From the NCBI GenBank assembly GCA_008729055.1, contig SDUX01000006.1, positions 1,869,501-1,933,500 on the forward strand: a stretch of DNA of 64,000 nucleotides. Reading direction: 5' to 3'. Below are positions 1-64,000 of this stretch, in pieces. The notes under the pieces were generated by a model that was given only the letters and a program-made list of their open reading frames with translations, was not told where the DNA came from and did no database searches. Within the stretch, counting starts at the first letter, position 1. Every line of letters starts with the position of its first letter. The DNA comes from Pyropia haitanensis (Eukaryota > Rhodophyta > Bangiophyceae > Bangiales > Bangiaceae). Both the position numbers and the translations under genes were made by a program.

Positions 1-87
1 ACCCCGCCGTGAGCGGCGACCGTCCGCCGTCACCAGGCCGCCGTCGTAAGCGCCACCCCCCCCCCCCCCCCCTCCCCCCAACAGCGC

Positions 88-1226
88 TCACCCCCCAATG
101 GTGATCATGGGCCGGTTGTCGGACCGCGCCAGCTCGTGGCGGTCCTTCTTCCCCCCCAGGCTGTAGTGCTTGCGCCGCACCGCCGCGCGGACGGTGGCCG
201 CCAGCTCATCGTCGGTCCCGCCCGCGCGCATCACGTCGCGGAGGCTCACCTCGTCCGCGCCAAACAGGCACACCTTGAGCGCCCCGTCGGCGGTCAGGCG
301 GAGGCGGTTGCAGCCGCCACAAAAGTGGTTGGTCATGGACGTGATAAAGCCGATGCGGCCCGCGTGGCCCGGCACCCGGTAGTGCTTGCACGTGTCGTGC
401 GGGTCGTCGTCGACGCGCTCCAGCGCGCCGGTGCGGTCGCCAATCGCGCCGAGCATCTCGGCGTAGGACACGAAGCGCGCGTCGGACCAGGCGTTGCCCC
501 CAAACGGCATGTACTCGATGAACCGCACGTCGAGCGGGCGGTCGCGGGTGAGGCCCACAAAGTCCCCCACCTCATCCTCGTTGACGCCCCGCATGACGAC
601 CACGTTGAGCTTGACGCTGGCAAAGCCCGCCGCGAGCGCCGCGTCGACCGCGTCGAGCACCCGCCCCTGCCCGCGGCGGCGGGTGATGAGCTCAAAGCGG
701 GCCGGCACCAGCGTGTCGAGCGACACGTTGAGGGCGGTGAGGCCCGCCGCGCGGAGGGCGGGCAGGTGCCGCCCCAGCGTCAGGCCGTTGGTGGTCATGC
801 CGAGGGAGGTGAGGCCCGGCAGCGCGGCGAGGCCCGCCACCACCGCCACCGCGTCGGGGCGGACGAGCGGCTCGCCGCCGGTGAGGCGGATTTTGGTCAC
901 CCCAGACGCGACAAACAGCGACGCGAGGCGGGTGATCTCGGGGGTGGTCAGCGTCGACGCGGGGGGGGTGAGCGCCACCCCGTCGGCGGGCATGCAGTAC
1001 CGACACCGCAGGTTGCACCGCTCCGTCAGGGAGATGCGGAGGTACGTGTGCGTGCGGCCAAAGGTGTCGTCCAGGGGGGCGCCGCGGGCGGCCACGCCCG
1101 CCGCCGCCGGCGTGACCGTCTCAGCAGCAGGCCCACCGGGTGAGGGGGGGCGCGGGCGGGGGGAGCGCGCCGGCGGGTCGACCCTCCTCTGCGGCGCGGG
1201 CGACGACCGTGCCGCCGCCGCCGCCG

Positions 1227-1269
<43 letters not shown>

Positions 1270-1563
1270 TGCCGCTGCGGCTTCTGCCACGGCCGCGTGG
1301 GGGGGCGCCGCCGCCGGCCGCACCGCCCGCGGGGCGGGGGGCGCCCACGCCGCGGCCGTCGACGACGCGGCGCGGCCAGCAGCGGCGACCGCCGCGGCGG
1401 CCGCGGGCGTGGCGGCGGTGGCCGCGGCGGTGGCCGCGGCGGTGGCCGCGGCGGTGGCCGCGGCGGTGGTGGGCGCCCGTGACAGGGGCGGGAGGGGGTA
1501 GGCCGGCGCGGCCCGCCTGGCAGCAGCGGCCGCCGCCGCCGCCGCCCCTCTCAGCAGGCCCAT
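88..1563 (-). CDS. CNX2: GTP 3',8-cyclase (MoaA/CNX2/MOCS1A), molybdenum cofactor step 1
   Basis: Radical-SAM enzyme that converts GTP to the cyclic intermediate leading to cPMP; in eukaryotes it works in the mitochondrial matrix. The frame gives 491 residues. The radical-SAM cluster motif CNLRCRYC has Cys183, Cys187 and Cys190, followed by GGEPLVR. The C-terminal second 4Fe-4S cluster has Cys415, Cys418 (FCGGCNRLRL) and Cys432. The protein ends in Gly-Gly, the functional C-terminus of MoaA enzymes. ATG at 1563 was chosen because the following residues (MGLLRG, then Ala/Arg-rich) look like a mitochondrial presequence; the open frame upstream has no conserved content. Residues 30-150 are Ala-rich low complexity and include a 12-bp tandem repeat. 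No MoaC domain is fused. It is divergent from the CoA kinase gene. Function is secure; the exact start is less so. Confidence 0.93.
1416..1467. repeat. 12-bp tandem repeat in the CNX2 leader
   Basis: About four copies of ggccgcggcggt in tandem. On the minus strand they encode an Ala-Ala-Ala-Thr periodicity in the low-complexity leader of the MoaA-like protein. Confidence 0.8.
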
Positions 1564-2390
1564 GGTCGCCGGCAGCAGCAGTGGCGGCAGCGGCCCGGCC
1601 GCCCGGCGGGCCGGGGCGCCGTCAGAGGCAACGTCGGCAGGCGGGCAGACGGCCGAGGAAGCAGACGGGACAGACGGCACGGGCGGAAGGGGTGGCGGCG
1701 GGGGACAAGGGAGGGCGGTGCGGCGCCAACCAGGGGGACCCGTGGCGAGTGCGGCGCGCGGACCGAGGGGAGCACCGGGGGGGAGGGACGGGGGGGGGAC
1801 GCAGACCGGGGAGGGGCAGCACGGGTGGGGGCTTGGGCAAGTGGCGGGCGCTGGCGCGGGGGCGGTGCGGGGCCACGGTCGGCCAGGTCGGGGGGATGTT
1901 GGCCAGGTGGGCCGGCCGCGGCAGCGGGGCGGCGGCGCCCGCGCGCGAGGCGGGCCTTGCCAGCGCGTCGGTGGTCGCGGTCGGCAGGTGCCGCCGCCGC
2001 GCCCGCCGCCCGCGCGCGTGCGGCGGGGGGACGGCCGCCGCGGTCGGCGGCGGTTGCAAGAGCGGCCGCCCCACGCCGACCCGACGGGGATCGCGTCCCG
2101 CCAGCAGTGGCCAGCCATTGGCCGCTGCGGGGATGGGTGTCGCGACCGCCCAGCCACGCGCTGGGCGACGGTTGATCTTGCCCGCCGCGGCCGCCCATTG
2201 GCCCGCGCCGGTACCCCCCAGCCCCGTCCGCCGCGGCGTCATCGTCGCGTCCCCCGACGGCTGTGGTGCGGCCGCGTCGCGCCAGCGGCCGTCCCGTCCC
2301 CTCTCTTTCTGTCTCTCCCTCTCCTACGTACGGAAGCGCCCCCCTCACCCCCCCCCTCCCCATCCCCCACGCCACCCTCCCGGGCTCGCC
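1564..2390. other. Divergent intergenic region CNX2 / CoA kinase
   Basis: 827 bp between two divergent start codons, so it presumably holds both promoters. It is G/C-rich with a pyrimidine-rich stretch just before the kinase ATG (about 2290-2390). No TATA box or other defined motif was found. Confidence 0.5.
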
Positions 2391-3077
2391 ATGCCGTGCA
2401 TCGTCGGCCTCACGGGTGGCATTGCGAGCGGCAAATCCACCGTCTCGCGGCGGCTCGCCGACCACCACCGCATTCCCGTGATTGACGCCGACGCGATCGC
2501 GCGGGAGGTGGTCGCGCCTGGCCGGCCGGCGCTGTGGCTCATCCGCCGCACATTTGGGCCATCGGTCCTCACCGCCGGTGGCGCCCTGGACCGCCCCCGC
2601 CTGGGTGCACTGGTGTTTGGGGACCCCGCAGCGCGGCGGCGCCTAAACCGCATCACCCACCCATTCATCATTGCGACGATGGGGTGGCGGCTGGCGGTGG
2701 CCCTACTCGTGCGCCGCGCACCAGTGGTGGTGCTTGATACGCCGCTGCTGTTCGAGACGCGCAACCTGCTACCGCTGTGCACGACAACGGTGGTCGTCTT
2801 GTGCTCGCGGGAACAGCAGCTGACGCGGCTGCTGGCGCGGTCGGATGGATCGCTTACGGAGGCGCAGGCGAACGAGCGCATTTCCTCCCAGATGGCGCTC
2901 TCAGACAAGGCAGCGCTTGCCGACTTTGTCATTGACAACAGCGGATCCACGGAACGACTCGCAATCGAGGTAGACCAGTTCGTGTTTGCCGTGCGCAGGA
3001 ATGTGCCCACGTGGTTCAACATCGTGTTCGGACGCGTCAACCGAGCACTTCGTGTGGAGCAGAACGTCAATGGCTGA
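2391..3077 (+). CDS. Dephospho-CoA kinase (CoaE-type)
   Basis: Phosphorylates the 3'-OH of the ribose of dephospho-CoA, the last step of CoA synthesis. The single exon encodes 228 residues, close to the usual 200-230. The P-loop is GGIASGKST (Gly9 to Thr17), followed by VIDAD with Asp32 and Asp34 as expected for the substrate/Mg site, a lid-type Arg-rich segment, and VVVLDTPLLFE in the middle (Walker B-like, typical of CoaE). The ATG at 2391 is the first in frame that leaves the family's normal N-terminus, MPCIVGLTGG. The larger open frame upstream is GC-rich read-through. Monofunctional: no phosphopantetheine adenylyltransferase domain is fused. Confidence 0.93.
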   Translation: MPCIVGLTGGIASGKSTVSRRLADHHRIPVIDADAIAREVVAPGRPALWLIRRTFGPSVLTAGGALDRPRLGALVFGDPAARRRLNRITHPFIIATMGWRLAVALLVRRAPVVVLDTPLLFETRNLLPLCTTTVVVLCSREQQLTRLLARSDGSLTEAQANERISSQMALSDKAALADFVIDNSGSTERLAIEVDQFVFAVRRNVPTWFNIVFGRVNRALRVEQNVNG

Positions 3078-3407
3078 AGATGGTACAAAAACCACGGACA
3101 AAACAGGGAGGGGGGGGAGGCGGGGGCGGGAGGAGGTAGACGCGGCGGACACGAAGCGGGTGGTCGGAGGTGGCAATGGTCGTGCGTATCCGGCGGTGGG
3201 GGGGGTGGTGGGGGTGACGCATGCCCACAGGAATCGGCGGCGTGCGCGGGCCGGCTGTGCAGCAGCACCCGCACCGGCGGCGGCAGCAGCGGCAGCCGCG
3301 CCGCCCCTGCTGGCTGTTGGGGGAAACGGGGGCTGGGGCGACCGCCCCCGCCGCCAACGGCCAGAGCAGCAGCCAGCACGCGCAGTCGCCACGCACCTGG
3401 GGCGCTC

Positions 3408-3452
3408 CCACGGGTGCGCGCGCACACCCACGGGTGCGCGCGCACACCCACG
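3408..3452. repeat. 20-bp tandem repeat
   Basis: Just over two copies of a unit containing cacccacgggtgcgcgcgca. No coding context was recognised. Confidence 0.75.
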
Positions 3453-5187
3453 GATGCACCATCGCCGCCTCTTGTCCGTGAGCCACGGGGAGCGGCCCTG
3501 CTGGATGCCAGCACGGGGAGACCGCCGCGGGCTGTTTGGCGCGACGTGAGGCACCCCTCCACAGAACGCAACGACCGAGGCCAGCGGGCACACCCGCGGT
3601 GGGTGGCCACCAGACCCCAACACGGCCACGCACAAGGCGCACCAGACCCCGCTGAGTAGCGATACAAACGACGGCGGGGCTGGTCGTGCGCCCGCACGGC
3701 CGCCGCCGTCACCCCGCTGGCGCCCGCCGCCGGTCCGCCTCGCGGTCCTTTGGGCTGCCGCCGCCGCCCATTGCTTGCCGTCGCGGCCATCGCGTGCCGC
3801 CGCCGCCGCCGCCGTCGCGTGCCACCGCCGCTGTCGCTCGCCGCCGCAGCCGTCGCGTGCCGCCGTGGCTGCCGCGTCCGCCGCCGTCGCCGGCCGCCGT
3901 GGCGGCCGTGCCGGCCGCTGCCCCCCCCCACCGCCGCCGCGCACGTGGCCGTGTGCCCCTGCGGGGTGATCGCCCTACCCACACGCGGCGGCGCCACCAA
4001 AGCACAGCGGAAGGACGACGGCGCCACCTCCACGGTGGCGGCACCCCCCCGTCCCACAAAGAAAGAAAAACACACGCCCGCCACCGCGCGCGCGGCGCGG
4101 GCCACGCAACACGCGGCGGCGGCCCACCCGGCAGCGTCGGGCGCAGCCCAGCACGCGGCGGCCAGCGGCGCTCCACAAAAAAAAATGCGGAGGCGGCCAC
4201 AGCGGCGGCGGCGGCGGCGGCGGCGGGGCGCCTACCGCCGCCGCCCCCGCCCGCGGCAGCGGCGCGCAGCGCGCTGGCGCCGCGGGGACGCCGCAAAACG
4301 GGGGCCGGGCGGCGCCGCCAGATGGCGCCGCGCCGCTCAGAGCGTCGCGACGGCGACGGCGGCGGCGGTGGCGGCGGCGCCAAGCAGCGCCGACCACCCG
4401 CGGTGGGCGGCGCCCGCCGCGGCGGCGCCCGCCGCCACAGGCCGGCTGCCGAGCGCCCGTTGTCACCAACAACCCGCCCCCTGCCCGCCCGCCCACGAGT
4501 ATGCCCGCCCGCCCACGAGGATACCCGCCGGTGCGGCGCGCCATCCCCCGCCGCCTCTGCTCCAGCGGCGCGCACCCCCCCCCCCCCCCATCCCCCCCCT
4601 TCCCCGCCTTTTTTTCCACACCTGCCGAGCCCGCCCACTGGCACCGCCAGCGGCGGCGGCGCCACCCGCCCGATCGACGCGCCGCCACCACCGCCGGCCG
4701 CGCCGCCCCCCCGTCATGACGGTAAGGGGCGGCCGCAGCGGCGGCGGGACCACCCGCGCGCGGGCCGCCGCGTCGGCACGACCCGCCGGTGGGGCGCGCC
4801 GACGGCGGCGGCGGCGGCGGCGGCAGGGGGGCGCCCCGCCCACGGGCGGGGCCGCCCGGCCATTGGCAGCGGCCGGCGGCGGGGGGGGGGCGGACGGGGC
4901 GCCGCCCGCGCCGCCGCCGCTGGCCGACGGCGGGGGCGCCGGCCGGGCCCGCCGGCGGCGGCAGCGCCGCCACGCCAGCGGCCACCCCCCACCCCCCCCC
5001 CTCCCCCGTCGCGAGCGTCCATCCAAGATGGGCCCGCCGCGTCGGCCAGCGCCCGCCCCCGCCGCCGGCGCCGCCACCCACGCCGCGGACACTGCCGACG
5101 TTGCCGCCACCGCCGCGGCCGTCGACGCGACGGGAGGGGCGAACAGCAAGCCGCCGCGTCCGCCACCGCAACCACCGCCGCCGCCGC

Positions 5188-5235
<48 letters not shown>

Positions 5236-5456
5236 ACATGCTGCCGGTGCAGCCGCCGCCGCCGCCGCCGTCGCCGCCGCGCGCGTGGGCGCCGCCGCCC
5301 CCCCGCCGCGCGCGCGTGGATCGCGCCGCCGCGGCAGGCCGCGCGGCTGGCACGGCCGGCGGCCGCCGCGGCCGCCGACGCGGACCTCCCCGCGGGGCAG
5401 GTACTTACGACCGGATCATGGCGGGGGGGGCACGCCCGCCGCGCCCACAAGGGGGG

Positions 5457-5541
5457 GGCGGGGGGGGGGGGCGGACGGGCGGCGGGGGGGGGGGCGGACG
5501 GGCGGCGGGGGGGGGGCGGACGGGCGGCGGGGGGGGGGGCG
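5457..5541 (+). repeat. G-run tandem array (about 22-24 bp unit, 3-4 copies)
   Basis: The unit is cggacgggcggc followed by a run of 8-12 G. Each unit supplies several G-tracts, so the plus strand could form G-quadruplexes. The run lengths differ between units. Confidence 0.8.
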
Positions 5542-6143
5542 CCGATGCGGCGCGCCGCCGCCAATGGCGGGTCGAGCCGCCGCGCGACGACGCCCGCGCA
5601 CGGCGGTGGCGGTGGCTGCGCGGCCGCGCACCCGCGGGCCACGGGCGGGCGGCCGCGTCGAGGGAGGTGACGCACGCTGCCCCCCCTCTACGGTGCGGAC
5701 GAGAAAACCGGGACTCCCACTTTTCGCGTCGAAAGAAAGTATATTGTAGCGCATCACGCACGAAGTGGGTGTTGTTGTCGACAAGTCGTGCCGGATCGAT
5801 GTGTGAGCCAATGAAACGGCCCTCTTCAGGAGGTCGGCACGTGCGCTTTTTGAGGGGCGCACAGTATGTATGTGCCAGGTGTGTGGCCCGGAGGGATGGA
5901 TTTCGGCCAATCAAGCGAGGCGGGTCCGACCAACCCCCAGTCGTGCGGTTGATGCGTTGGCCCCGCATCCGATCCCCCTCTGCACTACCACTGTACTGTA
6001 TGTACACTATCCCAATGCCAACGGCCCACACCCGGCACCCACCCGGTGTTGCGGCTGCCTTCCCCCTCACCTGCTTCCCGCCCTCCCAACCCCCCCCTCC
6101 CCCCACCCCCCCTCTCCCTCCCTCCCCCCCCCCCCCTCCAACC

Positions 6144-7205
6144 ATGTCCGTCGCGGCCTCCCCAGCCGCCGCCGCCGCCGCCGCCACCGCCGCCGGCATT
6201 GACGTGGCGGCGCTGCTGGCGGTGGCCACCGCCGCCGCCGCCGACGCGGCCGCCCTCATCGCCGCCGCGGCGGCCGCCCCCCCCACCGCGTACGACCGCA
6301 AGTCCGCCACCGACCCGGTGACCGCCACCGACCTTGCCGCCGAGGCGCTCCTCCGCCGCCGCCTCGGCGCGGCGTACCCAGAGCACGCGTTTTACGGGGA
6401 GGAGTCCGCGGCGGGGGGGGGGAACCCCCTCCCACCCGCCGCCGCCGCCGCCGCCGCCGCCACGGACAGTGGGGACGCGGCAGCCGCGCAGGCGGCGTCG
6501 ACGGAGGCGGCGGCGGCGGCGGCGGCGGGCGGGGGCGGGGGCGGGGCCAACGCGCCGCTCGGCACGGGCCCGACGTGGGTGGTGGACCCCCTGGACGGCA
6601 CCGCCAACTTTGTCCGCCGCAGCGGCGGCTACGCCGTCTCGGTCGGCTGGCTGTACGCCGGCTGGCTCGTCGCCGGCGTGGTCGCCCACGTGGGCGGCCC
6701 CGTCTACGCCGCCCGCGCCGGCGACGGCGGCGGCGCGACCATTGACGGCGCGCCCGCGCCGGGCGTGTCGGCCGTCGCCGCCGCCGCCGACGCGACGGTG
6801 CTGACCGAGCTCGGCAGCGACCGGTCGCCGGCCAAGACGGCGGTGATGCTCGCGGGCCTGCGCGTCGCGCTCGACGCGGGCGTCATGGCGGTCCGCGCGC
6901 GCGGCGCGGCGGCGCTCAACGTTGTCGCCGTCGGCGCGGGCGCGGCGGACGTGTACTGGGAGTGGGGGGTGTGGCCGTGGGACATTGCGGGGGGGGTCGT
7001 GTTTGTGCGCGAGGCGGGGGGGGTGGTCGGCCTGCCCGACGGGCGGCCGCTGGGGGGGGGGGGGGGGGGGCGGGGGGGGGACCTGGACCTCCTCGCCGCC
7101 CGGGGGGTGATGGTGAGCAACGCCGCGCTGGCGGGGGTGTTCCGGTTTCCAGGCTACGCGTACGACGAGGCGGGGGTGGGCAGGCGCACCGAGGACGGCG
7201 CGTGA
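6144..7205 (+). CDS. Inositol-monophosphatase family protein
   Basis: Mg-dependent phosphomonoesterase of the IMPase/FBPase superfamily; the substrate could be myo-inositol phosphate or a related compound such as histidinol phosphate. The single exon encodes 353 residues, longer than the usual 260-280. Metal-site motifs are intact: GEES (Glu86/Glu87), DPLDGTANF (Asp148, Asp151) and WPWDIAGG (Asp280) followed by EAGG. The extra length is an Ala/Gly-rich insert (about residues 90-140) between the first two motifs and a Gly run (about 304-310) encoded by a 19-G homopolymer that stays in frame. The ATG at 6144 follows a pyrimidine-rich leader. The N-terminal 40 residues are Ala-rich, so a transit peptide is possible but not clear. 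It converges with the methyltransferase-like gene. Confidence 0.88.
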   Translation: MSVAASPAAAAAAATAAGIDVAALLAVATAAAADAAALIAAAAAAPPTAYDRKSATDPVTATDLAAEALLRRRLGAAYPEHAFYGEESAAGGGNPLPPAAAAAAAATDSGDAAAAQAASTEAAAAAAAGGGGGGANAPLGTGPTWVVDPLDGTANFVRRSGGYAVSVGWLYAGWLVAGVVAHVGGPVYAARAGDGGGATIDGAPAPGVSAVAAAADATVLTELGSDRSPAKTAVMLAGLRVALDAGVMAVRARGAAALNVVAVGAGAADVYWEWGVWPWDIAGGVVFVREAGGVVGLPDGRPLGGGGGGRGGDLDLLAARGVMVSNAALAGVFRFPGYAYDEAGVGRRTEDGA

Positions 7206-7391
7206 GGGCGGCGCCGCCGGCGCGCGGCCGCCCGCCACCCCCAAAAGGTTGACATAGAGAAAAAAAAAAAAAAAAAGAAAGGGACGGGGCCGCCACACCC
7301 GCCGCAGCCGCCATCCCCCCCCCCCACCCACCCATGTCGTCGTCCTCGCCGACCGGTGGCTCCGCTTCCCCCCCACCCCCCCCACGCCGCG
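7206..7391. other. Convergent 3' intergenic region
   Basis: Short space between two converging genes. It has a 17-A run with interspersed bases (about 7260-7280) and is otherwise C-rich. No terminator-type structure is claimed. Confidence 0.5.
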
Positions 7392-9047
7392 TCACCGGAT
7401 CCCCCACCCGTTGCGCCGCCGCGGGGGCCCCCGCGCCCACCCCCAGCCATCGTCCTGCCCCCCCCCTCCCCCCACCTCCTCCGACGCGGCGTCGCCTGTG
7501 GCGGGCGCCGGCGGCGGCCCCGGCGCGCCCGCGTCCGCAACCCCCCCCCCACGGCGACGCTCGTCGCGGCGGCGCGGCGCACAAACGTGGCGCGGCGGCC
7601 GTCCGCCCAGAGCACCGCGTAGCCGAGCGCCATCAGGTCCTCAAAGACCGCGGCGGTGGACGGGTCCGCGGCGGTGGGGAACGCCACCAGCAGCTGGTCT
7701 ACCGGCAGCCGCCAGGCGGGGGAGGAGGGGAGGGGGGGGGGGAGGGTGCCGCCGCCCACGCCAGTGACGGCAGACGGTGGCGCCACGGCCGCCGCGGCGG
7801 GTAGGGGGGCCGCCGCCGCCGCCGCCGCGGCGGCGGCGGCAGCGGCGGCGGCGGTGGCGGTGGTCACGGCGCGGACCGCCGCGGGCACCCGGCGGGAGGG
7901 GCCCGCCGCCGCGCCGGCCGACACCGGCAGCGGCGGCGGCGGCAGCACCCCCCCGGCGAGCACCCCATCGGCGCCCGCGCCGCCGTCGAGCCGCCGCTCG
8001 TCGTCTGCGGCGGTGACGGCGGCCGCGGCGGCGGCGGCCGCGGCGGCCGCCTCTGCCGCCGCCGCGACGCGCCACGAGTGGACGACGGCGGCGCCGACGG
8101 CGCCGAGGTCCATCTTGAGCATCGCCAGCCGGTCGTGGCCGAGGTGGCCCATCAGCGCGCGCAGCGGGAGGGTGCCCTCGAGGGGGAGGGGGGGAGGGGA
8201 GGGGGGGGGCTCCGCCCCTACCGTGGCCGCGTCGGCCGCGGCGGCGGCGGCGGGCGTGGCGGCTGCCGGCACGGGCACCTCCGTCAGCGACGGGCCGCCG
8301 GTCGAGCGGCCACGGAAGAGGGACCAGCGGCCTGCCGGGGGAGCCGCCGCCGCCACCTCTACCGATGCCGCCTCCGCCGTCACCGCCGCGGCGGACGGGG
8401 TGGCCCTACCGTCGGCGGTGACGGTGCGCGCCGCGCCATAGGGCAGGCCGGCAGTGGCCGGGACGGGGGCAGGGAGGTCCCCACGGGCGTCGGCCACGGC
8501 CGAGGCCGCCCCGATAGTGGCGGGTGGCCCCCCCCCCGTGGCCAAGAGCCCCACCGCGGCGGGCAACGGCGCGACGTCCACGCCCAACGCCGCCCCTGGG
8601 GTCGCCACGGGACCGGCCGCCGGCTCGCCCGCCGGGTCCCCCCCCAGCTCCACCGCCAGGTGCGTCAGCGCCGGCGGCGGCACGCCGGCGGCGCCTCCCC
8701 CCCCAGTGCCCCCCCCCCCCCCCCCGCCCCCTCGAGCGGCAGCCCCCCCCACGCCGCCACCGCCGCCGCGTCGACCACCTCATCCCCAGCGGCGACGCCG
8801 CCGCCGCCGCCGCCAAACGTCCAGTGGCGGGTGCCGTACCGCGCGGCGAGCGCCCGCTCCCACCCCCACCGCCCGCCGCGGCCGGCCGCCGCCGCCGCCG
8901 CCGCCGCCGCGGCGTCCGCGGCGGCGGTCCCCCCTGCCGCCGCCGCCGCCTCCCCGCCAGCCGCCGCCCAGTCCACGCTGTACACCACCTCCCCGGCGAG
9001 GCCGCCGGTGGGCACACAAAACAGCCACGGGCCGCCGCTGGTATCGT

Positions 9048-9092
<45 letters not shown>

Positions 9093-9485
9093 GGGCGGTG
9101 CCCCACCGCGACGCCGGCCGGCCGCCGCCGCTGCCGTCGGCGGCCGCCGCGGCGGCCGCCGCGGCGGCGGCGGTAGCGGCGGCGGTGGCGGCCTGGCCGG
9201 TCGCCGCCCCCCCGCCCCCGGTGCGGGCGCCCGCCACGACGCCCGGCACCCCCCCGACGGCGCACCCCCGCCGCGGCGCCGTCGGGTGTGCCGACAGCGC
9301 CACGTGCGTGAGTGTAAAGACCGCCCCGAGGAGCAGCCCGTAGCTCGCAAAGAGGAGCAGCACGGACGAGGGCGGCCGCCCCGGCCGGGGGGGGGGGGGG
9401 GACGCCGACCGCGGCCGCGACTGGGAGAGGGGGGGGGGAGCAGGGGGGCCGCCACCGCCGCGGCAACATCGGGGGAGGCGGGCAT
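7392..9485 (-). CDS. Membrane-anchored methyltransferase-like protein (METTL24/Methyltransf_22-like), frame broken at homopolymers
   Basis: Read from an ATG at 9485, the pieces join in one order. A short N-terminus is followed by a hydrophobic segment (VLLLFASYGLLLGAVFTLTH) typical of a type II signal anchor. Next come VVYSVDWA and the WGWERALAARYGTRHWTF block, resembling the SAM-binding entry of Methyltransf_22 proteins. Then come MLKMDL and, at the end, QLLVAF with a short spacer and FEDLMALGYAVLWADG, the family's typical C-terminal strand-helix pattern. Frames change at a 15-G run (9387-9401), a 17-C run (8709-8725) and a 10-C run (7541-7550), each as if one base were missing. With the last slip the stop falls at 7392, clear of the neighbouring gene; without it the frame would run into that gene to 7154. 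Long Ala/Pro stretches separate the blocks. Function is inferred from pattern only and the SAM motif is degenerate. It could instead be an eroded pseudogene. Confidence 0.45.
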
Positions 9486-11681
9486 GGTGGGTGGGGGGGG
9501 GGGGGGGGTGGAGGGAGGGCGGAGTGATAAAACCAAGCAAGGGCCGGGGGGTGGGGAGGGGGGTGAGGGGGGAGGGGGGGGGACGAAAGCGACACGGGGC
9601 GGGGGACGCGGCTCGGCCGACCGCGGCGGCGCCGTGCACGGGCGTCGCGCCGTGGCGCGACGGCGGCCACCGCCGTCACGGGCGTGCGCGCAGGGGGGTG
9701 GCCGCCGGCGGCAGGCGGCCGCGGCAGTGCCGGTCGGGACGGATGGTCTGGCGGCGCCGCGGGGCGGGCGGGGGGACGGCGGGCGCGGCCGCCACGGGTG
9801 TGGCGGGCGCTCGCCGGGGGCGCCGCCGCGCGCCCGCGACGCCGCCGCCGCCGCCGCCCGCGGGTGCGCGGCAGGCACGACCCGGGCGGCGTCGCCACGC
9901 GGAGGGGGGGGGGGGGGGGGGGGGGGAGGCCCCGCCGCACGCACCGCTGACGGCGTGTGGGGGGGGGCGGCGCCGCCCCGCCGCGGGGGGGCCACCCCGC
10001 CGGCACGCGCGGCGGCGGCCGCCGCCGCCGCGGCGGCGCGGCGGACGCGGTGGCCGCGGGGAGCGGGCGGTGTCGCCGTCGGGGTGGGGTGGCGGCGCGC
10101 CCACGTGGGCGCCGCCCATTCACGGGCCCGAATCGGCAGTGCAGTGGCGGCTGGCGGAGCGGGGGTGGGGGCGCGCGGGGAAAACGTCTGCGTGCTCTCG
10201 CGCCGCGAGCGCCGCGCGGCGGCGGGCATGGTTGCGCTTCACGCAGGGGCGACCAGGACTGGCTCGCCACACTCGCCTGCGCAATTGGAACGGCAGCGCA
10301 GGAAGTACGTCCAACGCTCCGCCCGATGGGGCTCCCTGTCGATCGGGTCGTCCGTCAAGCATCATTCAATCCAGAGGCATCCGCTGTTTGGGGGTTCGTG
10401 CGGGAGCGTGGCCCATTCAATCCACAGCTGACGTGGGGTCTATGCCCGTCCAGGCCGTGGGGGGTGTGGAAGCGTCGCGCCGCGCGCGCTGCGTGGGCCG
10501 GCTGTGGCAGGCCGCGCATCTATGGGATACACCGGTTGTATTGCTGCGGGAGGTTCTTCTGTGGAATCGCCAGTCAAGGAGGAGAACTGGTCCGTGTCCA
10601 TGTGCACAAAAGTTCTGAACTCAAACAGGGACAGACAGACGGGTATGAGTAGCTGGGTGAAAGAGGAGCACGTCAACGGTCAGCCGTAGGAACTCCGCGC
10701 ATTGTACGTCCTCGTACAGCCTCACCTCTCCCTTGCGCAGTCTGCCCTCTCCGCCACCGCGTCAAGTGGCTCATCACCTACAAAGCCTTTCTTCGTGCCT
10801 ATAGCTGGTATGACCACACCTGCCCCTGTACAGCACAAAGGCACGGTCCAGCTTGGTCGCCAGCACGGCCCACTCCATGGTTGGCGCCGTCCACACAGCC
10901 TGGCGCATGGGACGACGCCCGTCTCTCGGAAACATCCAACTGTAATGGTCTGCCAGATGTGGCTGTACCGGTGGATCGGGCCGGCCGGCCGCCAAATTCG
11001 TGTGCACTCCCACCCAGCTTTGAGCCAATGGGCGGCCGAGGCGCACCGTCTTCACTCGACCCGTTCGGTCAAGTGGTGCTGACATTGTAAAGAGTCGCTG
11101 CCGCTGGCGTTGTTGTCTACACTGCTGGGCGTTTCGCACCGCCCCATGCCCCGACCCCCCCCGGTGGCCGCCACAGAGGGGGCTGTGTGACCCCGCCTGG
11201 GGTGGTGGCAGCGCCGGCCGGCGGTGCGCTGCGGGTGGGGGCCCCCAATTGCTTTTCGTGGCTGCGCGGCGACCCCCTTTGAGCGGGGGCCAGGGAATGC
11301 AGACCTCGGCCGGCCTGGGATACTCAACCGTCCCTCCCTACCCGTCCGGACGCCCTCACCGCGCCTGCGTTCATCTGCTGGCCGCCGCGCTGCTGTGACC
11401 GGGAAGGCCTGGAGTGCCAACCCCGACCTGCTGACGCTCGTCGCGTGAGGCGGCCTGCTTCCCCGGGGCCTGCGCCAACCCTTCTCCTTTGGTCTCTTCC
11501 CTCGGCGTCGCTAACCCGCTGCGCCTTCCTCAGTCTACAGCCGCAGCATCCCCTCCCTGCCGGTTCCTCCTCCCTTTCTATTTTATCTGTCTCATTTCGG
11601 CACTCCTGCTGGTACGCGCCGCCTGTCGGCACTTCCCTTCTCGCCTAGGCTCCGGCCGCTCGTCGGGGCTTGCTACCAGAC
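9486..11681. other. Intergenic region upstream of SEC63
   Basis: 9486-10230 is G-rich low complexity. 10230-11681 has ordinary composition with scattered short open frames on both strands that show no recognisable domain. 11450-11681 is pyrimidine-rich and is probably the 5' leader and promoter of the SEC63 gene. Confidence 0.5.
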
Positions 11682-14243
11682 ATGGACGGCGGGGGCATGG
11701 GTGATGGGGGCCCCGAGTCGGAGGCGCCCTTTGACGACTCGGCGTTTTACGTCTTTGCCTCGGCCATGCTACTCTTGTACTGGGTGCCGACCGCATCACT
11801 CCGGGTGCTCCGGCGGATTCGTGGGGTGGACCCTCCGCACGCCAAGTACCTGCCCTCCCGCTACTGCAAGTGTTCTCAGTGTCAAGCCAAGGCGGCCAAG
11901 CTGCAGTCCACCCGCGCGCGGCCAGCGCAGATTTACTTTACGCCCTCCAACATCACGTTTGCTGTGGCGACAGTGCTGCTGTGCGCGTCCGTGGCGGTCG
12001 TGTACCGGGCCAACCTGGCGTCAGCTGCACCATTTGACCCGTTTGAGATTTTGGGCGTGCCCCAGTCCGCTACCAAGCGCGAGATTGAGCGCGCTTACCG
12101 TGTGCTAGCCAGCACCATGCACCCGGACAAGAACAAGAACGACCCCGGGGCGGCTGACGCGTTTATGCGCATTGCGAGCGCGAAAAAGGCTCTCACAGAC
12201 GAAGAGGCCAAGGCCAACTACATCAAGTATGGCAACCCGGACGGCTACCAGGGCACCAAGCTAGGGGTGGGCCTGCCCCGGGGGATGTTGGCACATTCCA
12301 ACATTGTGTTGCTTGTCTACTTTTTGCTGCTGGCCGTGGCCTTCCCGGCTGTGCTCATCCTTTGGTGGCGCCGCCGCTCGCAAATGCTCTCGGACAGCGT
12401 CATGACCATGACCTACGCCCTGTTTCGGGACGTCCTTGCGCACTCTGGGCAGCACGAGGATCTGTTCAACGCTGTGGCGTGCGCCTTTGACCTGGAGCCG
12501 TTGTTCAAGGAGGGCAACAACCAGCTGGTCGTGCCTGTGCTGCAGCAGCTGCGGTCCATGGCGGCGTTTGATCTCTCCAAGTGCAAGTTCCCTGGTCCGC
12601 CCCCTGACTGGATGGTGCACAACGTGATTCTGCTGCACGCCCACGTGGCGCGGGTGCCTATCCCTGCTGAGCTCAACTACGTGCTGTCTGGTTTCCTGTC
12701 TCGCTTTGAGTCGCTGTGCACAGCGATGGCAGACTCGGTGGCGATGCTTGGCCGCGCCGACCTCCGTCGTGGCCCCTACAGTATGTCGCTGTCGGGCTTC
12801 ACGTCGCGCCTGCTGACGGTGGTGCGGGTGGGCCAGCGCGTCTACCACGCGATGGAGGTGAAGGACTCGCCCCTGCTGCAGGTGCCTCACTTTGGGCTGC
12901 GCGAGGTGCGGGCGTGCACGCAGGTGCGGCCGCCTTTGACGTCCGTGTACGCTCTGGTTGAGGCGGGGTCGGAGCGGCGGGCTGCGTTGCTTCCTGACCT
13001 CACCCCCCAGCAGCGGCTGGACGTGGATGAATTTTGCGCGCGGTACCCCAAGGCGACGCTCACCGTGTCGAAGCCGACGGTCGACGTGGACGACGAGGAC
13101 GAGTCAGTGCACCAGGGCGATACGGTCACCCTGTCTGTGAACCTCAAGGTGACCCGGGCGGCTGGCAACCTGACCTCCCCCTGCCTGCCGCTCCTGCCCG
13201 AGCCGAAATCGGAAGTGTGGTGGATTGTGCTGTCAGACGCGGACCGGGACCTGCCTTTGGGCGTGCGGCGGATGCAGCCAGAGCAAGCCTCGCCTGTGCC
13301 CGTGGATGAGGCCGACGCGTCGTCGGCTGGGTCGTCGTTCCAGTTTGACACGAAGTTCATGCTGGTCGCTCCCGTTGCAGGCCGGTACCACCTGGTTGTC
13401 CACGCCGTACCCGATTGCTACGTCGGGGCCGACATCAACACGCCCATTCGGATGGACGTGCTGGAGCCCAAGCTGGTGACGGACGACACGGTGTACTTTG
13501 ACCCGTCGGACGAGTCGGATGTGGCATCGATGACGTCTGAGTCGTCGTACACGGACGATGGCGAGTACAACAGCGAAGACTGGACGACCGTAACCGACTC
13601 GTCTGACGAGGAGGGCGGCCATGACCACGAGGAGGAGGAGGATGGTCCCGGCCTCGACCACGGGGATTGCTGTGGGGGCCACTCCCGCGGCGCGCCACCG
13701 GAGCCACCGCGGCGTTCCAAGCCACGCAAGGCCAAGAAGTCGCCGACGTCTCGGGAGGATGAGCCTGCTGCTGAGCCAGCGGCTGCGGCGCCAGCAGCGG
13801 GTTCCACCACCGCGGCCCGCAGAGAACGAGCTGCACGGCCGGCACCTGCTCGTGCGGCAGCGGCGCCCGCGGCGCCTGTGCCGGTGGTTGCGGCGCGTGC
13901 GGCGCCTGTGCGCGCTGCAGCGGCGCGTGCGGCACCGCCGCCGGCGGCTGCGCGGGCGCCAACACCACCCGTCGCGCGGGGTCCAACGGTAGAAGCGGTT
14001 CGGGCGGCGGCGGCAGCGGCAGCAGGAGCCGCGGCGGCGCCGCCAGCGTCCGCGCCGGCAGCCCGTGCCGCAACCGCAGCCGATACTAATGGAGCGTCGT
14101 CTCAGCCGCGGACGGAGGCAGATACGGAGGCGGAGCTACTGGAGGACCTGCTGCAGCGAGCCAACGCTGGCGGAGGTCGAGGCAAGAAGAGTTCTGCCGG
14201 CACGTCCAAGAAGGGCAAAAAGGGTGGCAAGAAGGGTCGTTAG
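11682..14243 (+). CDS. SEC63: SEC63 homologue, ER translocon J-domain protein
   Basis: Partner of the Sec61 channel that recruits the lumenal Hsp70 (BiP/Kar2) for protein import into the ER. The single exon encodes 853 residues. Three membrane segments lie at about 22-40, 91-110 and 207-229. A lumenal DnaJ domain between the second and third (about 119-186) carries an intact HPD motif (147-149). A cytosolic Brl (Sec63) domain follows, then an acidic stretch, an Ala/Pro-rich linker and a very basic Lys/Gly C-terminus. In yeast and animals the tail is acidic and binds Sec62; here the acidic part (about 600-660) is followed by a basic end. The first ATG is used; a second Met lies five codons later. 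The coding sequence is less GC-extreme than its surroundings. Confidence 0.95.
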   Translation: MDGGGMGDGGPESEAPFDDSAFYVFASAMLLLYWVPTASLRVLRRIRGVDPPHAKYLPSRYCKCSQCQAKAAKLQSTRARPAQIYFTPSNITFAVATVLLCASVAVVYRANLASAAPFDPFEILGVPQSATKREIERAYRVLASTMHPDKNKNDPGAADAFMRIASAKKALTDEEAKANYIKYGNPDGYQGTKLGVGLPRGMLAHSNIVLLVYFLLLAVAFPAVLILWWRRRSQMLSDSVMTMTYALFRDVLAHSGQHEDLFNAVACAFDLEPLFKEGNNQLVVPVLQQLRSMAAFDLSKCKFPGPPPDWMVHNVILLHAHVARVPIPAELNYVLSGFLSRFESLCTAMADSVAMLGRADLRRGPYSMSLSGFTSRLLTVVRVGQRVYHAMEVKDSPLLQVPHFGLREVRACTQVRPPLTSVYALVEAGSERRAALLPDLTPQQRLDVDEFCARYPKATLTVSKPTVDVDDEDESVHQGDTVTLSVNLKVTRAAGNLTSPCLPLLPEPKSEVWWIVLSDADRDLPLGVRRMQPEQASPVPVDEADASSAGSSFQFDTKFMLVAPVAGRYHLVVHAVPDCYVGADINTPIRMDVLEPKLVTDDTVYFDPSDESDVASMTSESSYTDDGEYNSEDWTTVTDSSDEEGGHDHEEEEDGPGLDHGDCCGGHSRGAPPEPPRRSKPRKAKKSPTSREDEPAAEPAAAAPAAGSTTAARRERAARPAPARAAAAPAAPVPVVAARAAPVRAAAARAAPPPAAARAPTPPVARGPTVEAVRAAAAAAAGAAAAPPASAPAARAATAADTNGASSQPRTEADTEAELLEDLLQRANAGGGRGKKSSAGTSKKGKKGGKKGR

Positions 14244-14409
14244 GCGTACTCGGAGGGATACACGGTTGAAAACCATTATTCCTTTCTTTTTCTAGCGGCA
14301 CGCATGTACCCGGAAGGATTCGTCCTGCCCCCGTGTCTCTCCGCAGCTCCTGGCTTCGTCTCCCACGCATTCGCCCTTCGCTTATGCCTTCTGGCACTCC
14401 CCCCCCTCA
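14244..14409. other. Convergent 3' region SEC63 / TMX2
   Basis: 166 bp separate the two stop codons. They include a T-rich patch at about 14280-14295. Both 3' UTRs must be short or overlapping. Confidence 0.5.
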
Positions 14410-15240
14410 TCACTGACGCTTTTTGGCTTCTCGCGCTTGGGCTGCTGCGAGCTTGGCCCGCGCCTCAGCCTCCCACGCCTCGGCCACCCGCAGGCGCTCG
14501 TCTAGCCCCAGCCGCTCCACGAGGCTGGCGTAGGTGAGCTTGAGCCCCTCGAGCTTCCCATTGTCCTCGCTGACCGTCGGCAGGCGCGCCAGCTCCTTGC
14601 CCTGCGCAAACACAATCACCGTGGGGAGCTGCTGGGAGGTGGCCGCGACGCTCACGTCGAGGCCCGCGGCCACGTCGGGCCACACCGACACGTCCAGCTT
14701 GGCCCACCGCAGCCGCGGGTGGTCGTACGCGGCCACCAGCCGGTTGAGCAGCGGCGCCAGCCCCGTGCAGCGCGGCGACCACGGCGCGTGCAGCCACACG
14801 ACCGTGATCGTCTTGTGCTTGTTCCGGGTGACCCGCTCGGCAAAGGACGCCCGGTTGAGCACCGCCACCGCGGCGGGGGACGTTGCGCGGGGCTGCGGAA
14901 AGACGAGGCCCACAAAAGCAAAGAGCCCGCCAAAGACCGCCGCCAGCACCGGGGACATGAAGAAGAGGACCACCAGGATGGCGACGCGGGCGAAGAGGAG
15001 CACCGACGCGAGGTACACGTCGACGGTGGGCGCCGACAGCGCGCGGGTGACAAAGAGGATGGCGGCGGAAAAGTAGATTTGGGACTCCTTGGTGAAGCCC
15101 ATCGGGTCGAGCGCCACGAGCTCCTCCGGCGGGTCCCGCAGCCGGAAGAGCACAAACGCGGCGATGAGGACGGCGTTGAAGATGTAGTAGGGGGCGATGA
15201 AGCGGGAGGAGAAGACGCGAGACACCAGAGAGCGCGCCAT
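14410..15240 (-). CDS. TMX2: Thioredoxin-related transmembrane protein 2 homologue (TMX2-like)
   Basis: ER membrane protein of the PDI superfamily. 276 residues in one exon. Several hydrophobic segments in the first 130 residues are followed by a thioredoxin-like domain. The active-site position reads WSPRC (Trp154 to Cys158), so only the second cysteine of a CxxC is present; animal TMX2 likewise has a single cysteine (SNDC). This suggests a non-reductase role, as inferred for TMX2. The cis-proline region reads QQLPTVIVF. The C-terminus ends KKRQ, which fits a KKxx ER-retrieval signal if the tail is cytosolic. The ATG at 15240 gives MARSLVSRVF, a normal start; the frame upstream is GC-rich read-through. 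Confidence 0.88.
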   Translation of the reverse strand: MARSLVSRVFSSRFIAPYYIFNAVLIAAFVLFRLRDPPEELVALDPMGFTKESQIYFSAAILFVTRALSAPTVDVYLASVLLFARVAILVVLFFMSPVLAAVFGGLFAFVGLVFPQPRATSPAAVAVLNRASFAERVTRNKHKTITVVWLHAPWSPRCTGLAPLLNRLVAAYDHPRLRWAKLDVSVWPDVAAGLDVSVAATSQQLPTVIVFAQGKELARLPTVSEDNGKLEGLKLTYASLVERLGLDERLRVAEAWEAEARAKLAAAQAREAKKRQ

Positions 15241-16550
15241 GGTCGCGACCAGGGGGGGGGGGGAGCCAGGCGGGACGAGACGGGGCGGAGCGACGCGGGG
15301 GCAGGCGGACCGGCACAGCGCCGGGATACCCGCCGGGCGGCCAGCCGTCCGTGACGCTCCGCAGGGGGGTGACGGCGGGGCTAGAAGACCACAACCCACT
15401 CAACAGCTACGCCGCGCAGCGCGGCACACCGACACGCGGTCGCCGCCTCATCCGTGCGCGGCTTGGCCGTGGGAGGCCGCGTCACGCCCCCGTCCTCGGG
15501 CCAGGTCGTGACGGCGGCGCCCACACGCGGAGAGGCTGCACGACAGCCGACCCGCGGCAAAACGCCCGCGTCTGCCGGCCATCCCCACTGCGGGGAAAGA
15601 CTCAATGCCGGTGGGTCAATTCCGCGAACGAAAAGTGGTGGTTTGGATGGTAGGTACCAAATGATACAGTCCGCTGGGCCACTCAAGGGCAATCCCCTGT
15701 GCAGCTCGTTTACTTTTCTTTGGAGTGCCTGTCGATGAGCATGCCTCTACTACTTCCAGGTTGGCTGCAAGGCGTCCCCAGATCGACGGTGCCCCGACGG
15801 ACCTCTACTTTCCCCGGCGCGGGGTGGCAGCCGACGCCGCGGCCGTTCGTATCCCTTCCGCCAGGCTGCCCGCGACCGCGGCGGTCCCCACTGTGTGATG
15901 GCGGACGGGTGGCCGCCGAGAGGTTGCCGCCGGTGACGGCAGCAGCACAGGGAAGAGCGGGAAAGCGGAGGGGTGACGAGCGGCCACCGGTGGTCGGCGG
16001 CAGGCGGGACCCGTGAGAACACCCCAACCCCTTCCCGTCCTCCCCCCTCGCCGCCTCCGCCACCACCACCGCCAACGGCCGGGCCGACGCCCTCACCGCC
16101 GCCGCCGCCACGGCACACACCCCTCCCTTGTGGCGACTCCCACGCGGGTGCCCCCTCTTTCGTCTGCCGAGGCCGCGACCGCCCGCCCTCTCGCATCGAG
16201 ACGCACCCGCCGTGGTCGCCCGCCGGTCGTGCGGCGCAGCCTACAGGAGGCGCCCGTCCGCCAGTCGCGTCAGCGACACCGGATCAGTTTTGGCAGGCGT
16301 CGGCACGCGGCCGCCACCACCACCGCCGCCGCCGCTGCCGCTGGGATGGCAGCCGCCGGTCTGTGCGGGCGCGGCCGCCCCCGAGTGAGCGTCGCTGCAA
16401 ACGCGGCGCGGCGGGTTGCCAAGGCTGCCGTCGACGCGGCCGCGGGGGTGCCGCGGGTGCCGCCCTTGACCGTAGGGGCCCGCCGCCACGCCAACGTGCG
16501 GGGAAGAGGGACGGTAGCGCCTTTGCTGCCACTACCGCCGCCAACAGACG

Positions 16551-16602
<52 letters not shown>

Positions 16603-17581
16603 GCGCTGCTTCGGCCGTCGGTGGGAGCCAGTCGCCATCGCCGTCGCCGCCTCCGCCATCGCCGCCGCCGCTGCCGTCGCGCCGTTTCACAGGAACCGTG
16701 CGCCTGTTCAAAGGTGCTGGCGCCAAGGGCTCGCCGCCAGCGTCAGCGCCCGCGGGCCGGGACCCCGCCGGCTGGTGAGCCGCGTCGGCGCGGTGGCGGC
16801 GGGCCCGACGCACCCGCCGCGGCGGCTGCTGCGGCCGCCGCCGCGCGCGCGCGCGGTGGTGGGAGGGGGGCTTTTGTGGCGGTGTGTCCCCGCGGGGGGG
16901 GGCGGAGGCGGCGGGCAGCACGGCGGGGCGGCGCCACCAAGGCCGCCGTCGCCGCCGCCGCGGCCGCCGCGGCGCGCACCGCCATAGGTCCAGGGCTGCT
17001 TCAAAGTGATCCGGAACGTACTGGCCTGGCCGGCCATCGCCCCTCTATTGGTAGGGGGGGCTGCCGTTCCCGGTGCTGCCGAGCCGCCCGCCTCCCCCCC
17101 CCTTTTCGCGTGCCGTGCGACCGTCTAGATCGTGTCCCGGCGGCTCCCACCTCCGGAGGGTGCTGCGGTCGGGGGGGGGAGGGGAGTCATGACGTGTCGC
17201 ACAGCTCCCCCCCGCTCGACGTGAGCGCCCGCGCCGCTCACGAGACCGCCACGCGGCCGCCGGTGGCGGCGGTGGTGGGTGGTGGGCGGGCGCGCCAAAA
17301 GCGCTGCCCGATCGCCCCCCAACCGCGAGCGCCCGCCGCCGCGCGCACGGCGACGCGCCCACTCCCCACGTGCCATTGCCGCCTCGGCTCCGGCATCCCC
17401 CCCTCACCAGTATTCCGCAGCCCGTCTCCATCCCTCCCCCCACCGCCACCCGTCCCGCCCCGCTCCATTCTGTCTCGGCACCCCCCCTCTCCGCCACACC
17501 CCTGTGACTCCTTCTTGCCCGCCTTTCCCACCCCCACTGCGAGGCCGTCCCCCCCACCCACCTCCCCCCCCGCGCCAGACG
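15241..17581. other. Intergenic region TMX2 / serine protease
   Basis: 2.3 kb with divergent genes on both sides. 15600-15760 has near-normal composition; the rest is GC-rich, with a (GGC)n tract at about 16551-16603. Open frames on both strands are Arg/Ala/Pro-rich and show no domain. 17380-17581 is pyrimidine-rich and probably the protease leader. Confidence 0.5.
16551..16603 (+). repeat. (GGC)n microsatellite
   Basis: An almost perfect run of about 17 GGC units outside any recognised gene. Confidence 0.85.
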
Positions 17582-19639
17582 ATGCGCCACCGTCGAGGGC
17601 GGCCGCTCGTCGCCGCTACCCCCCCCGCGTCCCATCCTACCAGAGCTGCACCGGCGGCGGTGCTGCTCGCGGCGGTGGTGGTGGTGGTGGTGGTGGGCGT
17701 CGCGCTGGCCAACCTCCCCGCCCTCGTCGCCGCGCAGGCGCGCCCTGCCAGCCGCCCCGGCACGCGGCCGTACCTGTCCCGCACCAACCCCGTGGCGGTG
17801 CCGGCGGCGGCACCCGCGCTGGCGCCTCGCATTGTCAATGGGCAGGAGGTGGGCAACGTTGACGAGGCGTCTGGCGCGCGGTTGTGCGTTTTCTTTGGTG
17901 CTGAGGACAGCAGACCTTGGTGTGGGGGGGGAGGTGGGGGGGGGGGGTGAGGGGAGGGGACTGCTGTGGGGAAGCGCGGCGAGAGCGCTCGGGACAGGGG
18001 GCCGAACGCGGTCAGAGGAGGGCGAGACGGGGGACGGGGGAAGGCAGCCAGCGGGGGAGCAAGCAGCAGGAGGACTTGACGCCATGCATCCATGGCAGCC
18101 GCCGCGCCTTGAGGGAGGACGCCGCTGGCTGCCGCCTGTGCGGGTGCCTCTGTCCCCGTGCCTGTTGCCGTGGGTGGAGGCGGTCGCCGGGGAGTCTCCA
18201 GCACCTGCCCACTAACCATTTCCTTCCGTGCCGTGCTTCGACCGCACATCGCCTGGTTTTCTTTCTCTTTCTTGGTGCTGTTCCACACCCGCCGGCCGGG
18301 AACCCCGGCCCGCAGCATGGTCAAGCTGCTGTTCCCGAATACCTCGACGGAGTTTTCTTACTATGTACGTAGGGGGTGGGGGTGGCGTGGGGGGGGAGGC
18401 AGCCTGGTGGGTGGCCTGTGCCGACAGGGGAGTGGGGGTGGATTGCTTGCCCAACCGTGGGGCAGGGGGGGGGAAGCGAGGGGAGGGCGGAGAGGGGTGG
18501 AAGGGGCCGTTGTGGACGCCGCCACCTGGCGGTGCTGCCTGCCTCACGGGCGTCGCCCTTTCTCATGCCGCGCGCGAGTGGGTCACCAGACTGACCCCGC
18601 CGCCACCCCTTCCACTCTCCGCTTGAGGGTCGCTCGATCCCTCGCGCGTGGTCTCTTGTTTTCTTCGCCCCGTCCCCTCCCCCCCGCCCCCACTCCCCGT
18701 GCTAGTGTGCCGGCTCGCTGGTCAGCCGCGACAAGGTGGTCACCGCCGCACACTGCCTCGCGAATGTGGATACGAGCAACGACATTGTGCGCATTGGCGG
18801 CCTGACCCTGACGGACGGCTTCCAGCGCAACGTACGTTGGGACAGGCCGTGCCAGGTGCGGCTTGGCGGCGATGCTATTGTGACGACCTTGACCGCGGGA
18901 AGGGCGTGCAGCTTCTATTTCTTTTTTCCAGCCACGTCATGTCCCCCTCACTCATCATCTCATGTGCCCTTCCCCCTCCGGCCCGTGCTGCCCTGCCGCC
19001 ACGACCTATCCTCCTCCCTTGCTCTGTTTCACATTCCCTGTCCCGCTCCTCGCCCTCTCTGGTCTCCCTTGGCACCCGACCACACCACAGTTTGCGCGGG
19101 TGGACATCCACCCCGACTTCAACCCTGCCACCTTTGCCTGCGACTTTGCGGTCGTCACCATTGCCGACCCGCCGACGCAGGCCGAGTACGACGCGGCGGG
19201 CATTGTATACGCGCGGCTCAACTTCAACCCCCGTTGGCCGTCACTGGGCAAGACGGTCACCCTCACCGGCTGGGGCTCTGTCAGCGGCGTCACCCTCACC
19301 GCCTCCCCCGTGCTGCGCGTCACCCGCTTCCGCCGCGACCGCTTCCGCACGTGCGCGGCGTACCTGCAGGACAACAACCTGGTCGTCACGGGGCTCAACG
19401 TCCGCACAATGATCTGCTTTTCGCTTGCCGACGACACCGCGTCGTGCGCGGGCGACAGCGGCGCGCCGGTGTGGCGGTTTTTCGAGCGGCAGGGCTTCCG
19501 CAGCTACTGGCGCATCTATGGGGTGGTCAGCTTTGGCTACCAGGACCCGGCCAACTCGTCGGACATATGCCCGCCGGGCGGGCCCGACTACTACGCGCGG
19601 CTGTCGGTGGCGGAGGACTTTTTTCGGTCGGTCCTCTAG
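17582..19639 (+). CDS. S1-family (trypsin fold) serine protease, four exons
   Basis: Secreted or membrane-anchored protease. Exons are 17582-17883, 18316-18364, 18706-18831 and 19091-19639. All introns have GT donors (GTGCGT, GTACGT, GTACGT) and CAG or TAG acceptors, and the reading frame is kept, giving 341 residues. A hydrophobic N-terminal segment is followed by the zymogen cleavage site R83-IVNG. The catalytic triad is complete: His133 in TAAHC, Asp177 in CDFAVVTI, Ser282 in GDSGAPV. The position corresponding to chymotrypsin 189 is Ala276 (in TASCAGDSG), not the Asp of trypsins, so cleavage after Arg/Lys is unlikely. Among the well-supported genes here it has the most introns. The fold and catalysis are secure; the substrate is unknown. 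Confidence 0.9.
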
Positions 19640-20485
19640 GGGGAGGGGACCGGGGGGAGCAGCGAGGAGCAACGGCGGCCACGGGGGTGGTCCCAGGAGA
19701 GACGCCGCCACGACCGACTGCGGGAGCACGCACACCCGACCGCCACCAAATGTTTGACGCTGTGCCCCTCCGGCCTGCTGGTCCCAGTGGGGTAGCGCGA
19801 GCCCTACCTTGGGGTGTCGCCCGTGCGGGGCACGACCGCCACTCGTTGGACACCAGCTGCCAGTGTTCGTATGCACGGCGCCAGGCCCCCCCCGTGCCAC
19901 AGGCGTGGCCGACGCATGCCGCCGCCGCCACTTGTCGACGGAGTGGCGACGATGGTCGTCGCCCCCGTCCCCGCCGCCTGCCCGCGCCTTCGGCAGAGCC
20001 TGTTGTAGGGGAGGGTACCTGCGGTCTGGCGGTGCGCCCTTGGTATGACTTTTTCATTAAAAAATATTCTTGCCACGTGTGAACAAAATCCGCTATCGTC
20101 GTTCAGGACACAAGTTTTCGACCAAACACAATAGATCTGATGAAGTACTGAGCCAATGCAGAATTCGGTCAGCGAGCCCCAACAGACAGTGTGCCGGTGG
20201 GCGCCCTTGGGCGGCCTCTGCGTGTCCGCTCCCGCCCACGGCTCTGATGCACTGCCCTGCAAGCGAACGCGACGCCCAGCGCTGCCGTCGTGCCCCCTGC
20301 CGGCCGCCCTGCCGGCCGCCCACACCTTGACGGGCGTCCGGGGACATCGTCGGCGGCCATCCCGCCACCCGCGGCGGCACGCGGTCGTTTTCTCCCCTGT
20401 TCTTTCCGCCGCCGCGGCGGCCGCCCGCAGCGGCCGCCGGCCGCGTCCCCCACCGACCGCCGGCCGCCGCCGCCGCGGCACCGCC
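19640..20485. other. Intergenic region protease / WD40-like
   Basis: No gene recognised. 20040-20180 is AT-richer than its surroundings and could hold the protease polyadenylation region. From 20180 the sequence grades into the GC-rich leader of the next gene. Confidence 0.5.
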
Positions 20486-21027
20486 ATGGAGGGTGGCGGC
20501 GTCCCGCCGGCCGCCGCGGCCGCGGACGAACCGTCGGCTGGTGCAGGGGGGGCGCCGCCGCCCGCGACGGCGGCGGCGGCGGCTGCGCGACCGCCCGCAG
20601 TGGCGGTGGCGGTGGGACCTGTGGCGGGTGCCGGGGACGACGGCGCAAACGGCGGCGGCGGCGCGCCGGCGGCGGCCGCGCCCGCCATGGCGGCAGAGGT
20701 GGGAGCGGCGGCCGCGGCGGCGGCGGCGGCGGCCGCGCCGGCAGCGGCGCGGCAGCCGTCTGGTGCGCGCCCGTCGCGGCGGGCGTCGGCGTCGACGTCG
20801 GCGTCCCCCCCGCCCCCCAGCCTGCCCGACCTCCCCGCCGGCGTGGGCACCCTCTTTGCCCGCGCCGCCGCCGCCTTCTCCACCGCCGTGGAGAGCGCAC
20901 GGACGGACCTGGAGCACCTCGCCCGCGCCGCGCCGGGCGTCGTTGGCGGCGCCGCGGGCGCCGCGGCGGCCGCCGCCACGGGCGGCCTGTCGGCGGCGGC
21001 GGGGGCGGCCGGCGGCGGCGGCGGCCC

Positions 21028-21065
<38 letters not shown>

Positions 21066-23304
21066 GTGGGTCCTCGTCGGCCGCCGGGTGGCGGCCGCGG
21101 GCGCTGCCGCCGCCGCCCGCCACGACCGCGCTGCGGCCGCTGCGGGTGCGTGGCGGCGTGCCGCTGGCGCTGGGCCTGACCAGTGGTGGCCACGACACGG
21201 TGGTGGTGGCGACGGCGAGCGTCGAGGCGTACGACTGGGCGGGGGGGAAGCTACTCGAGGCGGGGCTTGCGGAGGGCGTGCCCGCGACGGGCGGCGGGTG
21301 GGGCGGGGGGGGGGGGGAGTGGCCCTGGGGGGGGACTCCCCGCCCCTGTCGCCGCCCGTGCCGGTGCTGGCGCTGGATGATGTGGACGGGGGGGGAGGGG
21401 GGGGGGGGGGTGCGGAGGGGAGAGCGGACGCCGCGGCTGCCGCCGCGGACGGCGGCGGCGGCCATGGCAAGGCGGCCGCCACGGCGGCCGCCGCCTCCCC
21501 CCGCGACGAGGCGGTGCCGGTGGAGCACGCGCCGCCGCCGCGCGGCGCGGCGGCGGCGCCGCCCATGGGCGCCTCCCCCCGCACGCCGCTGTCGACCGCG
21601 TCGGCGGCGGCGGCCGCGGCGCTGCCGTGGCTGGCGCCCGCCGCCGCCGCCGGCGCGTCGCGGGTGATCCCCGCGACGGCCGCGGCGGCGGGCGGCCCCG
21701 ACGGGGAGGTGCTCGTCGGCCACGCCGACGGCCGCGTCCGCGCCTACGCGACGCGCCCGGGCCGGATGGGCCTGTGCACGTGGACGTCCCCGCCGGTGGG
21801 CGGCGGCGTCGGCGGGGTGCTGCCGAGCGCGCTGTGGGCGGCGCCGGGGGGGGGGGGGGGGTCCTCGCGGGCTGCTCCGACGGCACCATCCGCGGCGGCC
21901 GGGTGTGTGGCAGCGGCGGCGGCGGCGGTGGCGGCGGTGGTGGCTGGGCGGCGCCGGGCGCGCTGCTCTTCCCGCCGCCCCCGCTGATGGGCGGCGCCGG
22001 CGGCGGGCGGCCACCGTTGACGGCGGCGGCGCACTCGCCAGGCGGGGCGCCCGCCGGCGTGGCGCCGGCGCCGCCGCCGCCACCGTCGGCGCGCGTGACG
22101 GCCGTCGCGGTGGACGCGGCCGACTATGACGCGGTGGACGGGCGGCCGCCGCGGCCGCCCGTGGTCGTCGTTGCGTACGCGAGCGGCGTGGTGTGGCGCG
22201 CGGGCTGCCTGCCGCGGCGGCTGTGGGGGGATGGCGGTGCGGTGGGGGGTCACGGCGCCGCCGCCGCCGGCATCGACGAGGTCGCTGGGGAAGACGGCAG
22301 CGACGGCGGCGACGGCGGCGACGGCGGCTGGGCGCCGCGGCACGCCCGGGCTGGCTCCCCCGCCGTCGCGCACGCGGGCCCCGCCGTTGGGGTGGTGCCC
22401 CTGTTTGGCGCCGCCCTGCTGCTGTCGGCCGGCGCCGACGACGCGACGCTGGCCGTGACCGACGGCGCCACCGGCCGCTGCCTCTGCCGCCGCCGCCTCC
22501 CGTTTGCCATCACCGCCCTGTCGGCGGTGGACGGCGGTGGCGAGGGCGCCGCCGCCGCCGCCGCCGCGGCGGCGGCCGCCGGCACGGGCGTGGCGGTGTC
22601 GGCGGCGACGCCGACGTGCCCCGCCGCCAACACGGTGCTCGTCGGCGGCGCGGAGGGGCAGGTGGACATTTACCGCGCGTGCGTCGTGTCGGCGCACCGG
22701 GTGGAGGTGCGGCTGGTGCGGCGGCTGGCCGAGCGCCACCGCCGGTCACCGGTGGAGGTGCTGGCCGTCGCGCCCGTCGACGGGGTGGTGTTTGCCGCGA
22801 CCGCCGAGGGGGGGATCCGCCGCTGGCGGCTGAGCAGCGCCGACGCGGCCGCGCTGGTGCGCCGCCGGCCGGTCGCGGCCGCCGCCGACGATGATGACGT
22901 TGCCGCCGCGCGGGGGCTCCCGCGCGAAGCCGCCGCGGCGGTGGTCGTGGACGTGTATGGGGGCGGCGCCGGCGGCGTCTCGGCCGGTGCCGACGGCGGC
23001 GCGGCCGCGGCGGCCGCCGACGTGCCCGCCCGGCCGCCCGTCACCGAGGCCAACGTGGTGGCCGCCGCGGCGCTGCCGCCCGAGTCGACACGCCTGGCGG
23101 CGGCGGCGGACATGGTCGCCGCCCAAAAGGCGCTCGCCGCGGTCATGGCGGTCGGCGTCGGCGTCGCGGAGGCGGCCAAGGACGCGCTCGTCGACGCGTT
23201 CCAAAAGAAGCAGGCGGGCGTGCAGGCGGTCGTGTCGTCGAGCGACGCGGAGCTCCGCGCCGCCGTCACGCGCGTGGCGCGCCGCTACGCGGCGGTCCTG
23301 GCCG

Positions 23305-23346
<42 letters not shown>

Positions 23347-23590
23347 TCGACGCGGATGGGCGGGAGCCGGACGACGAGGCCGCGCGGGTGCTGCGCCGCG
23401 CCGCCCGCCGGACGGCGGCGTTTGAGATGGAGTACGCGGGCGGCCGCCACCGCGAGGCGGTCGCCGCGACGCGGCGGGCGGCGGTGGCGGCGCTGCGGGA
23501 GCTGCTCACCGCCGCGCTGCGCCGTGCGGGGGGGGGGGGGAGGAGCTCGAGGCCGCCCGCCTGGCCGTGCGCGCCATTGGTGGAGGGTGA
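20486..23590 (+). CDS. WD40-like beta-propeller protein, frame broken at G-runs
   Basis: The ATG at 20486 sits in a strong context (ccgccATGg). Read in order, the pieces give an Ala/Gly-rich N-terminus and repeated blade-like units: VVVATASVEAYDW, GEVLVGHADGRVRAY, VLAGCSDGTIRGG, NTVLVGGAEGQVDIY and GVVFAATAEGGIRRW. A mostly helical C-terminal region follows and ends EELEAARLAVRAIGGG with a stop at 23588. The frame shifts at a 13-G run (21305-21317), a 16-G run (21846-21861) and a 13-G run (23528-23540). Each shift equals one missing base, and sense resumes directly after it. Blades lack clean Trp-Asp ends, so the exact propeller family is unresolved. About 1035 residues if repaired. Role unknown; a scaffold or trafficking function would be typical of such architecture. 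Confidence 0.6.
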
Positions 23591-24184
23591 CGCGCGTGAC
23601 GGTGGGGGGGCGGGGCGGGGGGGGGGGGGCGGGGGGGGGGGGGCGGGGAGATTCATAGGGGCTGCAGCGGGGGGGGGGGGGGGGGGGGTAGATGGGTCGA
23701 TGGCGCCCGCTGGCCTACCGCTGCGTCTCTCTCCCATGGGAGGGCGGGCGGAGTGGCGGGCTGATGTGGTAGACCCGGGGTATCGTTGCAGCGCTGCGCA
23801 AACACCGACGCTGCGGGGCTGGGGCGGCCAGCCTCTGCCGCGCTTTTTTTTTTGCAGGCCGTACTACTGTCATTGGGGGGGGGCTCTTGGCCTTGCGGGG
23901 CACCGCCGCTGCACGGGAAAGCCTCGTTTATGCATCGCCATAGCCTATGGCGTACGCCGTCCCTCCTCCCGGCGCCACCCTCCCCCTCGGTACCACCTCC
24001 GTCTTCCCGCTTCCTCTTCTCGGATTGCCATGCACTCATCGCTACAACATCTGGCGTCCGCCGTGCCGCCCCCAAGCGGCCCCCACGCCCGTCTCAGCCT
24101 CGCCCCCCCTTTCCTCAGCCCTCCCCCACCCGACCCCCCCTCTGGTGCCCCTCTTCTCTTCCCCCGCGCGGACGCAGCGCGCCC
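23591..24184. other. Convergent 3' region
   Basis: Starts with G-runs (23600-23690), then ordinary composition. No gene seen. It lies between the WD40-like gene and the convergent membrane protein gene. Confidence 0.5.
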
Positions 24185-24647
24185 CTAGACGGTCCCCCCA
24201 TCCCCACCACCGCCCTCGCCGAGCAGCCCGTCGAGCGCCCGTGCCGCCGCCTCGTGCACCACAACCCCACGCGCCGCCGCGGCCGCCGCGGCCGCCGCCG
24301 CCGCCGCGTCCGCGGCCGCCCGGTCGGCCGCCGACTCCACCGCCACAAACGCACACGCGCGGGCGGCGGCCGGCGCGGACGCCGCGGCGGAGCAGCGGAG
24401 GTCCGTCCACGCGACCGAGTGCCACAGGTCGCGGGGCGCCGCGGCGAGCGCCGCCCCCGCCCAGTGCGCCGCCGCGTGGTGGCAGTGCGTCAGCGACGCG
24501 AGCGCCCGCGCCGGCGCGTCGCCGTGGACGAGGTACACGGCGGCCGCCGCGGCGAGCGCCGCGTGGCGGCCGTGCGCGGGCACCGCCGCCGGGCGGAGCG
24601 TGCGGTACGGGTCGCGGGTGCGCGTGTGCAAGATGCCGTCGTCATCG

Positions 24648-24710
<63 letters not shown>

Positions 24711-25720
24711 CCGCCGCTACCGCGGACCGAGGCCACCGCGGCGGGCAGGGCCGTCGCGTTCCATGCGAGCCGCGTGTCCATGTGGAGCTCCTCCCAGTCG
24801 GCAGCCGCGGCGGCCCACCGGTCGCGCGGGTGGAGGCCGAGGTAGGACGGCGGCAGCGTCGTGTGCCGCCGCCCAACGCCGTGGCCGAGGAGGGCGGCCA
24901 GCCGCCCCACCGGCGCCACCGGGTGCTCCCCGCCGACGGCCACGTCGAGCCAATAGTCCCACGGGCACGTCGCGCCCGGCCGCCGCAGCGTGCACCCGCC
25001 GACGGCGGCGGAGAGGGCGTCGACGGCGCGCACGACGGCGGTGATGCCGCCGGGTGACGCCGCCACCCGCGCCCACCGGAGCGTCACGGCGGGGCCGGCC
25101 GCCGCGGCGGCGGCGGCGGCGGCCGCCGCGGCCGCCGCGGCCGCCGCGTCAGCGGGCAGGCCCACCGCCATCTCGACGAGGACGGTGTGGCGGGGGGCGC
25201 GGCCACGGCGGCGGCGGGCGGCCGCGACGAGGGCGGCGCGGCCGCCGCCGCCGCCGCCGCTGCTGTCGCCGCCGCCGCCGTCGGCCGACAGGGCGGCGAG
25301 GAAGGCCGGCAACGCCGCCGCGTCGGCGGCCGTGTCCACCGGCACGTACAGGGAGAGGCGCGCGACGCCGCCGTGGGCGTGAACCGCCGCGGCGGACGCG
25401 GCGGCAACGGCGCGGAGGCGCGGCATCAGCACCTGGTCAGCGGTCAGCCCCGTGGCGGCGGCGCCGTCGCCGCCGCCGCCGCCGCCATCCCCGCCGGCCC
25501 CATCATCGACGCCAAAATCCACATTGTCTGCGTAGCGCACAGGGGGAGCGGCGGCGGGGCGGCCAAAGAGGGCGCCCGCCGCCAAGTAGAGGGCCGTCGC
25601 GGCCAGCGCGGCGGCAGAGGCCGCCAGCGCCAGCGGCGCCGCCGCGGCGACCCGCCGTCGCGCGCGCCGCCGGTCGCGGTGGCGGGCCGCCAATGATGAC
25701 GGGCCCCTATGACCAAGCAT
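24185..25720 (-). CDS. Unrecognised type II membrane protein
   Basis: An intact 511-residue frame from ATG to stop, with no long homopolymers. The N-terminal 22 residues are Arg-rich, followed by one hydrophobic segment (about 25-50), which predicts a signal anchor with the bulk in the lumen or outside. Blocks of real-looking sequence (CPWDYWLDVAVGGEHP, LPPSYLGLHPRDRW, ALASLTHCHHAAAHW, DLWHSVAWTDLRC) alternate with Ala, Gly and Asp-Gly low-complexity inserts. The inserts look like expansions in loops of a conserved fold. I do not recognise the family. GPI-transamidase PIG-S was considered and does not fit (no second membrane segment). Confidence 0.6.
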
Positions 25721-26967
25721 GGCCCATAGGCGGGTGCGACAGGGGGGGGGGAGAGAAGGGGAGGGAAGGGGAGGGGGAGGGCTGCACCAGGGGCGGGAGG
25801 CAGAGGAGGGGAGGGGTCAGCGCACACAGCGAGTCTCGGTCGTGACGGCGGCCGTCCACGCATCGGGCTCAGTTTGTCGCACCAGGTGGCGGTCAATACA
25901 ATCAATTCGTTGTCATCGAGACCGAGTTGCTAGTAGAAGTGTTTGGTGAATGCAACGTGTTGAAAGATCTCAAGTACTGTCGCACTCACACTACTTGATC
26001 GTCTCTGTCCAGGTGTATTCACCCGTCGGCCACCCTCCCCTCCCCGACTGTCAGAAAGCTGCGGCGGATAGCATGTTATCCAACCCCCCTTCAGAGGTGC
26101 TGTGGGGGGTTTGATAACTGGATAACACCCCCCGCTGTTATCAAATCCCTCTGGGGGGCGTTTGATCCCACGTGATCCGGCCCGCCCCCCACCCCCCCTA
26201 ATCGTCCCCCCACCCACCCCCCACCCCCCCCCCACCCCCCACCCTCCCACCCCCCACCCCCTCCCCCACCCCCCCTCCCACCCCCCGTCTCCCGACCTCC
26301 CGCCCTCCCCCCCTCCCCTCCTCTAGCTGCCTCCTCCCCGCTGCAACGGCGGCGACCGGGGCCACCTCGGCGGCGGCGGCGTCCCCCGTCCCCCTGCTGA
26401 CCATCTGAGCACCGGCGCTAGCCCGGCGCTGTGGCCATCGCCCGACCGCTTCGAGAAGGCTCGCCCTTCCTGCTTCCCACCCACCTCGACAGAGGGCCCC
26501 TCGCTGACCTTCTGTAGCTACGGGAGCTGGCTTGGTTATGTGGATGAGCTTAGTCGAGTGGTACTACCAGGTGGGTCACCTGCATTGGCCACAGGCGCGG
26601 GATCGCCTGACGGGTCGACGGGCGCTGGGGCAGCCGACCTGACGGCGGAAGCGGGGTCAACCCACACTTCGTGAGGCACTGAGGGTGGCAGCGCGCCCTC
26701 GAGAGACGGGCTACCCGGTGCGTCTGCAGGAGCTTGAAGACTCAGGGGGGGGCACCGGCGTGAGGACAGGTGGCGGATGAGAGAGGGAATGCGCGCGCCA
26801 CAGCCGCCCATCGGTGGCACGAGGGTGCCTGCGGTGGCGGGTAAGGGAGTGGGATGAAGGGATGTGGGGGGTGCGGCGGCGCGGCGTCAGGTGGCGCCGT
26901 GAAGCTCCCCGCTCCGAGCCGTGGCGTCGCGTGCGGTGCGGCGTAGCGGCCGTGCACGCCCCGTGTC
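25721..26967. other. Intergenic region with foldbacks
   Basis: 25721-25840 is G-rich. 25850-26070 has normal composition with no gene seen. 26075-26145 carries inverted repeats, listed separately. 26170-26330 is a C-rich tract. 26400-26967 has short open frames only. Confidence 0.5.
26075..26145. repeat. Cluster of GTTATC/GATAAC foldbacks
   Basis: GTTATCCAACCCCCC (26075-26089) is the inverted copy of GGGGGGTTTGATAAC (26104-26118), with one mismatch and a 14-base loop. TTTGATAAC (26110-26118) is also inverted against GTTATCAAA (26137-26145). The two hairpins share an arm and are mutually exclusive. Confidence 0.75.
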
Positions 26968-27016
26968 CAGTGTCTATTCTACCGGAGATGAGGATCAAAT
27001 GATCCTCACCTGAGGA

Positions 27017-28102
27017 TCATTTGATCCTCGCCTGACCTGACCAGAAATCGTCGATTCCATGCATCTGAGAGGGTTTTTTGTCCTCCACCAGGCTACTGAG
27101 AGCTACAGACGGAGCCTGAGGGGCGCCCGCGGCGACCAGCGGCCGCGGCGCCGTTCGCAGCGCCGGCGAAGACGACCACAAAGGCGACGACAGGGGCGCC
27201 ACGAGAGGGGCGGCAGGCAGAGGCCCCGCCACGGCGGCCAGCGCGCCCGGCGCAGCGAGCGCAGGTGCGCCCGGACCGGGCGCCCCAAACGACGGCCGCG
27301 CCACGGCCAGCACCACAGCCCCCAGCCCGGTGCCGGGAGGGCGCCGAACACGGGCGCCCGCGGCGCTCCCGCCGGCGGAGGCGTCGGAGTTGCGCCCCCA
27401 CCCCGCCGCGGCGGCGTCGTCGCCGGCACAGCCTCCGTCGCCAGTGCCGCCTCCGACCTCTACGCCGGCGTCGACGGCGACGGCTGCGCGGCGGAGGAGG
27501 CGGAGGCGACGGCGCCTCCGCCGGAGGCCAGTCCCCCACCCCGTCCCCCTTCGCCGTCGCCGGCGGTGGCGGGAGCGACGAAAAGGGCGAGAAGGCCGCC
27601 GGCGGGAAGGGCGACGGCCCTCCCCGCTTTCCGGCCGCCGGTGGGGCCACCACCCGGCAGCTGCTGCCGCGGCCGCTGCCGGCCGGCGCCGACGACGCTA
27701 CCGCGCGTGACGGCGTTCCGCCGTTGCCGCTGCCGCTGCCGCTGCCGCTGCCGCTGCCGTTGCCGCCGGCGGCGGCAACGCTGCTCGCTGAAGCCGCCGC
27801 GGGGGGCGTGCCGCCAAAGCGAAATCCCCCCAGCAGGGCCCCCGCAAAGGGCCCCCCCCGGGGGTAGCCGCCCCGCCGCGCAGGCGCACCCCAAAGGGCG
27901 TCCCATAGGTCGAGGGGGTGGCCCCAAACGGCGGCGCCGCCACCACCCCGCCGCCGCCGCCCGCCGTCGGCGTGCCGCCACTGGGGACGCCGCCGCCCAC
28001 CGGGGCGGCGCCCGCCCCCGCCCGCGCCGGCGTCTGGGGGGTGCCCCCAGCCGGCGGGGCACCCGCCGCCGCCGTGGCGCGGGAGTGGGCAGAGGGGAAG
28101 AC
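27017..28102 (-). CDS. FG-motif, Gly/Pro/Ala-rich frame inside the inverted-repeat element
   Basis: On the minus strand a polypyrimidine-CAG acceptor precedes 28102. From there the translation contains spaced FG motifs in low-complexity sequence: PPFGATPSTYGTPFG, FRFGGTPPA, PVFGALPAPG and PSFGAPGPG. It ends with a less repetitive tail (EDKKPSQMHGIDDFW) whose stop lies inside the element's left subterminal repeat. The sense jumps frames at C-rich runs, so no single frame covers it. The pattern resembles FG nucleoporins, but the composition is so biased that chance FGs are possible. An upstream exon (28180-28480) was not resolved. It may be a captured host gene fragment. Confidence 0.3.
27718..27765. 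repeat. Hexanucleotide repeat (CCGCTG)n
   Basis: About six to seven units of CCGCTG with ccgttg at the edges. On the minus strand in the frame used above it encodes alternating Ser-Gly. Confidence 0.8.
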
Positions 28103-28749
28103 CTGTGAAGGAGGAGGAGGAAACTGGCAACCGTTCGGCTGAGGGGGCCTTTCCCGTCGTCGACCCCCCCTCTGCGCTCGGCCCTGGTGTGCGGAACCCG
28201 CACGCGCCAGGCTCTCTCTGCTTCTGTGCGTCCGCGGCACGCGGCGGGCGCGCAAGACCTGGCACATGGTGCCGCGGGCGGCGATCCCAGGTGCAGCGCC
28301 ACCGGCGCGGGCACTCGACAAAAAGCGCGCCAAACTCATCTTCTGCTCAAGCTTGGATGCACCCAAGCTCCCCCAAAGGCAAAGAGACGGCGCTGAGTTC
28401 GTTTCTGGCCTCAGAAAAGGCGGCAGGTGACGGGAACTAGAAAAAAACAGACACTGAAAAACCGAATCATTTGATCCGAAAAGGATCAAATGATCCGGTC
28501 GGTAGAATAGACACTAGTGCAGCCCAGCCGTCATCGCGCAGCGTCGGCTGGGTGCACTGAGGGCACGTCCACCAATGTCGATATTCGCCGATATTCGTGC
28601 CACGTAGGAAAAACGTGGCGCGTCGGGCCAAACGTGGCACTGATGCGGTCGTTCATCAATGTCAACGAGCTATCCCGGCCTAAAACGAACCCCCCTCAGC
28701 GAATAGACTTGATATAAGTGACGACATAACTTCCTCTCCGTACCCTGAC

Positions 28750-28824
28750 GTCTGTTAGCTCCAGAGCTATCGCCGGGCCAAAACAGGGTGTTTTGGCCGA
28801 GCGATAGCCCTGGAGCCAACAGAC
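28750..28824. repeat. 75-nt long hairpin
   Basis: Two arms of about 36 nt (from GTCTGTTAGCTCCAG to GGCCAAAACA, then TGTTTTGGCC to CTGGAGCCAACAGAC) pair with only a few single mismatches around a 3-base loop (ggg, 28786-28788). It could be a miniature foldback element or a small-RNA precursor. Confidence 0.75.
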
Positions 28825-29352
28825 CTTACCAATTGCCAGGGCGATGATTGGCTGAGAGCGTGCCACGTGTGGGCATCATTTCGACAGTGTGATAGTGGAG
28901 AGTTGTCAACACCAACGGCCTGGAACGAAGACGACGAACGGACCCGTGGTTTGGAAGGTAGCCTGTTGGTAGCCCCCGTCTCCACCGTAAGGCCACTTCA
29001 CGTGCTTCGCCTGATAGCTCGCCGATAGCCCGACCACCCAGACGCTGCCACGTATGTACACGTGGCTTCTTAAAACGACTCATTTAAGACTGATAGCCGA
29101 CATTGGTGGACGTGCTCTGAAGAGCGGCGGGGCGGCACCTGCCCTGACGTCGGCGTGGAGCGGATGCGATGGAACACCCCCAGTTGTTGCAAGCCGTGGC
29201 GGCCCCTGGAGCAAAGGATCTGGACTGCTGCCAGCGTCTGCTGAGAACAAGAATGCACTGGATCGAACTTAAGCAGAATGTGCAAGATCACAGTACAGCA
29301 ATTGTGTTAGATTAAATCAAGTTCGCTGATCCGGTCTTAGATTAATCAATAG

Positions 29353-29394
29353 ATTAATCTATAGATTAATTGGAAAAATTAAACGTATACGTTT
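29353..29394. repeat. Two perfect AT-rich palindromes
   Basis: ATTAATCTATAGATTAAT (29353-29370, 18 bp) and AAACGTATACGTTT (29381-29394, 14 bp) are both exact dyads, 10 bp apart. They sit at the boundary where the AT-richer island returns to GC-rich sequence. Confidence 0.8.
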
Positions 29395-31212
29395 TTTCCG
29401 TGACAACCGTGGCGCGCGCGTGTCAGCGCGCGTGTGCGGCCCGCCACGACGGCCGATCGCGGCCGCCAGCCGGCCGCGTCTTTATTTCCCGCCCCGCCCG
29501 TGCGTACACGCCTGCGCCGCGGTGGTGTTGGCCCGCCAACGCCCGCGGCGGCCCGCGCCAGTGGCGGAACCGCCGCCGTCCACGATGACTGGGAGGGGGG
29601 CGGGGGGGGGGGCTGGGAGGGAGGCGGCGACGGCGGCGGCGGCGGCGGCCGGTTTGGCCGCTCCGTGCGCGCCTGGTGGTGTTTTCCTCCGCCCCGACGC
29701 CCCCCCCCTCCCCTCCCCGCGTGGCCTTTGTGAGGGGGAGGACACGGGGCGCGACGTGGCGGGTCTTCCCCACGGCCGCCTCCCCCGCCTCTGCTGGCCT
29801 GTAAGCGGCGTGACGCGGCGGCGGTGGCGGCGGCGGCGGCGGCCACGGCAGCGGCAGTGACGGCAGCGGCGGGCAGCAGCCGCGGCAATTATTGGTGCCC
29901 GGCGAGAGCACCGGCAGGTTGCGGCGGGGCGGCACCCCGGGCGGTCCCAAGTGCACTGGCGACGGGGAGCGGGGAGGGTGGGGGCAAGAGGAGGGTGAGG
30001 GAGGGATTGGGCTCCCCTCCTTCGCTCCCCCCCGGCCCTGGCGGGGTGCGTCGGCCGCGCGGTCTTCAAACGGGCGGGCGGGCTCCCCCCTCCCCACGCC
30101 GGTCATTGTACTGTGTGTACGCCGGGGATGCGGCATGCAGCAGGGGTGGAAGCGACGCGGGAGGCGGGGGAGGAGGGAGGCGGACCCCCCCTACGGGTGC
30201 TGCTGCCGCCGACGCCCCCCGCGACTGCTCTTCATGACGGGGCGGCGGCGCCCGTGGGTGAGCCCCGCTCCGCCACGCGCGCGGCGGCCAGATAGGGAGG
30301 GCGTGGGAGTGGCGCAGGCGCCACCCCCTTCCGCCGCCCTCTGGCGCCTCCTCTACCGCCGCCTATTCCCAGTCTGCGTCACCGGGTTTCCCGTCTGGCC
30401 GCCCTCTCCCACTCTTTCAGACGGACCGCCAACTTTGGGGGGGACGGCACTCGGGAGTGTGGAGGGAGGCGGGAGACGGTGGGCGCCTATCCCCTGTCCT
30501 GGCGGCCTCCCCCATCTGCCCGCCCGTCCGCCCGCCCGCCCCCCCCCGCCAGCTGCTCATTTTTTTTTTCCGCCGCCGCCGCCGCCGCCACCAACCCCCG
30601 TACGCACGTGCCACCGTGCCCGCGCCGCGGGCCGCCGCGGCGGTCGCCGTGGTTGCCAGCCCGCCACACACGTACGGTGGCGGCGGGTGGGCGGGCGGCG
30701 GCGCGGGGGCGGGCGGCGTGGCGGGCGGGGTGCTGGCTGGTGTATCGGCCGGCCTGTCTGGCGGGCGGCGGTGGCGGCGGCGGCGGCGGCGCGGTAGCGG
30801 GCTGGGTCATGGGCGCGCGCGCGGGGGGGCACCCGCCGGGGGGGGGGGGCGGGACGCGGTTGTGGAAAGACGCTGCCGCCGCCGAGCGGTCAGCGGTGGG
30901 GGCGGCGGCGGCAACCGCTCCCCCCGCCGACCCCCCCGTCAACCCCCCCGCGGGTTGCCCCGAAAGCGTCCCCCCCCCCCCGCCCTCCCCGGCGGCCGGC
31001 ACGCCCGCCGCGGCGGCCACGGTCGGCCGTCGTGAGCCTCTCCCGTCGCGCCCCCCCCCCCCCCACCCGTTTCCGGCCTCCGCGTCGTGCCCCTGCACGC
31101 TGCCCGCGGCGCGCCAGCGGCTGGCGTCGCCTCTTCCCTCCTCGTTTGCGTCGGCGCACGTCCCGCCACGGGCGTGGCGGCCGTCCCCCCCCCCCCTTGC
31201 CCGGCGGAGGCT

Positions 31213-33330
31213 ATGGTCCACCGCCGCCGCCGCCTCACCGCCGATGTGCGGGGCTGGCAGGCGCGGCTCGCCTACTCCATCGGCCGCGTCGGCTCCACCG
31301 CCCGGCGGCTGCGGGGGTCGGCCGGGGCGGCGACAGCGGCGGCAGCGGCGGCGGCGACGGCGGAGGCTGGGGTGGACGGCAGCGGCGGGGACGGCGGGCC
31401 GGGGCGGTCGCCGGTAGGGACGGTAGGGGGGGGGTGGGGGGGCGGCTCTGCGTCGGGCTCCCCTCACGGCGGTGGCAGCAGCGACGGGGTGGGGCTAGGG
31501 GAGGAGTATGCGCCGGTGCCCCCGTTGCGCTCACTGCTGAGCGCGGGTAGCAGCACGGCGGGAGAGTGCGTCGCGGCCGCTGCCACCGGCACTGCGGTCG
31601 CCGCCGGTCCTGCTGCGTCCGCCGGCGCGGGACCCGTGTCGATGGTGCTGTCGACGCCGTATGGGCGCGGTCCCCCCATGTCGACCGCGGCTGGCGCCAC
31701 CGCCGCCGCCGCCGCGGCGTGTGGCGGCGACGGCGGCAGCCACCGGTCGGCCCGCGACAGGCCGAGGAGACCCGACGGCGAGCCCGCGGTCGCGGCGCTG
31801 GCCGGCCGCCCCGCCGGCGCGTCGGCGCTGGAGCAGCTCCCGACCGAGCTGGTCGTGGAGATCCTGCTGCACCTCCCCACCGCCGCCGACATTGCCGCCG
31901 CCGCCGCGACGTGCGTGACGCTGGCGGTCGCGGCGGCGCCGCTCCTCCACCGCACCTACCAGTGCTCCGCGTGCGACGCGCCGCTCTTCTCCCCGCCCGC
32001 CACCGTGCCGTGGCTGACGCTCCCGTTTGCCCACTGCCTTCCCGACCTGCCCGCCAGCGGCTCGCTGGTGGTCGGGATGGCCATTGAAAAGCCCGTCGCG
32101 GCGACAATACCCTACTTTTTCCCGCAAGGGGGGGCCGTGGGGGGGGCGCCCGCTGTCGCCCGCCTCGTCGCCACCGAGGGCGTCATCTTTGAGACCGTCG
32201 AGTGCGCGAGCTGCCGGCTGTGTGTGGGCTACCGCCTACGGCGGCAGGAGCCGCTGCTGCCGCTGGGAATGTCCCGGGAGGGGGGATTGGCGGGCGGCTC
32301 TGCGGGGGAGCGCGCCGGTGGCGACTCCGCGGCCAGCCAGACGGGGGCGGTCGTTGACGGCGGTGCTGTGCTACCAGCGGGCGTACCCCCACTTGGAGTA
32401 GAGTCCCCGCTTCCGGTTACGTCTGCAGGCAGCTCATCCACCGACGAGGGGCTGCCGCCCGTGGTCAGCCCCACCTCGGTGCTTGGCGCCGACGCGGGCA
32501 GCAGCGGCGGCGGCAGTGGCGGCCCACTTGGCCCGGGGGGAAGAGCGACCAAGGCGGGGGCCTCGCGGCACGCTACGGCCACTTCCCTCCCGCCGTCCGC
32601 CCCCTGCGCCGGCAGCGCCTTGGCGCTCCTGGACCGGGTGTTCATTCGCCGCGGCTTTCTCTCCCTCGTGGACGGCCTGAACCGCCGCTTTGGGGGCGAT
32701 GACGCGCAGCGGCAGCTGGAGCCCGACGTGGCGGCCTGTCACCTGGTGTGCGGCGCATGTGGGTGGCGGCTGGCGCACCTCCGCAAGCTGGTGTTTGAGG
32801 TGTCGTGCGTGATCCGCTCGCGGGTGGCGGCGGTGTCGTTTTTTGGGGCCACCGAACCCCCCGCCCGGCGTGACCGATGGCGGCCGCCGCCCATGGCGCC
32901 GGCGGCGGTGCCTGCCACGGGCAGCGGCGGCGACGGCGGCGGCGACGGGGGCGGCGGGGGCGACGGTGGCGGTGGTGGAGACGGGGGCGACTGTGCCATT
33001 GGCGGGCCAGGGGATCCCGAGTGGGAGCGCCTCCGCGCGGCCGACGCGGCGGCCGACGGCCGGTGCCCGTCGGTGGTGCCCGGCGAGGCCACGGTCATCC
33101 TTCTGGGCACGGTATGGATGAATGTGCGGGACTCGCACTGTGGGCGGTGCGGCAGCCTGGTCGGCGTCACGTTTTCCATGTACCGGGGGGGGGACGCCCT
33201 CTGGTTGCAGCAGTACCTCAGCTGCCGGTGGGCGGCCTTTTCTAAGCGTACTCGCCGGGAGCTGCTGCCAGGGGCAGCGGCAGGAGCGGCACGGGCCGCG
33301 GGGGGGGCGGTCGCCCTCATCAACCAATGA
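31213..33330 (+). CDS. F-box protein with four CxxC motifs
   Basis: 705 residues in one exon. An F-box-like helix set (about 206-245, LEQLPTELVVEILLHLPTAA) suggests a substrate receptor of an SCF-type ubiquitin ligase that binds Skp1. Downstream are four CxxC pairs in conserved-looking contexts: YQCSACDAPLF, VECASCRLCVGYRL, CHLVCGACGWRL and HCGRCGSLVGV. This layout is reminiscent of beta-tent zinc domains (Yippee/CULT type), possibly two copies, but the match is by pattern only. Low-complexity Ser/Gly linkers separate the parts. The ATG at 31213 is the first in frame; upstream open sequence starts only with GTG. The stop lies directly after VALINQ. Confidence 0.7.
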   Translation: MVHRRRRLTADVRGWQARLAYSIGRVGSTARRLRGSAGAATAAAAAAATAEAGVDGSGGDGGPGRSPVGTVGGGWGGGSASGSPHGGGSSDGVGLGEEYAPVPPLRSLLSAGSSTAGECVAAAATGTAVAAGPAASAGAGPVSMVLSTPYGRGPPMSTAAGATAAAAAACGGDGGSHRSARDRPRRPDGEPAVAALAGRPAGASALEQLPTELVVEILLHLPTAADIAAAAATCVTLAVAAAPLLHRTYQCSACDAPLFSPPATVPWLTLPFAHCLPDLPASGSLVVGMAIEKPVAATIPYFFPQGGAVGGAPAVARLVATEGVIFETVECASCRLCVGYRLRRQEPLLPLGMSREGGLAGGSAGERAGGDSAASQTGAVVDGGAVLPAGVPPLGVESPLPVTSAGSSSTDEGLPPVVSPTSVLGADAGSSGGGSGGPLGPGGRATKAGASRHATATSLPPSAPCAGSALALLDRVFIRRGFLSLVDGLNRRFGGDDAQRQLEPDVAACHLVCGACGWRLAHLRKLVFEVSCVIRSRVAAVSFFGATEPPARRDRWRPPPMAPAAVPATGSGGDGGGDGGGGGDGGGGGDGGDCAIGGPGDPEWERLRAADAAADGRCPSVVPGEATVILLGTVWMNVRDSHCGRCGSLVGVTFSMYRGGDALWLQQYLSCRWAAFSKRTRRELLPGAAAGAARAAGGAVALINQ

Positions 33331-35113
33331 AGCTACGGGGGGCGGAGGCGGCGTGGGGGGCGGTGTGGGTGGTGCTATCGATGATGGCGCGGACCTGCGG
33401 GGGATGTGCTTCCCAACTCTTTCTTGTTCGAGGGGGTACCGTCTGCCGCGTGAGCGGTAACTCCCATGATTTCTTGTCATGCTAGCCAAGTGGGGCACGA
33501 CATGAGAGTATCTATCTAAAGACGCAACAGTTCGAGTGCACGACCAGAGCGTCTGTGACAGGTTAAGATGTATGTAGTAGGTCTTGCCTCACCACGGTAC
33601 TCGCTTGCGCAGGTGCTGTTGTCCCCCCCGTGCTCGTGTCGTACGAATCCTTATCCCTGACTGTCTTTGAGTGTCTTCTAGTGGCTCTACGAATAATTTT
33701 CGGTCTTGGCTTGCGGCCTCCGCTTCTCTGTAAAACCCACTGTTGCACAATCCGAGTCGAGCGGCGGCGGCGGCAGAGTCATAGCCGCAGGTCAAGCACC
33801 CACCTCCCTGCGTCGCCAGAGTCTGAAACGAGTGCCAGGGAGCTGAGCGGACCACCGCAGCCGCTCCAGCTGTGCGCCGTTTCTGTTTTTTTCCACCGAG
33901 GGTGATGAAAACCGCCCCCTCCCACGACGACGCGACCAGAGCGAGGGAGATGAAACCGCAGCTCGCGGGCGATATGAGCGTGCCCCTTGGCCGCGGTATT
34001 TTACCTGGGTGCCATCGCTGAGGCAGCCGTCTCACAGAGGGGGCACTCGTACCTAGACAGATGTGTCTTCTTTGAAACAAAGGAACGGTGGTCTGAGGAC
34101 AGGCGACGCGATTTCGGTCTGAGAACGAATCCCACTAGCTCCTCAACCAGGAAGAAAAAGATGGGTACAGTGTAGTGCGTTCTGCTTCTTTCGAATCCAA
34201 AAGAGCCACCTTGAGAAGGCGTGGTCGCGCTCTCGGTAGCGCGACACGGCCGACGTGTATCTGCAACGGAACATGAACACGACCAATTGCTGCTCGCCAC
34301 GACGGTCCTGCACATCAAAATTCCATCGGCACTGTCATGAATCATTCGTCTTTCACCGGTATCCGTCTATCCTGCAACCGTCATCCGGTTGATTCTGACA
34401 GACTTTCCCTTTTGTCAAAGCGAGATGCGAGTGCCAACGCGCCCCCCCACCTCAACCATCATCCAGAGGGGGCGCGCCCCGTAGTGCCAATTTTGCGACG
34501 GCATGCCGCCGGCGGGCGCGTCATTGTGGAAGCTCCCGCCGGCTCCCGTCGTGGCCGCGGCGACCAATCACGCCCGGCGCAGAAATCTGTCCGCCTCCCC
34601 GGCCGACTCCCCCGCGGCGCGCACCGCCAGGGACACCCGCGCCAGCTCGGCCACCAGTGCCGCCCGCGGCGGCCGTGGGCGTGGCGACCGCGCGACGACT
34701 GCGTGTGAGCGGGCGCGTTGGGCGGCCGCGGCGGGTGGAAGAGCAGCGGTCGCCGGTGCTCGTTGGTGGGGTCTCTCCTTGCACTTTGGTGGACGTGTGC
34801 CTCTTCATCTTTCCTCTTCTCTCTGCCCTCCGCCTCCCTCCTCTTCCCTCCTTCCTCCGTCGTCAACCCGTGGGTACCCTGGACCTGCCGTGTCTTTCCT
34901 CCTTTGTTGGCTGTGTCCCTTGCTCTGTCCCCGCCGTCGACCCGTGCGTTACCTGGACCGAGGGGTGGGCTAACCGCCGCTACGACGGCGCATCCAGGGA
35001 GGACGTGCGTAGGGTGGCGCGCGGCGGCCTGGCGGGACCGCCACCGCGCGGGGGAGCGCGACCGCGCACGCCGCTAGATTGGTGCTCCTGCCGCGGGTAG
35101 CCGCCGGCGAACC
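33331..35113. other. Intergenic region F-box / DUF760
   Basis: 33400-34450 has near-normal base composition and only short open frames (the longest, 163 codons on the minus strand at 33589-34080, has no recognisable domain). 34450-35113 is GC-rich, with a pyrimidine-rich stretch at 34790-34930 that is probably a promoter or leader. Confidence 0.5.
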
Positions 35114-37574
35114 ATGGCGCGGGCACGACGTGGCGGCTTGGGCGGCGGCTGCGGCGGGTGCCCGCCGCCTGCGTCGGCGCCGACGGCGGCGACAGCGGCG
35201 GCGGCGACTGCGGCGGCGGCGGCGGCTGCGACCGCCGCAGCTGCCGCTGCATTTCTCGCCCCGCCCGGCGGTGGCCTGCCCGCCGTTGGCAGACGCCCCG
35301 TCCCCTGCGGCGGGCGGTCGCTGTGTCGCTCCCGTCGGCGGGGTGCCGCGCCGCCCATGCCGTCGACGGCAGGGGCGGGCGCCAGGGGTGGCGGCGGCGG
35401 CGACAGTGGCGGCGGCGGCGGCGGCGGCAGTGGCGGTGAAGTCGGCGGCGGCGGCTGCCGCCGTGCCGTGATGCCGGCGGCGCGGCGGCGGTGGCGGGTC
35501 GTGGCGCGCGCTGGGGAGGGCACGGCGGGCTCGTCTGGGCGTGCCGCCGGCGGCGATGCGGACGGGGCGGGCGGCGCCGCGGGTGGAGGGTGGGGGGAGG
35601 GGGGGGGGCAGACCCGCACGACGGCGGGGGTGGCCCCGCCGACGGCGCGGGCGCTGCTGCAGATGCGGCCGCGGCGGCCGACGCGGCGGTGCCGCCTGGT
35701 TCTGTGGGGGACAGCGGTGGGGAGCCCCTGCCAGCCGATTCGGGCGGCGGGCCGGCAGCGCCGTCGGCCTCGGCGGCTGGCGGGTCGTCAGTGGGGGGCG
35801 CAGACGAGCCGACAACAGGCGTCTCGTCCAGTAGGGAGGGGGGGGTGGACCGCAAGGGCGTGGCTCCCAAAGAGGGGGAGGGGGAAGGGACGGCCGCCGA
35901 TGCCGACGCGGCCACTGTGACCCCCGTGGAGGGTGAGGACAGGAGGGAGCCCCCGGCGGCTGGGGCGGAGGATGACGGCACGGCCGCCGACAAGAACAGT
36001 GACGTCGACGGGTCCGACGCGAACGGCGATGCCGCCGCCGACACCCCCGCCACGCCGGCGGTGGATGATTTTGTGCAAGCGTTTGGCGACGCGGCCGCCC
36101 GTCTGCGCGGGGACACGGGCAGCAAGGACGGCACGTCGCCGACGTCGGCGTCTTCCTCCTCCGCCTCGTCGAGCGGGCAAGGGACGATGTCGTCGGGCTC
36201 TCCCCCGCGCTCGGATGGCGCCGGCAGTGGCAGCGGCGGCGGCAGCGGCCGCACCGACGGCACGGCCGCTTCGGACGTGGCCGCCGGCGTCAATGCCCTC
36301 TACGAGACGGTGCGGGACTACCGCCCGCAGGACCTGGACGCTGTCCAGGCGCACGTCAGCCCCGAGGCGGTCGACGCGATGAAGCGGACGGTGATGGGGG
36401 TGCTGGGCACTCTCCCCACCGACGCCTACTCGGTGGAGATCCGCACCGCCCAGCGGGGGCTCGCGCGGCTGCTCTACTCGTCCCTGTGCACGGGCTTTGC
36501 GTTTCGGACGATTGAGTTTCGGCTGTCCTTGGCGTCTGCCTGGGCCTCCACGTCTGTGACGGCGCCGCCGGTTGCTGGTGGGGAGGGTGGCGACAGCGGC
36601 GGCGACGATGCCGCGGCCGCCGCCGCCGCCGCCTCTTCCGGCGCTGAGTCGCCGTCCCCGCCGGCCACGGCCTCGTCGGCGCGGACTGCAGCGGCAGACG
36701 CGGCTGGCGCAGCAGAGTCGACTGCGGTTCCCCCTGCGGGTACAAGCTCCGTCGGCCCCCCCCCCCCTCGGTGCCTGCCCCCGCTGTTCCCCCTGTGGCG
36801 TCGTCGAGTCCACTGGTCAGCGGCCTGGGCGCCACCGAGGCTCCCTCCCCCGTGGACGACCTGTCAGCAGAGTCCCCGTTTGCGGGCGATGACGGTTGGT
36901 CGGCCGACGAGGAGCCCGATGTGCCGGATTACATGGCCAAGGTGCCGTCGCGTGGCCGAGTGGACCCGCCGTCGGTGACGACCGCCGGCGCGGCGGCCGA
37001 CACCACCACCACCGCCGCCGGGCGGGAGGCGTACATTGCGCGGCTCGAGGCGGAGGTGGCGTCCCTGCGCGCCGCGCTGGGCGGCACGGGCGCGGGGAGT
37101 GCGGGAGCGAGCGGCGCCGGTGGGGCGGCTGGCAGCTCGGGTATGGGCGGCGGGGGTGAGTCCCCGGACGGGTCGCTCGGCGCCGGCCGGGTCAGTGGCG
37201 GCGGCGCCGCCGCCGGGGGTGCCCCCGCACCGCCACCGGGCTCGAGCGGCTTGGCGGGTGGCCGCAACGCCCTCCTCGAGTACCTGACGCTCCTCCCCCC
37301 TGACCGGGTGGCGGCGCTCCACGACGCGATTGAGCCCGTCGCCGTCGACGCGATGCGCCGGGTCGTGCGGCGGCTAGTCGGCACCCTCCCCTCGTTGGCC
37401 ATGACGACGAGCTACTCGGCCAACCGCGACTTTTTCGCGTCGCTCGTCCTCTGGTGCCTCATGGTCGGGTACGTGCTGCGGGATAGGGAAAAGCGGATGG
37501 AGCTGGAGGGGGCGTTCCGCTCGTCGGCGCGCGACGGGGGGGCGGGGGGGGGCAGCACGGGGGGGAAGGCCTAA
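35114..37574 (+). CDS. Tandem DUF760 protein, probably plastid-targeted, frame broken at homopolymers
   Basis: Two DUF760 domains in one protein. The first starts VNALYETVRDYRPQDLDAVQ and runs through MGVLGTLPTDAYSVEI to FRTIEFRLSL (about 36290-36540). The second starts NALLEYLTLLPPDRVAAL and runs through VRRLVGTLPSL to GYVLRDREKRMELE (about 37264-37520). DUF760 proteins are known from cyanobacteria and plastids; their biochemical role is unknown. The ATG at 35114 has a strong context (accATGg). The Ala/Arg-rich, acid-poor first 100 residues fit a plastid transit peptide. The frame slips at a 10-G run (35599-35608) and a 12-C run (36756-36767), each as if one base were missing. The linkers are acidic Ser/Gly/Asp-rich. 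Confidence 0.7.
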
Positions 37575-38371
37575 GTTTTGGCATTGTCATAGGGGGGGGC
37601 GGCGTGGGGCGAAGGAGTGGGGGGGGTGGGCTTTGGCACGGAGCCTTGCGGCCGCGGTGGCGTGGTGGGTACAGTCCGGGAGGGGAAGGCGGGGGTAGCG
37701 GCATGCTGTTGATTTTTTTGATGCCCTATTTTCTTACACGCTTGCGCAATCGTGCAGGAGCCGCCCGTACAAAGTGGTGGCTGAGTAACCCCGCCACCGA
37801 CACGGGGGCCCGCGGACGGGGGAGAGGGGCGACGGCGGCGACGGGCGGCGGGTAGTGCCGGGGAGTCACGGGCGGACCCGCGCGTGGCTCGCCGGAGCCT
37901 TGCCCCAACACTTCCGCGGCGTAGCAGCTCCCCACGCGACCGTCGGCAGCGGAACGTCCCTTCCGCCGCGCGACACCCCCCGGCCACGCCAAAAGCTCAA
38001 CGGCGCCATCTCGGTCGGAGTGGGGGGACGCGCCATGCGGCCGCGTTAGGCACGCGCCGACCGCAAAAGCAGCCGGCTGGGGTCCCCCACAAGCCCGCCG
38101 CCCCCCCATCCCAGCCGCGAAACTAGGCGCGGCAGGCCTAACAAAGCGGCGCCCCCCGCAGGCCACACGGCTCCCCGTACCGGACGGCCAGGGGGGCCCC
38201 CCTACCCGAGGCGCGGCTCCCACGGCGACTGCCCATACGTCGGAGCGGTATGGGCGCCGCAGGGAATGCAGGGGGAGAGCGGAGTTGGGCACCCCCGCTC
38301 GGCGGCAATCGTACGATACAGGACGCCTTGCCCCCCACGTGCCACCGCCCTCCCCCCCGCCGGGTCCCCGC
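37575..38371. other. Convergent 3' region DUF760 / glycosyltransferase-like
   Basis: About 800 bp without a recognised gene. 37690-37790 is less GC-rich than the rest. Confidence 0.5.
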
Positions 38372-39643
38372 TTAGAACGGCGGCGCGCAATACCGCTCGT
38401 CCCCCCGGTGCTTTTTCAGCCACTGCTTCACCACCGCCTGGCCCGCGTGTGCGTTCTTCATAATCCCAACCTTGACGTCATAATCGTACCGCGGCGCCGC
38501 GTTGACCTGCTTGCCCTTGCGCGCCATCGCGGCGGCCACGTCCGACACCCGGTTGCGCACCCGCACTTCCGACCGCAGCTTGGACGCGCTGAACGCCCAG
38601 TACACCCGGTGGATCCAGTCGTCATTGTGCGCCGACAGGTACGGGACGGGATAGTAGACGCCCCCAAAAATCTCCATGTGCAGCCGCGTGCTCACGTGGA
38701 ACGTAAACGTCGCCCACGACTTCCACTCGTCGCGGAAGCGGACGAGCCCAAAGTATCGGCACGGCCGCTTGGCCGACCCCCGGCTGCCAATCCCGTTGAG
38801 GCTGTCCACCGCCCGCTGCACCCACCCGCGCGTGTAAATGACCATGTCGTCGTTGGAGAGGAAAAAGTAATCGCAGCCGTCGTAGTACGCGTCCTTGGCC
38901 AGCACGTTCCAGATGGCCGTGATCCGCCCGTGGAGCGCGTAGAGGGGGGTGTAGACGAGCCGCACCGCCCCCGCGGGCATTGACGCGTTCGCGATGAGCC
39001 GGTCTACCTCGGCCGCGTGCGCGGCGCGGAGGCGCGCAGACCCAAACACCGGGTCGTCCGAGTCGTGCCCATAGTACACGGAGAACCGGTAGTCCCGCAG
39101 TTCCCCGGGCGTGAGGCTGGCGAGGAAGGTGGTCATAAACGCGCGCAGGCCAATGTGGTCGGCCACATCGTCGGGGGACCACGACGCGCGGCCGGCAGAG
39201 AGCGTCGGCTGGAGCACACAGAACCGGTTGCCGAGCGTGTAGCGGCCACCCCCACCGCTCTTCCCGTCGCCACGGTCATCGTCTGGCGGGGCGTCGGCGG
39301 CGACCGGGTCGCCCCCCGCGGCCGCCGTCCCCCCCCCCCCCTCCTCAACCCCGACACCTCCGCCGCGGCACGCCGGGCAGTCAGCACCTCGGCGGTGACG
39401 CGCGCCTCCTCCGCCGCGGTCGCCCCGTCGACGCCCGCCCCCACAAACGCCGCCTCAAACGCGGCGGACAGCTCCCCACACGACGCGAGCAGCCGCCGCG
39501 AGTGGGCGGCCGACAAGAGCAGCGCCACCACCACCGCCGCCGCCACGGCCCACCCCGCCAGGGGGGACCGCACCGCCCGGCGCGCCCGGCCGGTCGCCAC
39601 CGCAGCGGCGCGTGCCGCGGCGCGCCGCCACCGGCGGGAGCGC

Positions 39644-39680
<37 letters not shown>

Positions 39681-39732
39681 TGCCACCAACGCCGCCAAGG
39701 CTGCTGCCGTTGGCGACAGACGGCGACTGCAT
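38372..39732 (-). CDS. Type II membrane glycosyltransferase-like protein, one frame break
   Basis: The N-terminal part carries one hydrophobic signal-anchor segment (GWAVAAAVVVALLLSAAHS). It is followed, after a 13-C run (39329-39341) where the frame slips by one missing base, by a well-conserved-looking 300-residue domain. That domain contains YRFSVYYGHDSDDPVF, YDGCDYFFLSNDDMVIYT (an acidic motif placed like the DxD of GT-A glycosyltransferases), FGLVRFRDEW and HNDDWIHRVYW. This architecture fits a Golgi glycosyltransferase; family and donor sugar are not known. The ATG at 39732 is preferred for its A at -3; an in-frame ATG at 39834 would add 34 residues to the cytosolic tail. Confidence 0.6.
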
Positions 39733-40397
39733 GGTGTCGGGCGCACGCCACCAGCGGGTGGCCGCGGCGGTCAGCCGGGAAGCGGACCACGACAGGGGGG
39801 GGCGTGGCCACCGTCCGCCAAGGGAGGTTCTCATTCGCAAGGGGGGTGAATAGGGGGGGGGGGCAGAGGGGGGGTGAGGTCAAGGAGCAGAGGGGGAGGG
39901 AATAGCAAAGGCGGGGTGAGGAGGGGGCGGCGAGGGGGGAAAGATGCCACACCGCCCGCTTCAGCCGCGGAAAGAGGCCGCGCCGCCCCCTGACACCGTC
40001 CACGGCATCAAATGACGAGGCGAGGACGGACGGGACACGGCGCGTCTGTGTCGAGTGGGCAAAGGGACGATGATGCCAACCATCCGCCCCCCCCCCCAAC
40101 GACCTCCAAGGCGCCCACTGGCGGCAATGTGCTGGCGACGGGGCCCAGCCGCTGGCAGCGGCAGCGCGTATCGGCGACGCGAGGCACGGCGGCCGCGGGG
40201 GGCGGCTGTCATAATCTACCCGCAACCCCCCCAAATTGCGTCTCTGGGGGGGGTCCGCCGCGGTCCCCCCAGGCCAAGCGGTCCCCCCAGCAACTAAGGA
40301 AATATTGGACACATTAGACGCTGAATAGTGCCTCTACTAAGGTTTGTGTAAGTGGGTACTACTGCGTGAGCCGTCATGCCCCATAAGTCTGAAGGAA
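39733..40397. other. Divergent intergenic region
   Basis: GC-rich to about 40260, then about 40290-40400 of normal composition. It should contain promoters for the genes on either side. No motif identified. Confidence 0.45.
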
Positions 40398-40668
40398 ATG
40401 CTGTCTCAAGTCGTTCTTATGCCCTCGTCCACCTCTGCCCCCTCACCTGGCGTGCACGCGAACGCCACCGCGTTTTCGACCCTTGGGCGCTGCCGCCGCT
40501 GCCGCCCGTCCCGCCGCCCCCGCCGCCGCCGTGGGCGCCGACGCCACCGCCTGGGCCGCCGCCACCACCGCCGCCGCCGCCACCACCGCCGCTGCCGTCG
40601 TTGGTGGGGATGCGGTGGACGCGGCGGTGGCGGCAGCGGTGGCGGACGGGGGGAGCCACCTCCGGTCC

Positions 40669-40702
<34 letters not shown>

Positions 40703-41917
40703 TGCTGGCCGCGATGCGGGCGGCGGAGGCGGAGGAGCTGCGGGCCGTGCGGGAGGGGCGGGCGGTGTTGGCAGTCAAGGCCGGGGCGGCAGCGGCCGCG
40801 ACGGCCGCGACGCGGCTGCGGGAGGAAGCGGCCGAGGCGGACGCCGAGGCGTACAAGCGGGGTACGTTGGAGGGAGGGTGGGGGGGGGGGGGGGGAAGGT
40901 GGTGAGGGGAGGGCGGGGGGACTGTCGGACCGGGCGACGGGGAGCGCCTCCCCGTTTTATGTTCTGTTGGTGCGTGGGTTGAGGCGCTCCTGGGGGCTGC
41001 AATGGCCTGGGTGCGCGGGCGTCTCACCGCGCGCGCACTGCCGCGCCCCAGCCGCCGCGGCCGGTGGCCGCCACCGTTCCACGCCTCCCACCCCTCCGCC
41101 TGGTTGCCGCATCGACTGACGCACCCCCCCCCTCCCGCCGCCCCCTGCCATCACCCCCTCGGCTGCCCCCCCGCCGCAACCGCCCCCTCCCTCCCAGAGA
41201 CCGACGCGATGGAGGCGGCGGCGGCGGCGGCGGCCGCGGCGGCCCGCCGCGCCGACCGCTACGCGGCGCTGCTGGGCGTGGCCGTCGGCAACGCGGCGGC
41301 TGCGGCGGTGCTCGTCTTTCGGTTTACGTACGTGGACCCGCGGGCGCCGGCGGCGGTCGCGACGGTCGGCTTTGACGCGGCGCTGTGGGGTACGTTCTGG
41401 GGGGGGGGGGTGGGGGGGGGGGGGGGGCGTGCGCTCACGCACACCGGGGGGAGAGGGAAGAGGTAGGGGGACCGTCGAGGGGGGGGGGGGTGGAAACCTG
41501 CAGAGGTGGCCGACCGGGGGGTCGCGGGGGCGAAGTCGGGTACGCGCGCCGCGGGGCCACCCGCCGCCGCGGCCGCCGCCTCGAGCGGCGGGCGGCGGCG
41601 GCGGGAGCGGGCCCGCCCCGCCCCCCACCCCCGCCGCGGCACCCCTACTCGCCGACCCTAACACCCGCCCGGGTCCATCGCTGCGCCATCCCCCCCCCCC
41701 CCCCGAACCCCCCGCTTGCCCGTCCCCACTGCACCCTCCCCCCGTCCCCCCCCCGGCAGTCACCCACTGCGAGCCGCGGGTGCCGGCGCTGCCGGCGCTC
41801 GCCGCGCGCTTCGCCACCGACGTGGACGTGGCCGCCTTCCTCCTCGCCGTCCGCGCCGCGTTTATCGCCGCCGCCGCCGCGGGGTCGCCGCTGTCGCCGC
41901 CGCCCGCCGCGGGCTGA
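40398..41917 (+). CDS. Small spliced Ala-rich protein, unknown function
   Basis: Three exons are supported by clean splice sites. Exon 1 ends at 40861 (donor GTACGT, after AEAYKR). Exon 2 is 41198-41389 (acceptor CCCAG, donor GTACGT). Exon 3 is 41760-41917 (acceptor GGCAG), ending PPPAAG-stop. Phases match at both junctions. The body contains RYAALLGVAVGNAAAAAVLVFRF, which may be one membrane or hydrophobic helix, and ARFATDVDVAAFLLAVRAAF. The start is unresolved. ATG 40398 (MLSQVVLMPSST) is in another frame from the exon-1 body; joining them would need one base fewer, opposite in sign to the other breaks here. An in-frame Met lies near 40714. No family recognised. Confidence 0.4.
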
Positions 41918-42293
41918 GGTGGGGGGGGGGCGCGGGAGGGGCGGGGGGGGCGCGGGGGGGGCGCGCCGGCCTCGGCGGCCGGCGGCCGCTCCCGCCCCAC
42001 CCCCTCACGGTCTCGCCCGCCGCTAGGCACCCCCGTGCCGCTGCGGACGATGCCGCCCCGCGACGCAAGAGGCGTGGGCTGCCCCTTCTCCCCCGGTACC
42101 CGCTTGGGCAAAGAAGTAGAACGAGAGCATGGCCGCCGCCCCCCTACGTCCCCGACTGGTCCCCCCCACCCTCCCCATCCTCGCCTCCCAGTACCCCCAG
42201 CCCCCATCCCCAGCCCCCCCCCCCACCCCACACTCCCCACAGCTGCCGCCCTGTCCCCCTCCCCATTCCCACTCCACCCCCCCCCCCCGCTTC
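41918..42293. other. Convergent 3' region
   Basis: G-rich at the left, C-rich at the right. No gene seen. Confidence 0.45.
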
Positions 42294-42402
42294 TCACAGC
42301 GCGCTCTCGTACAACAAGAACTGCGAGTCAAACCGGCAGTGCGCGCGCAGCGCGCGCAGCTGCGCGCGCGCCGTCGCGACGGGCGCCGGCAGCGCCGCCG
42401 CA

Positions 42403-42434
<32 letters not shown>

Positions 42435-43202
42435 GGGCGGCGGCCGCGCGTCGCCGCCGCCGCCGCCGGCCGCGTCGCCGCCGCCGCCGCCGGCCGCGTC
42501 GACAGCGGCGGCGGCGGCGGCGACATCGTCGGAGCCACCGCCGCGGCCGCCGCGGCCGCTCTGGCCGCCATCCGCAGCGGCGGCGACGGTAGAGGAAAAG
42601 GCGTCAACGGCGGCGGCCGCGGTGGCACCGCGCGTGCCGGCAGTGGCCGGGGAGAAGAGCAGGCCGCCGCCCGCGGCGGCAACCACCCCCGCGGGCGGCG
42701 CGTCCCCGACACGCGAAGCCTCCAGCGGAGACCCAGCCCCCCCCCCGACGGCCGACCCCCCCCCCGTCCACCCCCACCCCGCGCACCGTCCCCCCCCACT
42801 CCCCCATACGTCGCGACCACCCGCCGAAGCCCATCCGCGGCTGTAGCAAGCGCGCCCAACCCCCCCCCCCCCAGTGGCGCCGCCGCCGCCGCCGCCGGCT
42901 GCGCCGCCGCCCCCCCCCCCCGCTGCGCGTCGGCCGCGACGGCGGCGCCGTCGCGAGCTCCGCCAGCAGCAGCGGGAGGTCGACGCCGCCGGCCGCGGCG
43001 GGCGCGACCGCCGCGGCGACGGCGGGACCGAGGTGGGGGGCGGGGGCGAGCGCCGCGAGCGCCGCTCCGGCCGCGAGCGCGAGCGCAGCGGCCGTGTCTG
43101 CCGTCGCGGGCGGCCACACGCAGCCACCGACGTCGCTGCCGCCCGCGGCGCCGCCACCGCCGCCGCCGCCGCCGCCACCTCGGCCGACTCCCCGCCGCCA
43201 CT

Positions 43203-43234
<32 letters not shown>

Positions 43235-44047
43235 GCCGCCCCCCGCCGCCATCCCTCCAGCCGCACGGGATCGGCCGCGGCGGCGCGGCCACGTCGACCG
43301 CCTCGACGAGGCGGACGAGGACGGCCGCGCCGCCCGCGCGGGCGATCACCACCGCCGCCTCGGCGTAGACGTCAAAGACCGCCAGCGCGTCGGCGTACGT
43401 GGCCGCAACGCCGGCGGCGGCGGCGCCACCACCACCGCCGACACCGCCGCCACCATACCCACCAGCAGCAGGGGCAACCCCCCCCCCCCACCGCCGCCGC
43501 CCCCACCTCCACCCCCCCCGCCGCGGCCACCCGGTCCCCAAGCGCCACCCCTGGCATTACCCTGGTCGCGCCCCCCCCCCCCCTCCCCACCGCCGCCACC
43601 CACACCGCCGCCGCGGCCGCGCCCCCCCGCGCCGCCGACAAAGCCGACCGCGCCGGCACGCTCCCCCCCCCCCCCGCCCCCCCCACCCACCGCCAACGGC
43701 GGCGCGGCAGCAGCGGCGGCGGCGGCCGCCGCCGCCGCCACCGCCGCCGCCACCGCCGCCACCCCATCCACCGCCCGCAGCGACCGGGCGGTGGCCTCGA
43801 GCAGCGCCGCCGCCGCCGCCGCCGCGCCCGCCCGCGACGCGTCAAACGCCGCCCACACCCGGCCGAGCGGCTCGTCGGCAGCGGCGGCGGCGGCGGCGGC
43901 GGCGGCGGGCCGGGACAGCACCGCCGACAGGCGCGCGATGGCGCGCGCCTCGTCGCGCAGCGGGTCGTCGGGGGGGGGAGCGCGGGGGGGGGGGGGCGCC
44001 GCCCGCGGCCCACCCGCCGCCGGCGCCGGCGCCGCCCAGCCCCGCAC
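42294..44047 (-). CDS. Ala-rich helical protein fragments, poorly resolved gene
   Basis: Minus-strand frames contain non-repetitive helical blocks in succession. These are DPLRDEARAIARLSAVLSRP, EPLGRVWAAFDASRAG, TYADALAVFDVYAEAAVVIA, LVRLVEAVDVAAPP, VDLPLLLAELATAPP and a final LRALRAHCRFDSQFLLYESAL with stop at 42294. They lie in different frames, separated by C-runs (for example 43478-43489), poly-Ala and poly-Gly. The helical blocks would suit an Armadillo/HEAT-type or vesicle-coat protein, but no family can be named. The 5' end is unknown; an ATG-led Ala/Pro-rich frame starts near 44970. Introns and homopolymer slips cannot be separated here. Confidence 0.35.
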
Positions 44048-45177
44048 CGCCGCCGTCAGCCGCGGCGCCGGCGGCAGCCGCCGCCGCCGCGGGCGTCCAC
44101 GCGCGGGCGGCGGCAGCCGACGCGGGCGGCGGGCCGGGGGGGGGGGGGGGCGCCCGCCGGCGGGGGGGTGGTGGGGGGGGGGGGGGGGGGGGGGGTGTGG
44201 GCGGATGCCGACCTCGCCGCCGCGGTCGAGGTGCCGCCGCCGGGGGGGGGGGGGGGGGGGGGGGGGTCAAGCGCGAGGCGGACGCGCCCGTGGCGTTTTC
44301 AGCTGGGGAGGGGGGGGGGGGGGAAGCGCCCGCGTCGGGGGCTGTGAGGGTGGGGATGCTGGCCACCCGCGGCGGCGGCGCGGGGGAGGCGGCGCACCCC
44401 GCGCGGTCCACACCTCCCGCGTCGCATCGGCGGCGTCCCTACCCACCCACCCCCCAACCCCCGCCCGTGCCCTCACAGCCCAGGCACGCCGCAGCCGCCA
44501 CCGCCGCCAGCTGGCTTCCCCCCCCCCCCGCCCACCGCGGCAGCCGCCGTCGTTGCCGGGGTGCCCCCCGCCGCCGACGGCGCGGCCGCCGCCGCCGCCG
44601 CGAGCGGCCTGGCGGCCGACGGTGGCGGCACGGCCGGCGGCGGCGGCGGCGGCGGCGCCCGCGCCGCCCGCTGCGGGCGCTGCCGCCGGCGCCGCCGCCA
44701 CTGCCGGCGGGGGTGCCCCCGCCCGCACCCGCACCGCCGCCGCCGCCGCGGCGGGCACGCCCGCCACGGGCCCCTCCGCACGCACGGCCGGCCGCGGAGT
44801 GGGCGGCCGCCGCCGCGGCGGCGGGGCGGTGGCGGCCGCCGGCCGGCCGGTGGCCGCCGCCGCCGCCGCCGACGGCGTCCCCCCTCGCAACGCCCCGCGA
44901 GGCGGCGGCGGCAGCGCCGCCGCCGCCGCCGACGGGGGTGGCGGCGGGCGGTGGCCGCCCGCCGCCATGGGCCCCGCGACCGAGTATCCAGGTACGAGTA
45001 CGTCTGGACCCTTCAAGTAACCCCATCGCGGGTTGTGGGTTGCCAACCTTACTTCCATCAATCCATACTTACTTGCGGCGCTTAACCCTTCCTCGGACGT
45101 GGGCTGCTGGCGCCGGCCGGCAAGGGGGCGGGACGAGGGCGGGGCGCGGCACAGGGCAATGAGGCGGACGCGGGTAC
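44048..45177. other. GC-rich region, possible 5' part of the minus-strand gene
   Basis: Long G-runs (44140-44330) and (GCC)n tracts. A minus-strand ATG near 44970 opens a Pro/Ala-rich frame that could be the first exon of the preceding gene. From 45000 the composition becomes normal. Confidence 0.4.
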
Positions 45178-45346
45178 ACCAAACTTCAACGTGTTCTATG
45201 GAACTGTGCGGACTTGAAAAAATCATGAAACAATTCTATTGAACAATTCTTAATAGTTAACCTGGCAACGATCAAGTCGAATTGTACTTCTCGCATTCAC
45301 GCGTGCCACGGCTCACGGATGCCACGGCTCACGAGTAGTACTACTC
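45178..45346. repeat. 169-bp direct repeat, copy 1
   Basis: Matches 46106-46274 with an offset of exactly 928 bp and only a handful of substitutions (for example cttgaaaaaatcatga against cttgataaaatcacaa). AT-richer than its surroundings. It ends in the palindrome GAGTAGTACTACTC. Confidence 0.88.
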
Positions 45347-45377
45347 GGATGCCACCGCTCACCAGTAGTACTACTGG
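45332..45377. repeat. Pair of perfect 16-bp palindromes
   Basis: CGAGTAGTACTACTCG (45332-45347) and CCAGTAGTACTACTGG (45362-45377) are both exact dyads, 30 bp apart in a near-duplicated context (ggatgccac-c/g-gctcac). The two differ at symmetric positions, so the dyad is kept by paired changes. Confidence 0.85.
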
Positions 45378-46105
45378 GATAGTGCTACTCGTTCGACGTG
45401 TTGTGCGAATCGCCTTGAGAATCCTGCAAAATTCGCTGTCGCATGCCTGGACTCGAACCCACACCAGTGATAATAGGCTCGCGTCCCAAGCACACACGCG
45501 TTCTGAGTTTTGAATAGGACATTTTAGATGAAACTCGATTAGCCCCCGACGAGCTGTCATATTTTCGTTACAGCTTCAAAGGTTCATGACTCTAGTCAAT
45601 GTCACCCATAAGTACGTACGTTCGCACAAATGTTGGGCTTATCAAGCTGTCTCCTTTATTGATTCGTTCATGCTTCAAGGGATTGCCCCTTCCGCGGCTG
45701 ACTGGAGAAGCAGCCACCGCACGAGCAGCCGTCGACGCTCCCCTTCGGCCAGTAGTGCTGCGAATCGCCGCACTCCAACCCAGCGGTGACTGATGCTGCC
45801 GGCGGGCGCCGGCCCCTCCCGCCCCGGCCTCTCCGGCAGCGGCGGCCGCCGCCCGCCACCAACCCCAACCCCTGCCGGTTGCCGCTGCCCCCCGCCGCCA
45901 GCCGCTAGCGCTATCGACACCCAACTCCCATTGGCCGGCGGCCGCGTGCCGGCCTGTGCGTACTGGCAGCCGTTACCAGTCCCTTGTGCTTCGGCGCACT
46001 GCTGTCCCAGCAGGCAGACGCCTCCAACCGGCGAGTGTCCTCTCCGCAGCATCTACACCAAAACCAGTATTTACGTACATGACAAATTGAAAGCCCAAGA
46101 GTGGG
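45348..46105. other. Spacer between the two 169-bp repeats
   Basis: No coding sequence recognised. 45440-45500 (minus strand) contains a tRNA T-arm-like box, GGTTCGAGTCC, without a foldable tRNA. 45780-45960 is GC-rich. The whole 45178-46274 block could be a small terminal-repeat element or a partial tandem duplication. Confidence 0.5.
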
Positions 46106-46274
46106 ACCAAACTTCAACGTGTTCTATGGAACTGTGCGGACTTGATAAAATCACAAAACAATTCTATTGACCAATTCGTAATAGTTAACCTGGCAACGAT
46201 CAAGTCGAATTGTACTTCTCGCATTCACGCGTGCCACGGCTCACGGATGCCACGGCTCACGAGTAGTACTACTC
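46106..46274. repeat. 169-bp direct repeat, copy 2
   Basis: Second copy of the repeat at 45178-45346, same orientation, ending in GAGTAGTACTACTC (46261-46274). The sequence diverges abruptly on both sides. It lies about 720 bp upstream of the Fanzor start codon. Confidence 0.88.
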
Positions 46275-46876
46275 AAGTAAGTCCGAGTAATTGGATCGCA
46301 CAAAAGTAAGTCGTCCGTAATTTAATACAAGCTGTGCCGCCTTATTCGTCGCCGGCGCCGTCGGCGCCGCCGCCGCGCCCGTTGCCGTCGCCGCCGACCC
46401 CGTTGCCGCCGTTGCCGGCGCCGGCGCCGCTCTTGGCGGCCGCCGCGACCGCCAGCACGGCAGCACTTGCAGCCTCGCGTAAAATTTGTGACGCTGATCC
46501 CCACCCAGACGCCGGTCGGAAGGCGTGAATTACGTTGACCGCCCCCGCCCGGACATCTGACGGACGACCTCGCCGACAGATCTCCTTGAGCTCCCGACGT
46601 CGCCGGTGTTCCTTGTGTTGCGCACGTCGCCAGGGTGACGCCGCTCACCAGACCCCCCCCCCCCCCCCCCCCCCCTCTTCAACCCCCCCTCCCGCGGCCC
46701 CCCCGCCTCAGGTCCACGTGGCGCACGCACAGGCCACCCCCCCCCCCCCTCCCCTTCCACGCAAAATGCGGATGCCGCGGGGTGGATGAGATCCCCAGAT
46801 ACTGCCGCGCCCGGCGCGTAGCAAGTCCGCCCGCTGAGCCCGCGCGGGGGGCTCCCCCCCGACGCCTGGCGCCCCC

Positions 46877-46883
46877 ATATAAG
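46877..46883 (+). promoter_or_regulatory. TATA-like box upstream of the Fanzor gene
   Basis: ATATAAG lies 113 bp before the proposed ATG in an otherwise GC-rich stretch. Position and sequence suit a core promoter element; this is inference. Confidence 0.45.
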
Positions 46884-46995
46884 CGGGGCCGCTCCCTGCC
46901 GTCCCCGCCCCCCGCCACCACTGGGACGGCAGCACCAGACCGTGCCAAGGAGCACGCGTCCCCCCCACCGGCTCCCGACGTCCGCGGCGCTTGCA

Positions 46996-49182
46996 ATGGA
47001 GCCGGACGAGGAGGAGCCGGGCGCCGGCCCTCAAGACGAAGGACCGCACGGACACGGCGCAGACGCCGACGACGCCCTCCCGCCCGGAGATGGCGCCGCG
47101 TCGGGCGACGACGCCGACCCGCGGGAGGTGGCCGAGCTGGAGGCCGCCGTGCACCTCAAGCAGGGGCGCCTCCGCGGGCTGCTGCGCCGCATGGGCGAGG
47201 CGCGGGCGCGGCGCCCGCAGCTGCCCGACGGCGCCGCGCTGGACGCGGCCCTCGCCAGAATGACGGCGGCGGCGGCCGCCGCAGCCGGGGCGCCCCACGA
47301 AGCCTCGCCCACCACCGACGGCGCGGTGGCGGCGTCGGGCGCCGCCCTGGAGGCGGCCACCACCCCGGCGGTGGCGGGCGCGACCGCGTGGGTGGACGCG
47401 CACCACCCGTTGGACGACGACGGCCTTTTGGCGCAGCGGGCGCGGCGGGCGGCGTCCCTGATTGGGAGCACCTCCCGCGGCATGGCGCGGCGCGTGGCAG
47501 AGGTGGAGGACCGCCGCGGGGCGGCGCCCGGCGGCCGCCCCTGCGCCCGCTGCCGCCAGCGGTCTCACAAGACGGGGGCGGCGACGTGCCCGGCCACGGC
47601 GGTGGGCGGCGACAAAAACCCGCACGCGTACGACCGCGGGGAGGACCCCGCCGCGTCCGACCCGTACGCCTGCCGGGCGACGGGCACGTCGTCGGTGATG
47701 GTGCCCGTCGCGGCGGTCCTGCGCACCCTGCCCGCGAGCCCCGACGGAACGGCGCACGCCGTCGTGCGCGGCGGCTTCCTCGCCACCGCCGAGCACCACA
47801 CGCAGCTGCACTTCACGCTGACGCTGGTGTGGCTCAACACCGTGCACACCCTCTTTGGCGCCGTCAAGGCGGACGGGTGGGCGGCGGCGCTGCCCGGCCC
47901 CGCCGGCTGGGGCGAGTACTGGAACTGGGTGGCGTACGCGGTCTGCTGCCGTGGCGCACACGGCGGCAGCCTGCCCGCCGGCGTGAAGTGCGGCAGCTGC
48001 GGGCGGGCGCGGGACAACACGTTGTGCGGGCCTGCTGCGCGTCGGCTGTCGGTGTCCTACCCGGCCTTGATGGACGCCACGCGTAACGCCATGGACGCGC
48101 TCGCGTCTTCCTTTGACGCCGCGTGCCACGACCACCTGCCGCACGGCAACAGCCACGCGCGGTGGCGAGGGGTGGTGACCACCATCGTCACCCACACGGC
48201 GAGGACGGTGGCGGTCGCCACCCGGCGGCTGGCGTGGCGGGTGGCCACAATGGTGGTGGATGCGGCCGACGCCCCCGCCTCTGGCGAAGAGCAACGCGGA
48301 CGGCGCCGCGCCGCGGTCTACGCCGCCGCAAGGAGCTGCCTGGAGCGGGGGAGCGACGCGCCCCACGCGGCGCACGCGGCCAAGCTGGACGCCCTACCCC
48401 CCGACGTGCGTGCGGCGGCGCTCAGGGAGATTGCCGACGCGCGGGTGCGGGCGCAGCCGGCGCCCGTGCAGGGTACCCCACCGCTGTTCCCCACAGGCGG
48501 GGCGCACGTGGTCGCGCGCCGGTGGGCAGAGTACATCCCGTACCTGCTGCACGTGCAGGCGGAGGGGGTGGTGGACAAGCCCTTCTCGCTGGTGCCTGGC
48601 AAGGCCGCCACCCTGCACGGGTATGGCACGGTGACCAAGGCACGCCTGGGCCCGCTCATCCGGCGCGCCTGGCCCGCACACCGCGAGCTGTACGAGGACG
48701 TCCGTCGGCGGGGGGCGGCGGCCATTGCGGGACTCCTGGGGCTGGAAACTGCGCGGTGCACCTCCGGCGCCAACCTCCGCTCCAACGGGGAGGGGGTGGT
48801 CTTCACGCTGTCGCGGCCGGCGACGGCCGCCGAGGCCGAGGCCGCGGACGTGGCGGCCGTGACGCGCAAGGCCAACGGCAGCCGGGTGCAGTCGCGGGTG
48901 CAGGGGAGCCCCACCACGCAGCTGGAGAAGCAGGGCTTCCCCATCGCCGCCGTCAAGACCCTCACCGTTGTGTCGGCAGACCCCGGCAAGGCCACCGTCC
49001 TGACGGCCGTCTCGTCTGGGCCGACGGCAGCGGCATGGGGCGACCGCCCGTGGGTGCGCCGCCGCCGGCTGGCGCGGTCGCGGCTGGTGGCGGCGGACGC
49101 GCTCACCCGCGCGGCGCTGGCGCTAGACGCCGTCGTCTGGCGCGCCGCCGCCCTGGCGCCGGCCGAAGCGGCGGCGGCAGGC

Positions 49183-49225
<43 letters not shown>

Positions 49226-50967
49226 GCGGGGCCCCACCGGGAGCCCTCACCCCCTCTCCGGCGTGGAGAAAGCGCAAGGCCGCCCCCGGCGGCGCAGAGC
49301 AACGGCAGCCGCCGTGCGGCAACGCGGCCACGACTGGACCGCCTCGCGGCGGCGCCGCCGGCGGGACAGCCGCGCCGGCGCCATCGGTGCGCCCGCCGTC
49401 GGAGAGAACCGCGCGGGGGCCGGCAGCCTCCCTCCGGCGCGGCGCCGTGCGGCGCCTGCGGGCCGTGGCGCAGCGCCTGGTGGTGGCCACCGGCAATGGC
49501 CGGTGGCGGGTGCCGCGTCACGCGGCCGTCGACGTGGCGCTCGGCTGCCTGCGCCGGGCCGCCGCCGGCTGGGTCCGGCCGCGAGTGGCAGACGGGCGGC
49601 CCGACGGCGCCGCGTTCGCGGCGTGCAAGACGGCGGCGGCGGCGCAGGACGTGGCCGCCGCCGGCGCGTTTGCGTCCGCCTTGGACGGCCTGACGGCGCG
49701 CGTGGCAGACGCGGTCGGGGCGACGCGGGGGTGGCGGGCGCCCCCCCCCGCGGGCGCCGTGTACACCCTGACCAGGGGCCGCTACACCGAAGCTGCAGGC
49801 AACGGCATGACGGCGCGGGCGGCGGCGGCGGCGCACCGGCGGGAGGCGGCGCAGCGGCTGGCCGCGCTCCAGCTGCCGCCGGCGACGACCCCCGAGGTGG
49901 TGGCCGCGCACGACACGGTGCGGACGGGCGACGCGGCGGCGGTGCTGGCGGCCAGCCGCCAGTGGATGGAGTCACGCCGCCAGCCGCAGTACAGGGCGGT
50001 GTGGGGCGCCGCGGCGACGGCCGGCCAGCGCAAGGCGCGGGTGCATCAAGTCATCCGACGGCGGCGGCTGGGCGAGGCCGTGGCGCGGGAGCTCACGGGT
50101 GGCCGCCTCCGCCGCGTCGTCAACCGCTCGGCGGTGGTGGTGGTGGTCGGGCAGGCGGCCACCCGAGGGGGCGCCACGTGGCTCCGCCGCCACCTCCGCC
50201 GGCTGTGCTGGATGGTGGACGCAGACGAGCACAACTCGAGTCAGGCGTGCGCCGGCTGCCGCCAGCAGCTGGCGGTCGTGTACGCGTCGGCAGCGGCGCC
50301 GCCGCCCGTACCCCGCGGCACCCTGATCTGTGGGCGGCGGCGGGGCCGCCGTGGCCGGCAGGGGCGCCCGCGTGCGCCGCCGACGGCCGGCTGGGAGCGC
50401 ACGCAGCCGGTGCGCTCCGCCGCGCGACGGGCGGCCTGTCGAGCAGAGGCTGCCAAGATGGCGGCAGAGCGGGCGGTCAAGCACCCACCCCCGGCGAGGG
50501 TCGTGTTTCGTGCCCCCGCCGCCGCGGGGGTGTGGGGCGTCAAGCGCTGCGTGGAGCGGGCGTGTTCGCGGCAGCTGGTCAACCGCGACGTGAACGCGGC
50601 GGCCAACATGGGGTGGAAGGCGCTGCGGCAGATACGGCAGCTGCCGTGCCACCCGTTTATGCGCCCGCAACGCGTACGACGGCCGAGGCTGGGAGGCGGT
50701 GACGACGGCGAGGCGGCGGGCGCCGCCGCCGCAGACCGAGCTGGCGACGGCGCCTGCGGCCGTCCCCCAGGCGCCGCAGTGGTGGCGGTCGCCACGGGCG
50801 ACGCGGGCGGGGAGGCGGCTGTCGGACCGGATGGCGACGGCGGGGCGCGGACGGCGGTGGTGGCGGACACGCACACGGTGGCAACCACGGAGCTCGCCAG
50901 AGCGGCAGAGACGGGAGACGGTGCGCCAGCGGTGGCGGGCGGCGGCCGGGCAACTTCCGTGGCGTGA
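46996..50967 (+). CDS. Fanzor (eukaryotic TnpB-like RNA-guided nuclease homologue)
   Basis: One uninterrupted 1323-codon frame with no introns. The C-terminal half has the split RuvC nuclease of TnpB/Fanzor. Motif I is TVVSADPGKATVL (Asp662). Motif II is VDADEHNSSQACAGC (Glu1078), running directly into the first zinc-ribbon pair Cys1085/Cys1088. A second cysteine pair follows (Cys1185, Cys1190), then motif III, LVNRDVNAAANM (Asp1198). All three catalytic carboxylates are present. Known Fanzors and TnpBs are programmable, omega-RNA-guided DNA nucleases carried by transposons; activity of this copy is inference. The protein is longer than most. The N-terminal half has its own CxxC clusters (CARCRQRSHKTGAATC from Cys183; KCGSCGRARDNTLC), and a poly-Ala tract interrupts RuvC after motif I. 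ATG 46996 is the first in frame; upstream only a GTG at 46942 is open. A structured flank follows the stop. Confidence 0.92.
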
Positions 50968-51141
50968 GTCGGTTCCACACCGCGGTACTCACGGCACGAT
51001 AGCCACCGGCCGCCGAGTGCCACGAGCTCGGTTCACCCCTCTCTCCGACGAGCCGCGTGCGGGTTTTCGTCGGATGTTCAGATTGCGTGTGAGGGGGGTT
51101 ACTCTGCTATCGCAGAGTTTCTCCCCGGGGGCCGGTCCCCC
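50964..51141 (+). ncRNA. Candidate omega-RNA (guide RNA scaffold) region
   Basis: Four stem-loops follow each other from the Fanzor stop codon on. (1) 50964-50992: GTGAGT-CGGT / ACCG-ACTCAC, overlapping the stop. (2) 51045-51073: CCGACGA / TCGTCGG with inner CCGC / GCGG. (3) 51101-51118: ACTCTGC-TATC-GCAGAGT, perfect. (4) 51127-51141: GGGGG / CCCCC. In TnpB and Fanzor loci the guide RNA scaffold is encoded at and beyond the 3' end of the nuclease gene, so position and structure fit. The guide portion and the element's right end were not identified. GC-rich DNA forms hairpins easily, so this remains a prediction. Confidence 0.4.
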
Positions 51142-52044
51142 CACGTGCATACTCAAACCTACGGTACCGGTTCTGTGTGTGTGTGTGTGTCCCTAACCAC
51201 CCACACGCGTTGGTGGCTACCACCAACCACGGCCGTGGCCGGCGTGAGCAATGGCGATGACCGCCACACGGCCCGCCGCCAGAGACTGGGGGCAGGGGAG
51301 CCAGACCTGGACGGGTGGACGGGTGAGCGCCCGGCTGCAACAATTCCTACGGTCGCTGGGGACGGCGCCCCGGCAGAGTGAGTGCTCTTGGCTGCACGAC
51401 GGCGGTGGAGGGAAACCGTACCCTTCCTACTGCCGCCAGCGCCCATCGCTGCGCGGTCCCCCGAGCGTGTACGCCCAGCTGCCGCCGGACGCCGATGGCG
51501 CTTCCCGGTCGGCTGCACCTGCCAGCACGGGCGCCACCCGACTCGCCGCGGCCGCAACAGTCGGAGCCGCACAGCGGGCATCTGAAACTGGGACGCGGCA
51601 GCCGCCAGCGCCGCCGCGTGGGCAGCGAGTCGCGCCCGCCACTGGCCGGCCGGCACGCACGACAGCGGCGGCGGTGGCGGCGGTGGTGGCGATAGTGACG
51701 GCGGCGGCGGCGATACCTGTGGCGGCGGAGTTTGGCGCCACCCTCGCACCTCCGCCCCAAACCGCCCAGGGGTATGGTGTCGCCCGCCCCACCGAGTACG
51801 ACGCAGGCACCAACAGGCAGGTCGGTGCAAACTGGCGTGACGGCAGTTTCAAGCCTGGCGCGCACAAGTGCACAAGCGCACACGCGTCGTGCCCCTCCCA
51901 CCGACGCTCTCCCCCCCCAACAAAGCGCAGGGACAAAATAAAGGGAGCGGCAGCCTATAGGCAGGACGCCACCCGGGCAAAATGACACGGGGTGGGTGAC
52001 GGGTTACCACCTTAAAAAAAAAAAGCCAGACGCAGCACCCGGCT
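51142..52044. other. Region downstream of Fanzor
   Basis: Contains a (TG)n microsatellite at about 51174-51190. A 244-codon plus-strand frame from ATG 51251 to 51985 has no recognisable domain and overlaps equally long minus-strand frames, so it is not called as a gene. 51930-52025 is AT-richer with an A-run at 52013-52024. The right boundary of a Fanzor element, if there is one, should lie here. Confidence 0.4.
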
Positions 52045-52794
52045 TCACGCCGCATCGGCCGTCATGCCAGCGTTTGGCAGTTCCGCAGCCGGCGCGGGCG
52101 ACGCCTCGTCCGCAGTGGCGGGCGCCTGCGCGTGCACCGCTGCGTCCACGGCAGCACGCACGTCATCAAAGCGGTTCCACGCCACCGCCCGGGCAAACGT
52201 GCGGCGGCCGCCGCGGATGACCATAAAGTAAGGGAGCTGCTCCACGCCGAGGCGGGTGCAGAGTTCGGCGTGGCGGCTGAAGTCCATCGCGTAGCACGCC
52301 ACGGCCGCCGGCTGGCCGGGCTGACCAGAGGATGTCGTACCCCCCGCCGCCAACGGCTGGTCGGGCCCGGCGTCCGCTGCGGCGGCCCCGGTGGCATAGG
52401 CGGCCGCCATGCGCTCGTACTTGACGCGCACCCCCGCGCAGCTGCGGCAGGAGGGCGCGTGGAACTGGACCACCGACACCGCCTCGGCGGCGCCGGGCGT
52501 CGACAGGCCGGCCGACAGGGCGGCCAGCAGCTCCCGCCCTGAATGCAACACCGTAACGGCCGCGGCGGGGGCGGCGGGCGTAACACCGGGCTCGGGGGGG
52601 TGAGCGGCAGAGGGGGCGGGCGTCTCGGCGGGCGTCTCGGCGGGCGTCTCGGGCGCGGCCAGCGCCACCGTGGGTGGCCGCCCGACGGGCAAACGCGGCG
52701 CACCCACTCTTGCACGAGCGGGGCAGGCGGTGACAGTGGCAAGCCGGGTAACCCTGGGGGGCAAGCCACAGGGCGCCGTCGCAAAGGCAGCCAT
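52045..52794 (-). CDS. Thioredoxin-like protein, probably organellar
   Basis: 249 residues in one exon. The Trx-like region reads VVQFHAPSCRSCAGVRVKYE with the redox pair Cys116-x-x-Cys119 (CRSC instead of CGPC), followed later by YAMDFSRHAELCTRLGVEQLPYFMVIRGG, where LPYF supplies the cis-Pro. The variant active site and the FHAPSC context resemble atypical plastid thioredoxins of the ACHT type. About 90 residues precede the domain; they are Ala/Pro/Thr-rich and acid-poor at the very N-terminus, fitting a transit peptide, with a 12-bp tandem repeat encoding TPAE units. ATG 52794 (MAAFATAPCG) is the first true ATG. It is divergent from RPS23. Confidence 0.8.
   Translation of the reverse strand: MAAFATAPCGLPPRVTRLATVTACPARARVGAPRLPVGRPPTVALAAPETPAETPAETPAPSAAHPPEPGVTPAAPAAAVTVLHSGRELLAALSAGLSTPGAAEAVSVVQFHAPSCRSCAGVRVKYERMAAAYATGAAAADAGPDQPLAAGGTTSSGQPGQPAAVACYAMDFSRHAELCTRLGVEQLPYFMVIRGGRRTFARAVAWNRFDDVRAAVDAAVHAQAPATADEASPAPAAELPNAGMTADAA
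52617..52653. repeat. 12-bp tandem repeat (three copies)
   Basis: ggcgtctcggcg repeated three times; it encodes the TPAE repeat in the leader of the thioredoxin-like protein. Confidence 0.8.
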
Positions 52795-53334
52795 GTCGGC
52801 GATGAGGGCCACGGGAAAGGCGGGGCGAGGGAGGAATAGGGACAGGGTAGCAATTAGACGCGAGAGGAGCGGTAACGGTAGTAGGGCGGAGGACCAGGTG
52901 GAGTCCGAGACCTGTGGTTGTGGTTGAACGGTGACTTTCTGTGATATCCTTTCAAAAGCAATATTTGTGATTTCGTGAAAAGTGAATTCCTAGCAATTCA
53001 GCGCATGTGCCATGCTGCGTTGTAAAACTGGACTACGACTCTTCATCTTCGAGGGTATGCTACTTTACACACCAGCTGTCTCTCCGTAAAGCAATAGTAA
53101 GTAGATTGTGGAACATACAAGGTCGGCACGATCGACCGGGTAGATAATCGTGCATCTCTGTATTTGCGTCGATCAATGTTGCAGCGGTCCTTGGCACGAC
53201 CGAGAACCCCCCGCGTGGTGGTCGTCGTCGGCTCCACCGTCGACCACCGTGGCGTACCTACGACGCCTTAGTCGACGCCGCCCCACCAACCTCTTCCTGT
53301 TGCGCTTCTTCGTACCTCCAGTCGGTTTGTCACC
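52795..53334. promoter_or_regulatory. Divergent promoter region TRX-like / RPS23
   Basis: 540 bp between two divergent start codons, much less GC-rich than the average of the window (52920-53170). It must contain both promoters and the 5' UTR of the ribosomal protein gene. No TATA box was identified. Confidence 0.5.
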
Positions 53335-54162
53335 ATGGGTTCTGGGTACGTAGTGCTGCTGCTGTTGTCTCGTTGCTGCTGCCTACTTCCTGTTCTGGTC
53401 GGAGACCGGTTTGTGCCAGCTGTGTCCCATGCTGGTGGCGAGACCGTGGCCGCATCCTGTGTCTGGTCCAGTGGTGCAGCGTCGGCTGTGCCTCATCACT
53501 GGACGCGTTTTCCGCGGTGGTTTCGCGGGCGCGATGGGCGAGGCAGATTGTGTCGGCGTGGACGGGCGTGACGCTTGCGGCGGCCGAGTCCGCAGATCTT
53601 TGCGTGGCTCCTCTCTATGTTGTGGTGTCATGCGGCCTGTGGTGGACATGGTGTGGTCTTTTTCTGACACTTGTTCTCTCTCCCTCGTCCGTTATTGTGA
53701 GCTTCTTGTCGTTCTTCTTGTTACCCGTCTCTCAGGAAGCCCGCGGGTATCCGCGCCGCCCGTAAGCTCAAGAACCACCGCCGTGAGCAGGTATGGCACA
53801 ACAAGAAGTATGCGCGGAAGCATTCCGCCACGGCCCTGAAGGCCAACCCCTTCGCCGGCGCCTCTCACGCCAAGGGCATTGTGCTGGAGCGGATTGGTAT
53901 TGAGGCCAAGCAGCCCAACTCTGCTATCCGGAAGTCGGTTCGGGTGCAGCTGATCAAGAATGGCAAGAAGATTGCTGCGTTTGTGCCCCGCGATGGGTCG
54001 CTCAGCTACGTCGAGGACAATGACGAGGTGCTGGTGTCTGGGTTTGGTCGCGCCGGTCACTCTGTAGGTGATCTGCCCGGTGTGCGGTTCAAGGTTGTGA
54101 AGGTGGCGGGTGTGTCGCTGTTGGCGCTCTTTTTGGAGAAGAAGGAGAAGCCCCGCTCTTAG
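53335..54162 (+). CDS. RPS23: 40S ribosomal protein uS12 (RPS23), two exons
   Basis: Component of the decoding centre of the small cytosolic ribosomal subunit. Exon 1 is only 11 nt (53335-53345, encoding MGS and two bases of the next codon). The intron 53346-53735 has GTACGT and TCTCTCAG ends. Exon 2 is 53736-54162. The product has 145 residues, starting [15 protein letters not shown], against about 143 in animals. Conserved parts include [29 protein letters not shown] (contains the proline hydroxylated by OGFOD1-type enzymes in other eukaryotes) and [14 protein letters not shown]; it ends KEKPRS. Codon use is more moderate than in neighbouring genes, as expected for a highly expressed conserved gene. 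Call secure. Confidence 0.97.
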
Positions 54163-55090
54163 ACTGGTGTGTAGGGGACAAGCCTGTGGGTGGGCATCTA
54201 TCTTTTTTTTTTTCCGATGCCGTCCCGTGGTATGCTTGCACGAGATCTGATCGCGGCTGGCAAACACAGTCACTTGTATACTTTCCTCCCGTATATCACT
54301 TGATGCGACTTGACGCTTGTGAGCGACATCAGATGCGTCCGCATATCAGCATCCAAGTTCCATGCAGGTACAAGCCTTCGCCCTTGTCGAGTGGTATTGT
54401 CGTACCGCAGCTCTGGTGTTCTTTCGTATGCACTGGTCCAGAGATGGGTGGTTGTGAAGTGACAACTGTACGCTCGTTCGTGGCGCTGAGAACGGGACTT
54501 GAAAGGGGCCGGCGAGCTTGGGGGGTCGAGACGTGACACGGTATGGTGCGTGGAGGTGGCCGAGGGCGTGAGTCGTGCAGCTGTCAGAGAGAGCTTGGGG
54601 TGTGGAGGAGTGAGCAGGTAGGTGTGTGGCATGGATCAGTTAGTGGGCGTGAAGTGTGCAGGACGGAGCTGGTAGACTTCATGGCGGAGTGGAGGAGCGT
54701 ACATGGTCGCGTGAAAGAGCTGTCGGCGTAGGTCCGAATTCCGAGAATGGCACATGGCTCCATTCGAAAGAGGACCGGTTCATGACCTTCCACCGTGGTG
54801 TCTATGCGAGCCAACGAGTGGGATACAGCACCATAGCGCGGCTATATGATACCAGCTGGTGGGTGCGAGCCAGTTCCTACGGCCGTACTTGCGACGTTTG
54901 CGAACGGCTGCGCCTGGCGCACCAGTTGTGCCTGTTCCGCCGGCTGTGCCTGTTCCACCAGCGTCAGCGCTCAATGCACACGAACCATGAATACAAAGGG
55001 TACCAATTACTTACAACATGACGATACCCCGAAAAGAGAGACACAGAAGAGGTGTAGAGGAAACGGATAGATAGTTGACCCAACACGGCA
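54163..55090. other. Convergent 3' region RPS23 / CCT gene
   Basis: About 930 bp of nearly normal composition. A T-run at 54203-54213 follows the RPS23 stop. Only short open frames; no gene recognised. Confidence 0.5.
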
Positions 55091-56710
55091 CTATCCAGAC
55101 GATACAGGAGTACATGGTGGTTTTCCCCGTCCTGGGGGTGGCGGCGGCGGTAGTGGTTGTGACTGTGCTCGTCTTGGCACTGCTCCGGCCAGGGAGCCCG
55201 CGTCAGCAGACGTCATGGATGGGGAGCCGCCGCCCGAGTCGGACGAGTCCATCGGTGCAGACGCCGACGAGCCACCCGGCATGTCATCGGGCATCTTGAC
55301 AAAGCGGCCCTTGACACGCGGCCGGCCGTCAGCTAGCGCCTTGCGGACGGTGTAGCGGACGAGCTTGCCAAACTTGCGGTCTCGCCGCTTTTGCCGGAAC
55401 CGCAGCAGCGCCGCCTCGCGGGTTTTCTTCTTAAACTCCCGCGTCAGCGTCTCCTTCTCCGTCTCCTCCCGGCTCTTGCGCTCCTCGGGAGTCTCCTTGA
55501 CAGGTGGGGCGGCCGACACCGCCGCCGCCACCAAAGTGGGGGCAAAATGGCCCGGGCGTGGGGGCACCATCGGGTTGGGGACGGTGGGGAACATCCCCAC
55601 CGACGCCGACTGCTGGTACATTTGTTGCCAGTGTTGGAACTGCATCTGCGCCGCCATGGACGCGGATGGCATGTACATTCCGAGGCCCTGCCCGTACATC
55701 ATGGCCGCGTAGGGCCCCGGCAGGTTCGGCATGGCCATTGAGACGGGCGCCGCAACTGCCAGCTTCGTGTCCGCCTCGGACGTCGCGCCGCCACCGTTGG
55801 CGGGTATCCGAGAGGTGGACGAACCCGCCGCCACTTGCGACACGTCTACCGTCGGGGCGGTGCTGCTCGCCTCCACAGCAGACGCCGCTTTGGATGGCTC
55901 CGCCGATGCCTGCACGGGTGGAGCCGCCGGCATGGTCGCCCCAGCCGACGATCGAGCCTGGCCTTCATCCTTCACAGGAGACGCCGCCACCGCCGGTGTT
56001 GCGGGTGGTGCCACTGCTTCCGGTGCCGGAGCTTTCCGCTTGGGCGCCCCTGACGCTCCTTGTGGCAACGCCACACCCGCCCCTTGCGGCCGCGCACCCG
56101 GGGTCGGCACGGGTGGCGGTCGGCCAACGCCCGGTGTCGACGGCACAAGGACGTTCCACGCCGGTGACGGCATCCCGCCAAACCGCACGTGGCCACCCGC
56201 CGCCGCGCCGTCGCCGAGGTAGGTGTTGTGAAACTCCCGCACCACCGCGTCCTTTGCAGCCTGCCGCAGAAACGGGGACGACATGACCGCGTCAGGGCGG
56301 GCGGGCGACGGCGGGACGTCCGCACCCGGTACCCCGGGCACCGACGCAGTCGCAGCGGCCGCGGCAGCGGCAGCAGCTGCTGCAATGGCCGGGCCATTGC
56401 CGCCGGGCGTCCCCGACGGGGGACATAGCGCCGCCGACCCCCCTCCTCCGGGACCGACCGTCAGAGCCGCCGATAGCAGCGGCGTTGGGGCGGTAAAACG
56501 ACCTCCCAGCAGCGACGGAGACGGCACAATCGTCCCGGCCAACGCAAGCGGCGGCAGGTCCAGCGACGGGCTAAAGAGGCTCTGGAACGAGTCCCGGATG
56601 TGCGCCTGCCGGTTGGCACCCGGAACAAGCGCAGTGGCGGTGCCAGTGCCCGGTGTGGTGGCCGGCAGATTCCACCTCCTCGCCGAGTCGGGGGTCGTCA
56701 AGTATTCCAT
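55091..56710 (-). CDS. CCT-domain transcriptional regulator
   Basis: 539 residues in one exon. Near the C-terminus (about 430-472) lies a CCT domain (CONSTANS/CO-like/TOC1). It begins REAALLRFRQKRRDRKFGK, continues through VRYTVRKALADGRPRVKGRF, and is preceded by a charged helix (TPEERKSREETEKE). CCT domains in plants and algae act in nuclear localisation and in DNA and NF-Y interaction. There is no B-box or response-regulator receiver domain, so it is a CCT-only (CMF-like) protein. The rest is Ala/Pro/Ser-rich with a Met/Gln-rich patch (QMQFQHWQQMYQQ). ATG 56710 (MEYLTTPDSARRW) is chosen; upstream sequence in the frame is open without an ATG in good context. Confidence 0.88.
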   Translation of the reverse strand: MEYLTTPDSARRWNLPATTPGTGTATALVPGANRQAHIRDSFQSLFSPSLDLPPLALAGTIVPSPSLLGGRFTAPTPLLSAALTVGPGGGGSAALCPPSGTPGGNGPAIAAAAAAAAAAATASVPGVPGADVPPSPARPDAVMSSPFLRQAAKDAVVREFHNTYLGDGAAAGGHVRFGGMPSPAWNVLVPSTPGVGRPPPVPTPGARPQGAGVALPQGASGAPKRKAPAPEAVAPPATPAVAASPVKDEGQARSSAGATMPAAPPVQASAEPSKAASAVEASSTAPTVDVSQVAAGSSTSRIPANGGGATSEADTKLAVAAPVSMAMPNLPGPYAAMMYGQGLGMYMPSASMAAQMQFQHWQQMYQQSASVGMFPTVPNPMVPPRPGHFAPTLVAAAVSAAPPVKETPEERKSREETEKETLTREFKKKTREAALLRFRQKRRDRKFGKLVRYTVRKALADGRPRVKGRFVKMPDDMPGGSSASAPMDSSDSGGGSPSMTSADAGSLAGAVPRRAQSQPLPPPPPPGRGKPPCTPVSSG

Positions 56711-59501
56711 CCCGCGCGAGGTGGGCGGGGTGGATGGGCGGGGGAGGGGGTGGGGGGGGGTGGGTAAAAGCACCCGCTCCACCCTCACCACAACGCGGCG
56801 GGCGGGTGGCGGCGGCGCGCGCGGGGATGCAGCACGCGGGCAACGAGCAGATTGCGCGCCCGCGCGACGGTCCACGCGCGCGCGCTTCCGCAGCGCGCCG
56901 CTGCGGGCCGCGGACAGCGTCCAACGCCACCGCCAGGCGTGCCGTTTGGTGGTGTGTCGGCGGCGGCGGAGGCGGCGCGGCGCTTGTTCACGGTGGTCGT
57001 GCACGGGCCAGCGGGATTGTGGGCGCCGCACACGCCCCGGCTGGTGGTCGACGGGGACGGAAAGGACCAAGAGGGTGGGGAGGGTGGGGGGGGGGCGGTG
57101 TGCCCACCAGGAGCGGGCGGCGGCCTGTTGCCGGCGGCGGACCCGGTGTAGCTGTGGCTGTCGTACGCGGGGAGGACCACCAGATTCGCCCTGTCGCGCT
57201 CGTGTGTGGGACCTTTCGGGCCACAGGAGCGCGGCGTTGGCCGGTGACGGCTGGCGCGAGTGGACGGCTGGCAGCGCAGAGGACCACACACGCGGTCACG
57301 CGCCGGGGTCATCAGGACGGCGGCGGCTTGGAATTCGATGCCAATGATAGGAGAGGAAATACAAAGAATGGCCATCCAAGACGACGCCCACGCCATCGCT
57401 TGTGGTCCTCGAACGCCCACGAACCGTGGCAGGAGCGACTGTTTTCGCAATCCAGTCAACGCAGAGTGCGTGCCCGAGCGCCCGTTGTGGCGCGGTGCCG
57501 GGCGCCGTACGTACAACTTTGATGAGCGACCACCGCCAAAACTCCGCGTAGTTTCCCCCTTCACAGGTTTCATCATGAATCTCTATTCAACCTTTGGGTC
57601 CGAATGTTTCATCAGGTACAAGATTCTATTGGTTGCATGTTTTCAGGGACGCCGACCATTGGCTGGGCGGTGCGGCCTGTTCGCACCCTTGTTCCAAAAT
57701 AGCTCAATCCAGAACATTTGGCACAGCTGTTGGCCATGAAGGGCGTCGACCTGGTCCCGCAGTCGGGGCCACTTTCCCCGACTTTTCCGAGGCCATCCGC
57801 CTGGACCCGACCGTTTGTGATTCGTGACCGCGTGTGGCCCAGAACCAGCAGCAGGTGATTGCAATCACCACAGCTGGGTGTCGGTCTCGTGCAAGGTCTT
57901 GAGGGCACGTCTCCTTGTCCCCGCCCGGTTCCCACCGCCAATTCGCGGGTGGGTGCTTGGCTTGGCCGGCCGCCGCTGTCTCCGTCGTCACCTCCACCAA
58001 TGGCGGCGGGAGACCAGTCGCGATCCACCAATGGGAGCGGCTATTGACGTTCCTTTTTACTCGACACCTTTTAATGGGCGTCGCTGTCGGCGAAGACAAT
58101 GCGTTAGGCGGCCTCGCGCGCCAGAGCTGGCGGGGGGAGGCAGCTCCGACCTCCGTGCTGGTGGGCTGCCCGCTCCCGCGCCCCCCGCATCGACTGCAGT
58201 GCAGTCGGGGGGGGGGCGTGCTCCGCCCCGCCACGCCGACACGCCCGCGCCGCCGCAGGCTTGTGAGGCTGAGAGCGCTTCTCAGCACCTGGCCTGCCGG
58301 CCACGGCGGTCGCCCCCCCCCGCTGGGTGACCCGCACGGCCGGACCCGTCAGTCGGCCGGGTGCCGCCGTCCCTCCCTCCAACCCCCCGGCCTTCCAGGG
58401 GCTGCCCGCCCGGCCCGCCGTGGCCTCAGAGACGCCGGCGCCGCACCACCCACAGCGGTGGTGGGTCGCCGTCCCGTCCGCTCCCCCCCCCCCCCCCCCC
58501 CCCCCCCCACAACGCCCCCCCTCTTCGCGTCGCTACGGCAGCGGCGCCGGCGGCGCCGCGCCGAGCGCACCGTCGGTGCGCTCCCCCCCTCCCCTGCAAA
58601 CGCCTGGTGGTGCCGCGCCCGCAGCGCCCCCGCGTGGGTAGCGTGCGCCGTGCGGGGGACCTCCCGACCCCCCCCCCCCCCCCCCCCCCCCCACCAAACC
58701 CCGGGCTGTGTGCACCGCACGGTGCGGGTGCGGGGGGGCCGGGGCGGCCGCCGCCGTGCCCCCACTGCCTGCCTGCCGCCGCGCGTGTGCGGGCGAGCGC
58801 CCCGCATCGGCGGCGGCGGTGTTGCACGCCCCGGCCGTACGCGAGCAACGGCCCGGCCGCGACGGCCGACCGCCGCGGCCGCTGCCGTTGCCCGCGGCGT
58901 GGGAGTCGGCCGCATCGACGGCCGCATCGACGGCGGGGGTGGTGGTGGTGGCGGTGGTGGTGCGCGCCGCGCGCCGCCCGCGGCGGCGCGGTGGCTCGGC
59001 GTGGAGGGGTGGGGGGGCGGACGAGCCCCGCGAGCGAGACGACGCGACGCGCGGCACGGGCGGTGCCTCCCCCCCCCCAGTCCCCCCCCCCCGGTATCTC
59101 CCGTCGGCCCTCCGTGCGCCGAGGACACGCGCTTCGACGGCGCCGCCGCTGCGCGGCCACCCGTGGCCCGCGGGGGTCTATCCGTCCTGTTTCTCTTTTT
59201 TTTTTTTCCGCTGCGTCGTGTTCCCCGCCCCTCTCGGCTACCCACTCCGCTCCACCGCTGTGGTGGCCTACGCTCCGCAAACCGCCACGCGGTGTGCCTG
59301 TGGCGGGGGGCGCCCACGTGCCCCTCCTCCCCGCCCCCCCCGCGCAGCCCCCCTCTCCATTCTTTTCCAATCCCCCACACCCCCCCCCAACCTCTTGCCG
59401 ACCTTTCCCCCCCTCCCCACCCCCCCCCCCCCCTCCATCTGCTCCCCGCGTCATCGGGACGGGTTCTCCCCTGCGCGGACGTGCACGCCGGCGGCCGGCG
59501 C
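56711..59501. other. Intergenic region CCT gene / zinc-finger regulator
   Basis: 56711-57260 is GC-rich; 57300-58130 has near-normal composition; 58130-59500 is very GC-rich with C-runs. Long frames here (for example the poly-Pro minus-strand frame to 60748) are low complexity. No gene recognised. It should hold promoters for both flanking genes. Confidence 0.5.
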
Positions 59502-59750
59502 ATGGTGTCTGCGCGGTGGGGTGGCGCCGACGCGCAGCAGACGCGTGGACGGTGAGTGGACGGGGGCGGGGGGACGGGAGGAGCGGGGGGGGGGAGGGCG
59601 TACAGAGCGCACCGCCTGGGGCGGGGCGGTTGGGTGGGGTTGGGCGGCGTGGGGGGGGGGCGGCAGGGGGTTGGGATGCCCCCGTACGGACTGGGGGGGG
59701 GCGACACGACGCTTGCAGCCGGGACTGGGACGGCAGGGGGTGGGGGGGGT

Positions 59751-59839
<89 letters not shown>

Positions 59840-62164
59840 GTCAGCAGCTGGCATCAAGCGACCGGTACGTGACGCGGCTGGTGCGGTGGGATGGCGCGCT
59901 GTGGGGTGGGGAGAGCTGGGATGTTGATGTGCCGGGGGCGGGTCGGGGTCGTCGTCCGTGGGCCTCCTCGCGTTTCCTTGCCGCAGCGGAAAACACACGG
60001 GGCGGGGGCGCCCGGCGCCGCGGCCGATCCCGACAACGTCCGTGCGGGCGCTGGCTGTGGGCGTGGCCGCCTCGCCCGCGTGCGCGTGAACGCAGACGAG
60101 GCGGCGGTGAGGGCGGGGTGCACCTTCGGGGCCGGGGTGGCATCGCGGCGTCGCTGCTGTGCGGGGTGGCGGCGGGGGCGGCGGCCGCGGTGGGTGGGCG
60201 GTGTACCCTCCGCCTGCGTCAGCCCCTGTGCGGCCTGGGGTCGGGCCGAGCGATGGGGGGTGGTGGGGGGGGGGGGCGGCGGTGTGGGCCCTTGGCGCAG
60301 GCACCCCTTTGCTGCCGGCACCGGTATGCGGCACGCCGCGGCGGAGGCCCGCATAGGGTGAACTCTGCGCCCTCACGGTCGCCTGACGGGGGGGTGCTGC
60401 CTCATGAGGTGGGTGGGGCCAGCCAGCGCTGATCGTGGACGGGGAGGAAGAGAGAGATCTGACGACCCATCTGAGGGCCGTTTTTTTTTCTGATTTTCTT
60501 TCCCTGCTTGCGCTCTTCTCCCTCCCCTTCTCTTGTCCCGTTGTTCCTTTGCCACAGTGGGAGAGCATCTCAACGGACGTACCCGACGGACCGCCGTCGC
60601 TGGATATGGACACGCTGAGTGGGGGTGACTTGGCGGATCTGCTGCTGAATGGGGGCGACGCGGACGATGGGCGGGGGGGCTCGGCGGGTCTTCTGCGGGC
60701 CACTCGCGGGATGGGGGGGGCGTGAGCGGGATGGCGCTGGTGCCTCAAGCGGCTGCGGCGACGACGGGCAATGGGGGTGGTGGCGGCGGTGGTGGTGGCG
60801 GTGGGGGTGGCAGCGGCGGTGGGGGTGGCGCTGGCTGTGAGCTGTCGGGGTCGGCCGACTCGGACGCTGCGGTCTTTGCAGGCCTGGGCAACTTTGGCGA
60901 CGGGGCGGGTGTCGGCCTCGGCGGGGACGTGTCACTGCGGCGGGGCGGCGGCGCGTTTGGCGTGGACAACCACGGCATGGACCCGTTCCTGATGATGGGC
61001 GGTGCGGGGGAGGTGCCCGGGGGAGGGGGGGCGCCCGGCGCGGGGGGGGACCCGGCCGGCCGCGGGGGGGACCCAGACAGCGGGCCGCACGACGTGGCCG
61101 AAGCGGCAGGGTGGTCGTCGCTGTCGGCGCTGGGCGTGGATCTCGACGCGTACGGCGAGCTGCCGCCGTTCGAGTACGACATCAACGGCATGTCGCCGGC
61201 GTTTGCGGCACACCCCGTCGCCGCCGCGCCGCCGGCCGCCGCCGCGGTCCCGCCGCCGGCGCCACTGCCGCCGCCGCCGTCGACAACGGCGATGACGGGC
61301 GGTGGCAAGCCGTGCCCGCTCCCCGTGGTGGCGTCCCCTGCCCGCCCGCCTGCGCCACCGCCGCCACCGCCGCCGACGCCGGTGGTGGCGGATGGGGAGG
61401 CGCCCGCTGCTGCCGCGGCGCTGGCGCCACCAGTAGCGGCCGACGCCGGCGGGCGGGCGGCTGCCGCGGCAGCGGCGGCGTCGCAGCCACCCGGTGCGGC
61501 GAGGCACGCGGCGGTTCTGTCGGCGGCGGCGGCGGCAGCGGCGGCGACGGCGGCGTCGCCGACGGCGGGCGTGTCGGCGGCGGCGGCAGCGCCAGAGCAG
61601 CCCCCCCGGGCGCACCCGTGGGGTTCATCCTCGTCGCCCCTGCGGGTCGCCCCCGCCGAAGCGCCGAACGCGGGGACGCCCGCGGGTCACGTGCAGACGG
61701 TCAAGGTACCGGCGCTGTCGCTGGGCACCCCCCCTGCGCCGGGAATGGCCGGCCCCGCCCCCGAGAGCGACGGTCTCCCCGCGTCGGGGGTGCCGCTGTC
61801 GCCCCTCCCATCGGGGGGCCCCAACACGCCCGCCCCGTCGCCGCCGCCGGCGCGGCCAGCGTCGGGGGTGGCGACGCCGACGCCCGCCGGGCCAACTGGC
61901 CGCGGCCGTGCTGCCACCTCCCCGTGCGACGTGTGTGGGCGGAGCATCTCGACTAACGGGGCCAACTACCGGCGACACCGGGAGGCGTGCCTGCGCGCGC
62001 GTTCCCGTGGGCGGGGGGTAGTGCCGCTCCCGCGGGCGGCGCCGCCGCCGCGTCCGCGTCGGCGTCGGTGGCGGCGGCGGTGGTGGCGGCGGCGGCGGGT
62101 GCGGCGTCCCCCGGCGGGCCCTCCTCTAGGGGACAACCGCCGTCGGCGTCGCTGTCCGTGCAGC

Positions 62165-62201
<37 letters not shown>

Positions 62202-63324
62202 GTTGGCGACCGGCCGGCCGCCCGCGACGACGGTGGTGGCGTCACCGGCGACGCCGCGGCCGTCGGTGCCCAAGCGGGAGGCGCCGACGCCCATGGCGCT
62301 CGACCCCTTCCCGCCGCTGCCGCTGACGGCCAACACGGTGGGGGATATTGGCAGCAGCGCAACGTCGGGGATTAGTGTGTCCCCGCCGCCGCCGCCGCCG
62401 CCGCCTCCCCCGACCGCCGCGTGCACGCCGGTGCTGCTGCCAATGCCCACCACGGGGCCGGCAATGTCGTGGGACGGTGGCGCCGCCGCCGCCGCGGCGG
62501 CGGCGGCGGCCGCGGCCGCCACCGCGGCCGCCGACGCGGCGTCGGCGGCGGCGTGGTCTGGGCACGCCCGCCCGCCAGGCAGCGGCCGGGCGCCGTTCCT
62601 TCTACCCGGCGGCGGGGGGCTGTCCGCGGCGGCGGCCGCCGCGGCGGCCGCTCCGCCAGCGCGTCCCCCGTCCCTGTCGACGCCCCACCCGCCGTCGCGG
62701 CGGCGGCCGCCCGTCTCCCTGTCGGCCGCCCGCGTGTCGTCGGTGCGGGACGCGTCGCTGGCGCTGAACTTGGCTCGCCTGTCGGCGTCTGCGGCCGAGA
62801 TGCTCGACGGCGGCGGCCGCGCGGCGATCCGCGACGCGCTCGTGGCGCTCGCGAGAAAGGCAGAGGGCAACGGGCCGCCGCCGTCGCTGGGCAGCGCCGG
62901 CGGCGGTGGTGGCTGCGGCGGGGTCGGCGGCGGCGGTGGCGGCGGGGGCGGCGGCGGTGGCGGCGGCGGGCCGTCCCCCCTGGGCGTGTCCCCTGGAGGT
63001 GGCCGCTCGGCGCCGACCGCCCCCGGCGGGCGCCCGTGGACGCCCGAGGACGTGGTGGCCCAGTCGGCGGCGGAGAAGCTCGTCCTCCAGCTGCTATTCC
63101 TCGACCCCGCCGCAGCCGCCGCGGCGGGCGGCGTGGCGGCCGGGGGGGCGGCCGCGCCGCCGCGGGGCGCGCCGCCGCCGTCGCCGCCACCTGGGGGAGG
63201 GGGGGGGGCGGGCGCACCCGCCGCGGCGGCGGCGGCCGCGGCCGCCGCGAGTCCCGATGACGCCAGGGGACTCGACCCGGGGGGGGGCGGGGCGCCGCCG
63301 CCGCCCGCGGCGGCGCCCACCTAA
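59502..63324 (+). CDS. Putative nuclear regulator with one C2HC zinc finger; spliced, frame breaks
   Basis: A possible first exon, 59502-59551 (MVSARWGG..., donor GTGAGT), leads to an exon with a long (GGC)n tract that ends SAAGIKRP at 59864 (donor GTACGT). An intron with acceptor CCACAG leads to 60558 (WESISTDVPDGPPSLDMDTL). The frame then slips at an 8-G run (60713-60720) and at a 6-G run (62013-62018), each equal to one missing base, and ends at 63322-63324. The one recognisable domain is CDVCGRSISTNGANYRRHREAC (about 61925-61990), a C2HC-type zinc finger. Helical parts follow (SLALNLARLSASAAEML, AAIRDALVALARKA, PEDVVAQSAAEKLVLQLLFL). The rest is Pro/Ala/Gly-rich. An acidic patch and a short zinc finger suggest a transcriptional role. 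ATG 59676 is an alternative start; the phase between exons 1 and 2 does not match without a slip. Confidence 0.5.
59754..59839 (+). repeat. (GGC)n tract, about 28 units
   Basis: A perfect trinucleotide run encoding poly-Gly in the second exon of the zinc-finger regulator. Likely length-polymorphic. Confidence 0.9.
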
Positions 63325-64000
63325 GCCGCGCCCCCGGGGGGGTGCCGGCGGCGTCTGCTCGCTCGCCCGCCCGTCCGCTTGCCGCGGCGGCACGCGTGTT
63401 GTGCGTGTGCGTGTGTGCGTGTGCGTGGGCGTGGGCGCGTGCTGGGCGCCGCCGCCGCCACCGATTTTATTTTTTTCTTCCTCTTCCGTTGGGCGCCGCC
63501 CGCGTCGTCGCGTGACGGCGTCTCGCGTGAGCCGTTTTCGCCCGCACTGTCCACATTATGGATTGACCGGTTGTTTTTTGCTTCGTCTACGCCTCCTCCG
63601 TTGTGAGTCTGCTCCGCCCCGTCGGTAGGTGCGTGGTGGTGTCCAATCCTCCCCTTGCCGCTGCGTGCCGCGACCGGGCCACGGCGGTGGCCGCTACGGC
63701 GACGCTGAACGGCTGGTTCATTCGTCTTTCTCACTGTCACTGGATGCGTCCCACCTCCCCCACTATCATATTTTTTTCTTCCCCTTTCTGCGTCGCTGGC
63801 GCGTGGGCCGCTGCGCTTTGCAAACATACATCGGCACAGTACTTCTGACGGAAAAGAGAGCGGCGCGTCCCTCCCGCCCCTCTTCACCGCATCACCGCAC
63901 CCCATAACTGCCTACGCTCGTCGGCGGCGGTGGCGGCGCCCGCGCGCACCCCACCTCCCCGCGTCTGTGCGTGGCGGTGGTGGGGCGGCAGTGCCGGCGG
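63325..64000. other. 3' flank of the zinc-finger gene to window end
   Basis: Contains a short (TG)n-like stretch (63398-63430) and T-rich patches at 63465-63482 and 63768-63785. Only short frames; no gene recognised. The next gene may begin beyond the window. Confidence 0.45.

Follow-up and report, generated by a model that had tools for sequence, protein, structure and literature searches.

A gene at positions 46996 to 50967 of this DNA raises the question of whether it encodes an RNA-guided nuclease of the Fanzor type and, if so, what carries it and where its guide RNA would come from. We analyzed the whole 64,000-nucleotide stretch around it (the window), its other copies in the genome and its protein relatives. 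Judged from sequence, a giant Fanzor1-like nuclease and the scaffold of its guide RNA are very probably encoded on a recently mobile element of a Pyropia-type red alga. The three published studies used for comparison are cited from excerpts.

Reading frame and protein motifs

The frame lies on the plus strand, runs from ATG to TGA and needs no intron. As the sequence-only reading had claimed, it is unbroken across 1323 codons, and the three residues at positions 662, 1078 and 1198 are D, E and D. GC content around the frame is 72-78%, so that long chance frames are common and openness by itself is weak evidence. Indeed, competing stop-free stretches of 861 codons (another plus frame) and 561 codons (minus strand) overlap the gene. 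The GC content by codon position (0.79/0.66/0.90) and the alignment of relatives in the same frame nevertheless support 46996..50967 as the coding frame. A TATA-like box seen by eye upstream, TATAAG (46878..46883, plus strand), is a putative promoter element.

The molecular fingerprint described for Fanzors (Yoon et al. 2023, PMC10711439, in excerpt) pairs the motif DPG with a glutamate that precedes the zinc ribbon by six residues. Both parts are present, on the plus strand as are all motifs below: D662-P-G at the putative RuvC-I position (48979..48987), and E1078-x6-C1085, in which motif and alignments mark E1078 (50227..50229) as the alternative RuvC-II glutamate. Both of the zinc-ribbon cysteine pairs reported from the sequence alone were found by motif and alignment, the first as a CxxC (C1085-xx-C1088, 50248..50259); the second, past a 96-residue insertion, is C1185-x4-C1190 (50548..50565) and not a CxxC. 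The motif and TnpB comparisons place RuvC-III at R1197-D1198 (50584..50589). The spacings are 415 residues from D662 to E1078 and 96 between the cysteine pairs. The relaxed motif DPG..E-x6-CxxC..Cx(2-4)C..D occurred in none of 5000 protein shuffles, and the shorter DPG..E-x6-CxxC in seven of 5000.

In the WED domain of Fanzor1 proteins the motif is TDG (PMC10711439, in excerpt), and its place is taken here by SNG (residues 596-598, 48781..48789). This position reads TNG in relatives P0002-P0004, and its N and G are constant in 5/5 rows. Nearer the N-terminus, residues 183-198 (47542..47589) form a C-x2-C-x4-H-x6-C cluster, presumably zinc-knuckle-like, which is also found in P0002, P0003 and P0007; a profile search of this Cys/His cluster gave no match.

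Three protein searches returned eight distinct relatives (P0002-P0009) of the window protein (P0001); each scored about 7986 candidates sharing most words, so that relatives may be missed. Three of the eight are hypothetical proteins of Pyropia yezoensis. Aligned relatives are 54-82% identical to the C-terminal part of the window protein. E1078, C1085 and C1088 are identical in 6/6 rows (the window protein and five relatives), D1077 varies, and DPG at RuvC-I is shared by P0002-P0005 and P0009. D1198 is visible only in P0001, P0003, P0004 and P0008, the sequences of P0005, P0006, P0007 and P0009 being incomplete and that of P0002 diverging from the others toward its C-terminal end. The residue patterns tried found no relative in bacterial genomes, the searches made found no giant-virus or bacterial Fanzor, and no Fanzor was among the 48 stretches returned by one residue-pattern search.

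Curated TnpB/Fanzor profiles gave no significant match, contrary to what the sequence-only reading would lead one to expect: Pfam PF07282 matched below its cut-off (E 0.87 for P0001, 0.073 for P0008) and the NCBIfam profile search gave no match. This counts against a TnpB/Fanzor identity and is overridden only by a profile-profile test. For that test, the comparison set consisted of 49 TnpB sequences from viral contigs, 48 with the alternative glutamate and one (L184) without it. In hhalign the protein profile scored 39.3 at the E/zinc motif and 31.3 at RDVNAAANM, in conserved order, against 18.0 with the profile reversed and at most 24.6 in 200 column shuffles. The hhalign probabilities for these two C-terminal motifs were low (35% and 7%), and homology to TnpB is therefore at the level of motifs, not of the whole domain. 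When 37 TnpBs were aligned by MAFFT, E1078, C1085, C1088 and C1185 stood in register in 43/43 rows and D1198 in 41/43, the other two rows ending or shifting before it. MAFFT gave no alignment of D662 with the TnpB RuvC-I across the long insertion (gap in 38/43 rows). A version in which the TnpBs were split into two parts produced wrong registers and was dropped.

Structure-based comparison added little. AlphaFold2 gave poor models, with a pLDDT of 39.3 for residues 170-1235 and of 51.4 for residues 590-1215 together with 37 TnpBs. With the poor model, Foldseek returned 41 matches (E up to 10), none at or below 0.001 and none to a TnpB or Fanzor, and the VIA-align fold search found no TnpB or Fanzor structure either. 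A PDB sequence search gave nothing at a meaningful E for P0001 and nothing for the query A1; the C-terminal profile A7 had a single PDB match, a C2c1-type chain, at E 9.2.

Comparison with published motifs shows where the protein departs from its family. The search expression for pro-Fanzors and Fanzor2 allows x(120,160) between motifs and CxxCx(12,18)CxxCx(4,8)D (PMC10711439, in excerpt); in its strict form it is absent from all nine proteins, and the spacings in the window protein are 415 and 96 instead. With respect to the TnpB/Fanzor motif D-X(125,275)-[TS][TS]xx-C4 zinc finger-X(5,50)-RD (Bao and Jurka 2013, PMC3627910, in excerpt), order and residues match, whereas the first spacing is 418 rather than 125-275 and the second pair is CX4C. 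The phage-contig TnpBs compared have DLG, about 360 aa and a short zinc ribbon, in contrast to DPG and 1323 aa here. With the alternative-glutamate TnpBs and pro-Fanzors of Yoon et al. (PMC10711439, in excerpt), the protein shares the RD motif and the position of the glutamate, six residues ahead of the zinc ribbon. Fanzor1 proteins reach up to about 800 residues in the excerpted parts of that study, so that the protein is indeed unusually long, as first noted. Its length, its insertions and the lack of a recognised recombinase point to a candidate Fanzor1 rather than a Fanzor2. The earlier assignment to a Fanzor-type protein thus stands on the fingerprint, on the profile comparison (0/200 shuffles) and on a conserved RNA fold at the transposon end, described below.

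The mobile element and its carrier class

The interval 46996-50967 is too narrow for the system: the element spans 40212-51154. This whole transposable element, 10,943 bp on the plus strand, was delimited by comparison with other copies. Its left terminus is TAATCTAC (40212..40219) and its right terminus GTGCATACTC (51145..51154), at whose last base 10/10 loci end. Written as a pair, the element ends are TAATCTACC...GTGCATACTC. The window copy is without 20 bp that follow the left terminus in other copies and that include most of the left inverted-repeat arm. An internal stretch of 1614 bp (44646..46259, plus strand) is also found in copies C11:7.20 and C10; at the same place copy C11:5.07 has another sequence, of 333 bp, and four further copies have a stretch of similar length. 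A 169-bp direct repeat lies inside the element.

The genome searched comprised 52.9 Mb in 136 contigs. The gene gave at least 13 rows at 99-100% identity, which correspond to at least 11 near-identical loci on six contigs, with 40 of 113 candidates scored. This copy number supports the earlier proposal that the gene was recently mobile. Among 11 loci, seven are full-length, one has bases 1-3086 and one the last 894 bases; two are split by a 7367 bp insert with a 5-bp overlap. The frame is open in at least six loci, with 1323 codons in three and 1322 in three. One copy carries a stop at codon 896 and the change P663L in the DPG motif. A second subfamily, 65-70% identical in DNA to the gene, repeats the same layout.

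The two ends behaved differently. The right end is kept in 10 of the at least 11 loci, and in each of these 10 the element breaks off at 51154 (...CACGTGCATACTC; CATTCTC in one locus), with different DNA beyond. On the left, a pattern search gave seven matches (control, three), of which C10:3122751 and C11:118815 are not clearly this element. TAATCTNCCCTCATC was present in five of seven left-end loci and was followed by the same element, except at C7:2.76, where the element resumes at 40845. The left end is shortened in the window copy and in C11:3.15, and other copies start late, at about 46930 (C4) and about 50075 (C9). Copies C131 and C11:3.08 have a common alternative sequence left of 44209.

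These ends bear on the class of the carrier, which for a Fanzor1 would be a eukaryotic, non-IS607 transposon. The element has an asymmetric inverted repeat of 11 bp, TGGGGGGACCG, whose arms are set in by 21 bases at the left end and by 12 at the right; 2/2000 shuffles matched it. A search restricted to 2 kb around the gene had found no inverted repeats above shuffles, because the element is larger than that. At five loci with both ends, inspection by eye revealed no target duplication of 4 bp or more. In Chlamydomonas reinhardtii, CRe-1, 2 and 3 are Fanzor1 of Helitron2-type elements (PMC3627910, in excerpt). They have in common with the present element an algal host, a Fanzor1, a non-autonomous element, asymmetric terminal inverted repeats, a constant 3' end, shortened 5' ends and complete ends without target duplication. 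They differ in their 5 or 10 exons and their TTTT target; here there is one exon, no target motif was recognised, and the protein is larger. A Helitron2-type carrier perhaps fits best so far, and we give it about an even chance.

Only a little short of even is the chance that the carrier belongs to another or an unknown transposon class and that the Fanzor is its passenger. In favor of this, none of six frames tested in 40212-46995 had a Pfam match, and no transposase was recognised there. An autonomous Helitron2 partner would carry a Rep-helicase and have the same ends; Helitron replicase (Helitron_like_N) occurs at two loci of the genome, with which the element has neither sequence nor ends in common in the 3.5-kb stretches compared. 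It is opposed by the asymmetric terminal repeat, by the absence of a flanking duplication, by a 3' end that stays constant while some copies (C4, C9) are shortened at the 5' side, and by the match of these end features to the Helitron2-borne Fanzor1 of Chlamydomonas in the excerpted description.

The folded RNA at the right end

A conserved RNA fold is predicted for the terminal ~200 bases; it starts over the stop codon and finishes at the element end. It comprises three units, all on the plus strand and predicted with covariation: hairpin 1 (50958..50998), which includes the stop codon (50965-50967); hairpin 2 (51044..51074; CCGACGAGCC...GG..TCGTCGG); and a terminal three-way junction (51081..51152), whose closing stem pairs 51081-51091 with 51142-51152. 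The host flank at 51155..51175 would be the guide segment of the window copy, its length being taken from known Fanzors. Structured RNA ending at the right end of a transposon, with flank beyond, is the OMEGA-type arrangement in structure and position.

With the last 115 bases as query, 10 family-1 ends were recovered together with three diverged ones (C6, 77%; C8, 75%; C1, 75%). The C8 match begins at 50929, and similarity to the Fanzor gene is absent in the 130 bp before it; this locus may consist of the scaffold alone or be a copy that was shortened. Eleven stretches represent the second subfamily, one of them from a diverged locus (79%). The scaffold motif is present in 10/11 of these stretches, and these 10 all terminate in GCGGTAAG, with different DNA beyond. 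When the two families were folded separately, the layouts were identical.

Six diverged representatives were compared for covariation. Of 44 pairs, 12 had changed on both sides. RNA pairing held in 94.3% of cells and covariation was 0.276 versus 0.148, with 0/500 shuffles for each measure including double changes; such figures can be inflated by relatedness, and helix 5 hangs on an uncertain alignment. Slid controls were 36-52% paired. The measure of further pair types was reached by 18/500 shuffles. The folding-energy z of the window copy was -4.13 for 50930-51160, -2.64 for 50947-51154 and -1.77 for 50960-51170, and that of subfamily 2 was -2.91. The fold energy is not singular, since 21/1065 window tiles reached a z of -4. 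Rfam had no match in the window.

Conserved pairing at a transposon end could have another origin. Helitron ends bear hairpins, and the right inverted-repeat arm of the element overlaps the last hairpin. The 3' fold might then be an end structure of the transposon, with hairpins read by a transposase or a terminator, next to a Fanzor-like protein that is guide-free or inactive. We consider this unlikely. For a transposase a short end hairpin would be enough, whereas the fold, which begins over the stop codon, has three distinct units in ~200 bases and covaries in diverged copies; in addition, the relatives retain the catalytic residues.

Proposed mechanism and related systems

For the preferred reading, a Fanzor1-like nuclease with its guide-RNA scaffold, we infer RNA binding, cutting, guide use and a benefit to the element. 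D662 and D1198 would form the RuvC site with E1078 as the alternative glutamate, and the zinc ribbon would consist of C1085, C1088, C1185 and C1190, split by the long insertion. The predicted scaffold would extend from over the stop codon to the last base of the transposon. In known Fanzors the RNA comes from the right end and the flank is the guide (Saito et al. 2023, PMC10432273, in excerpt). Here, transcription running out past the element end would add flanking DNA as guide, so that every copy would carry its own guide, matching its own insertion site. Cutting at that site may favor retention or copying of the element. More speculatively, and with rather low confidence, the terminal inverted repeat may double as the closing stem of the scaffold, scaffold-only loci (C8:3403252, C1:98886) may supply guides in trans, and the zinc-binding N-terminal region and the insertions may add a task beyond those of smaller Fanzors.

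Fanzor1 on algal transposons is already known, a red alga included (PMC3627910, in excerpt). The red alga Cyanidioschyzon merolae likewise has a many-copy Fanzor1 element, CMe-1A, of unknown class; as described there, it is about 3 kb long, with ~150 copies about 80% identical to the consensus, whereas the present element has 10.9 kb and near-identical copies. The SpuFz1 OMEGA system (PMC10432273, in excerpt) resembles it in being multicopy, in its right-end guide RNA and in having loci with RNA without protein (the last two predicted here). SpuFz1 differs in its locus of about 2.1 kb, its smaller protein and its demonstrated activity, against a prediction from sequence alone. Within the literature searched, what is new is the length of the protein, its insertions in RuvC and in the zinc ribbon, its N-terminal Cys/His cluster, and the occurrence of the whole element, scaffold included, in a Pyropia-type genome; the search, made outside the 2023 Science Advances Fanzor survey, found no Fanzor literature on Pyropia or Porphyra. 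One genome offers open near-identical copies, exact ends, a covariation-backed scaffold and a distinct predicted guide per copy, a combination that a single genome seldom provides. Three questions thereby come within direct experimental reach in a cultivated seaweed: whether guides are used, how targets are chosen, and how Fanzor is linked to transposition.

The sequence-only reading had also raised domestication. Between subfamilies 1 and 2, dN was 0.346 and dS 0.777 (370 codons; the subfamily-2 copy is frame-broken upstream of the part compared), and selection between them appears to be purifying and mild. This signal, which also speaks for the preferred reading, and the intact frame would suit a single-copy domesticated host gene, which we nevertheless regard as highly improbable: the gene lies inside a multicopy element with sharp ends, several of its at least 11 near-identical copies are broken, and the copy number refutes it. 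Least credible of all are contamination by a prokaryotic TnpB or a chance open frame, of the kind common at this GC content, and both were rejected on copies spread over six contigs of one genome, relatives in Pyropia yezoensis, the lack of bacterial ones in the residue-pattern searches made, and a motif found in 0/5000 shuffles.

Related loci elsewhere in the genome

In the subfamily-2 copy at C9:5876229-5878100, which belongs to the second, diverged Fanzor element subfamily of this genome, a frame change separates the RuvC-I motif from the RuvC-III motif, whereas the relative protein P0004 is open. Ends resembling the predicted guide-RNA scaffold were also found at C8:3403252 and C1:98886, with no Fanzor frame beside them within the few hundred bases fetched; these two sites are possibly guide-only loci. 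Helitron replicase domains (PF14214) were detected at C9:6366806 and C8:4588886, within reading frames that stay open for 543 and 1255 aa, and the two loci may represent autonomous Helitrons.

Fanzor copies at two further loci of the same genome are each interrupted by a 7367-bp insert (C10:1483617-1490983 and C11:3144388-3151754), with a 5-bp overlap at both. By this signature, they resemble LTR retrotransposon insertions.

Features within and around the element

Upstream of the Fanzor gene, the element carries a 169-bp direct repeat (45178-45346 and 46106-46274), the two copies being 97% identical.

Directly to the right of the element lies a gene for a thioredoxin-domain protein (52045-52812, minus strand), followed by a putative, intron-containing ribosomal protein S23 gene identified by eye (53335-54163, plus), a CCT-motif protein (55091-57289, minus) and a tRNA-Leu (cag) (62502-62588, minus). 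The window also encodes a radical-SAM molybdenum-cofactor synthesis protein (88-2157, minus) and a DnaJ/Sec63-type protein (11670-14243, plus).
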